Source: Peptoniphilaceae bacterium
Lineage (GTDB): Bacteria; Bacillota; Clostridia; Tissierellales; Peptoniphilaceae
Direction: 5' to 3'
DNA length: 39,260 bases
Assembly (NCBI GenBank): GCA_022769085.1
Contig: JALEKO010000001.1
Coordinates: 85,135-124,394 of the forward strand
The notes below the pieces were generated by a model, which worked only from the letters and a program-made list of their open reading frames with translations, ran no database searches and was not told the origin of the DNA. Shown here in pieces: positions 1 through 39,260 of this stretch. The number at the start of each line of letters is the position of its first letter. Position 1 is the stretch's first letter. The position numbers were made by a program, and so were the translations under genes.

Positions 1-508
1 TTAATCTTGCATCAAGATTTGAAAGAGGTTCATCAAGAAGAAGAATTTTTGGATTTTGAACTAGTGCCCTTGCAATAGCAACCCTTTGTTGTTGACCACC
101 TGAAAGAGATGAAGGGAATTTGTCTTCAATATCTTTAATATCTGTCATTTCCATAAAAATTTGTACTTTTTTTATAGCATCTTCTCTTTTCATTTTGTTT
201 TTTCCAACTCTTAATGGAAAAATTACATTGTCAATTACATTCATATGTGGATAAAGAGAATAATTTTGAAAAACCATTCCTATATTTCTGTCTTTAGGAT
301 GAAGATTTATAATATTTTTTTCATCAAAAAATATTTCACCATCAGTTGGGTCTAAAAGCCCTGCTATAATATTTAGCATTGTAGATTTACCACAACCTGA
401 AGGTCCAAGAAGACAAACTAATTCTCCATCTTCAATTTCAAGATTTACATTTTTTAAAGCTTCATACTTGTTGTCGTAAACTTTTTTTAAATTTTTTACA
501 GTAATCAC
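1..508 (-). CDS. Sugar-type ABC transporter ATP-binding protein (MalK/UgpC-like), 3' part missing
   Basis: This is the ATPase subunit of an ABC importer and energises uptake on the cytoplasmic face. The visible 169 codons contain Walker A (GPSGCGKST, about residues 36-44), the Q-loop region ([13 protein letters not shown]), the ABC signature ([15 protein letters not shown]) and Walker B followed by the D-loop ([14 protein letters not shown]). LYPHM and SNLDA are typical of the carbohydrate (CUT1) ATPases. The gene runs off the left edge, so the C-terminal regulatory domain is not visible. I chose the GTG at 508 because AAAGGA lies just upstream and the nearby ATG is out of frame. A solute-binding protein of the same transporter class lies at 1823-3094, so they may work together, but no permease is in the window. 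The general function is secure; the substrate is unknown. Confidence 0.95.
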
Positions 509-667
509 TTGTTTTTCCTTTCATGTTAAAAATAAATTTTTAATTTGTTTTACGATATCATTTTATCACAGTTAAAAAACTTTTAAAATTTAATTTATGT
601 TAAAATTTTTTAAAAAAGCATCAAAATGTTTTCATCTTCCATGGGTATAAAGAAAAGGGGGTGAAAT

Positions 668-1762
668 ATGAAAATACTTGTTGCTTTTGAATCTTTCTTT
701 AATTTTATAAATTCAAGAGAGGTGGGAAGTTACATAAAAAAAGAACTTCAAGAAGATACCGTACAGATGCTACCAGTAATTGATGGAGGTGAAGGTTCAG
801 TTGAAGTTCTAAAGCAAGCACTTGATGCACGATATGAATATGCAAATGTAAGAGGACCAAAGGGTGATGTTGTCACAGCAAGATATGCTGTAAAAGGTGA
901 ATTTTGTGTGATGGAAATGGCTGAAGCCTGCGGACTTAATCTTGTAGATCCTGATGAAAGAGACATACTTAATTCAACTTCAATGGGTCTTGGAGAAATG
1001 ATAAGTGATTCACTCAATAAAGGTGCAAGAGATTTTATAATTGGAGTAGGAGATTCTGCCACAAATGATTTAGGAATAGGAATGTTATATTCTTTAGGTG
1101 CAAGATTTCTCGATAAAAATGGAAATAGTTTAAGACCTCTTGCAAAGAATTTGGGTTTTATTGAAGATATAGATTTAAATGGACTAGACAAAAGAATTTT
1201 CGATTCGACAATAAGAGTTGCATGTAATATAGATAATCCTCTTTTAGGCGAAAATGGAGCTGCAAAAAGAGCAAAAATAAAAGGTGCAAGTAAAAAAGAA
1301 ATTGAATTTTTAGAAGAAAGTGCAATAAAATTTACCGATATGGTTGAAAGAAAATTAATGTATAGCACAAAAAATTTTCCTCAAGCAGGTGCAGGAGGTG
1401 GAGTGGGTTATGCATTTTTAACATTTTTAAATGCATCAATTCAAAGGAGCATTGACTTAATTCTTGAAATTGTCGATTTTAAAACTCTAATTAAAGACAT
1501 AGATCTTGTAATTATTGGTGAAAAGCTTGATGATTTTAAAGACTCTCCAAGCCTTGAAATAGCAAAAAGAGCAAAAAAATTTAAACCAGATGCAAAAGTT
1601 GTATTTATTGGTGAAAAAATAAAAGAAGATTTTAAAAAGCCTTTAGAAATAGATTCGGTTTTTCCAATAAGCTTTTTTGAAATTGATTCAAAAAAAGATA
1701 AAGATTTTTATTTAAAATCTTTATCTAAACTTGTAAGACAAATTAGAAATTTGGTAAATTAA
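668..1762 (+). CDS. Glycerate kinase, GlxK/GarK type
   Basis: Predicted to phosphorylate D-glycerate with ATP, feeding 2- or 3-phosphoglycerate into glycolysis in the cytoplasm. The 364-residue length fits the family. Family blocks seen are PVIDGGEGS (about residue 36), GDSATNDLGIGML (about 127) with the following GARFLD, and the glycine-rich GAGGGVGYAF (about 242). The N-terminal block, normally DSFKGS followed by a small-residue stretch, reads ESFFNFINS here, so one substrate-site loop has diverged. The start has a strong GGGGGTG ribosome binding site. The gene sits between a divergent sugar ABC ATPase and a sugar-binding protein, which suggests a small carbohydrate-use locus. I saw no hairpin after it. 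Family assignment is firm; activity is less sure because of the altered N-terminal loop. Confidence 0.85.
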   Translation: MKILVAFESFFNFINSREVGSYIKKELQEDTVQMLPVIDGGEGSVEVLKQALDARYEYANVRGPKGDVVTARYAVKGEFCVMEMAEACGLNLVDPDERDILNSTSMGLGEMISDSLNKGARDFIIGVGDSATNDLGIGMLYSLGARFLDKNGNSLRPLAKNLGFIEDIDLNGLDKRIFDSTIRVACNIDNPLLGENGAAKRAKIKGASKKEIEFLEESAIKFTDMVERKLMYSTKNFPQAGAGGGVGYAFLTFLNASIQRSIDLILEIVDFKTLIKDIDLVIIGEKLDDFKDSPSLEIAKRAKKFKPDAKVVFIGEKIKEDFKKPLEIDSVFPISFFEIDSKKDKDFYLKSLSKLVRQIRNLVN

Positions 1763-1765
1763 TTA

Positions 1766-1793
1766 TTTCACTTAAACATAACTTTGGTATAAT
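1766..1793 (+). promoter_or_regulatory. Putative sigma-A promoter for the solute-binding protein gene
   Basis: A perfect TATAAT at 1788-1793 is preceded by TTTCAC at 1766-1771 with a 16-base spacer. It lies about 30 bases before the ribosome binding site of the solute-binding protein, so that gene probably has its own transcript. Confidence 0.5.
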
Positions 1794-1822
1794 GAAACTG
1801 TAAATAAATACTTGGAGGTATT

Positions 1823-3094
1823 ATGAAAAAGACAAAAATTTTTTCTACATTAATGGCAACTGCTTTTGCTTTTCTTTTTGCAGTTTCACCTGTTAATGCA
1901 AGTAGTGAAGAGGCAAAAGAAAATACAAAGGAAAATGAAACACTTGATGTAGCTGACGGAACTGAAGTTGTTTTTTGGCATGCAATGAATGCTGAACAGG
2001 GAAAAGAACTTGAAAAATTAACAAAAGATTTCATGAAAAAATACCCAAATGTAAAAATCACACTTCAAAACCAGACAGACTATGGTAGTTTATCACAAAA
2101 ACTTGTTGCAACATCGCAAAGTCCTAAAGATCTTCCAACAATTACTCAGGCATATCCAAATTGGCTTTATGATATGATAAGCCACGATATGGTTGTTGAT
2201 TTAACAGACAAAGTTAAAACCGACATAACAGACTGGGATTTAGTTGTAGAAGGCCTTAGAAACGGAGTAACAATTGATTCAAAAGTTTATGGAATTCCTT
2301 TCAATAAATCTACAGAAGTAATTTGGTATAACAAAGATGTATTTGATAAAGCAGGAGTTGAAGTGCCAAAAACTTTTGAAGAATTAAAAGAAGTTTCAAA
2401 AAAAATAACTGAAAAAACAGGAATGGTTGCATGTGGATTTGACTCACTTACAAACTTCTTTGAAGCTTATTTAAATAGTAAGGGAATAGCATTTGACGAA
2501 AAAGTAGATTTTTCAAGTCCTGAAGTTTTAGAAGCTGTAAATTATTACATTGACGGAATAAAAGAAGGATACTTCAGAATTGCAGGAACTGACAAATATC
2601 TTTCAGGACCAATGTCAAATGAACAACTTGCAATGTACATCGGTTCAAATGCAGGAGAAACTTATGTAAAAGAAGGTGCCGAAGGCAAATTTGATTATGA
2701 AGTTGCACCATATCCTTCAGAATCATCAATTCAACAAGGTACTGATTTATATATGTTTTCAAATGCAACAGAAGATCAACAAAAAGCTGCTTTAGCATAT
2801 ATGAATTTCCTTATTTCAAAAGATAACCAAATTGAATGGGGAATTAAAACAGGTTATATTCCTGTAAAAACATCTGCAATAGAAGATGAAAAATATACAA
2901 AAAGCGATTCTAAAATAGCTGGCGTTTTAAAAGATGCAACAAAGAGTTTATTTTCTGCTCCTGTAAAGAAAGGCTCTCAACAGGCATATAATGACGTAGG
3001 CTCAATGCTTGAACAACTTCTTTCAAACCCTAAGAATGATGTTGAAAAAACTTTGAAAGATTTTCAATCAACTTATGATTCAGCTTGGAAATAA
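1823..3094 (+). CDS. Extracellular solute-binding protein, family 1 (sugar ABC transporter), without lipobox
   Basis: Binds a solute, probably a sugar or glycerol-phosphate-like compound, outside the membrane and hands it to an ABC importer. Residues 1-26 form a signal peptide (charged KKTK start, hydrophobic core, AxA-type end VNA-SS). The mature part begins with an acidic linker, then VVFWHAMNAEQGK, the FWHAM block being common in UgpB/MalE-like proteins; GIPFNKSTEVIWYNKD is another family block. The 423-residue length is normal. There is no cysteine at the signal peptide end, so the usual Gram-positive lipid anchor is absent. The start has a TTGGAGGT ribosome binding site. Permease genes are not adjacent. 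The class is certain; the ligand is not predictable. Confidence 0.92.
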   Translation: MKKTKIFSTLMATAFAFLFAVSPVNASSEEAKENTKENETLDVADGTEVVFWHAMNAEQGKELEKLTKDFMKKYPNVKITLQNQTDYGSLSQKLVATSQSPKDLPTITQAYPNWLYDMISHDMVVDLTDKVKTDITDWDLVVEGLRNGVTIDSKVYGIPFNKSTEVIWYNKDVFDKAGVEVPKTFEELKEVSKKITEKTGMVACGFDSLTNFFEAYLNSKGIAFDEKVDFSSPEVLEAVNYYIDGIKEGYFRIAGTDKYLSGPMSNEQLAMYIGSNAGETYVKEGAEGKFDYEVAPYPSESSIQQGTDLYMFSNATEDQQKAALAYMNFLISKDNQIEWGIKTGYIPVKTSAIEDEKYTKSDSKIAGVLKDATKSLFSAPVKKGSQQAYNDVGSMLEQLLSNPKNDVEKTLKDFQSTYDSAWK

Positions 3095-3117
3095 AAAATA
3101 ATTTTTAAAATCCATAA

Positions 3118-3153
3118 AAGTCCAATTTGCAATAAGCAAGTTGGGCTTTTTTA
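3118..3153 (+). terminator. Rho-independent terminator after the solute-binding protein gene
   Basis: A 13-base arm (AAGTCCAATTTGC) pairs with GCAAGTTGGGCTT, with two G-T wobbles, around an AATAA loop, followed by a T run. Confidence 0.9.
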
Positions 3154-3202
3154 TATATTGTAAAAAAATGTATAGTATTAAAAAAATGAAAGAAGAAATA
3201 TT

Positions 3203-3856
3203 ATGAAAAATAAAAAAATAACTTACGCTTTAATAATTATAAATCTAATAGTTTTTGCTTTAATGGAAATAACAGGTTCAAGTACCGACACAAAAACTCT
3301 TTTAAAATTTGGTGCAATGTTTAAACCATTAATTTTTTATGGACAATATTTTAGATTTATAACGCCTATTTTTGTACACATAGGTTTAATTCATTTACTT
3401 ATGAATTCTTATTCTCTTTATATATTAGGACCTGCATTTGAAAGTCTTTATGGAAGTTTTAAATTTTTAATAATATATATTTTATCTGGAATAATGGGAA
3501 ATATATTAAGCTTTGCATTAGCAGATTCTCTTTCAATTTCAGCAGGAGCATCAACATCTCTTTATGGACTTTTTGGTTTAGCATTGGGCTTTACAATTTT
3601 TTATAGAAATGAACCATATTTAAAAAGATTTGGAAAAAGCTTTTTAATTGTAATAATTATAAATATATTTTATTCCATAACAAATTCATCAATAGGGATT
3701 TTTGGACATTTAGGTGGTCTTTTAGGTGGATTTTTACTTTCAGGAATTTTTTCGGTTAGAACAGTAAAAATAAAAAGTTTAATAAAAATAGTAAACATAA
3801 TATTATTTATTTCACTTTCACTTGTACTTTTATATGTTGGATTTATAAATGTATAA
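3203..3856 (+). CDS. Rhomboid-family intramembrane serine protease
   Basis: Cleaves transmembrane segments of other membrane proteins within the bilayer. The 217-residue protein is almost entirely hydrophobic with about six or seven membrane segments. Diagnostic rhomboid blocks are present: the first-loop histidine motif IHLLMNSYSLYILGP (about residues 68-82), the catalytic serine motif AGASTSLYGLFG (about 113-124, nucleophile in GAS), and the catalytic histidine motif GHLGGLLGG (about 172-180). The usual GASG reads GAST, a small change next to the nucleophile. The gene stands alone: a terminator lies before it, and a long non-coding gap follows. The ribosome binding site is GAAAGAAG. No natural substrate can be inferred. 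Confidence 0.92.
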   Translation: MKNKKITYALIIINLIVFALMEITGSSTDTKTLLKFGAMFKPLIFYGQYFRFITPIFVHIGLIHLLMNSYSLYILGPAFESLYGSFKFLIIYILSGIMGNILSFALADSLSISAGASTSLYGLFGLALGFTIFYRNEPYLKRFGKSFLIVIIINIFYSITNSSIGIFGHLGGLLGGFLLSGIFSVRTVKIKSLIKIVNIILFISLSLVLLYVGFINV

Positions 3857-4074
3857 AATTTCAAAAAATTAACTCATAAGTAGTTTTCATTTATAATTTC
3901 AAAGTAAATAAAAATAAATAATAAAAATGAAAGAAAAAAATTTGACTGTAAATAATTAAGTAAAAAAGTTTATGTAACAATTAAAAAATCGAAGTGATAA
4001 ATAAAGTTATGAAAATAAAAATTATCTACTATAAAAATCTTTTAAACATTAGAATATTTAAAGATATAAGGTGA

Positions 4075-4091
4075 ATATATATATATATATA
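4075..4091. repeat. (AT)8 dinucleotide tract
   Basis: Eight and a half consecutive AT units end three bases before TATAAT (4094-4099). Dinucleotide tracts of this kind can change length by slippage during replication. The tract would lie in the spacer of a promoter using that -10. Confidence 0.9.
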
Positions 4092-4093
4092 GG

Positions 4094-4099
4094 TATAAT
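4094..4099 (+). promoter_or_regulatory. Candidate -10 element for the surface-polymer operon
   Basis: A perfect TATAAT follows the AT tract. The hexamer 17 bases upstream (GTGAAT) is a poor -35, so the promoter call is tentative. If used, it would give a leader of about 190 bases before the first gene. Confidence 0.3.
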
Positions 4100-4298
4100 A
4101 GCAAAAGAATACATTGTTATTTATGATACTTGAGTTCAAAAGAATATAGAAAATTAGAACTGATTTCATCTACTAATTTGCTTGTTCGAATTTTAAATTG
4201 TACTAAAAAGCATTTACATATCATATTATAATTATGAATAGTTTATGCAAAATATATATTGTTTTTTGTATTTTATTAAATAATTTTAAGGAGAAATT

Positions 4299-4979
4299 AT
4301 GTTAGAAAAAGAAATTGATTTGATAGAATTGTGGGAGATTATAAAGAAAAATTTAATCAAAATTATTTTTATCGGCATTTTATTTGCAATAGCTATGTTT
4401 GCTATTTCTAAATTTTTAATAAGCCCAAAGTATCAATCCTATGTATCGCTTATAGTTAATAAAGAAGAAGATAGGTCTAATAATGATGGCATACAATTAA
4501 ATGATGTTCAATTAAATCAAAAGTTGGTTGGCACATATACAGAAATTATTAAAACGAGAGGTATTGCCGAAATAGTTATAAAAAATTTAGGATTAGACTT
4601 AAGCTATGAAGATTTTATTTCTATGATTTCTGTAAATTCTAAAAATGATACAGAAATTTTTGAAGTTAGTGTTAAAGATACCATTCCCGAAAGGGCTAGT
4701 GATATAGCTAATGAAACTTCTAAGGTTTTTAAAGATTCAATAGTAAAAATTATGAATGTAGATAATGTGCAAATCCTTGATAAGGCAATAGTTCCAGAAA
4801 AACCTTATTCACCAAATATAATAAGAAATGCAGTTATTGGTTTTTTATTTGGAATAATGGTAAGCATGTTTACTTCAATAATAAGGTTTTTGACGGACAC
4901 AAGAATAAAATCCAGTGAAGATATTACAAATGAGTTTGGACTGCCTGTAATAGGAATTATACCAGACAAAAAAATATAG
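4299..4979 (+). CDS. cpsC: Polysaccharide co-polymerase, CpsC/CapA (Wzd) type, Wzz domain
   Basis: Controls chain length of a Wzy-made polymer and, in Gram-positives, activates the separate BY-kinase from the membrane. The 226 residues have the expected topology: a short cytoplasmic start with the Wzz signature, TM1 at about 20-40, an external domain, a proline-rich stretch (VPEKPYSPN) and TM2 at about 176-197, then a cytoplasmic tail (SSEDITNEFGLPVIGIIPD) that contacts the kinase in the family. The start has TAAGGAG eight bases upstream. It is the first gene of the operon, with 8 bases to cpsD. CpsC plus CpsD as separate proteins is the Gram-positive arrangement; proteobacteria fuse them. 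Confidence 0.93.
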   Translation: MLEKEIDLIELWEIIKKNLIKIIFIGILFAIAMFAISKFLISPKYQSYVSLIVNKEEDRSNNDGIQLNDVQLNQKLVGTYTEIIKTRGIAEIVIKNLGLDLSYEDFISMISVNSKNDTEIFEVSVKDTIPERASDIANETSKVFKDSIVKIMNVDNVQILDKAIVPEKPYSPNIIRNAVIGFLFGIMVSMFTSIIRFLTDTRIKSSEDITNEFGLPVIGIIPDKKI

Positions 4980-4987
4980 GAGAAAAT

Positions 4988-5647
4988 ATGGCAAAAAAGA
5001 AAGGCTATTATTACAATTCATCAGCTTATGAAGAAGCTATTAGAACATTAAGAACAAATATACAATTTTCGGATGTTGACAAAAAAATAAAAAAAATACT
5101 TATAACATCATCTGTTCCAAATGAGGGAAAAACCACTGTATCGATAAACTTAGCTAAATCTTTTGCAAAAAATAATTTCAAAGTTTTACTAATTGACTGT
5201 GATCTTAGAAATCCATCAGTAAATAAAGAACTAAAAATAGAAAATAATGTGGGACTTACAAATGTTCTGCTAAAAAAGAGAGATTTAGCAAGTGCTATTA
5301 TGAAAGATTACGATGAAAAAAATTTAGACATATTACTTAGTGGCCCTATACCACCAAATCCTGCAGAAATCTTATCATCTAACGCTATGAAAAATACTAT
5401 AAAAGAATTAGAAGAAAAATATGACTATATAATAATGGATACTCCTCCTACAGGAATTATTACTGATGCAGCTATATTATCTACAATTAGCGATGGAGTA
5501 ATCTTTGTTGCAAGAGAAAACTATACAAAAAAAGAACAAATAGGCGCTGCTATAGAAAGTATTTATAAAGTTGGCGGTAGATTCATAGGCGTTGTTATGA
5601 CATTTGCAAAAAATGAAAACTCAAAATACGGTGGCTATTATAAGTAG
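4988..5647 (+). CDS. cpsD: Bacterial tyrosine kinase, CpsD/CapB (Wze) type
   Basis: Autophosphorylating BY-kinase that works with CpsC to control polymer assembly. Seen are the substrate-switch region (SAYEEAIRTLRTNI, about residues 13-26), Walker A (PNEGKTT, about 43-49), Walker A' (LLIDCDLRNPS, about 70-80) and Walker B (YIIMDTPPTG). The C-terminus KYGGYYK has three tyrosines in the last six positions, the expected autophosphorylation cluster, shorter than in many streptococcal homologues. The ribosome binding site is TAGGAG. It lies between its activator CpsC and the phosphatase CpsB, the classic order apart from CpsB coming third. Confidence 0.95.
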   Translation: MAKKKGYYYNSSAYEEAIRTLRTNIQFSDVDKKIKKILITSSVPNEGKTTVSINLAKSFAKNNFKVLLIDCDLRNPSVNKELKIENNVGLTNVLLKKRDLASAIMKDYDEKNLDILLSGPIPPNPAEILSSNAMKNTIKELEEKYDYIIMDTPPTGIITDAAILSTISDGVIFVARENYTKKEQIGAAIESIYKVGGRFIGVVMTFAKNENSKYGGYYK

Positions 5648-5657
5648 GAGATAAAAA

Positions 5658-6446
5658 ATGTATGATATTCATTGTCACTTGATTTATGGTGAAGATGATG
5701 GATCAAGAAGTATCGAAGAATCAATAGAAATGATAAAGATTTATAAAAGTATGGGCTATGATGGTTCTATCTTAACACCTCACTACGATGAAGGAAGGTT
5801 TCTAGTTACTTCAGAAAAAACAATTGAGAAAATTGGTCTTATAAAAGAAAAGCTAAATAAAGAAAATATCGAATTTGAATTATTTACGGGAAATGAAATT
5901 CAAATAGATGAAAACACGATAAATCTTATTAAAAATAATAAAGTTTTGAGATTAAATAATTCCAGATATATTCTTTGTGAACTTCCATTTTCAACTAAAC
6001 CACTATATGCAAAAGAAATTTTTTACAAAATGCAACTTGAAGGACGGATTCCAATTATTGCCCATCCAGAAAGATATAGTTATATAAAAAGTGATATAGA
6101 ATACTTTAGTAATTTTATTAAAAGCGGTTGTCTTCTTCAATTAAATCTTTCATCTTTAACTTCAAATTCATTAAGTTCTATATCAAAAGAACTATTAGAA
6201 AGAAATATGATTCATTTTGTAGCTACAGATTCACATCAAAGTAAGTGGAGAAATCCAAATGTAAAAGATGAGTTAGATATATTAAAAGATTTAGTAGGTG
6301 ATGAAAAATTTGTACAATTAACCGCCACAAATCCTAAAAAAGTGATAAAAGATCAATTTATATCAAGCGATTATGATAAGGTAATAAAACTATCAGATGA
6401 AGTATATAAGAAAAAGAAAAAAAGATGGTTTAAATTTTGGGGGTAA
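5658..6446 (+). CDS. cpsB: PHP-domain protein-tyrosine phosphatase, CpsB/YwqE (Wzh) type
   Basis: Manganese-dependent phosphatase that removes phosphate from the CpsD tyrosine cluster and so resets the control cycle. PHP metal-site blocks are present: DIHCHLIYGEDDGS at residues 3-16, LTPHYDEGRF at about 39-48, GNEIQID at about 79-85, IIAHPERY at about 132-139 and the C-terminal VATDSHQSKWR at about 188-198. Length (262) is normal. The tail is lysine-rich with aromatics (KKKKKRWFKFWG) and could touch the membrane. The ribosome binding site is TAGGAG. The next gene begins four bases after its stop. Confidence 0.94.
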   Translation: MYDIHCHLIYGEDDGSRSIEESIEMIKIYKSMGYDGSILTPHYDEGRFLVTSEKTIEKIGLIKEKLNKENIEFELFTGNEIQIDENTINLIKNNKVLRLNNSRYILCELPFSTKPLYAKEIFYKMQLEGRIPIIAHPERYSYIKSDIEYFSNFIKSGCLLQLNLSSLTSNSLSSISKELLERNMIHFVATDSHQSKWRNPNVKDELDILKDLVGDEKFVQLTATNPKKVIKDQFISSDYDKVIKLSDEVYKKKKKRWFKFWG

Positions 6447-6449
6447 GCT

Positions 6450-6902
6450 TTGAGAGGTAAAAAATATACCATAGCTTTAATGTTTGCTTTTTCATTTTTG
6501 TTATCATCTTGCAAAGAGCAAGAACATTATGAAAGCAAGAATTTGTCAATAAAAAGTGTTTTTGACAATATGAGTTTGGATGATGACAAAAAAAATACCA
6601 ATAACATTAGTGTTAAAGATAAAGACAAACAAGAAAGTAAAAAAATCGAAGAAAAAAAAGAAGATGATGAAGATAATAACGAAAATGAAAAAAATAATGA
6701 TGAGCAAAAAGAAGAAAAGTTTATCTTAAAAGATGTTGTAAACATGAGATCTACTCCTGAAATTGCTGACAATGTAGTTAGGCAATTAGATGTAGGAACA
6801 GAAATAAAAATATTAGAAAAAAACATCGGTTCAGACAAAAAATGGATGAAGATAGAATATAATAATGAAATTTATTATATGAGTATGGAAATTTTAAACT
6901 AA
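6450..6902 (+). CDS. Small lipoprotein with C-terminal bacterial SH3 domain
   Basis: A predicted surface lipoprotein of 150 residues with an unknown role. It starts at TTG, supported by GGGGG about seven bases upstream at the end of cpsB; no ATG gives a complete signal peptide. Residues 1-21 form a lipoprotein signal ending FLLSSC, followed by a strongly charged, Lys/Glu/Asp/Asn-rich linker (about 22-90). The last 60 residues match a bacterial SH3 domain: VVNMRSTPEI (about 95-104), VRQLDVGTEIKIL and WMKIEYNNEIYYM. SH3b domains usually bind cell wall peptides. Its place between the phosphatase and the LCP enzyme suggests it tethers or senses at the wall where the polymer is attached; that is inference. 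Confidence 0.8.
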   Translation: MRGKKYTIALMFAFSFLLSSCKEQEHYESKNLSIKSVFDNMSLDDDKKNTNNISVKDKDKQESKKIEEKKEDDEDNNENEKNNDEQKEEKFILKDVVNMRSTPEIADNVVRQLDVGTEIKILEKNIGSDKKWMKIEYNNEIYYMSMEILN

Positions 6903-6964
6903 AAAGTATAAATTTAAAACTTTTTACAGAAGTTAAAAATTTATAGATGTAAATAGAGGAAAAA

Positions 6965-8386
6965 ATGAGTAAAAAAATAGCAAAAATATTTTTTGTTCTA
7001 AGTCTAATAGCAAGTCTTGTATTGTTTGTTACTATATTTGTAAATGGAATTTTTCCACAAAAATATAGGCTTTTATTACTAGTAATTTTAATATTATTTG
7101 AAATCATTTTATTTATGCTCCTAAAAAAAGAAAATAAAGTAGCGATAATTTTGATAATTGTTATATCTTCATTTTTGATATTAATTAATTCATTTGCAAG
7201 TTATTATATTTTACAAGGAGTAAATGTAATAGAAAGTATCAATGAGAATCAGAAAAAAGAAGAAAAAAATTTCTCACTTATAGTTTTAAAAGATTCTTCA
7301 TATAAAAATATTGATGATGTAAAAAATGAAAATATAAAAGTAGCTATAAATCAAGATAAAGAAAATATAAAAAGTTACGAAAATTTATTGTCTAAGGAAA
7401 AAAATATAAAATTAAATATTGAAAATTCAAAAACTTATATAAATGCCGCAAAAGAACTTATGGCAAAAAAAGCGAATGTAATTTTGCTAAATGAGGCATA
7501 TAGGTCAATAATAAATGATCAAATAGAAGGATTTGATGAAAAAACTAGAGTAATAGACATATTAACAGAAGAAATAGATGCAAAAGATATAAGAAAAAAA
7601 GTGGACAAAGATATATCATTTAATGTATTTATAAGTGGTATAGACACATATGGACAACTAAGTAAAGTTTCAAGATCTGATGTAAATTTAATATTAACAA
7701 TAAATCCCAAAACAGGAAAAATGCTTATTACAACAATTCCAAGAGATTCTTATGTAAAAATTGCAGGAGGAGGACAAAATCAAGAAGATAAGTTAACACA
7801 TGCAGGTATCTATGGAATAGAATCATCAGTAAAAACATTAGAAAATCTGTTTGATATAGATATAAACTATTATGCAAGGGTAAATTTTTCAACATTTATG
7901 CAAGTTATAGATGTATTAGATGGAGTAGATGTATATAACAATCAAGCATTTTCAACAGAAATTTATGATTTCCCAGAAGGAACTATTCACCTTGACGGAC
8001 AAAAAGCTCTAGCCTTTGCTAGAGAAAGATATAGCCTTAAAAGGGGAGATTTAGATAGGGGATTAAATCAAGAAAAAGTTTTAAAAGCTATAATAGAAAA
8101 GTCTTTATCTCCATCTATGCTATTAAATTATAATAGTTTTTTAGATATAGTCATAAATTCCACAGATACAAATATGCAAAAAGATAAAATTATAGAATTA
8201 ATAAATGGTCAAATTGATTCTGGTAAAACTTGGGATATTCAAACAACAGAAGTTACAGGAGTAGGTCAAATGGGATTAAAGTCATTTGCCATGCCAGATG
8301 CAAATTTATATATGCATGTTTTAGATGAAAAAAGCATAAATGATGTTTCTAAAAAAATAAAAAATACAATTAGTGGTAATGAATAA
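6965..8386 (+). CDS. LCP (LytR-CpsA-Psr) family polymer-to-cell-wall ligase
   Basis: Transfers a lipid-linked polymer to peptidoglycan on the outer face of the membrane. The N-terminus has three hydrophobic segments (about residues 5-25, 35-55 and 60-82), as in CpsA, then an accessory domain (about 90-210) and the LCP catalytic domain (about 220-390). LCP blocks seen are NVFISGIDTYG, SRSDVNLILTINPKTGK, TTIPRDSYV (arginine that binds pyrophosphate), KLTHAGIYG, LDGQKALAFARERY and GDLDRGLNQEKV. Length (473) fits the three-TM CpsA class. It sits in the same direction as the control genes, 62 bases after the SH3 lipoprotein, with AGAGGAAAAA upstream. A gap of 164 bases separates it from the sugar genes. 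Confidence 0.94.
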   Translation: MSKKIAKIFFVLSLIASLVLFVTIFVNGIFPQKYRLLLLVILILFEIILFMLLKKENKVAIILIIVISSFLILINSFASYYILQGVNVIESINENQKKEEKNFSLIVLKDSSYKNIDDVKNENIKVAINQDKENIKSYENLLSKEKNIKLNIENSKTYINAAKELMAKKANVILLNEAYRSIINDQIEGFDEKTRVIDILTEEIDAKDIRKKVDKDISFNVFISGIDTYGQLSKVSRSDVNLILTINPKTGKMLITTIPRDSYVKIAGGGQNQEDKLTHAGIYGIESSVKTLENLFDIDINYYARVNFSTFMQVIDVLDGVDVYNNQAFSTEIYDFPEGTIHLDGQKALAFARERYSLKRGDLDRGLNQEKVLKAIIEKSLSPSMLLNYNSFLDIVINSTDTNMQKDKIIELINGQIDSGKTWDIQTTEVTGVGQMGLKSFAMPDANLYMHVLDEKSINDVSKKIKNTISGNE

Positions 8387-8417
8387 TAATATTTTTGTGT
8401 ATGTGAAGGTAAAAATA

Positions 8418-8495
8418 ATGAAAACATTAGTTAAACTATCAAATAAAAGATTTGCATTTGTAATAGCTTATAATTACTTAAACTCTAAGCTATAA
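8418..8495 (+). other. Possible 25-codon small reading frame in the gap before the sugar genes
   Basis: An ATG with GAAGGT eight bases upstream opens a 25-codon frame (MKTLVKLSNKRF..., ending LNSKL). A 7-base inverted repeat (TAGCTTA / TAAGCTA) overlaps its end. I recognise no family, and the length is within chance for such AT-rich DNA. It could equally be a remnant or part of a leader. Confidence 0.2.
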
Positions 8496-8550
8496 GTTAT
8501 AGGCAAGATAAAAGAAATAATGAAAAAATATAGATTTAAGAGGGTGAATT

Positions 8551-10491
8551 ATGGAAAAAATGTTAAATAAAAAATTTAAATTAGAATCATTATATTTATT
8601 AATCTATGATATAGTAGCATCCAATTTATCATATTTTTTGGCCCTTTTTTTGAGATTTGATTTAAAATTTTCGTTGATACCAGAAGAATATTTAATGTCT
8701 TTTGTTAAGTTTATTCCAATTTATACAATATTCTTAGTTATTATTTTTCATATTTTTAGACTTTACAAAAGCTTATGGAAATATGCCAGTTTTGGAGAAT
8801 TAAACAGAATTTTATTAGCTACATTAATCACATCTGTTTTTCATATCATAGCTATAACAATTTTATTTAATAAAATGCCTAGATCATACTATATAATAGG
8901 AGCACTATTACAACTTGTTGCAATAACTGGAATAAGATTCTCATACAGATTTGTATCCTTACTTAATAATACAAAAGGAATAAAAAAAGGTTCAGAAAGT
9001 AATGTTATGATTATAGGAGCAGGACAAGCAGGGCAAGTAATAATAAGAGAACTTATATATTCTGATAAATTATCATCAAAACCTGTTTGCATAATAGATG
9101 ATAACAAAGAAAAATGGGGATACTATTTTTTAAATATTCCTATAGTAGGTGGAAGAGATAAAATTTTACAGGCGGCAGAAAAATATAATGTCGATAAAAT
9201 TATGGTTTCAATTCCAAGTGCTAGTCGTAAAGATAAAAAAGATATTTTAAATATTTGTAAGGAAACAAAATGTGAACTTTTAAGTTTGCCTGGAATATAC
9301 CAACTTGCTAACGGGGAAGTTTCACTTAATAACATGAAAAATGTTAATATTGAAGATCTTCTTGGAAGAGATTCGATAAAAGTAAACATGGATGAGAATT
9401 TGGCCGATACAAATGGAAAAACTATCTTAGTTACTGGCGGTGGTGGAACTATAGGATCAGAACTTTGCAGACAACTTGCTTTGCATGCTCCAAAAAGAAT
9501 AATAATTTTTGATATATATGAAAATAATGCCTATGATATAGAACAAGAACTTAGAAGAAAATATCCAAAATTAGATTTAATAGTCTTAATAGGTTCAGTT
9601 AGGGATTATAGAAGAGTTGACATGATATTTGAAAAATATAGACCTGAATTAGTATATCATGCTGCAGCTCATAAACACGTGCCTTTAATGGAGAATAGTC
9701 CAAATGAAACCATAAAAAATAACGTGGTTGGAACATATAATACGGCATTTGCAGCCTTAAAATATCATACAAAAAAATTTGTTCTTATATCAACTGATAA
9801 GGCAGTAAATCCTACAAATATTATGGGTGCAAGTAAAAGAATTTGTGAGATGATTATGCAATCATTCGATCAAGTTATAAAAGAAGACAAGTTTGACCTA
9901 TTACCATACTTAGATGTAAATAAAGATAATGCTTATTTAAAAGTTTTGGAAGATGATAAAGAAACTTACAAAACACAATTTGTAGCCGTTAGATTTGGAA
10001 ATGTTTTGGGAAGTAGCGGTTCTGTTATCCCTTTATTTAAAAAACAAATAGCAGAAGGAGGCCCTGTAACAGTAACAGATCCTGAAATAGTAAGATTTTT
10101 TATGACCATACCAGAAGCGGTAAGCCTTGTGTTACAAGCAGGAAGATATGCTAAAGGTGGAGAAATTTTTATTTTAGATATGGGAGAACCAGTAAAAATA
10201 GATACATTAGCAAGAAATTTAATAAAACTTTCGGGTTATGAGCCAGATGTAGATATAAAAATCAAATACATAGGACTAAGACCTGGAGAAAAGATGTATG
10301 AAGAAAAACTAATGGATGAGGAGGGATTAAAGAAAACAGAAAATGACATTATTCATATAGGTAAACCAATAGAATTTGATCTAGAAGAATTTTTAGCCTT
10401 ATTAAAAGAAGCATCAGATCTAAGTGTAGAAAATACTGATAAGATATATGATTTAGTAAAAAGAATGATAAAAACCTATAATAGAAAATAA
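8551..10491 (+). CDS. Membrane nucleotide-sugar 4,6-dehydratase, PglF/WbpM/CapD type
   Basis: Predicted to convert UDP-GlcNAc to UDP-4-keto-6-deoxy-GlcNAc, the first step to bacillosamine-type sugars. The 646 residues have four membrane segments (about 15-120), a CoA-binding-like Rossmann domain (IIGAGQAGQV, about 152-161) and the catalytic short-chain dehydrogenase domain (TGGGGTIGSELCRQL, about 293-307). YHAAAHKHVPLME and STDKAVNPTNIMGASKR (about 413-430) are diagnostic. Methionine in MGASK replaces the usual catalytic tyrosine, the Ser-Met-Lys arrangement known for WbpM/PglF. The C-terminal IGLRPGEKMYEE block is also present. The aminotransferase and the PglC-like transferase follow, giving a complete dehydratase-aminotransferase-loading trio. 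Confidence 0.93.
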   Translation: MEKMLNKKFKLESLYLLIYDIVASNLSYFLALFLRFDLKFSLIPEEYLMSFVKFIPIYTIFLVIIFHIFRLYKSLWKYASFGELNRILLATLITSVFHIIAITILFNKMPRSYYIIGALLQLVAITGIRFSYRFVSLLNNTKGIKKGSESNVMIIGAGQAGQVIIRELIYSDKLSSKPVCIIDDNKEKWGYYFLNIPIVGGRDKILQAAEKYNVDKIMVSIPSASRKDKKDILNICKETKCELLSLPGIYQLANGEVSLNNMKNVNIEDLLGRDSIKVNMDENLADTNGKTILVTGGGGTIGSELCRQLALHAPKRIIIFDIYENNAYDIEQELRRKYPKLDLIVLIGSVRDYRRVDMIFEKYRPELVYHAAAHKHVPLMENSPNETIKNNVVGTYNTAFAALKYHTKKFVLISTDKAVNPTNIMGASKRICEMIMQSFDQVIKEDKFDLLPYLDVNKDNAYLKVLEDDKETYKTQFVAVRFGNVLGSSGSVIPLFKKQIAEGGPVTVTDPEIVRFFMTIPEAVSLVLQAGRYAKGGEIFILDMGEPVKIDTLARNLIKLSGYEPDVDIKIKYIGLRPGEKMYEEKLMDEEGLKKTENDIIHIGKPIEFDLEEFLALLKEASDLSVENTDKIYDLVKRMIKTYNRK

Positions 10492-10509
10492 TCTAAGGAG
10501 GATAAGCTA

Positions 10510-11781
10510 GTGTTTATTGGTGAAAATGATAAGTTTAAAAAGTTTGAAAATAAAATATGGCTTTCAAGTCCTACAATGCATGGAGAAGAACTTTACTATA
10601 TTAAAAAAGCCTATGATACAAATTGGATGTCAACTATTGGAGAAAATATTGATGTAATTGAAGAAAAAATAGCAGAAAAAATAGGAGTATATTATTCAGT
10701 GGCTTTAGCATCAGGAACATCAGCACTTCACCTAGCCATGAAACTTGCAGGTATAAAAAGGGGCGATAAGGTTTTTTGCCAAGATTTGACTTTTGCAGCA
10801 ACAGTAAATCCAATAGTTTATGAAGGGGGAGAACCTGTATTTATAGATAGCGAATATGATACATGGAATATGGACCCTGTAGCTTTAGAAAAAGCATTTG
10901 AAATTTTCCCAGAAGTAAAAGTGATTGTAGTTGCTCATCTTTATGGAACTCCTAGTAAAATTGATCAAATAAGACAAATAGCTGATAAACACGGTGCTAT
11001 AATAGTTGAAGATGCAGCAGAATCATTTGGTGCGACATACAAAGGAAAAGAAACTGGTTCTTTTGGGGACTATAATGCAATATCATTTAATGGAAACAAA
11101 ATCATAACAGGTTCTTCAGGAGGAATGCTTTTAACAGAAAATAAAGAAGCAGCAGAAAAGGTAAGAAAATGGTCAACTCAATCTAGAGAAAATGCTCCTT
11201 GGTATCAACATGAGGAAATAGGCTATAATTATAGGATGAGCAATGTAATAGCAGGCGTAGTAAGAGGACAAATTCCATATCTTAAAGAACATATTGCACA
11301 AAAAAAAGAAATCTATTACAGGTATAAAGAAGGATTAAAAAATCTTCCAATAAAGATGAATCCATTTGATAAAGAAAATTCAAAACCAAATTATTGGCTA
11401 TCTTGCATGATTATAGATAATAAAGCTATGGCTAAACAAGTAAGAAGTGAAACAGAAGCACTTTATACTAGAGAAAAGGGAAAGTCTTCTCCAACAGAAA
11501 TATTAGAAACACTTGCAAAATATAATGCAGAGGCAAGGCCTATTTGGAAACCAATGCATATGCAAGCAATTTTTAGAAATAGTAGCTTTATAACAAGAGA
11601 GGGTAATGGAAGGGCAAAAACTAATGCTTACATTAAAGGAGGTTCTGTAGGAAAAGATGGAAAGCCTTTAGATGTTGGTATGGATATTTTTAATAGAGGT
11701 TTATGTCTTCCAAGCGATAATAAAATCACAAAAGAAGAACAAGATGAAATTATAAAAATTATTAAGGCTTGTTTTAATTAA
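10510..11781 (+). CDS. DegT/DnrJ/EryC1 sugar aminotransferase, PglE-like
   Basis: A PLP-dependent enzyme predicted to aminate C4 of the 4-keto sugar made by the preceding dehydratase, giving a UDP-4-amino-4,6-dideoxy-GlcNAc type sugar. Family blocks: SGTSALHLAM (about residues 66-75), VAHLYGTPSKIDQI (about 140-153), EDAAESFGATYKGKETGSFGD (split around residues 166-186) and SFNGNKIITGSSGGM, where the predicted Schiff-base lysine is Lys197. YNYRMSNVIAGVVRGQ also fits. It starts at GTG with AAGGAGGA about nine bases upstream; no ATG is in place. Length 423 is slightly above the usual 370-400. The product stereochemistry (4-amino-gluco or -galacto) cannot be told from sequence. Confidence 0.92.
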   Translation: MFIGENDKFKKFENKIWLSSPTMHGEELYYIKKAYDTNWMSTIGENIDVIEEKIAEKIGVYYSVALASGTSALHLAMKLAGIKRGDKVFCQDLTFAATVNPIVYEGGEPVFIDSEYDTWNMDPVALEKAFEIFPEVKVIVVAHLYGTPSKIDQIRQIADKHGAIIVEDAAESFGATYKGKETGSFGDYNAISFNGNKIITGSSGGMLLTENKEAAEKVRKWSTQSRENAPWYQHEEIGYNYRMSNVIAGVVRGQIPYLKEHIAQKKEIYYRYKEGLKNLPIKMNPFDKENSKPNYWLSCMIIDNKAMAKQVRSETEALYTREKGKSSPTEILETLAKYNAEARPIWKPMHMQAIFRNSSFITREGNGRAKTNAYIKGGSVGKDGKPLDVGMDIFNRGLCLPSDNKITKEEQDEIIKIIKACFN

Positions 11782-11801
11782 AATTAGCTAAAAGGATAGT
11801 A

Positions 11802-12449
11802 ATGGAAAAGAGAAAAAAGGGAATTTATGAAAAGTATATAAAAAGACTTTTAGATATTATTTTATCTTTGATTGCAATTATAGTATTATCTCCTTTATTG
11901 CTTATACTAGTTATACTAATAAATATTAAACTTGGTTCTCCTGTTATATTTACACAAAAAAGACCTGGAAAGGATGAAAAAATATTTAAATTATATAAGT
12001 TTAGATCTATGACAGATAAAAGAGATGAAAATGGGAATCTCCTTCCAGATGATCAAAGATTAACTTCATTTGGTAGGAAATTAAGGTCCACTTCATTAGA
12101 TGAGCTGCCAGAACTTTTTAATATTTTAAAAGGGGATATGTCTATAATAGGGCCTAGACCTTTGTTAGTTGAATATCTACCTTATTATACTAAAGAAGAA
12201 CATGAAAGACACAGGGTAAGACCAGGTTTATCAGGACTTGCACAAGTTAATGGTAGAAATGCTAGCAAATGGGATGACAGGTTAGCTATGGATGTGAAAT
12301 ATGTAAATAATATAACTTTTATTGAAGATGTAAAATTGGTTTTTTTAACTATGTATAAAACAATAAAAAGATCGGATATTTTAGTTGGCTCTGAGATACC
12401 TTCTGGTAAGTTATATGATGCTAGGAGTAAAAATGGAATTAACTATTAG
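11802..12449 (+). CDS. Small undecaprenyl-phosphate sugar-1-phosphate transferase, PglC-like
   Basis: Starts the lipid-linked unit by moving a sugar-1-phosphate from UDP to undecaprenyl phosphate. It is the short monotopic form (215 residues) with a single N-terminal re-entrant hydrophobic helix (about 15-38) followed by the catalytic part: FTQKRPGKDEKIFKLYKFRSM, split around residues 47-67, then STSLDELPELFN with the Asp-Glu pair (about 98-109), GDMSIIGPRPLL (about 113-124) and RPGLSGLAQVNGRN. This is the PglC class, not the larger WbaP/WcaJ class. Its neighbours supply a 4-amino sugar, which suggests that sugar is its donor. It overlaps the next gene by 17 bases. It is the only sugar-transfer enzyme I can recognise in the operon. 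Confidence 0.95.
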   Translation: MEKRKKGIYEKYIKRLLDIILSLIAIIVLSPLLLILVILINIKLGSPVIFTQKRPGKDEKIFKLYKFRSMTDKRDENGNLLPDDQRLTSFGRKLRSTSLDELPELFNILKGDMSIIGPRPLLVEYLPYYTKEEHERHRVRPGLSGLAQVNGRNASKWDDRLAMDVKYVNNITFIEDVKLVFLTMYKTIKRSDILVGSEIPSGKLYDARSKNGINY

Positions 12450-13860
12450 AAAATTTGGATTTGATGATATTGAAAAAAAGATAGAATGGATAAATAATCC
12501 AGAAAATAACACTTATCTTCATTATGATTTACCCCTGGAATATGATAAAACTGTCAAATGGTTTAAAGAAAATAAAGATAATAAAAATAGATTTGATTTT
12601 GTAATAGAAGTTGATGAAAAGCCGGTTGGTCTTATAGGGATCTTATCAATAGATTATCAAAGAAAAAATGGTGAATATTATATTTGTATGGGAGAAGTTG
12701 CTTATAAGAAAAGGGGCATAGCCAAAAAAGCTTCAAACTTATTATTAAACTTTGCTTTTAATAAAATTGGACTTGAAAATATTTATCTTTATACAGAAGT
12801 TTCTAATATACCAGCTTTAAAATCATTTAAAAAGATTGGTTTTAATTTATTAGAAGGTATAGAAAATATAATAAATTATAAGGATAGAGAAGTTAAAAGA
12901 TTTGTATTAAATATAAGTAAAGCAGATTTTTATTTAAAAAATCAAAATACGCCAATTAATAATCTTAATACTTTTAATAAGAATAATATTTTTATAAAAA
13001 GAGATGATTTAATAGCTTATTCTTTTGGAGGAAATAAGGCAAGAAAAGCTATTAAATTTTTCCAATATATAGATTTTTTAAAAAGTGATTATGTAGTAAC
13101 ATATGGTAGCAGTCATTCTAATCATTGTAGAATAGTAGCTAATTTAGCTGCAAAAAGAAATATTCCTTGTTTAATAATAAGTCCAAAAGAAAGTTCTGAT
13201 AAAACTAAAAATAGTATATTTATGAAACTTTTTGGTGCAAATATAATAACAGTCCCAGTTGAAAAAGTAAGCGAAACAATAGATAAAAAATTAGAAGAAT
13301 TAAGAAATATGGGCTACAAACCTTATTTTATCCCTGGAGGGGGACACGGGAATATAGGAACACAAGCCTATTTAGAATGCTATGAAGAAATAAAAAAATA
13401 TGAAACTAGAAATAATATTAAATTTGATTATATTTTTTTAGCATCTGGAACAGGCACAAGTCAGGCAGGTCTTGTTTGTGGCAAAATTTTAAATAATGAT
13501 AAAATAAAAATTATTGGAATTAGTATTGCTAGAAAAAATCCAAGAGGAAGAGATATTATAAAAGATAGTATAAGGCAGTACTTGCCAACAATAGAAGAAA
13601 AAATAGTAGATGAAAATACTATATTTGTAGATGACTATGTATTATCAGGCTACAGCGGATATGATGAGGAAATAATAAATACAATCAAAGAAAATATGAT
13701 AAATTATGGGATTCCTATGGATAGTACTTATACAGCCAAGGCTTATCTTGGAATGAAAAAATATCTTATAAGTAAAAAAATTAAAGATAAAAATATTTTA
13801 TTTATCCATACAGGGGGAACGCCACTATTCTTTGATGATTTAGATAAATTGAAAGTTTAG
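12433..13860 (+). CDS. Fusion: GNAT N-acetyltransferase + ACC deaminase/D-cysteine desulfhydrase-like PLP domain
   Basis: Two enzymes in one 475-residue chain. Residues 1 to about 165 are a GNAT acetyltransferase of the RimJ/PseH kind (MELTIRKFGFDDIEK start, EVAYKKRGIAKKAS acetyl-CoA loop, NIPALKSFKKIGF end block). Residues about 175-475 are a fold-type II PLP domain: KRDDL, FGGNKARK with predicted lysine Lys202, SHSNHCR in place of the QSNHTR block of ACC deaminases, PGGGHGNIGTQAY, LASGTGTSQAG and HTGGTP. The first ATG of the longer open frame (12385) lies inside the preceding gene; ATG 12433 has TAGGAG six bases upstream. The GNAT half could acetylate the 4-amino sugar, as no PglD is present. 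The PLP half could make an alpha-keto acid or alter an amino acid. Both roles are inferred. Confidence 0.85.
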   Translation: MELTIRKFGFDDIEKKIEWINNPENNTYLHYDLPLEYDKTVKWFKENKDNKNRFDFVIEVDEKPVGLIGILSIDYQRKNGEYYICMGEVAYKKRGIAKKASNLLLNFAFNKIGLENIYLYTEVSNIPALKSFKKIGFNLLEGIENIINYKDREVKRFVLNISKADFYLKNQNTPINNLNTFNKNNIFIKRDDLIAYSFGGNKARKAIKFFQYIDFLKSDYVVTYGSSHSNHCRIVANLAAKRNIPCLIISPKESSDKTKNSIFMKLFGANIITVPVEKVSETIDKKLEELRNMGYKPYFIPGGGHGNIGTQAYLECYEEIKKYETRNNIKFDYIFLASGTGTSQAGLVCGKILNNDKIKIIGISIARKNPRGRDIIKDSIRQYLPTIEEKIVDENTIFVDDYVLSGYSGYDEEIINTIKENMINYGIPMDSTYTAKAYLGMKKYLISKKIKDKNILFIHTGGTPLFFDDLDKLKV

Positions 13861-13867
13861 GTAAATT

Positions 13868-14839
13868 ATGAATATATTAATATTAAGCGCAGGAACTAGA
13901 AATAAAATAATACAATATTTCAAAAAAGAATTAGCAGGTAGAGGTAAAGTTATTGCTACAGATATGAGTAAACTTGCTCCTGCTATTTATGAAGCTGATA
14001 AATATTATATTGTTCCTAAAATAAGTGATCCTAATTACATTGATGTAATTTTAGATATATGTAAAAAAGAAAATATATCTGGGCTTTTGTCCTTAATTGA
14101 CCCAGAACTATCATTATTAGCATTAAATAATAAAAAGTTTAAAGATATAGGAGTAAAAATAATAGGCTCTTCATATGAGGCTTGTGAAAAATCATTAGAT
14201 AAATTTGAAATGTTTAAATGGTTAGATAAGCACGGATATAATTGTGCAAAAACATACATAAACAAGGAAGACTTTTATAAAGATTTAAATTCTCAAAAAA
14301 TAAAATTTCCAGTTTTTGTAAAACCAGTTAAAGGTTCTGCAAGTATATCAATATCAAAAGTAAATAATAAAGAAACTGTAGATTTATTATTTTTAAATAA
14401 TAAAGATTTGATAATACAGGAATTTTTAGATGGTCAAGAAATAGGTGCAGACGTATATATAGATATGATTAGCAAAAAAGTTGTATCTATTTTTACAAAG
14501 AAAAAAATAAAAATGAGATCTGGAGAAACAGATAAATCTGTGTCCTTTAAAGATGAAAAATTGTTTAGCCTAATTAAAAAATTTGTTAAAGAATTTGGCT
14601 ATACATGTCAAATTGATATAGACATTTTTGATGTAAATGGAAAATATTATATATCGGAAGTAAATCCTAGATTTGGTGGAGGATATCCTCATGCTTATGA
14701 GTGTGGGGTAAATAATATGAAACTAATTTATAATAATCTTATTGGCATAGAAAATAAAGAAAATATTGATTATGAAGATGGTATTTATATGATGAAATAT
14801 AATGAAGTATGCATAAAAAAGGTGGAAAATGAGAAGTAA
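13868..14839 (+). CDS. ATP-grasp ligase, CarB/PylC-like
   Basis: An ATP-grasp enzyme that should activate a carboxylate as acyl phosphate and join it to an amine. The N-terminal part (ILILSAGTRNKI, residues 3-14) is a pre-ATP-grasp Rossmann-like domain. The ATP-grasp core has FPVFVKPVKGSASI (about residues 147-160), IIQEFLDGQEIGADVY (about 182-197) and the metal-binding YISEVNPRFGGGYPHA (about 262-277). The glycine-rich lid and Glu/Asn residues look intact, so it should be active. Length 323 fits the CarB-like family seen in surface-glycan loci. TTTAGGT precedes the start, 7 bases after the fusion gene, and it overlaps the next ATP-grasp gene by 11 bases. The substrate is not known. Confidence 0.88.
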   Translation: MNILILSAGTRNKIIQYFKKELAGRGKVIATDMSKLAPAIYEADKYYIVPKISDPNYIDVILDICKKENISGLLSLIDPELSLLALNNKKFKDIGVKIIGSSYEACEKSLDKFEMFKWLDKHGYNCAKTYINKEDFYKDLNSQKIKFPVFVKPVKGSASISISKVNNKETVDLLFLNNKDLIIQEFLDGQEIGADVYIDMISKKVVSIFTKKKIKMRSGETDKSVSFKDEKLFSLIKKFVKEFGYTCQIDIDIFDVNGKYYISEVNPRFGGGYPHAYECGVNNMKLIYNNLIGIENKENIDYEDGIYMMKYNEVCIKKVENEK

Positions 14840-15920
14840 CTTTAGAAAAAAGTGGGACAGTTTTAACATGAATGTTGAAAGCTTCTATCGTATGCATTCT
14901 TATAGAAAAAAAGCTAAGCTAAGGCTTAAACGTATGAATGGTGGCTTTAATTGTGATAAGGAATATAGAGAAATAGTCATACCTTATTGGAAAAAATATG
15001 GGATAAAACCAGCTAAAATGTGGTATCAAATATTTTCTGATAGAGATAAAAAAGTTGATCCAAGATATATACCAGATGATTTGTGGTATGGAAAAATAGT
15101 TCCATATTTTAGCAATACACAATTTAGAAGATTTGGCGAAGATAAGTGTATGCACTATAAATTTTTTGATGATTTACTAAGACCTAAAACAATAGCGAAG
15201 AATATGGCAGGAGTATTTTATGATGATAAAATGCAAATAATTGATAAGAACAAAGCCATAGATTTGTGTATGAAATATGACGGAGAATTTTTAGTAAAGC
15301 CATCTATTGACAGTGGAGAAGGTAGACTTATTAGTTTTTTCAATAATGATAATAAATCTAGAAAAAATATTGAAGAAGCAATAGATGATTTAAAGGCAAA
15401 TTTCATATTTCAAGAATCAGTTAAACAAAATAACGAGTTAAAAAGATTAAATCCATCATCTCTTAATACTATAAGGCTTGTTACATTTTTATTTGAAGGT
15501 GAGGTTCATATCTTATCTTCTATTTTAAGAATAGGTGGAAGAGGGTCAAAAGTTGATAACATTGGAGCAGGTGGCTTTGCTTGCCATATAAATGATGATG
15601 GACGTCTTGATTATAGGGGGGTAAATAGAAAAGCAGAATGGGTAAGTGTTGGTCATGATGATATTTTATTTAAAGATATAGTAGTACCATCTTATGAAAA
15701 GATAATAGATATAGTAAAACAAAAACATAAAACACTACCTCACTTTAAACTAATAGGCTGGGATTTTTCTGTAAATGGTAGAGATCTTCCTGTATTTATA
15801 GAGTACAATACTTGCCCTGGTTCAAATCAAATAACATGTGGGCCAACATTTGGAGATTTAACTGATAAAGTATTAGATGAAGTTTTTGTTAAGAAAAGCT
15901 TGAAATATGCTCAAAATTAA
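14829..15920 (+). CDS. Sugar-transfer-associated ATP-grasp enzyme, copy 1
   Basis: Member of the ATP-grasp family named for its association with sugar transferases (ATPgrasp_ST); the reaction is not established. The N-terminal about 110 residues are basic and aromatic, possibly membrane-peripheral. Core blocks are GEFLVKPSIDSGEGR (about 153-167, ATP lysine), SLNTIRLVTF (about 210-219), SSILRIGGRGSKVDNIGAGG (about 228-247), KLIGWDFSVNG (about 307-317) and VFIEYNTCPGSNQ (about 321-333, metal site). All blocks look intact. The start ATG follows AAGGTGG and overlaps the CarB-like gene by 11 bases, implying coupled translation. A related protein is encoded at 17041-18015, with the opine dehydrogenase between them. 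Confidence 0.88.
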   Translation: MRSNFRKKWDSFNMNVESFYRMHSYRKKAKLRLKRMNGGFNCDKEYREIVIPYWKKYGIKPAKMWYQIFSDRDKKVDPRYIPDDLWYGKIVPYFSNTQFRRFGEDKCMHYKFFDDLLRPKTIAKNMAGVFYDDKMQIIDKNKAIDLCMKYDGEFLVKPSIDSGEGRLISFFNNDNKSRKNIEEAIDDLKANFIFQESVKQNNELKRLNPSSLNTIRLVTFLFEGEVHILSSILRIGGRGSKVDNIGAGGFACHINDDGRLDYRGVNRKAEWVSVGHDDILFKDIVVPSYEKIIDIVKQKHKTLPHFKLIGWDFSVNGRDLPVFIEYNTCPGSNQITCGPTFGDLTDKVLDEVFVKKSLKYAQN

Positions 15921-15932
15921 AAGGGGTGAGAT

Positions 15933-17015
15933 ATGAAAATAGCAATTTTAGGAGCCGGCAATGCAGGATGTGCGACTGCAGCAGATTTAACTTTAAAAGG
16001 TCATGAAGTAACACTAATTAAGACATCTCATGCTATGCATGATGATAACTTCGATTATTTATTAAAAAATAATGGAAAAATGACTCTAAATGAATTTGGA
16101 GAAATAAAAACCGCTTATATCAACAAAGTAACAAGAGATATAAATGAAATAAAAAATGCAGAAGTATTAATCATTTATATTCAAACTAATTATCATGAAG
16201 ATTTAATAAAAAGAATATCAAATATTTTAGTTGATGGACAAATTTTATTAATTAATCCTGGATATCTATCAACAGCATATGTTTTAAAACATTGCCAAAA
16301 TAAAAATATAATTGTAGCAGAAGCAGAAAGTTCATTTATTGATGGGCGTATTATGAAACCCGGATATTTTAGGGTTGGATTTAGAAATGTAAGAAATCCT
16401 ATAGGGATATATCCATCAAATAAAAGAAAAGATGCAATAGAAAAACTTGATAAGTTAGATGAACGCTTTGTATATCTTAATTCTGTAGTGGAGGCTGCCT
16501 TACACAATCCTAACCTAATAGTCCATACTGTGGGTTCAGTAATGAGCATACCAAGGATAGAAAAATCAAAAGGTGACTTTACTATGTATTATGAGGCATA
16601 TTCAAGAGATAATGTTGCAACCTGGAAAATATTAGAAAAATTAGATTCTGAAAAAATGAATGTTTTAGAAAAGTTAGGCTATAATAGACTATCTTATGTA
16701 GAAGCTTGCAAATATAGAAATTCTCTTGATGAAAAAGAAGATGCTAAGGAAGTATTTTTATCTTATGCTGAGATGGATACAAGAGCAAAAGGACCTACAA
16801 AGGTCGATTCCAGATATATTTCAGAGGATGTCCCACAAGGTTTAGTTATGTTAGAAGCTTTAGGAAAATCATTAGACCTACCTACTCCTATAACTACAGC
16901 TTTAATAGAGATAGCAAGTGCAGCTTTAGGTAGAGATTTAAGAAAAGAGGGAAGGACTCCCGAGAAATTAGGTCAAAATAATATAGATAAAATTTTAAAG
17001 GATAGTAATAATTAA
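15933..17015 (+). CDS. Opine dehydrogenase (octopine/nopaline dehydrogenase family)
   Basis: NAD(P)H-dependent enzyme expected to join the amino group of an amino acid to an alpha-keto acid by reductive condensation, giving an N-(carboxyalkyl)amino acid (opine). Residues 1 to about 175 form a Rossmann domain with the nucleotide loop GAGNAGCATAADL (7-19). The rest is the octopine dehydrogenase domain: ALHNPNLIVHTVG (about 188-200), YYEAYS (about 212-217) and SRYISEDVPQGLV (about 292-304), which carry the family's substrate and catalytic residues. The 360-residue length is typical. The ribosome binding site is AAAAGGGGTGAG. It sits between two ATP-grasp genes, so its product is a candidate substrate for them. 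The amino and keto acid partners cannot be told from sequence. Confidence 0.92.
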   Translation: MKIAILGAGNAGCATAADLTLKGHEVTLIKTSHAMHDDNFDYLLKNNGKMTLNEFGEIKTAYINKVTRDINEIKNAEVLIIYIQTNYHEDLIKRISNILVDGQILLINPGYLSTAYVLKHCQNKNIIVAEAESSFIDGRIMKPGYFRVGFRNVRNPIGIYPSNKRKDAIEKLDKLDERFVYLNSVVEAALHNPNLIVHTVGSVMSIPRIEKSKGDFTMYYEAYSRDNVATWKILEKLDSEKMNVLEKLGYNRLSYVEACKYRNSLDEKEDAKEVFLSYAEMDTRAKGPTKVDSRYISEDVPQGLVMLEALGKSLDLPTPITTALIEIASAALGRDLRKEGRTPEKLGQNNIDKILKDSNN

Positions 17016-17040
17016 TTTATAAAAAATAGATAGGTGTAAA

Positions 17041-18015
17041 ATGGAAAATATATTTCAAAAAATTAAAAGATTTAATGAAACTATAGATAATGAAGTTGAT
17101 TATGATTTAAATATCTTAAATAAGATATATCTATTTTTTGACTTTGTAAAAGAATATTTGTTTCATAAGACAATGCTATTAGATTATACACAGTATAGGT
17201 TTTATGAAAAAAAGAATAGACAAAGACGTAAGTATGTAGTTTTTGGTAGATTAATAGAGTTAATGAATACCTGTAATGACCCAAATTATAGGTATATATT
17301 TGATAACAAGAGTGAATTTAATAAAAAATTTGCCAAATACATAAACAGAGATTGGCTTGATTTATCAAATACAAGCTTAGAGGATTTTAAAAAATTTGCT
17401 AATTCAAATCCCGAATTTTTTATAAAAGATCCTACTGGAATGTTTGGTATGGGGATAAAAAAAATTAAGACAAATGAGATAGATAACATTGAAAAAACCT
17501 ATGAGGATCTTAAAGCAAAATCAGTTTTATGTGAACAACCAATAATACAATCAGATGAAATGAATGAATTTAATAAGTCTACAGTTAATACATTAAGAGT
17601 GGTATCAATGATTGATAGGAATAATAATGTGCATATAATTGGAGGATTATTAAGGTTAGGTAGACCAGGCAGATATGCAGATAATTTTCATCACCAAGGG
17701 ATAGCTGCATATATTAATCCTGAATATGGTATAGTCTCAACAATGGGATTTGATAAAAATAAAGATTGGCATATAGTTCATCCTGATTCAAAAAAGAAAA
17801 TTGTAGGATATACAATTCCTATGTGGGATAAAGTTGTTGAAACAATAAAAAGTGCAGCCTTAGAAGTACCTCAAATGAGGTATATAGGATGGGACGTGGC
17901 AATAACTAAAGACAACAAAGTTGAACTTGTAGAAGGAAACTCTGGAGCAGATCCAGATGCAGAACAAATAACAACAAAAGAAGGAAGGTGGGATTATTAC
18001 AAAAAGTATATGTAG
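17041..18015 (+). CDS. Sugar-transfer-associated ATP-grasp enzyme, copy 2
   Basis: A second ATPgrasp_ST protein of 324 residues, clearly related to the one at 14829-15920 but well diverged. Matching blocks are EFFIKDPTGMFGMGIKK (about 126-142; here KDPTG replaces KPSID), VNTLRVVSMI (about 181-190), GGLLRLGRPGRYADNFHHQG (about 201-220), RYIGWDVAIT (about 280-289) and VELVEGNSGADPD (about 294-306). The metal-site segment reads EGN where copy 1 has EYN. The N-terminus (about 1-90) again has aromatic and basic stretches, including HKTMLLDYTQYRFYEKK. AGGTG lies five bases before ATG. Two non-identical copies suggest two different acceptor or donor compounds; that is inference. Confidence 0.87.
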   Translation: MENIFQKIKRFNETIDNEVDYDLNILNKIYLFFDFVKEYLFHKTMLLDYTQYRFYEKKNRQRRKYVVFGRLIELMNTCNDPNYRYIFDNKSEFNKKFAKYINRDWLDLSNTSLEDFKKFANSNPEFFIKDPTGMFGMGIKKIKTNEIDNIEKTYEDLKAKSVLCEQPIIQSDEMNEFNKSTVNTLRVVSMIDRNNNVHIIGGLLRLGRPGRYADNFHHQGIAAYINPEYGIVSTMGFDKNKDWHIVHPDSKKKIVGYTIPMWDKVVETIKSAALEVPQMRYIGWDVAITKDNKVELVEGNSGADPDAEQITTKEGRWDYYKKYM

Positions 18016-18026
18016 GAGTTTTATAT

Positions 18027-19067
18027 ATGAATAAAGTAAACTTTTTAAATGATTATAGTGAAACTGGTTGTCCTGAAATTTTAGAAGAAATGTATAGGCT
18101 ATCCTTAGAAAAAAATCTACCTTATATGAATGATAAGCATACTTTGATAGCTAAGGAGTATATTAGAAATAAAATAAAAGATAAGGACGCTGAAATTCAA
18201 TTTATGATAACTGGTACACAAACAAACTTAGTAGCAGCTGCAGCTTTTTTAAGGCCTCACGAAGCGATAATCTGTGTAAAGGATGCACATATAAATGTAC
18301 ATGAAACAGGTTCAATAGAATCTACGGGGCATAAGTGTTTAAGTGTAGATGGTGTAGATGGGAAAGTTACTGCTAAAGATATTGAAAAAATTTGTGGCCC
18401 ATCATACTGGGATAATGCAGGAATATTATGTGTAAAACCAAAAATGGTTTATATCAGTCAAACAACAGAAATAGGTACCCATTATAGTTTGGATGAGTTA
18501 AAGTCTTTAAGAAATGTATGCGATAAGTACGGACTTTATTTATATCTAGATGGTGCAAGACTTGGGAGTTCTTTGGCTTGCTCTGATGTTGGATTTTCTG
18601 ATTTAGCAAAATATTGCGACTCCTTTTATATAGGAGGGGCTAAAAATGGAGCGGCTTTAGGAGAGGCTTTAGTTATTATAAATGATAAGCTTAAAGAAGA
18701 TATAGGATTTATCGCCAAACAAAATGGAGCAGTTTTAGCTAAAGGCTGGATATTAGCTTTACAATTTGAAATTTTAATGAGAGATGGTCTTTTTGAAAAA
18801 AATGGAGAATATTCAACAAAAATGGCCATGATTTTGAAGGAAAAATTATTAAATATTGGGGTTTGTTTTGACGTTGAAACATTTTCTAATCAATTATTTC
18901 CTATATTTACAAACCAAGTAATAGAAAAATTGGAAGATTATGCTTTATTTGATTTAATTAAGACAATTGATGAAGATAGGAAAGTTATAAGATTTGTTAC
19001 AAGTTGGGCGACAAAGCTAGAGGATATAGAATTTTTGGTATCAAAGATAGAAAAATTACAAAGTTAG
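18027..19067 (+). CDS. Threonine aldolase-like PLP enzyme (beta-eliminating lyase family)
   Basis: Fold-type I PLP enzyme of the low-specificity threonine aldolase family, which splits or forms beta-hydroxy amino acids; some relatives act as amino acid racemases. Blocks: NDYSETGCPEIL (about residues 6-17), ITGTQTNLVAAAAFLRP (about 55-71), YISQTTEIGTHYSLDEL (about 137-153), LYLDGARLGSSL (about 174-185) and IGGAKNGAALGEA (about 202-214) with predicted PLP lysine Lys206. Length 346 is normal. I start it at ATG 18027, with TAGGAG eight bases upstream; the longer frame from 17988 would run back into the preceding gene. In this operon it probably provides or modifies an amino acid for the polymer rather than serving general threonine metabolism. 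Confidence 0.88.
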   Translation: MNKVNFLNDYSETGCPEILEEMYRLSLEKNLPYMNDKHTLIAKEYIRNKIKDKDAEIQFMITGTQTNLVAAAAFLRPHEAIICVKDAHINVHETGSIESTGHKCLSVDGVDGKVTAKDIEKICGPSYWDNAGILCVKPKMVYISQTTEIGTHYSLDELKSLRNVCDKYGLYLYLDGARLGSSLACSDVGFSDLAKYCDSFYIGGAKNGAALGEALVIINDKLKEDIGFIAKQNGAVLAKGWILALQFEILMRDGLFEKNGEYSTKMAMILKEKLLNIGVCFDVETFSNQLFPIFTNQVIEKLEDYALFDLIKTIDEDRKVIRFVTSWATKLEDIEFLVSKIEKLQS

Positions 19068-19093
19068 TATTTAAATAAAGGAAATTAATATAA

Positions 19094-20413
19094 ATGAATT
19101 CGATCTTAAAAAGACGTATAAATTTAAATATTTTTAAAAATCATAATATTGATTCTATCTTATTAATACTATGGATATTCCAATTTATCATATTGGCTTC
19201 TGAAAAATATTTATTGACTAGAATTGGTATTGGAAAAGGTTTGGTTAGGGAAACGATAATTTGGATAAGCACATTTTTTCCATTATTAATTTTTTTATTT
19301 AATTTAAAAAAATATAAATTGAAAAAATATTTTAGTTTTTTTGTACTATTAAATTTAATAATAATAATTTTAATGGTATCTTTAATATTTAATCCTGATT
19401 TATTTGAATTTTATTTCAAAAAAAATTATGGAATAGACAGAATACTAAGACCTGACAGTGCAATATTTGCTTTTTTATTCTTTCAATTATTCGATAATCA
19501 TAAAAAATTATTGGATACACTAATAAAAATATCTTTGATATATTTTATATTTACAGTTGTTATAGAGCTAATACCTGCTATAAAAGCTGGTTATTGGACG
19601 GATATTGGCGCCGATGGAAATCAAATAAAACTGACATATAATCTTTCTTTTGGATACAAACTTACATTTCCAACAATTTTATTTATTTATTCTTTTGTTT
19701 TTCAAAAAAAGAAAATATTTTTATTAAATTCAATAATAGGTTTTTTATTGATTTTGATTTATGGAAATAGGGGAGCTATACTAGTAATTCTTATTTATAT
19801 TTTCCTTATTTTATTAAGTCTTCTTGAAAAATATAGTTTGCCAAAAAAGATATTACTTATATCATCATTAATTGTTCTATCTTTATTACTTATTCACTAT
19901 TTGGACTCGATTATATTATTCTTCGCAAATGTCCTCGAAAGATTTAACATAAATTCAAGAACATTAAGGCTTTTAGCTTATGGTCGAATTTCAGAAGATA
20001 ATGGGAGAGATATAATTTGGGACCTTGTAATTGATGCAATAAAACAAGGGGGCATTTTAGGATATGGTATTCTTGGCGATAGACCATTCGTTTCACCTAT
20101 TCATTATGTTGGATATTCTCACAATATATTTTTAGAATTAGTAGTTAGCTTTGGAATATTTGGTTATTTTGTAATACTTTACCTTATCATAGATGCAATA
20201 AAAATGATATTTTTTTGCAAAAACAAATATAGCAAGCAGCTTTACATTATATTTTTCTCAGTAGCTTGCCAACTTTTACTTTCTATGTCTTTTTGGTTTG
20301 TTTGGGAATTTTGGGCTATGCTTGCAATTTCATTTTCGTATAAGAGAATGGAAAAAGAAAAAAATAAAGTTAGGTTGGTAGATAGATTTGAAAGAAACTA
20401 TAAGAAAAAATAA
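19094..20413 (+). CDS. wzy: Wzy-type O-unit polymerase
   Basis: Joins lipid-linked units into polymer on the outer face of the membrane. The 439-residue protein is almost wholly hydrophobic with 10-12 membrane segments. The large loop near the C-terminal third contains the polymerase/ligase block: GRISEDNGRDIIWDLVIDAI (about 297-316), then GYGILGDRPFV and GYSHNIFLELVVSFGIFGY (about 340-358). The histidine in SHN and the arginine in NGRD are typical of the family. NRGAILVI (about 225-232) is also characteristic. The ribosome binding site AAAGGA is 11-12 bases from ATG, rather far. The flippase gene overlaps its end. Wzy proteins differ greatly between strains, so the sugar linkage cannot be read. 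Confidence 0.9.
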   Translation: MNSILKRRINLNIFKNHNIDSILLILWIFQFIILASEKYLLTRIGIGKGLVRETIIWISTFFPLLIFLFNLKKYKLKKYFSFFVLLNLIIIILMVSLIFNPDLFEFYFKKNYGIDRILRPDSAIFAFLFFQLFDNHKKLLDTLIKISLIYFIFTVVIELIPAIKAGYWTDIGADGNQIKLTYNLSFGYKLTFPTILFIYSFVFQKKKIFLLNSIIGFLLILIYGNRGAILVILIYIFLILLSLLEKYSLPKKILLISSLIVLSLLLIHYLDSIILFFANVLERFNINSRTLRLLAYGRISEDNGRDIIWDLVIDAIKQGGILGYGILGDRPFVSPIHYVGYSHNIFLELVVSFGIFGYFVILYLIIDAIKMIFFCKNKYSKQLYIIFFSVACQLLLSMSFWFVWEFWAMLAISFSYKRMEKEKNKVRLVDRFERNYKKK

Positions 20414-21821
20414 AACAGATTCATCAATTATTGCTAAGGCAGGCCTTTGGTTTACAGTATGTAATTTTTTATTTAAAGGAATGGCTTTTTTAACTGCTCC
20501 AATATTTACTAGATTATTAAGTAAAAAAGAATTAGGAGAATTCAGTAATTATTCTACTATTATTTGGATTGCGTTGGCAATAACATCTTTAGATCTGTCA
20601 ACTTCAATAATTAGGTCTAAAATCGAACACGAGAAAGATATAGACAGCTATGTTTGGTCAATTTTGTCTTTTTCATCAATATTTACGGCTGTTATATATT
20701 TATTTTGTATATTAAATATGAAATTTGTTAGTGGATTATTGAATGTAGAAGCTAAATATATACATGTGATGTTTTTCTACTGCCTTTTCTCACCTGCCTA
20801 TAGTATGCTTATAACTAAACATAGGGCATTTTATAAATACAAAACTTTTGTACTGCTTACTGCAATTGTAACAGTATCTTCAACTTTATTATCAATAATT
20901 CTAGTTTTAAAACTAGATGATAAGCTGTGGGGAAGATCATTGGGTCAATATTTACCAAGTATACTAATGGGTGTAATAATATTTATATATATAGCAGTAA
21001 ATGGTAAAAAAATAAAATTAAAGTATTGGAAATATGCCTTAATTATTTGTGTACCATTGGTACCACACGTTTTGTCGCTTAATCTTTTAAGTGTAAGTGA
21101 TAAGTTAGTGCTTACAAGAATAAGTGGTCCTGAGATTACAGCTATTTATTCTGTGGCAAGCAATTGTTATAGTATAGTAACGGTTATGATGAATTCTATG
21201 AATAGTGCATGGACACCTTGGCTATTTGAAAATTTAAATCTGAAAAATTACAATGAAATCAGTAAAATATCAAAGAAATATATAATTTTTTTCACAATTT
21301 GTTCTTTCTTTGTAATGCTAATTGGTCCGGAATTAATACTGTTTTTTGGAGGGGAAAGGTACAAGGAAGCTGTTTATTGTCTTAACCCATTAATTTGTAG
21401 TTGTGTTATTCAGTTCATATATTTATTTTATGTAAATGTTGAATTTTATACAAAAAAAACAATAGGTGTTTCTATAGCAACAGGTATAAGTGCCTTAATT
21501 AATATAATATTAAATATAATCTTTATAAAAATGTTTAAGGGTATAGGATATATTGTAGCTTCTTATACAACATTAGTAGGTTATACAATATTATTACTTT
21601 TGCATTACTATATTACTAAGTTATTAAAAATGAATCATGTATTTGATAATAAATTTTTTATGAAATTAAGCATCATAACTATACTTTTATCTTTTGCTGT
21701 AAAATTATTGTATGGTTATATCGTATTGAGATACAGCGTAATATTAATCTATTCAATAATTTTGATATATATAATGTATAGTGAAAAATCGGAAATAATC
21801 GGCATCTTAAGAAAAAGGTAA
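20388..21821 (+). CDS. wzx: Wzx-type lipid-linked unit flippase (MOP/MATE superfamily)
   Basis: Moves the undecaprenyl-linked unit across the membrane. The 477 residues have 12-14 hydrophobic segments, and the N-terminal signature AGLWFTVCNFLFKGMAFLTA (about 17-36) with FTRLLSKKELGEFS (about 40-53) is typical of polysaccharide transport proteins. It begins at TTG inside wzy (26-base overlap). The next ATG (near residue 32) would remove most of the first membrane helix, so TTG is preferred; the ribosome binding site (AGG about 13 bases upstream) is weak, and expression may depend on coupling to wzy. Confidence 0.88.
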   Translation: MKETIRKNKTDSSIIAKAGLWFTVCNFLFKGMAFLTAPIFTRLLSKKELGEFSNYSTIIWIALAITSLDLSTSIIRSKIEHEKDIDSYVWSILSFSSIFTAVIYLFCILNMKFVSGLLNVEAKYIHVMFFYCLFSPAYSMLITKHRAFYKYKTFVLLTAIVTVSSTLLSIILVLKLDDKLWGRSLGQYLPSILMGVIIFIYIAVNGKKIKLKYWKYALIICVPLVPHVLSLNLLSVSDKLVLTRISGPEITAIYSVASNCYSIVTVMMNSMNSAWTPWLFENLNLKNYNEISKISKKYIIFFTICSFFVMLIGPELILFFGGERYKEAVYCLNPLICSCVIQFIYLFYVNVEFYTKKTIGVSIATGISALINIILNIIFIKMFKGIGYIVASYTTLVGYTILLLLHYYITKLLKMNHVFDNKFFMKLSIITILLSFAVKLLYGYIVLRYSVILIYSIILIYIMYSEKSEIIGILRKR

Positions 21822-21875
21822 AATTTTATTTTTGCACAATTATATGTACACTATCTAAATTATTATGGAGGATAT

Positions 21876-23141
21876 ATGATAAAAACCAAGAAATTTAATG
21901 AGCAAGGACTTATAAAAAAAGATTGTGAAAATTTAATAAAATTAAGTTTTTTTGGAGATATAACTTGTGATAAGCCTTTATTAGAATATTCAAAAAAAAA
22001 TAATGGAAAATTTGATTTTTCTCCAGTATTTTCTAAAATAACTTCCCTCATATGTAATTCAGATTATAATATAGCTAATTTTGAAACTGTGTGTGCAGGT
22101 TTTTCTAGTGATTCTAAAAGAGAATTTTTCCTTTTGAACACACCCGATGAAATAGTTTTTGCAATAAAAGATTGTGGAATAGATTTTTTAACAACAGCTA
22201 ATAATCATTGCTTAGATTATGGATTTGACGGTCTTTTTAGAACTTTATCTTTATTAGATGAAAATAATATATCTCATTCAGGAACTTATAGAACTTATGA
22301 GGAAAGTTCTGTTTTAAACAATATTATAGAAATAGAAGGAATAAAAATAGCTATATTAGCCTATACATATAGTACTAATGAATCGAATACTGGAATAGTA
22401 CTTGATGAAAGTAATGATTATCATGTAGGCCTTCTTAGAGAACAAATTGATTTAGCTAAAGAAAGCAAAGGTATAAAAGGAATTTTAGCTAGGAATATTA
22501 GTCCAAAAACAAGAAGAAGAATTCAAAGAATAAGAAATAGGGCTAAGTTAGGTTTGGGAATTTCATATTTTAAACCATATACTGATAGAATAACAAAGTA
22601 TGATAATGAAAATAGTAAGTATTTAATTAAAATGAAAGAAGATATTTTAAAAGCAAAAAGAAATGCAGATATTGTAGTTGTTTGTCCACATATGGGAGGG
22701 CAGTTTAATGAAAAGCCGGGTGAATATTCAGAATTTATAGTTAATTATATAGATAAATGTGGAGCAGATTTAATTGTGGCAAATCATCCACATGTAGTGC
22801 AAAAAGTGCTAAATCATGACGGAAAAGTTATTGCTTATTCTTTAGGCTCATTTAATCTTTCTTTAAGTGCAGATTATATAGTTCATGAAAGCTTACCACA
22901 ATATTCTATAGTTTTACATGTATATATAAATACTTCTAAAACAAAAATTATAAAAGTAACATTTTCAATATTAAAAATTATTGAAGATGATAACAAGGGT
23001 ATAATAGTTTATCCTCTTGATAAACTTCCTGAAAAATTTATTAGTGAAGATGTATTAAAAGAAATAACTGCAATATATAATAGAGTTACTGGAAATAGTT
23101 GTACAAAAATTGATATTTTAGAAGAATATGATTTAGCATAG
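21876..23141 (+). CDS. CapA/PgsA-family metallophosphatase-like protein
   Basis: Member of the family that includes the PgsA/CapA subunit of poly-gamma-glutamate synthases, and other surface-polymer loci. The fold is calcineurin-like: KLSFFGDITCDKPLL (about residues 24-38), NIANFETVCAG (about 65-75), TTANNHCLDYGFDGL (about 106-120), VVVCPHMGGQFNEKPGEY (about 268-285) and ANHPHVVQKVL (about 303-313) followed by YSLGSFNLS. The usual HWG block reads HMG. There is no N-terminal membrane segment in this frame, unlike PgsA, so it may act in the cytoplasm. A good GGAGG lies before ATG. It is the last gene of the operon, 54 bases after wzx. Its reaction is unknown. Confidence 0.88.
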   Translation: MIKTKKFNEQGLIKKDCENLIKLSFFGDITCDKPLLEYSKKNNGKFDFSPVFSKITSLICNSDYNIANFETVCAGFSSDSKREFFLLNTPDEIVFAIKDCGIDFLTTANNHCLDYGFDGLFRTLSLLDENNISHSGTYRTYEESSVLNNIIEIEGIKIAILAYTYSTNESNTGIVLDESNDYHVGLLREQIDLAKESKGIKGILARNISPKTRRRIQRIRNRAKLGLGISYFKPYTDRITKYDNENSKYLIKMKEDILKAKRNADIVVVCPHMGGQFNEKPGEYSEFIVNYIDKCGADLIVANHPHVVQKVLNHDGKVIAYSLGSFNLSLSADYIVHESLPQYSIVLHVYINTSKTKIIKVTFSILKIIEDDNKGIIVYPLDKLPEKFISEDVLKEITAIYNRVTGNSCTKIDILEEYDLA

Positions 23142-23217
23142 TAACTTAATTTATTGATAAATTTGGAAAATTTAATGTATTTATCTATTAAGCTCATATG
23201 TTAAAAAATTTTTTAAT

Positions 23218-23251
23218 AAAAAAAGGAGACAGAAAACTGTCTCCTTTTTTT
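23218..23251. terminator. Bidirectional terminator between the polymer operon and a convergent gene
   Basis: A perfect 8-base stem GGAGACAG / CTGTCTCC with an AAAA loop is flanked by an A run on the left and a T run on the right, so it can stop transcription from both sides. Confidence 0.95.
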
Positions 23252-23260
23252 ATAAGAAAT

Positions 23261-24226
23261 TTATTTTAAAAGTCCAATAGCAAGTCCAACATAGTTATTT
23301 TGATCAACTAATGTTGCAGATGAAACAGCGTCAGATTTTTCAAGATCTTTTTCAACTTCATCTTTTGTTTTTCCTGCTAAATAAGCTTCCATGTTTTGAT
23401 ATCCTTCTGCAATTTGTTGAGTTGCATCAGCATGTTCTTTCATTGCTTTTGAATAATCTTCGTTATTCCATCTTTTACTTACAAGAGCCTTATCAGCATA
23501 TCCTTCAGCAAAACCTGCATCAGAATTTGGAAGTGGATTTGTAGCATCCATAAATTGGAATTCATCAAAATGAGCAGCTGCTATTTTTTTGCCGTCAGTT
23601 GCAACTGCAACTTGAGCAAATGATTTATCCCCATGAGGAGCACCTAAACCTACATTAAGTTCAAGTTTTGAAGGGTCATCAACTTTAATTCCAACGCTTT
23701 GTAATTTATCAAATTTAGCAGCTTTTGCTATAAGCTCAAGATATCCTTTTGTATCTACAAGTGTTGAGCTTGTAACTTCATCTACAATTTTATCTCCCTT
23801 ATCTTTTAATTCATTTTCAAGGTCTGATATTTTCTTTCCTTTTACAAAATCTTCGATAGCTGTGTAATTTTCTAAAATTGTATGAGTTGCATCAGCATGT
23901 TCTTTCATATTTTTAGAATAAAAGTCATTGTTTTCTTTTTTACTAATAAGAACTTTTCCGTCAGCATATCCTTTTGCAAATTCTCCGTCAGAACTAGGAA
24001 CACCTTTAGCATCCCCATTGCTGTCAGTAAATTGGAACTCATCAATATATGCATCAAAAATTGTATCTCCATCAGTTAAAACATAAACAGTTCCCACAGA
24101 TTTATCACCATGAGGAGCTCCGTACATTTTCCTTATCATAACTTCTCCATTTGCATTTGATTTTGAAAGCGGAATCAAAAGTGCTAAAGAAGAAGCAAGT
24201 AAAAGAGATCTAAATAATTTCTTCAT
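23261..24226 (-). CDS. Secreted protein with two tandem FMN-binding-like repeats
   Basis: I know no name for this 321-residue protein. Residues 1-26 form a signal peptide (AxA-like end SNA-NG, no lipobox cysteine). Two homologous repeats follow, about 36-171 and 195-321. Each starts with GAPHGDKS, continues with TDG, a DEFQF block, a GYAD block, YSK.MKEHADAT and ends with D-x-V-(S/T)-S-(A/S)-T-L-V-D. This end resembles the D-x-x-S-G-A-T-x-T site of FMN-binding domains, where ApbE attaches FMN to threonine; here the glycine is serine (Thr155 and Thr305 are the candidates). The two-domain plan recalls PplA-type extracellular flavoproteins. The start has AAGGAGG and a TTGACA/TATAAT promoter. Function is inferred from motif likeness only. 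Confidence 0.7.
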   Translation of the reverse strand: MKKLFRSLLLASSLALLIPLSKSNANGEVMIRKMYGAPHGDKSVGTVYVLTDGDTIFDAYIDEFQFTDSNGDAKGVPSSDGEFAKGYADGKVLISKKENNDFYSKNMKEHADATHTILENYTAIEDFVKGKKISDLENELKDKGDKIVDEVTSSTLVDTKGYLELIAKAAKFDKLQSVGIKVDDPSKLELNVGLGAPHGDKSFAQVAVATDGKKIAAAHFDEFQFMDATNPLPNSDAGFAEGYADKALVSKRWNNEDYSKAMKEHADATQQIAEGYQNMEAYLAGKTKDEVEKDLEKSDAVSSATLVDQNNYVGLAIGLLK

Positions 24227-24260
24227 AAAAATCCTCCTTAATATTATTTTGTATTAATAT

Positions 24261-24287
24261 ATTATAATAAAAAATTTGTTATGTCAA
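24261..24287 (-). promoter_or_regulatory. Sigma-A promoter for the two-repeat secreted protein
   Basis: On the minus strand TTGACA (24287-24282) is followed by TATAAT (24266-24261) with a 15-base spacer, about 35 bases before the gene start. Both hexamers are perfect; the spacer is slightly short. Confidence 0.65.
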
Positions 24288-24416
24288 TAGCAAACTTAGA
24301 TGATTTTAAAAAATACTTTTTTTAAAAGTTAAAAATATATTTTTTAAAATTATTTAATTTATTTAAATTTTTATATTTTAGATATTTTGAAATAAAGTAT
24401 ATCAGTGAAATTATTC

Positions 24417-24444
24417 TTGACAAAAAATGCTAAAATGATATACT
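24417..24444 (+). promoter_or_regulatory. Sigma-A promoter for rubrerythrin
   Basis: TTGACA at 24417-24422 and TATACT at 24439-24444 with a 16-base spacer, 65 bases before the rubrerythrin start. Confidence 0.7.
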
Positions 24445-24509
24445 TAAATTGTAAAACTTTTTAAGTATTATTACTGAAAATGTTTGAATAAATTATGGAG
24501 GAAAATAGG

Positions 24510-25100
24510 ATGACAATTAAAGGTACAAAATCAGCTCAAAATATAATCACTTCATTTGCAGGTGAAAGCCAAGCTACAATGAGATATTGGATTGCAGCAA
24601 AAATTGCAAAAAAAGAAGGATATTATCAAATATCAAAAATATTTGAAGAAACAGCAAGAAATGAACAATATCACGCAAGAACAGTTTATAGTTTCTTAAA
24701 AGATGAATATAAACTTGATGGTGTTGAATTAAATCCTGACTATCATACATTCCCAGTAGTTGAACATGATACAATTACAAATCTTCAGGGTGCAATTGAT
24801 GGAGAAAATGAAGAAAATACAGAAATGTATCCTCAATTTGCTGAAGTTGCAAAAGAAGAAGGATTCGATGAGCTTGCTGCAAAATTTTTAAATATTGCAA
24901 AAGTTGAAGGACATCATAGAGATAGATTCCAAAAATTACTTGACAACATAAAAGCTGAAAAAGTATTTACAAAAGACGAACCAGTTAAATGGCAATGCAT
25001 GGATTGTGGATTCATTTATGAAGGAAAAACAGCTCCTGTAAAATGCCCAGTATGTGGTGCACCACAATCTGAATATCAGATTTATGCTGAAAACTTTTAA
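24510..25100 (+). CDS. rbr: Rubrerythrin
   Basis: Non-haem iron peroxidase that reduces hydrogen peroxide in anaerobes. The N-terminal ferritin-like four-helix domain has the di-iron glutamates and histidines (FAGESQATMRYW at about 16-27, FEETARNEQYHART at about 45-58, GENEENTEMYPQF and KVEGHHRDRFQ). The C-terminal rubredoxin-like domain binds one iron through CMDC (Cys163, Cys166) and CPVC (about 178-181). I start it at ATG 24510 because GGAGG lies eight bases upstream; the ATG at 24495 overlaps that ribosome binding site. It is a single-gene unit with its own promoter and terminator. Length 196 is normal. Confidence 0.96.
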   Translation: MTIKGTKSAQNIITSFAGESQATMRYWIAAKIAKKEGYYQISKIFEETARNEQYHARTVYSFLKDEYKLDGVELNPDYHTFPVVEHDTITNLQGAIDGENEENTEMYPQFAEVAKEEGFDELAAKFLNIAKVEGHHRDRFQKLLDNIKAEKVFTKDEPVKWQCMDCGFIYEGKTAPVKCPVCGAPQSEYQIYAENF

Positions 25101-25123
25101 TAAATAGTATTTAATTATCTTTG

Positions 25124-25152
25124 AAACCGACATCAATAAGATGTCGGTTTTT
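25124..25152 (+). terminator. Rho-independent terminator after rubrerythrin
   Basis: An 11-base perfect stem AAACCGACATC / GATGTCGGTTT around an AATAA loop, ending in T residues. Confidence 0.92.
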
Positions 25153-25392
25153 AAATTGTAAAATAATTTCAAATTTATTTTACAATTTAAAAGTACTTTT
25201 AAATAAAAATATTATATAAATTTTTAAGATTGATTAAAAAAATACAAACTATATATTTTTTTATTTTAACTTAAATAAATAAAAACATTTTTCAATTAGT
25301 TATAATACAAATGTGATAATAACGATTTCATAATCTCGGCATATGTAATTTATTGTTATAAAAATAGCAATAATTAAAAGATTTATTTTCAA
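25153..25392. other. AT-rich intergenic stretch upstream of the amidohydrolase gene
   Basis: No gene is visible. It contains a TATAAT at 25301-25306 without a good -35 and a short inverted repeat TTATTG / CAATAA (25350-25373). Nothing else stands out. Confidence 0.5.
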
Positions 25393-25420
25393 TTGATATT
25401 TTTTATGTAAACGATATACT
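25393..25420 (+). promoter_or_regulatory. Putative sigma-A promoter for the amidohydrolase/MFS pair
   Basis: TTGATA (25393-25398) and TATACT (25415-25420) are separated by 16 bases; about 85 bases of leader follow before the first gene. Confidence 0.55.
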
Positions 25421-25509
25421 ATAAAAAAGGACTTGTTCTTTTTTTATTTGTATTATTTTAAATATAATTAAAATATCTATCAAAAATTAATTATTGAATT
25501 GGAGGCTTT

Positions 25510-26682
25510 ATGAATTATTTAGAACGTTCAAAACAACTTTATGAGAAAACGATTGGAAACAGAAGGTATCTTCATGAAAATGCTGAAGCAGGTCTTTATC
25601 TTCCAAAAACAAAAGCATTTGTAAAATCAAAACTTGAAGAATATGGATTAAATCCTAAAGAATGTGGTGAAGGTATTACTGCAACTTTAGGAAAAGGTGG
25701 GAAATGTATACTTTTAAGAGCAGATATGGATGCTCTTTCAATGCCAGAAGAAAGCGGGCTTGAATTTGCGTGCAAAAGTGGAGAAACAGCTCATGCGTGC
25801 GGACACGATTTACATACTGCATATCTTTTGACAGCTGCAAAAATGTTAAAAGAAAATGAGAAGGAATTAAAAGGAACTGTAAAATTTATGTTTCAACCAG
25901 CTGAAGAACTTTTTCTTGGTGGAAAAAATATGGTTGAAAATGGAATACTTGAAAATCCTAAAGTTGATGTTGCTATGGGGTTTCATATAATTCCTGGTAA
26001 ATTTCCAGTGAATATGATTATGTACAATAATGAAGGCACAATGATGTTTTCAAGCGATAATTTTAGAATAACAGTAAAGGGAAAGGGATCTCATGGTGCT
26101 GCTCCTCAACATTCAATTGACCCTATAAATATTGCTGTAAATATTTATAGTGCTCTTCAAGAACTTATTGCAAGAGAAGTTGACCCTTCACACGCATGCG
26201 TACTTACTATTGGTAAATTTAATTCTGGAAGTGCACTTAATGTAATTCCTGAAAAAGCGGTTTTAGAAGGAACTTTAAGGTGTAATAATAATGAATCTAG
26301 AGATAAACTTTTTAGGAGAATTCATGAAGTTACAGAAAGAATGGCAAAAGTATATAACGGCAAGGCAGAAGTTGAAATTTTAGCAAATACACCAATGTTA
26401 ATAAATGATAAAAATTTAAATGATGAAATGATTTCTTACATAAAAGATTTAAATCCAGATGTGATTTTGCAAAATGGTGTAGTTGCAAGTGCATCGGAAG
26501 ATTTTGCGGTTATTGCAAATCGAGTTCCTAGCGTATTTATGTATGTATCTGGAGGATTTAACGATGACAGGGGATTATATCCTGCACACAATCCAAAAGT
26601 GCAGTTTAATGAAGAGTCCTCTCTTTATGCACCAGCCTATTTTGCACACTGTGCAACAGAATGGCTTAAAAATAACAATTAG
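25510..26682 (+). CDS. M20-family metal-dependent amidohydrolase (N-acyl amino acid hydrolase type)
   Basis: Expected to split an amide bond in an N-acyl amino acid or small conjugate (hippuricase/aminoacylase group) in the cytoplasm. Metal-site blocks are LLRADMDAL (about residues 68-76), HACGHDLHTA (about 94-103), FMFQPAEE (about 126-133; catalytic glutamates), GFHI (about 157-160) and the SASEDFAV block near the C-terminus (about 325-332). The dimerisation domain between has GKGSHGAAPQHSIDP. The 390-residue length is normal. TTGGAGG precedes ATG. The MFS exporter gene follows after 9 bases, so the pair is probably one operon. Substrate unknown. Confidence 0.93.
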   Translation: MNYLERSKQLYEKTIGNRRYLHENAEAGLYLPKTKAFVKSKLEEYGLNPKECGEGITATLGKGGKCILLRADMDALSMPEESGLEFACKSGETAHACGHDLHTAYLLTAAKMLKENEKELKGTVKFMFQPAEELFLGGKNMVENGILENPKVDVAMGFHIIPGKFPVNMIMYNNEGTMMFSSDNFRITVKGKGSHGAAPQHSIDPINIAVNIYSALQELIAREVDPSHACVLTIGKFNSGSALNVIPEKAVLEGTLRCNNNESRDKLFRRIHEVTERMAKVYNGKAEVEILANTPMLINDKNLNDEMISYIKDLNPDVILQNGVVASASEDFAVIANRVPSVFMYVSGGFNDDRGLYPAHNPKVQFNEESSLYAPAYFAHCATEWLKNNN

Positions 26683-26691
26683 GAGGTTTTT

Positions 26692-28092
26692 ATGTCACAA
26701 CCTAGTATACTTTTATCTAAATCAAAAAGAATTATGGTTCAAATAGGATGTATTTGTTTAATACTTACAATTCAGATGTTTGGGCTTACTTTATCAACTC
26801 TTCAGTCTCCAATACTTAAAAGTATGAATGCAATGCAATATTTTTCTATTGTTTCTATAGTTACTTTTTTAGGGCTTTCAATAATGACTCCTATAGGTGG
26901 AAAATTAGGAGATCTTTTAGGCAGAAGAAATTTGGTATTTATTGCAGGAATTATTTGCACAATTAGTGGAATAGGTATTTCAATTTCACAATCAATAATA
27001 CCTTTTTTAATCTCTGTTCTATTTTTAGGAGTTGGAATGGGTTCTTTTATATCTGTTCCATACATACTTGCAAGAGAAGTAAATGAAGCAAAAGATGTTC
27101 CTAAAATAATGGGAATGCTTTCAAGTGCACTTGCAGGAGGAGGACTTTTAGGAGGGATAATTGCAGGATTTTTAGCAGATCTTGGATATTTAAGGCTTGG
27201 TATTTTAGTTCCTCTTATTCCTCTTATTTTAGGAGTTTTATTAATAGTTTTAAATTTACCAAATATAAAAAGAGAAGGAAAAGTAAGTATAGATGTTAAA
27301 GGAGTTATTCTCCTTGTAATTACAATTGTTTTAATACTTTTACCTTTAAATCTTGCAGGCAAAATGGGGTTATTAAATGTTAAAGTGATAGTTCCTTTAC
27401 TTATTGGAATATTATTCTTGTTTATATTTGTAAAGGCTGAAAATAAAGTTGAAGATCCAATTATACCAATGCATCTTTTTGAAAATAAAAGTTATGTGTT
27501 GCTTCTTGTTATAGGATTTATATGTTATTTCTATTTAAATACTATAAATATTTATGCGCCTTCAGCAGTAATAAATGTTTTGGGAAAATCAAAGGCTGCC
27601 GCAGGTTCTTTACAACTTGCAAGAACAATTTTAACAATTGTTCTACCAGTATTTGTAGGAACATGGATTTCAAAGAGAAAATCGAATTATTGGAGAGCAA
27701 TGATAATAGCTACACTTTTTGTCGCAATTCCAATGATTGGACTTTCATTTACTTCTCAAAATACAAGCCTTATATTTTATATCGTAATGATATCAATTAC
27801 AGGAATTGCAGAAAGCTTTAGAGCAGTTTCAATTACTCCTAGTGCACAAAGTTATCTTGATTCAAAAGATTTAGGAGTTGGAACATCGCTTTTAAACTTT
27901 ATAAATACACTTTCAGGTTTAATAGCTGCTCTTGTTTTTGGAATGGTTTATGACTTAAAAACAAAGGCAAATCCACAGGATGTTATAAATATAATGCATG
28001 GTGTAAATCTTGTTTATTTAACAGCCGCTATTGTAACGGCATTTGGTCTTATAATAGTTATTTTTGCAGTTAAAAAACTCTTTAAAGATTAA
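26692..28092 (+). CDS. MFS transporter, EmrB/QacA (DHA2) type
   Basis: A proton-driven membrane transporter of 466 residues with 12-14 membrane segments. The MFS motif between the second and third segments reads GGKLGDLLGRRN (about 64-75), and GAGGGLLGGIIAGFLADLG (from about residue 143, seen as LAGGGLLGGI) is in the position of the antiporter motif. Family sequence suggests export of drugs or metabolites, but import is also found. The AGGAGG ribosome binding site directly follows the amidohydrolase stop. Co-transcription suggests it moves the substrate or product of that enzyme, which is inference. A terminator follows. Confidence 0.88.
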   Translation: MSQPSILLSKSKRIMVQIGCICLILTIQMFGLTLSTLQSPILKSMNAMQYFSIVSIVTFLGLSIMTPIGGKLGDLLGRRNLVFIAGIICTISGIGISISQSIIPFLISVLFLGVGMGSFISVPYILAREVNEAKDVPKIMGMLSSALAGGGLLGGIIAGFLADLGYLRLGILVPLIPLILGVLLIVLNLPNIKREGKVSIDVKGVILLVITIVLILLPLNLAGKMGLLNVKVIVPLLIGILFLFIFVKAENKVEDPIIPMHLFENKSYVLLLVIGFICYFYLNTINIYAPSAVINVLGKSKAAAGSLQLARTILTIVLPVFVGTWISKRKSNYWRAMIIATLFVAIPMIGLSFTSQNTSLIFYIVMISITGIAESFRAVSITPSAQSYLDSKDLGVGTSLLNFINTLSGLIAALVFGMVYDLKTKANPQDVINIMHGVNLVYLTAAIVTAFGLIIVIFAVKKLFKD

Positions 28093-28097
28093 AACTT

Positions 28098-28132
28098 AAA
28101 AAGATATGGGTAAAATTACTCATATCTTTTTT
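28098..28132 (+). terminator. Rho-independent terminator after the MFS gene
   Basis: A-rich left arm AAAAAGATATGGGTA pairs with TACTCATATCTTTTT (one G-T pair), followed by more T residues. Confidence 0.85.
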
Positions 28133-28234
28133 TATGAATTATATTTTTAAACTGATAATTTATTTTAATTTTTAAAATTATAAAAACGAATTCACTAGTT
28201 ATTTTCTTAATAGAAAGTAGTTTTAAAATAAATA

Positions 28235-28243
28235 TGATATAAT
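28235..28243 (+). promoter_or_regulatory. Extended -10 promoter element for nagB
   Basis: TGATATAAT is a perfect -10 with the TG extension, about 45 bases before the nagB start. No good -35 is seen, which is common for extended -10 promoters. Confidence 0.5.
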
Positions 28244-28288
28244 ATTTTAAAGATAAAAAGAATTGAAAATAATGAAAGAAGGAGAGAT

Positions 28289-29011
28289 ATGAAATTTAAA
28301 GTACTTGAAAACTACGATGAAATGAGTGAATATGCATCTGAAATAATTAAAGATGTGATAAAAAATAATGCAAATCCAAAACTTGGCCTTGCAACAGGAT
28401 CTACTCCTATCGGGACATACAAGAAGCTTGTTAAAGCATATGAAGATGGAGAAATAGATTTTTCAAACACAAAAACAGTGAATTTGGACGAATATGTAGG
28501 AATTGATATTGAAAATACTCAAAGTTACAGATTTTTCATGAATGATAATTTATTTGATCACGTAAATATTGATAAAAACAATACGAATGTTCCAAGAGCA
28601 GATCTTAAACCTTTAGATGCGGTAAAAGAATATAATAAACTTCTTGATAATTTTGGAAGAAGACATTTACAGTTATTGGGAGCAGGTCCAAATGGTCATA
28701 TTGCTTTTAATGAGCCTTCCAAAGCTTTAAATGCTAGAACTAGTATTGTAAATTTAAAAGAAGAAACTATAAATGCAAATTCAAGATTTTTCAATTCGAT
28801 TGATGATGTTCCAAAACAAGCTGTTTCAATGGGACTTGTAGATATATTTGATGCTGATACTTTACTTGTGCTAGCAAGTGGAAAAAATAAACATTTTGTT
28901 GTTGATAAATTTTTAAATTCAAATGAAATTGATCCACAATTTCCACTTAGCTTTATAAAACTTCATGCAAATGCGATTTTTTTAGTTGATAAAGAAGCAT
29001 ATGAAGGATAA
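28289..29011 (+). CDS. nagB: Glucosamine-6-phosphate deaminase
   Basis: Converts glucosamine-6-phosphate to fructose-6-phosphate and ammonia, in amino sugar use. At 240 residues it is the short Gram-positive form. Blocks: GLATGSTPIGTY (about residues 34-45), TVNLDEYVGI (about 63-72, proton-transfer Asp67) and GAGPNGHIAFNEPS (about 130-143, with catalytic His and Glu). The Asn before GHI, where E. coli has Asp, also occurs in the Bacillus enzyme and is not a defect. AAGGAGAG precedes ATG. The DNA-repair gene follows after 10 bases, so the two are probably co-transcribed. Confidence 0.96.
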   Translation: MKFKVLENYDEMSEYASEIIKDVIKNNANPKLGLATGSTPIGTYKKLVKAYEDGEIDFSNTKTVNLDEYVGIDIENTQSYRFFMNDNLFDHVNIDKNNTNVPRADLKPLDAVKEYNKLLDNFGRRHLQLLGAGPNGHIAFNEPSKALNARTSIVNLKEETINANSRFFNSIDDVPKQAVSMGLVDIFDADTLLVLASGKNKHFVVDKFLNSNEIDPQFPLSFIKLHANAIFLVDKEAYEG

Positions 29012-29021
29012 TTTAAAATAA

Positions 29022-29498
29022 ATGAAGTCAATTTATTCTTCTGATATTGGTGACTTAATTATTTTTGCAGACTTAAAAATAGATGGAATCTATTTTGCAA
29101 ATCAGAAGAATTTGCCAAAAGAAATGTGCAAAAATGAAAAAAATTTTGAAAATAAAATAATAAGAGAATGTAAAATTTGGCTTGATGATTATTTTAATGG
29201 AATTATACCAGAAAATAAATTAGAAATAAATTTCACATGTAGTAGACTTCAAAAAAAAGTATATGAAAAAACATTAGAAATTCCTTTTGGGGAAACTTTA
29301 AGTTATAAAAGTTTATCATTAAATGTTTTTAACGATGTAAATCATTCTAGATTTGTTGCAAATACACTCGCAAAAAATAAATTTATAATTGTAGTTCCAT
29401 GTCATAGAGTGATTTCTTCAAAAGGAGAACTTAGAGGATATTTGGCAGGAGTTAATAAAAAAAGATTTCTATTGGAACATGAAAGAAAATTTAGATAA
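29022..29498 (+). CDS. ogt: Methylated-DNA-protein-cysteine methyltransferase
   Basis: Suicide DNA-repair enzyme that takes the alkyl group from O6-alkylguanine onto its own cysteine. The active site block VVPCHRVISSKGELRGYLAG (about residues 124-143) gives Cys127 as acceptor; upstream, IPFGETLSYKSL is the helix-turn-helix entry. The 158-residue length fits Ogt. ATG lies 10 bases after nagB; no strong ribosome binding site is seen (AGGATAATTTAAA), which suggests coupling to nagB. A terminator follows. Confidence 0.94.
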   Translation: MKSIYSSDIGDLIIFADLKIDGIYFANQKNLPKEMCKNEKNFENKIIRECKIWLDDYFNGIIPENKLEINFTCSRLQKKVYEKTLEIPFGETLSYKSLSLNVFNDVNHSRFVANTLAKNKFIIVVPCHRVISSKGELRGYLAGVNKKRFLLEHERKFR

Positions 29499-29545
29499 GA
29501 TATTTTTGTTTTTATATTTGTTAAAAAGATTTAAAATTTATTTTC

Positions 29546-29576
29546 AAAAAAAGTGCGGAGATTTCCGCACTTTTTT
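29546..29576. terminator. Bidirectional terminator between ogt and thiT
   Basis: Stem GTGCGGA / TCCGCAC with a four-base loop GATT, A run on the left, T run on the right, located between convergent genes. Confidence 0.95.
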
Positions 29577-29587
29577 AAGTTAATATA

Positions 29588-30136
29588 TTATTTCCGATTT
29601 AAAAGTTTCTTTAATCTATTAAATATAAGTGAATAAACTACAATTACAATAATCATATCGACAATTAAATAACTGTAATTATATGCTAAATTATAAGTCC
29701 AAAATACTTTAAACCCTGCAGCTTGTGCAACTTCCATATCATACCAGAATAAAAATCCGCTTATTACACTGAAAACTCCTCTGAAAAAGTATGCTAAAAC
29801 TATTGAAGGAATATAATTTTTAAGTTTATTTCCATTTCCAAATTTAATTCCAGAAAGTCCCATCATTGAATAAGCTAAAATATAATCTACAATTGCCTGT
29901 TGAGGATATATAATGTATCCTCCTATCATCATATCAACAAGACCGTAAACTGCAGAAACTAAAATTCCTTTTTTCCAACCCCATCTTGTCGAAAAAACTA
30001 TAAGTGGAAGCATTGAAACTAATGTTATACTTCCTCCAAAAGGCATTTCAAAAAATTTGATAAAACTTAGTATTTTTGCAAGAGCAATACATATTCCTGC
30101 TTCAACTATAACTTTGGTGTTATTACTTTTTTCCAT
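29588..30136 (-). CDS. thiT: Thiamine ECF transporter S component ThiT
   Basis: Membrane substrate-binding subunit of the energy-coupling-factor importer for thiamine. The protein is 182 residues with about six membrane helices and the family signature FFEMPFGGSITLVSMLPL (about residues 27-44), then RWGWKKGILVSAVYGLVDMM. Aromatic residues WYDMEVAQ and YNLAYNYSYL near the end match the thiamine pocket region. The gene is preceded by a TPP riboswitch, which confirms the ligand. I start at ATG 30136, six bases after AAGGAG; the ATG at 30142 touches that ribosome binding site. The shared ECF energising subunits must be encoded elsewhere. Confidence 0.95.
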   Translation of the reverse strand: MEKSNNTKVIVEAGICIALAKILSFIKFFEMPFGGSITLVSMLPLIVFSTRWGWKKGILVSAVYGLVDMMIGGYIIYPQQAIVDYILAYSMMGLSGIKFGNGNKLKNYIPSIVLAYFFRGVFSVISGFLFWYDMEVAQAAGFKVFWTYNLAYNYSYLIVDMIIVIVVYSLIFNRLKKLLNRK

Positions 30137-30162
30137 TTTCATCTCCTTAAATGGAAAGCAAT

Positions 30163-30184
30163 AAAAAAGACCGCAAAAGCGATC
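30163..30184 (-). terminator. Attenuator terminator of the TPP riboswitch
   Basis: On the minus strand GATCGC, a TTTT loop and GCGGTC form a short stem followed by TTTTTT, between the aptamer and the thiT start. It is the likely transcription-stop platform when TPP is bound. Confidence 0.85.
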
Positions 30185-30194
30185 GAATAAAAAA

Positions 30195-30273
30195 TCACTT
30201 TCCTACGCTATTACTATATAGATCAGGTACAAGGGTCAGGTTTTACCTTCTCAGCCAAAAGCTCCCCTAGTGA
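30195..30273 (-). promoter_or_regulatory. TPP (Thi-box) riboswitch controlling thiT
   Basis: Read on the minus strand, the segment has the conserved Thi-box parts in order: GGGGAGC, GGCTGAGAAGG, CCTGACCC, TACCTGATC and GCGTAGGAAAGTG. The ends TCACT and AGTGA pair as helix P1. With the following terminator it should stop transcription of thiT when thiamine pyrophosphate is plentiful. Confidence 0.95.
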
Positions 30274-30294
30274 AATATATTAACTTATAAAATA

Positions 30295-30323
30295 ATGATA
30301 TTATATTATATATGCTTTGTCAA
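30295..30323 (-). promoter_or_regulatory. Sigma-A promoter for the riboswitch-thiT transcript
   Basis: On the minus strand TTGACA (30323-30318) and TATCAT (30300-30295) are 17 bases apart, about 20-25 bases before the aptamer. Confidence 0.7.
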
Positions 30324-30370
30324 TGGAAAAATAAGCTTTTTTAAGGTTTAATACTTTTGTGGAGGAAAAA

Positions 30371-31276
30371 ATGAAAAAGATACTGTTTTTATATAATCCC
30401 AAAAGTGGAAAGGGTTCAATTAAAGAAAAAATTTCTGATATATTGGAATATTATTCATCAAAAAATATTTTAACAACAGTTTATGCAACTCAGGATGTTG
30501 GTGATGGAAGAGAAAAAATACAAGAAATAGGAAAAGACTATGACTTTATTGTAGTATCTGGAGGAGATGGAACACTTGATGAAATAATAAGTGGAGCATT
30601 AAAAAGTGATCTCAACCCTACAATAGGTTATATTCCAACAGGCTCCACAAATGATTTTGCAACAACTCTTGAAATTCCATCTGATAATTTGCAAAGAGCT
30701 GTTTTTTTAAGTATAGAAGGAAATACCGAAAGTATAGATATAGGAAAACTTGATGATAAATATTTTGTATATGTTGCAGCTTTTGGATCATTTGCTGATA
30801 TAAGTTATGAAACAGATCAGGGAATGAAAAATATTTTTGGGCATGCTGCATATATTTTAGAAGGATTAAAAACCCTTACAAATCTTGTTACATATAATTT
30901 AGATATAGATATTGACGGTGAAATAATAAAAGATGAATTTATTCTTGGAATGATAACAAATACGGTTTCTGTTGGTGGATTTAAAGGGATTATATCAAAA
31001 GAAGTTGAACTTTCAGATGGAAAATTTGAAATTACGCTTATTAAAAAGCCAAAAAATATAATGGATTTTAATAAAATAATAACTTCTTTGGGCTCTGATA
31101 ATAAAGATGATGAACTTATAATTACAAGAAAAGGAACAAATATAAAAATTTCATCAGATAAAAAAATAAAATGGACACTTGACGGAGAGTATGGAGGAAG
31201 CGAAAAAAATTCTGAAATACAGATAGTTAATAAAGCAATAAAAATAAATACAGGAATAAATATTAAAAATAATTGA
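30371..31276 (+). CDS. Diacylglycerol/lipid kinase, DgkB/YegS family
   Basis: Phosphorylates a lipid such as diacylglycerol at the inner membrane face, returning it to phospholipid synthesis. Blocks: LYNPKSGKGS (residues 6-15), VVSGGDGTLDEII (about 61-73, ATP site), GYIPTGSTNDFATTL (about 86-100) and the C-terminal WTLDGEYGG (about 276-284), which matches the usual DGE block. 301 residues is normal. I begin at ATG 30371, five bases after GGAGG; the GTG at 30359 lies before that site. The gene is divergent from thiT. The stop codon lies inside the promoter of the following gene. Confidence 0.93.
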   Translation: MKKILFLYNPKSGKGSIKEKISDILEYYSSKNILTTVYATQDVGDGREKIQEIGKDYDFIVVSGGDGTLDEIISGALKSDLNPTIGYIPTGSTNDFATTLEIPSDNLQRAVFLSIEGNTESIDIGKLDDKYFVYVAAFGSFADISYETDQGMKNIFGHAAYILEGLKTLTNLVTYNLDIDIDGEIIKDEFILGMITNTVSVGGFKGIISKEVELSDGKFEITLIKKPKNIMDFNKIITSLGSDNKDDELIITRKGTNIKISSDKKIKWTLDGEYGGSEKNSEIQIVNKAIKINTGINIKNN

Positions 31277-31300
31277 CATACTATTGTATGAAAGTATAAT
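31273..31300 (+). promoter_or_regulatory. Consensus sigma-A promoter for the CarD-like gene
   Basis: Perfect TTGACA (31273-31278) and perfect TATAAT (31295-31300) with a 16-base spacer. The -35 overlaps the stop codon of the lipid kinase gene. Transcription would begin about 50 bases before the CarD-like start and may continue through the next operon. Confidence 0.85.
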
Positions 31301-31358
31301 TAAAATTTTGCGTATTTATCTCAAAAACAGTAAAATTAAATTAGAACAGGAGGTAAAT

Positions 31359-31838
31359 ATGTTTAGAGTAGGCGACAAGATAGTTTATCCTTTACACGGT
31401 GCTGGAATTATTGATGCAGTTGAAACAAAGGAAATATTGGGTGAAGAGAAAATTTATTTCATTTTAAAAATGCCTATCGGTAATATGAAAATTTCAATAC
31501 CTCAAAATAATATCAATAAAATGAATATTAGAGAGGTTATACCTAAAGAAGAAGGCGATGAAGTTTTAAAAATATTAAATGGTCCATCATCAGAAATAAA
31601 TCAGAATTGGAACCAGAGGTACAGAGAAAATCAGGAAATTCTAAAAACTGGTGATATTTTTAAAATTGCCGAAATAGTAAGGGACTTGAGCGCCTTTGAT
31701 GAGCATAAAGGGCTTTCCACAACTGAAAAAAAATTGTTGAATCAAGCAAAAAGAATTGTCATAAGTGAGCTTGTACTAGCAGATTCGATAAGTAGTGAAG
31801 ATGCAGAAAAACTTTTAAATGAGGCTTGTGGCATGTGA
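31359..31838 (+). CDS. CarD/CdnL-family RNA polymerase-binding regulator
   Basis: Binds the RNA polymerase beta subunit and stabilises the open promoter complex. The N-terminal Tudor-like interaction domain is clear: MFRVGDKIVYPLHGAGIID at residues 1-19, then ILGEEKIYFILKMPIGNMKI (about 27-46). The C-terminal half (about 70-159) is helical and charged, with DLSAFDEHKGLSTTEKKLL and the LADSISSEDAEKLL end, the DNA-contact region. Length 159 fits. The start ATG has AGGAGG seven bases upstream; the longer open frame from 31284 includes promoter sequence and is rejected. It has a consensus promoter of its own. The next gene follows after 11 bases. Confidence 0.92.
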   Translation: MFRVGDKIVYPLHGAGIIDAVETKEILGEEKIYFILKMPIGNMKISIPQNNINKMNIREVIPKEEGDEVLKILNGPSSEINQNWNQRYRENQEILKTGDIFKIAEIVRDLSAFDEHKGLSTTEKKLLNQAKRIVISELVLADSISSEDAEKLLNEACGM

Positions 31839-31849
31839 TAGGAGAATAT

Positions 31850-32965
31850 ATGAAAAAAATTACAAGAGTTCTGATAAGTCTAATCGGAATACCTCTTGGA
31901 ATAGGAATTGCATGGGCAGTTGTTCTATTATCTGGTTTTAGAACAAATAGTACATTAACTGCCCTATTTCCATTTTTTCTTGGAGGAATTTTAGGATTTG
32001 TTATACTTTTTTTAATTTCAAATTTTTTAACAGAATTTATTTACGATTTGATAAAAAGAGCTGAAAATAAACTTGATGAGATACCCACAATTGATGTATT
32101 AACTGGAACTTTGGGAGTTATTTTAGGTTTAATTTTGGCATTTTTTATTACACGTCCTTTTTCTGAATTAAGCATACCATTGCTTGGGAATACCGTTTTT
32201 GTATTTTTATCTGTTATCATTTATTTATTTTTAGGTATTCTAGGTTGGAGGACTGCTGTAAGAGCAAAACCTGATATTAGGAATTTCTTTACTAAAATAG
32301 TTTCTGGCAATATTGAAAAAAGAAGTGAAAAAAAAGATAAAATTAAAGAAAAAATCAAAAAAAATTTACATGATACTGTAAAACCTAAAATATTAGATAC
32401 ATCTGTAATTATAGATGGAAGAATACTTGATATGATTAATGCTGGTTTTATAGAAGGAAAACTTATAGTTCCGGAATTTGTTTTAGAAGAGCTTCAACAT
32501 ATTGCAGACAGCAGCGATGATCTTAAAAGGCAAAGAGGAAGAAGAGGACTTGATATTATAAATGAAATAAAAAATTCGGATAAAATAAAAGTTCAAATTA
32601 CAAATAAAGATTATAAAGATATAAAAGAAGTTGATATAAAACTTCTTAAAATGGCTAAAGATTTAGATGCAAAAGTATTTACAAATGATTATAATTTAAA
32701 TAAAGTTGCAGATGTTCAAGATATAGAAGTTTTAAATATTAATGATCTTGTAAATGCACTTAAAGCCGTTGTGCTTGCAGGAGAAACTATGGATGTTTCG
32801 ATAATAAAGGCTGGAAAAGAGAAGGGTCAAGGAATAGGCTATCTTGATGATGGAACTATGATAGTTGTTGAAGATGGTGAAAAGTACATTGGAAAAACGG
32901 TTAAAGTTACAGTTACAAGTGTGCTTCAGACATCTGCAGGAAAGATGATTTTTGTAAAACCATAG
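31850..32965 (+). CDS. Membrane PIN-TRAM domain protein, YacL type
   Basis: Membrane-bound putative RNase of 371 residues. Residues 1 to about 140 hold four hydrophobic segments. The PIN nuclease domain (about 181-295) has the acidic residues in ILDTSVIIDGRILD, FVLEELQHIADSSDDLKRQRGRRGLD and VFTNDYNLNKVA. The TRAM RNA-binding domain is at about 310-371 (GKEKGQGIGYLDDGTMIVVE). I start at ATG 31850 after TAGGAGA; the TTG frame from 31826 begins within the CarD-like gene. The order CarD-like, PIN-TRAM, ispD, ispF is also common in other Firmicutes, from general knowledge. The cellular RNA target is unknown. Confidence 0.92.
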   Translation: MKKITRVLISLIGIPLGIGIAWAVVLLSGFRTNSTLTALFPFFLGGILGFVILFLISNFLTEFIYDLIKRAENKLDEIPTIDVLTGTLGVILGLILAFFITRPFSELSIPLLGNTVFVFLSVIIYLFLGILGWRTAVRAKPDIRNFFTKIVSGNIEKRSEKKDKIKEKIKKNLHDTVKPKILDTSVIIDGRILDMINAGFIEGKLIVPEFVLEELQHIADSSDDLKRQRGRRGLDIINEIKNSDKIKVQITNKDYKDIKEVDIKLLKMAKDLDAKVFTNDYNLNKVADVQDIEVLNINDLVNALKAVVLAGETMDVSIIKAGKEKGQGIGYLDDGTMIVVEDGEKYIGKTVKVTVTSVLQTSAGKMIFVKP

Positions 32966-32967
32966 AT

Positions 32968-33669
32968 ATGTTTGATAATAAAAAAGTTACGGCTGTAATT
33001 ACAGCTGCAGGAAACGGTTCAAGAATGAATTCAGATGTCAATAAGCCATTTATAAAAATTATGGGAAAGATGATAATTGAAATCACCCTTGATAAAATAA
33101 ATTCCATTGACGAAATAGACGATATTATTTTAGTTATAAGAAAAAGTGATGAAAAAAATATAAAAAACATTTTAAAAAAATATGACAAAAAAATAAAAGT
33201 GGTTTATGGAGGCTCAACTAGGGAATTATCTACATTTAACGGATTAAAAGAAGTTGATCCTGATACTGAAATTGTGCTTACTCATGATGGAGTAAGGCCG
33301 TTAGTAAATCCAGATACTATAAGAAAAGTTCTTAAAGAAATGAAAAATTATAAAGCAGCAATTGTAGGTGTAAAATCAAAAGATACAGTTAAAGTTGTTA
33401 AAGACGATAAAACAGTAGATTTTACCCCTCCAAGGGAGTTTGTATATAACATTCAAACCCCTCAGGTTTTTGATAGAAAAACATTAGAAGAACTATATGA
33501 AAAATATGTTGAAGAAGATATTACAATAACAGATGATTCATCTCTTTTTGAAGTATTTCAGGTTTTTGATGTGCCAGTAAAAGTTGTTGAAGGGGAGTAT
33601 TCAAATATTAAGCTTACAACAGTTGAAGATGTAGTATATGCAATTGAGCTATTAAAGAGGGATTTATGA
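32968..33669 (+). CDS. ispD: 2-C-methyl-D-erythritol 4-phosphate cytidylyltransferase
   Basis: Third step of the MEP isoprenoid pathway: joins CMP to methylerythritol phosphate. The N-terminal nucleotide loop is ITAAGNGSRMNSDVNKPF (residues 11-28; the lysine in NKP is conserved). Other blocks: VVYGGSTRELSTFNGL (about 73-88), LTHDGVRPLV (about 97-106), GVKSKDTVKVV (about 133-143), IQTPQVF (about 159-165) and TDDSSLFE. 233 residues is normal. It starts two bases after the PIN-TRAM stop and overlaps ispF by four bases (ATGA), so translation is coupled. Isoprenoid supply also provides the undecaprenyl carrier used by the polymer operon. Confidence 0.95.
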   Translation: MFDNKKVTAVITAAGNGSRMNSDVNKPFIKIMGKMIIEITLDKINSIDEIDDIILVIRKSDEKNIKNILKKYDKKIKVVYGGSTRELSTFNGLKEVDPDTEIVLTHDGVRPLVNPDTIRKVLKEMKNYKAAIVGVKSKDTVKVVKDDKTVDFTPPREFVYNIQTPQVFDRKTLEELYEKYVEEDITITDDSSLFEVFQVFDVPVKVVEGEYSNIKLTTVEDVVYAIELLKRDL

Positions 33670-34142
33670 GAATAGGAATAGGTTATGATGTTCATAGGCT
33701 TGTTGAAGGAAGAGAACTTATTTTAGCAGGAGTGAAATTTGAAAGTAAATATGGTCTTTTAGGTCATTCTGATGCCGACGTACTTACACATGCAGTTATG
33801 GATTCAATTCTTGGTGCATTAAATAAAGGGGATATAGGAAAGCTCTTTCCAGATACAGACCCCAAATATAAAGGAATTTATTCTATTGAACTTTTAAATA
33901 AAGTAGTTAAAATAATGGAGGAAGAAGGTTACACTATAGGTAATCTTGATACGGTTATAATTTGTGAAAGGCCTAAAATTGCACCAAAATCAAAGCAAAT
34001 GCAGGAGGTTTTGGCAAAAGCTTTGAAAACCAATGTAGAAAATGTTTCAATCAAAGCTTCAACTTCTGAAAAACTTGGATTTATGGGAAGAGAAGAGGGA
34101 ATAGAGGCAAGAGCCGTAGTTTTATTAAAGGAGAAAGAATGA
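33666..34142 (+). CDS. ispF: 2-C-methyl-D-erythritol 2,4-cyclodiphosphate synthase
   Basis: Fifth MEP pathway step, forming the cyclic diphosphate. Zinc-site residues are in GYDVHRL (Asp8, His10) and the following [15 protein letters not shown] (His about 38). [29 protein letters not shown] and the C-terminal [18 protein letters not shown] are family blocks. 158 residues is the usual size. Both ends overlap neighbours by four bases (ispD and metK), giving a tightly coupled set. All expected residues look intact. Confidence 0.96.
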
Positions 34143-35314
34143 AAAAATTTGTAACATCTGAAGCTGTAACGGAAGGACACCCTGATAAAGTTTGTGATCA
34201 GATTTCAGATTCTATTTTAGATTGGATAATTGAAAGAGATAAAGATGCAAGAGTAGCATGTGAAACAATTTCAAGTTCAGGACTTGTTTTTGTTCTTGGA
34301 GAAATATCTACAAAAATATATGCTCCTATAGAAAAAATTGTAAGGGATACTATAAAAGATATAGGTTATAAAGACCCCGATTTGGGATTCGATTATAAAA
34401 ATGTAGCGGTTTTAACATCTATTTTAGAGCAATCTCCAGATATAGCAATGGGCGTTGATTCAGCATATGAATTTAAATCAACAGAAGATAAATATGACAA
34501 AATAGGTGCAGGAGACCAGGGGATGGTTTTTGGATATGCAACAGATGAAACTAGTCAAAGGCTTCCTCTTTCTGTAGTTTATTCACAAAAACTTGCAAAA
34601 AGACTTGCTAAAGTAAGAAAAGATGGAACACTTGATTATTTAAGGCCTGATGGAAAAACTCAAGTTACAGCAGAATATGAGGATAAAAAATTTAAAAGAG
34701 TCGATTCAATTGTAATAAGTGCACAACATAATGAAGAAGTTTCTCTTGAAAAAATAAAAGAAGATATAAAAAGAGAAGTAATTGATAAAGTAATAAAGAA
34801 AGAACATCTTGATGAAAATACAAAGATATATATTAATCCTACAGGAAAATTTGTAACAGGCGGTCCTAAAGGAGATGTTGGACTTACTGGAAGAAAAATT
34901 ATTGCAGATGCATATGGTGGATATTCAAAATCAGGTGGAGGTGCTTTTTCAGGAAAAGATCCAACAAAGGTAGATAGATCTGGGTCATATATGGCAAGAT
35001 ATGCTGCTAAAAATATGGTAGAAGCTGGTCTTTGTAAGGAATGTGAAATAGGGGTTTCATATGCCATTGGAGTTGCACAACCATTAAGTATATATGTTGA
35101 TTCAATGGGAAGTGGAATATATGATGATGAAAAATTGACAGAAATAGTAAAAAATAATTTTGATTTCAGACCAGCTGCAATTATTGATAAATTCGATTTG
35201 AAAAGACCAATTTATAGACAAACATCGAATTATGGACATTTTGGAAGAGATGATGTAGATCTTCCGTGGGAAAATACTGATTTTGCAAAAGAGTTAAAAG
35301 CTAAGGAGATTTAA
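34139..35314 (+). CDS. metK: S-adenosylmethionine synthetase
   Basis: Makes S-adenosylmethionine from methionine and ATP. All family blocks are seen: [18 protein letters not shown] (residues 10-27), [16 protein letters not shown] (about 122-137, the MetK signature), [20 protein letters not shown] (about 240-253), [19 protein letters not shown] (about 266-284) and the [11 protein letters not shown]-terminus. The 391-residue length is normal. AAAGGAGAA lies before the start; the gene overlaps ispF by four bases and shares one base (TAATG) with mreB. Confidence 0.97.
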
Positions 35315-36360
35315 TGGCAACATTTAGAAAAAAAATTGCTATAGACCTTGGAACTGCATCAGTTCTTGTTTATTATAAAAACAGGGTTATTTTGCAAGAA
35401 CCATCTGTAATTGCAATTGATAAAGTTTCAAAAAAAATTCTTGCTGTTGGAAGAGAAGCAAAAAAACTTTTAGGTAGAACTCCTGGAAATATTATCGCAA
35501 TGCGTCCTCTAAAAGACGGTGTGATTTCAGATTTCAGGGCAACAGAAGAAATGCTTAAATATTTTATAGAAAAGTCTGTTAAAAAGTCTCTTTTTAGCCC
35601 TGATGTATTAATATGCATTCCATCAAAAGCTACGCAAGTTGAAAAAAGAGCTGTAATTCAAGCATCACAGAATGCTGGGGCTCATCAAACTTATTTAATA
35701 GATGAACCACTTGCAGCAGCAATAGGTGCTGGAGTAGATATCTCTGATGCTGCAGGAAATCTTGTTATTGACATAGGTGGCGGAACTTGTGATATTGCAG
35801 TAATTTCAATGGGAAAAATTGTAGTGAGTGATAGCGTAGATATTGGTGGAGATATTTTTGATGATGATATTGTATCTTTTGTAAGAGAAAGATATGGAAT
35901 TTTAATTGGATATAGAAGTGCTGAAAAAATAAAAATAAGAGCATCAAGTGTTGATGAAAACGAAAGCATTGAAATAAGAGGAAGAGAAATGGATGATGGT
36001 CTTCCAATGCAAAAATATATTCCAATTGAAGAGATAGAAAATGCTTTAAAATATCATATAGATGAAATTATAAATGCATTAAGAAGAGTTTTAGAAGAAA
36101 CTCCGCCTGAAATTGCAGCGGATTTGTATGAAAGAGGAATAATACTTACTGGTGGAGCATCTCTTACAAGGTCTTTAAAACAAAGAATGGAAAGTAAAAT
36201 TCAAATCCCTGTAAAAATTGCCGAAAACCCGGTACAATGTGTTATTAAGGGCACAGGGAAGGCCTTGATATGGCTTGATAGTATGAATGAAGATCAAAAT
36301 GAAATTATCAAAGCACAACAACATGAATTAGAAAAAAGAGAAAGATTAAGGAGACGTTAA
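35314..36360 (+). CDS. mreB: MreB/Mbl-family actin-like protein
   Basis: Actin-like ATPase that guides lateral cell wall synthesis at the membrane. Actin-fold blocks are [16 protein letters not shown] (residues 6-21, phosphate 1), [10 protein letters not shown] (about 65-74), [14 protein letters not shown] (about 127-140), [16 protein letters not shown] (about 149-164, phosphate 2) and [14 protein letters not shown] (about 277-290, adenosine). The amphipathic N-terminal start (MATFRKK) is weak. The 348-residue length is slightly above the usual 335-345 because of a charged C-terminal tail. The AAGGAG ribosome binding site lies in the metK end, and stop/start overlaps join it to metK and gpmA. 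It may be the Mbl or MreBH paralogue; mreC/mreD are not adjacent. Confidence 0.93.
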
Positions 36361-37049
36361 TGACAAAAACATTAGTATTCGTAAGACATGGACAAAGTGA
36401 ATGGAATTTAGCAAATTTATTTACAGGTTGGAAAGATGTTGATTTATCTGAAAAAGGTGTACAGGAAGCAATAGAAGCTGGTAAAAAAATAAAAGAAGCT
36501 GGAATTGAATTTGATGTTGCATATACTTCAGTTTTAAAAAGAGCAAATAAAACTTTAAATTATGTACTTGAATATTCAGATCAACTTCATGTTCCTGTTT
36601 ACAAGACATGGAGATTAAATGAAAGACATTATGGAGCTCTTCAGGGATTGAATAAAAAAGAAACAGCCGATAAATACGGAGAAGAACAAGTTCATATTTG
36701 GAGAAGGTCATATGACGTATTACCTCCTGCAATAGATGATGAAACATTTGAAGCTTTAGCAAGTGAACCAAAATATAAAACAGTTCCTAAAGATTTAATA
36801 CCAAGAGGAGAAAATTTAAAAACCACATTAGAAAGATGTCTTCCTTATTATGAAGATCACATTGCTAAAGACTTATTAGAAAATAAAACAGTTATAATTG
36901 CAGCTCACGGAAATAGCCTTCGTGCAATTGCAAAACATATAGAGAAAATTTCTGATGAAGATATTATGGATCTTGAAATTCCTACAGGTAAACCATTAGT
37001 ATATACATTAGATGACGATTTAAATGTAATTGAAAAGAAATATTTATAA
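36360..37049 (+). CDS. gpmA: 2,3-bisphosphoglycerate-dependent phosphoglycerate mutase
   Basis: Interconverts 3- and 2-phosphoglycerate in glycolysis. The phosphohistidine block is [19 protein letters not shown] with His10; the second catalytic histidine is His183 in [30 protein letters not shown] (about 91-110) and RRSYDVLPP are also diagnostic. Length 229 matches the short bacterial form. It starts with the ATG in TAATG shared with mreB, and AAGGAGA precedes it. It is the last gene of the operon, followed by an AT-rich terminator. Confidence 0.96.
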
Positions 37050-37066
37050 TTAAAAAATATTTTTGA

Positions 37067-37114
37067 AACCACCATTAAAAGTTCAACGGATAAGCTTTTT
37101 AATGGTAGTTTTTT
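37067..37114 (+). terminator. Probable terminator after gpmA
   Basis: ACCATTAAAA pairs perfectly with TTTTAATGGT across a 16-base loop, with a T run after it. The stem is AT-rich, so termination may be partial. Confidence 0.65.
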
Positions 37115-37199
37115 ATTTTTATTATGTGAAAGGAACATTTTAATTATATATTAAAAATAAATAAATTTTTATAGTATAGTATAAAAACAAGGAGAATAT

Positions 37200-38192
37200 A
37201 TGGAAGAAAATAAAAATAGGAATATAAAAAAGCGGATAGCATTTGCTTTTTTTGTGATAATTGTTTTTGCATCAATTTTAGGTGAAAAAAATGAAGAAAG
37301 TAAAAATGAAGATGCCAAAAATTGGATTTATGATAATTTAGATTCATACATAAATTCTAAAGAAAATGTAATATCAGGAACAAATCCATCTCAAAAAATT
37401 TTGGTTGTAGATGTAAAAGGCACAATAGCTAGTAATAGTAACTATGAAGACTTTATGAAATATACAAAAAATGCATTAAACGATGATAGGATAAAAGCTC
37501 TAATACTTAGAGTAGATAGCCCTGGAGGAACGGTTTATGCATCAGAACAAATTTCAAAAAGAATAAAAAAAATAAAAAAAGCTCGTAATATTCCAGTATA
37601 TACAGTTATGGAGTCTATGGCTGCAAGTGGTGGATATTATATTTCAGCAGCTACAGATAAAATTTTTGCATCAAATGAAACATGGACAGGTTCAATAGGT
37701 GTAATAATGAGCACTTATAATTTTAAAGGTCTTTTTGAAAAATATGGAATAAAACAAGTTAATTTTACATCTGGAAAGTTAAAGGATATGTTGGCAAGTG
37801 GAAAAGAAATTTCAAAAGAAGATGAAGAAGTAGCTTTATCACTTGTAAATTCTGCATACGAAAGATTTGTGAAAGTTGTTAGCGAAGGAAGAAATATGAG
37901 TGAAAAAGATGTTAAAAAACTTGCTGACGGAAGAATATACGATGGATCTCAGGCTGTTAAAAATGGTTTGGTTGATGAAATCGGCGATTTTGACGATGCT
38001 GTTAATGAACTTACAGAAAGTTTAAATTTAGTAGATCCAACTGTTTTTGAATATTCAAATCCTTCAAATTATTTAACAGATCTATTTTCAAAAGTAGGAG
38101 AATTTAAAAATAATTCAGAATTATCGATATTGAATAACTTTTTTGAAAAAAGTAAAAAATCTCCACAAATAATGTATTATTATGGTGAATAA
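37200..38192 (+). CDS. sppA: Signal peptide peptidase SppA (S49 family)
   Basis: Membrane-bound serine/lysine protease that degrades signal peptides after secretion. A single N-terminal membrane segment (about residues 11-28) is followed by an external catalytic domain. Blocks: LRVDSPGGTVYASEQI (about 101-116), MESMAASGGYYISAA with nucleophile Ser143, TWTGSIGVI (about 162-170) and TSGKLKDMLASG with general-base Lys195; the Ser-Lys spacing of 52 equals that of the Bacillus enzyme. 330 residues fits the short Gram-positive form. AAGGAG precedes ATG. It overlaps or abuts the next gene. Confidence 0.94.
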   Translation: MEENKNRNIKKRIAFAFFVIIVFASILGEKNEESKNEDAKNWIYDNLDSYINSKENVISGTNPSQKILVVDVKGTIASNSNYEDFMKYTKNALNDDRIKALILRVDSPGGTVYASEQISKRIKKIKKARNIPVYTVMESMAASGGYYISAATDKIFASNETWTGSIGVIMSTYNFKGLFEKYGIKQVNFTSGKLKDMLASGKEISKEDEEVALSLVNSAYERFVKVVSEGRNMSEKDVKKLADGRIYDGSQAVKNGLVDEIGDFDDAVNELTESLNLVDPTVFEYSNPSNYLTDLFSKVGEFKNNSELSILNNFFEKSKKSPQIMYYYGE

Positions 38193-38193
38193 T

Positions 38194-38664
38194 ATGGAAA
38201 ATGTAAATAGAATGGATCTTCCAAAGTTTGTCTATGCAGGCTTTTTTATAAGGTGTTGTGCTTATATAATAGATATAATAATTGTAAAATGTATTTATAA
38301 TGTAATATTTTCTTTTGCAAATTCATTAGGAAATTCAAATATAATTTCTACTATTTTGTATAATTTAGTACTGCTTTTTTATTTTGCAGTAACATTAAAG
38401 TATACACATGGTCAGAGCGTAGGGAAAATTCTTTTTGGAATAAGGGTTATTTCTATAAAAGATGATGAATTATCATGGGACACTGTAATAACTCGTGAAA
38501 TTTTTTTACGATATATACAAAATAAAATATTTATTTTATATATGCTTTGTGCTTTTAATTCTCAAAAGCAAAACTTGGGTGATATGTTTTCAGATACAGT
38601 GGTTGTAAAGAATAGAGAATTTGATTACTTTTTGAAAAGTAAGAATAATGAAAATAATAAATAA
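38194..38664 (+). CDS. RDD-family membrane protein
   Basis: A membrane protein of 156 residues with three hydrophobic segments (about 14-38, 45-66 and a shorter one near 115). The family blocks are YAGFFIRCCAYIIDIIIV (RDD-like Arg and Asp at about residues 19 and 26) and the GQSVGKILFGIRVISI block (about 73-88). I begin at ATG 38194, five bases after GGTGA; the upstream in-frame ATG (38182) lies in the sppA end. RDD proteins are poorly understood; some relatives are ion antiporters. Linkage to sppA suggests joint expression. Confidence 0.82.
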   Translation: MENVNRMDLPKFVYAGFFIRCCAYIIDIIIVKCIYNVIFSFANSLGNSNIISTILYNLVLLFYFAVTLKYTHGQSVGKILFGIRVISIKDDELSWDTVITREIFLRYIQNKIFILYMLCAFNSQKQNLGDMFSDTVVVKNREFDYFLKSKNNENNK

Positions 38665-38778
38665 AATGATTTACAAATCTTAATAATAGTTAATTAAATG
38701 ATTTAAATTTTAAAAAAATAATTAAATTTTTTAAAATTTTGATTTTTGCATTTGAAAAAGCTTGAAATTTTCATTAAG

Positions 38779-38806
38779 TTGAATAGAATACTAATATATT
38801 TTATAT
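38779..38806 (+). promoter_or_regulatory. Putative promoter for the lipoprotein gene
   Basis: TTGAAT (38779-38784) and TTATAT (38801-38806) with a 16-base spacer, about 37 bases before the start. The hexamers are imperfect. Confidence 0.4.
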
Positions 38807-38842
38807 AAAAGAATTTAGTTTAACATATATAAGGAGAATATT

Positions 38843-39260
38843 ATGAAAAATAAATATATATTACTTACTATTTTAATGGCATCTATTTTGACAGCATGCA
38901 CTCCAAATGCTCAAAAAGAATCATCTAATGCTGAACTTAGACCATCTGTAGTATCATCAAATTCAGTTAGTGAAGAACCTTCTTCAGAAAAGAAAAAAGA
39001 TGAAGTTGCAGCTGATTTTGGCGGTGCAAAAGGAATAACAAAAAATGAGAGTGGAGAAGAAGATGATTTAGATAGCGAAGAAAAAACAAATTCACTCGGA
39101 ATAAAAATTGATGAAAATGCTCTAAAGAAGATGAGAGAATATCTTGTAGAATTTGGAAAATTTGATGAAGATTTTGCATCAACTCTTTCAGATGATGAAT
39201 TAAAAAAAGTATATGAAGAAGCTGTAAAACTTTCAGAAGATACAGGATATTGGGATATAA
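38843..39260 (+). CDS. Lipoprotein of unknown function, 3' part missing
   Basis: The reading frame starts at ATG after AAGGAGAAT and is open to the right edge (139 codons seen). Residues 1-17 are a lipoprotein signal ending SILTAC, then a Ser/Glu/Lys-rich linker to about residue 90. After that a helical part begins (LGIKIDENALKKMREYLVEF, then SDDELKKVYEEAVKL). I recognise no domain. The signal and linker make it a membrane-anchored surface protein; function cannot be given. Confidence 0.8.
   Translation, partial: MKNKYILLTILMASILTACTPNAQKESSNAELRPSVVSSNSVSEEPSSEKKKDEVAADFGGAKGITKNESGEEDDLDSEEKTNSLGIKIDENALKKMREYLVEFGKFDEDFASTLSDDELKKVYEEAVKLSEDTGYWDI

Follow-up and report, generated by a model that had tools for sequence, protein, structure and literature searches.

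What does an opine dehydrogenase do between two ATP-grasp ligases in the middle of a surface-polymer operon? The question is raised by the window analysed here, a stretch of 39,260 nucleotides from a Peptoniphilaceae bacterium. An open reading frame at 15933-17015 (+), with an ATG start and a strong Shine-Dalgarno sequence (AAAGGGGTGAG) upstream, encodes a full-length protein of 360 amino acids (ODH) that matches the Pfam family Octopine_DH (PF02317, E 1.9e-39) and has 1bg6, an opine dehydrogenase from Arthrobacter, as its best PDB sequence match (E 1.3e-32). The gene is flanked on both sides, on the same strand and with gaps of 12 and 25 bp, by genes of the PF14397 family (ATPgrasp_ST), here called ST1 (14829-15920; E 4.7e-34, 118.3 bits) and ST2 (17041-18015; E 2.4e-45, 155.4 bits), both above the curated cut-off of 31.4 bits. 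Directly upstream of ST1 is a third ATP-grasp gene (13868-14839, +), PylC-like by its Pfam match and probably a third amide-forming enzyme. In the assembled genome, which is 82% complete, the ODH is the sole Octopine_DH match, and ST1 and ST2 are the only two ATPgrasp_ST matches. The preliminary description of an Octopine_DH gene between two ATP-grasp genes in a surface-polymer operon was confirmed by Pfam, the PDB match, an AlphaFold model and the neighbouring genes.

The operon is of the Wzx/Wzy type and spans about 4.3-23.1 kb, its main genes (4299 to 23141) all lying on one strand (+). It opens with export and attachment genes (4299-8386) encoding Wzz (4299), a tyrosine-kinase-type ATPase (4988), a CpsB phosphatase (5658), an SH3 lipoprotein (6450) and a LytR-CpsA-Psr protein (6965). 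Three sugar-pathway genes follow, for a PglF-like UDP-GlcNAc 4,6-dehydratase (8551-10491; PDB match WlaL/PglF, 5bju, 4e-80), a PglE-like sugar 4-aminotransferase (10510-11781; PDB match 4ztc, 5e-75, titled 'aminotransferase homolog', which we take to be PglE) and a PglC-like phospho-sugar transferase predicted to initiate on undecaprenyl phosphate (11802-12449; PDB match 8g1n, 8e-71). A GNAT acetyltransferase is then fused to a PLP enzyme of the D-cysteine desulfhydrase/ACC deaminase family (12385-13860; Pfam and PDB searches); the PDB search matches its PALP domain to ACC deaminase/D-cysteine desulfhydrase, and an unusual amino acid is likely to be provided or modified by the fusion. Beyond the PylC-like gene, ST1, the ODH and ST2 come a threonine-aldolase-like PLP enzyme (17988-19067; PDB match 1svv, E 1e-79), likely to supply threonine, allo-threonine or a similar beta-hydroxy amino acid, a Wzy-type polymerase (19094-20413; Pfam Wzy_C), a Wzx-type flippase (20388-21821; Pfam Polysacc_synt) and a CapA/PgsA-like PGA_cap protein (21876-23141; Pfam) that recurs in homologous loci. 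The aldolase, the PALP domain and the three ligases together suggest that further unusual amino acids are incorporated.

Of the hallmarks of a Wzx/Wzy locus, the PglC-like initiator, the Polysacc_synt flippase, the Wzy_C polymerase and the Wzz chain-length protein are present, and the dedicated glycosyltransferases that would assemble a unit of several sugars are lacking. Besides the initiator, no glycosyltransferase family match was found among the operon genes that were profile-searched, and the repeat unit may for this reason contain one sugar only. Outside the operon, a genome census made with PF00535 and PF00534 only gave two GT2 and four GT4 matches, and an unlinked glycosyltransferase could act on the unit. 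Beyond the operon, 23261-24226 (-) encodes an apparently secreted protein of 321 amino acids whose halves resemble each other (GAPHGDKS...); Pfam gave nothing for it at E 0.001. Further on, a TPP riboswitch (30183-30278, -) lies upstream of a membrane protein gene (29588-30142, -) whose product looks like a thiamine transporter subunit.

The same layout is found in a single-contig genome of the same family (G368, 99% complete), in the order LCP-Wzz-Wze-PglE-PglC-ATPgrasp-PALP-PylC-ST1-ODH-hexapeptide transferase-ST2-aldolase-Wzy-Wzx, where Wzz is assigned by position and Wze by 28% identity. Besides the PglC-like initiator, no glycosyltransferase was found in this operon either, and the only two GT2 genes of the genome are far from it. 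Wzx/Wzy operons of this kind, with no glycosyltransferase other than the initiator, were observed in the window (8551-23141) and in L142 and L145 (G368). A more distant operon (L012) retains PglE-PglC-GNAT-PALP-PylC-ST1-ODH-ST2 but adds a GT2 gene; there GNAT and PALP are two separate, overlapping genes, and the PALP homologue in L142 has no adjoining GNAT and is accompanied by an extra ATP-grasp gene. In the window, L012, L141 and L142 the ST1-ODH pair sits mid-operon in conserved order, among tightly packed polymer genes and other ATP-grasp ligases.

The identity of the dehydrogenase was examined with an AlphaFold model built from an alignment of 33 relatives (mean pLDDT 92). It has the two-domain Octopine_DH fold, with an N-terminal Rossmann domain (GxGxxG/A) and a C-terminal helical domain, and superposes on 1bg6 with Z 39.1 and an rmsd of 2.3 over 339 residues; matches to the octopine, pseudopaline, yersinopine and staphylopine dehydrogenases are lower (Z 25-33). 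His198 and Asp299 align with His202 and Asp297 of 1bg6, a His-Asp dyad described as catalytic and general for the opine dehydrogenase family (PMC10787698, PMC2924402). The dyad together with Asn192, Glu130 and Arg294 is universal in comparison with 1bg6 and 53 background enzymes, and His198, Asp299, Asn194 and Tyr111 are invariant across the 33 subfamily members aligned. The protein very probably makes an opine.

The subfamily to which it belongs is distinct, its members being about 51-77% identical; relatives at about 50-77% identity were drawn from a genome contigs collection and from phylum and family samples. Octopine_DH genes are common in the phylum (above the cut-off in 86 of 299 sampled genomes) and, one relative at 55% aside, only about 24-35% identical; a plasmid collection held only distant opine dehydrogenases, with at most 32% identity among the matches listed. 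The active site differs from that of these background enzymes at several positions. Residue 111 is Tyr in the subfamily, Ala in 1bg6 and Arg in 48 of the 53 background enzymes, and it is Arg at this position, together with Gly198, that sets the preference for acidic amino acids (PMC10787698). Residue 258 is Ala in all 33 members; 1bg6 and 48 of the 53 background enzymes have Trp there. A key active-site Trp is reported as conserved among opine dehydrogenases (PMC10787698); from the alignment this is probably Trp258 of 1bg6, a residue that five of the 53 background members also lack. After the second Rossmann strand, Lys30-Thr31-Ser32 stands where 1bg6 has Asp34-Ile35-Asp36. Lys30 is, like Tyr111 and Ala258, an invariant change of the subfamily, and together these residues point to a different amine substrate and to use of NADPH. 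With Ala in place of the usual Trp and Tyr at position 111, the substrate need not be a canonical amino acid.

Whether the ligase belongs with the dehydrogenase was addressed by a census of 35 loci from the genome contigs collection, of which 33 were evaluable after exclusion of L026 and L032, which are cut off by a contig end at the ODH or beside it. In 23 of these the gene directly upstream of the ODH is an ATPgrasp_ST, and some ATP-grasp gene adjoins the ODH in 26, the three further loci (L004, L029 and L033) having a TupA-like ATP-grasp. The latter type also flanks the ODH in L007. Two proteins of L007, an ATPgrasp_ST (5789-8869) and a Mur-ligase-like protein (13628-15385), each bear a C-terminal BspA-type leucine-rich repeat, which is odd on presumably cytoplasmic ligases, and the Cerasibacillus polymer locus L004 contains a 440-residue open reading frame (2927-4249) that has no Pfam match.

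A tree was computed for 52 ATPgrasp_ST proteins, and 21 of the 22 ligases encoded upstream of an ODH fall into a single clade (support 100/99), from which randomly drawn ATPgrasp_ST proteins and others of the same loci, including ST2 of the window, a member of a different subfamily, are excluded. None of the sampled background Octopine_DH genes adjoins an ATP-grasp gene within the roughly 1.5 kb examined on each side; they adjoin a long open reading frame of about 440-500 codons that probably encodes a transporter. Nine of the ten genomes with stand-alone pairs were searched for ATPgrasp_ST (all except that of L024), and in seven (L008, L019, L021, L022, L023, L028 and L031) the ODH neighbour is the sole match above the cut-off; the L018 and L027 genomes have further ones. 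The ODH-ligase link is therefore strong and specific, and ST1 is a dedicated partner co-inherited with the ODH. Distances within the two proteins correlate (r = 0.90, 14 pairs), a value that shared ancestry alone could give. No PDB sequence relative of ST1 was found below E 0.2. Its model (pLDDT 89.5) matches RimK, a Streptomyces ATP-grasp peptide ligase, LysX/ArgX and D-Ala-D-Ala ligases (Z 14-16), consistent with an amide ligase, a fold match that is not diagnostic of substrate.

The pair has a wider distribution than the polymer operons. About eight of the 33 loci are polymer loci, with the window, L141 and L142 in addition, and about 18 consist of a bare ligase-ODH pair, often as ODH-ST1-ODH, around which no polymer genes were recognised and nothing is conserved. 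This count is approximate, since most neighbours were classed through their resemblance to window genes, with Pfam used for some, and a number of the contigs are short. The remaining seven have an ODH without adjacent ATP-grasp. They include two Planococcus-type genomes and two Bacilli MAGs; in the MAGs the genes around the ODH are a PglF-like one, BacA and one resembling an undecaprenyl-phosphate translocase. In L010 and L017 the subfamily ODH is flanked by BacA (undecaprenyl pyrophosphatase) on one side and by an undecaprenyl-phosphate translocase-like gene plus VanZ on the other, and a PglF-like gene is close by. Five of the ten stand-alone genomes, all MAGs and possibly incomplete, lack any PglC-type transferase (PF02397), which together with the bare pairs argues that the pair does not need such a polymer. 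Three deeper-branching relatives (L070, L143 and L144, at about 50-55% identity) lie beside unrelated genes and have no ATP-grasp; the pairing therefore does not extend to the whole of the wider family.

The ODH tree places the members from polymer, TupA, undecaprenyl and Planococcus-type loci in a single group (94/99), which is nested within the stand-alone set. Rooted with distant outgroups on long branches and with some weak basal forks, the tree suggests that ST1-ODH is likely an older, self-contained two-gene module that was later recruited into polymer loci. In seven loci (L008, L013, L015, L022, L023, L028 and L030) two diverged ODH copies surround one ligase, one copy being a fragment in some contigs; this ODH-ST1-ODH arrangement is suggestive of two opine-forming steps. 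Rfam scans of the stand-alone loci and the window found no riboswitch upstream of the pair.

The expectations of the preliminary description were borne out in part. It had proposed that an opine is made here and attached by a neighbouring ATP-grasp ligase, and the core of this idea, an opine dehydrogenase paired with a ligase, survives, with an enzyme of the right family bearing the dyad and a specific ligase link in its favour. Its generality is weakened: homologues mostly have ATP-grasp neighbours and mostly lack polymer genes, so that co-occurrence with the latter is a minority context.

Opine dehydrogenases form a secondary amine from a keto acid and an amino acid, and ATP-grasp ligases form an amide from a carboxylate. 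Given this established chemistry, a dedicated ODH-ligase pair fits a pathway that makes an opine and attaches it. In the reading we prefer, to which we give an even chance, the ODH would condense a 2-keto acid, probably pyruvate, reductively with the amino group of an amino acid, using NADPH, to yield an N-(carboxyalkyl) amino acid, and ST1 would activate a carboxylate and form the amide between the opine and an amine. The acceptor in this operon would most likely belong to a repeat unit assembled on a 4-amino-4,6-dideoxy sugar that is linked to undecaprenyl-PP and comes from the PglF/PglE/PglC-like pathway; it could be the sugar's own amine or an amino acid that the PylC-like ligase or ST2 had added beforehand. 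Wzx would then flip the unit and Wzy polymerise it, and the LCP protein would link the product to the wall. The cofactor, the keto acid, the amino acid, the order of the two steps, the acceptor and the linkage are all predictions from the genes. The GNAT domain tells against this reading, as it could acetylate the sugar 4-amine and block it, and so do the bare pairs, the altered pocket and the seven loci whose ODH has no ATP-grasp beside it. Wzy might join units from the anomeric carbon of the sugar to a hydroxyl of that sugar or of a beta-hydroxy amino acid, which is speculation. A fuller version, possible though doubtful, is a glycosyl-opinopeptide polymer in which a single PglC-initiated amino sugar, carrying unusual amino acids and an opine added by ligases, is polymerised by Wzy with no glycosyltransferase besides the initiator, and in which the ST1-ODH pair would derive from a hitherto unrecognised stand-alone module making a new opine amide.

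The many bare pairs raise the alternative that ST1-ODH makes a free small molecule, an opine amide serving as solute, storage compound or signal, and that the pair sits in this polymer operon through reuse of that metabolite, or is linked to it with no attachment taking place. Such a product fits the stand-alone operons (ST1-ODH or ODH-ST1-ODH) seen in many digester Clostridia, which are set off by large gaps and lack conserved neighbours, as well as the genomes without PF02397 and the nesting of the polymer-locus ODHs. The position of the pair in the window, L012, L141 and L142, mid-operon among other ligases in conserved order, does not, nor does the absence of any exporter or uptake gene travelling with the pair, and we regard a free product as unlikely. 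The stand-alone pairs bear equally on a different substrate for the dehydrogenase. Instead of using a free amino acid, the ODH might couple the keto acid reductively to the sugar, through the 4-amino group of its UDP- or lipid-linked form, or to a growing chain, through the terminal amine of a peptide already placed by ST1. Without the active-site Trp, which is lost in every member, the pocket could accommodate a larger amine, and in gene order the ligase precedes the ODH. Against this, some genomes with a stand-alone pair lack the sugar-pathway transferase, and the ODH is conserved to a similar degree with and without polymer genes around it (identity to the window protein mostly 61-77%), which argues for one common, probably small, substrate and makes a sugar or chain substrate distinctly improbable.

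Metallophore synthesis or ordinary opine metabolism, with no tie to the polymer, is by far the least probable account. The family is that of the staphylopine, pseudopaline and yersinopine dehydrogenases (Z 29-32), and in the CntM neighbourhoods surveyed in PMC7438024 a nicotianamine synthase homologue lay directly upstream in all clusters but one. Here that position is held by an ATPgrasp_ST ligase and there is no nicotianamine synthase, and the metallophore reading was rejected. Ordinary opine dehydrogenases sampled from Firmicutes adjoin the open reading frame of about 440-500 codons and mostly have Arg111 and Trp258, unlike the subfamily.

The attachment of an opine by ST1, the reading preferred here, has a chemical precedent. 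The preliminary description had pointed to opine-type substituents in bacterial O-antigens, and according to PMC10609480 (its ref. 48) the O-antigen of Providencia alcalifaciens O35 contains an alanopine derivative of 4-amino-4,6-dideoxyglucose; the same paper gives N-epsilon-(1-carboxyethyl)lysine for P. rustigianii O14. The PglF/PglE/PglC-like enzymes of the window operon accord with this precedent. In the literature searched, opine-decorated bacterial glycans appear only as chemical structures, none tied to an opine dehydrogenase and a ligase. The searches returned no paper that joins an opine dehydrogenase with an ATP-grasp enzyme or places one in an O-antigen cluster (supplementary files aside), none that combines opine dehydrogenase, ATP-grasp and polysaccharide, and no characterised ATPgrasp_ST or TupA-like ligase paired with an opine dehydrogenase. 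The ODH-ST1 pairing suggests a route by which bacteria may build opines into cell-surface polymers, and the altered pocket of the subfamily points to a substrate outside the known opines. The co-inherited pair offers a genetic handle for finding opine-bearing polymers and a small two-enzyme system for direct assay.

Compared with known systems, the window ODH shares with the Arthrobacter N-(1-D-carboxyethyl)-L-norvaline dehydrogenase (ArODH, 1bg6) its fold, a full-length alignment, the His-Asp dyad, Asn198, Arg292 and Glu134, and differs in having Tyr for Ala111, Ala for Trp258, an NADPH-like Lys-Thr-Ser for Asp34-Ile35-Asp36, and a gene paired with an ATP-grasp ligase. As in the staphylopine, pseudopaline and yersinopine operons, an opine dehydrogenase is proposed to complete the product, whereas the window has a ligase instead of nicotianamine synthase and a polymer context. 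ST1 and ST2 belong to the ATPgrasp_ST family of the ATPgrasp_ST/TupA-like (teichuronopeptide-type) systems, and TupA-like enzymes lie beside some ODHs. The Providencia O35 and O14 antigens are surface polymers with an opine, and the sugar-pathway enzymes of the window are of the type that makes a 4-amino-4,6-dideoxy sugar; theirs are Gram-negative lipopolysaccharides known by structure, whereas the window polymer is known from genes alone. In the Campylobacter Pgl pathway, PglF, PglE and PglC are the closest or near-closest solved structures for three window genes, but in place of the Pgl glycosyltransferases the window operon has the GNAT-PALP fusion and three ATP-grasp ligases.
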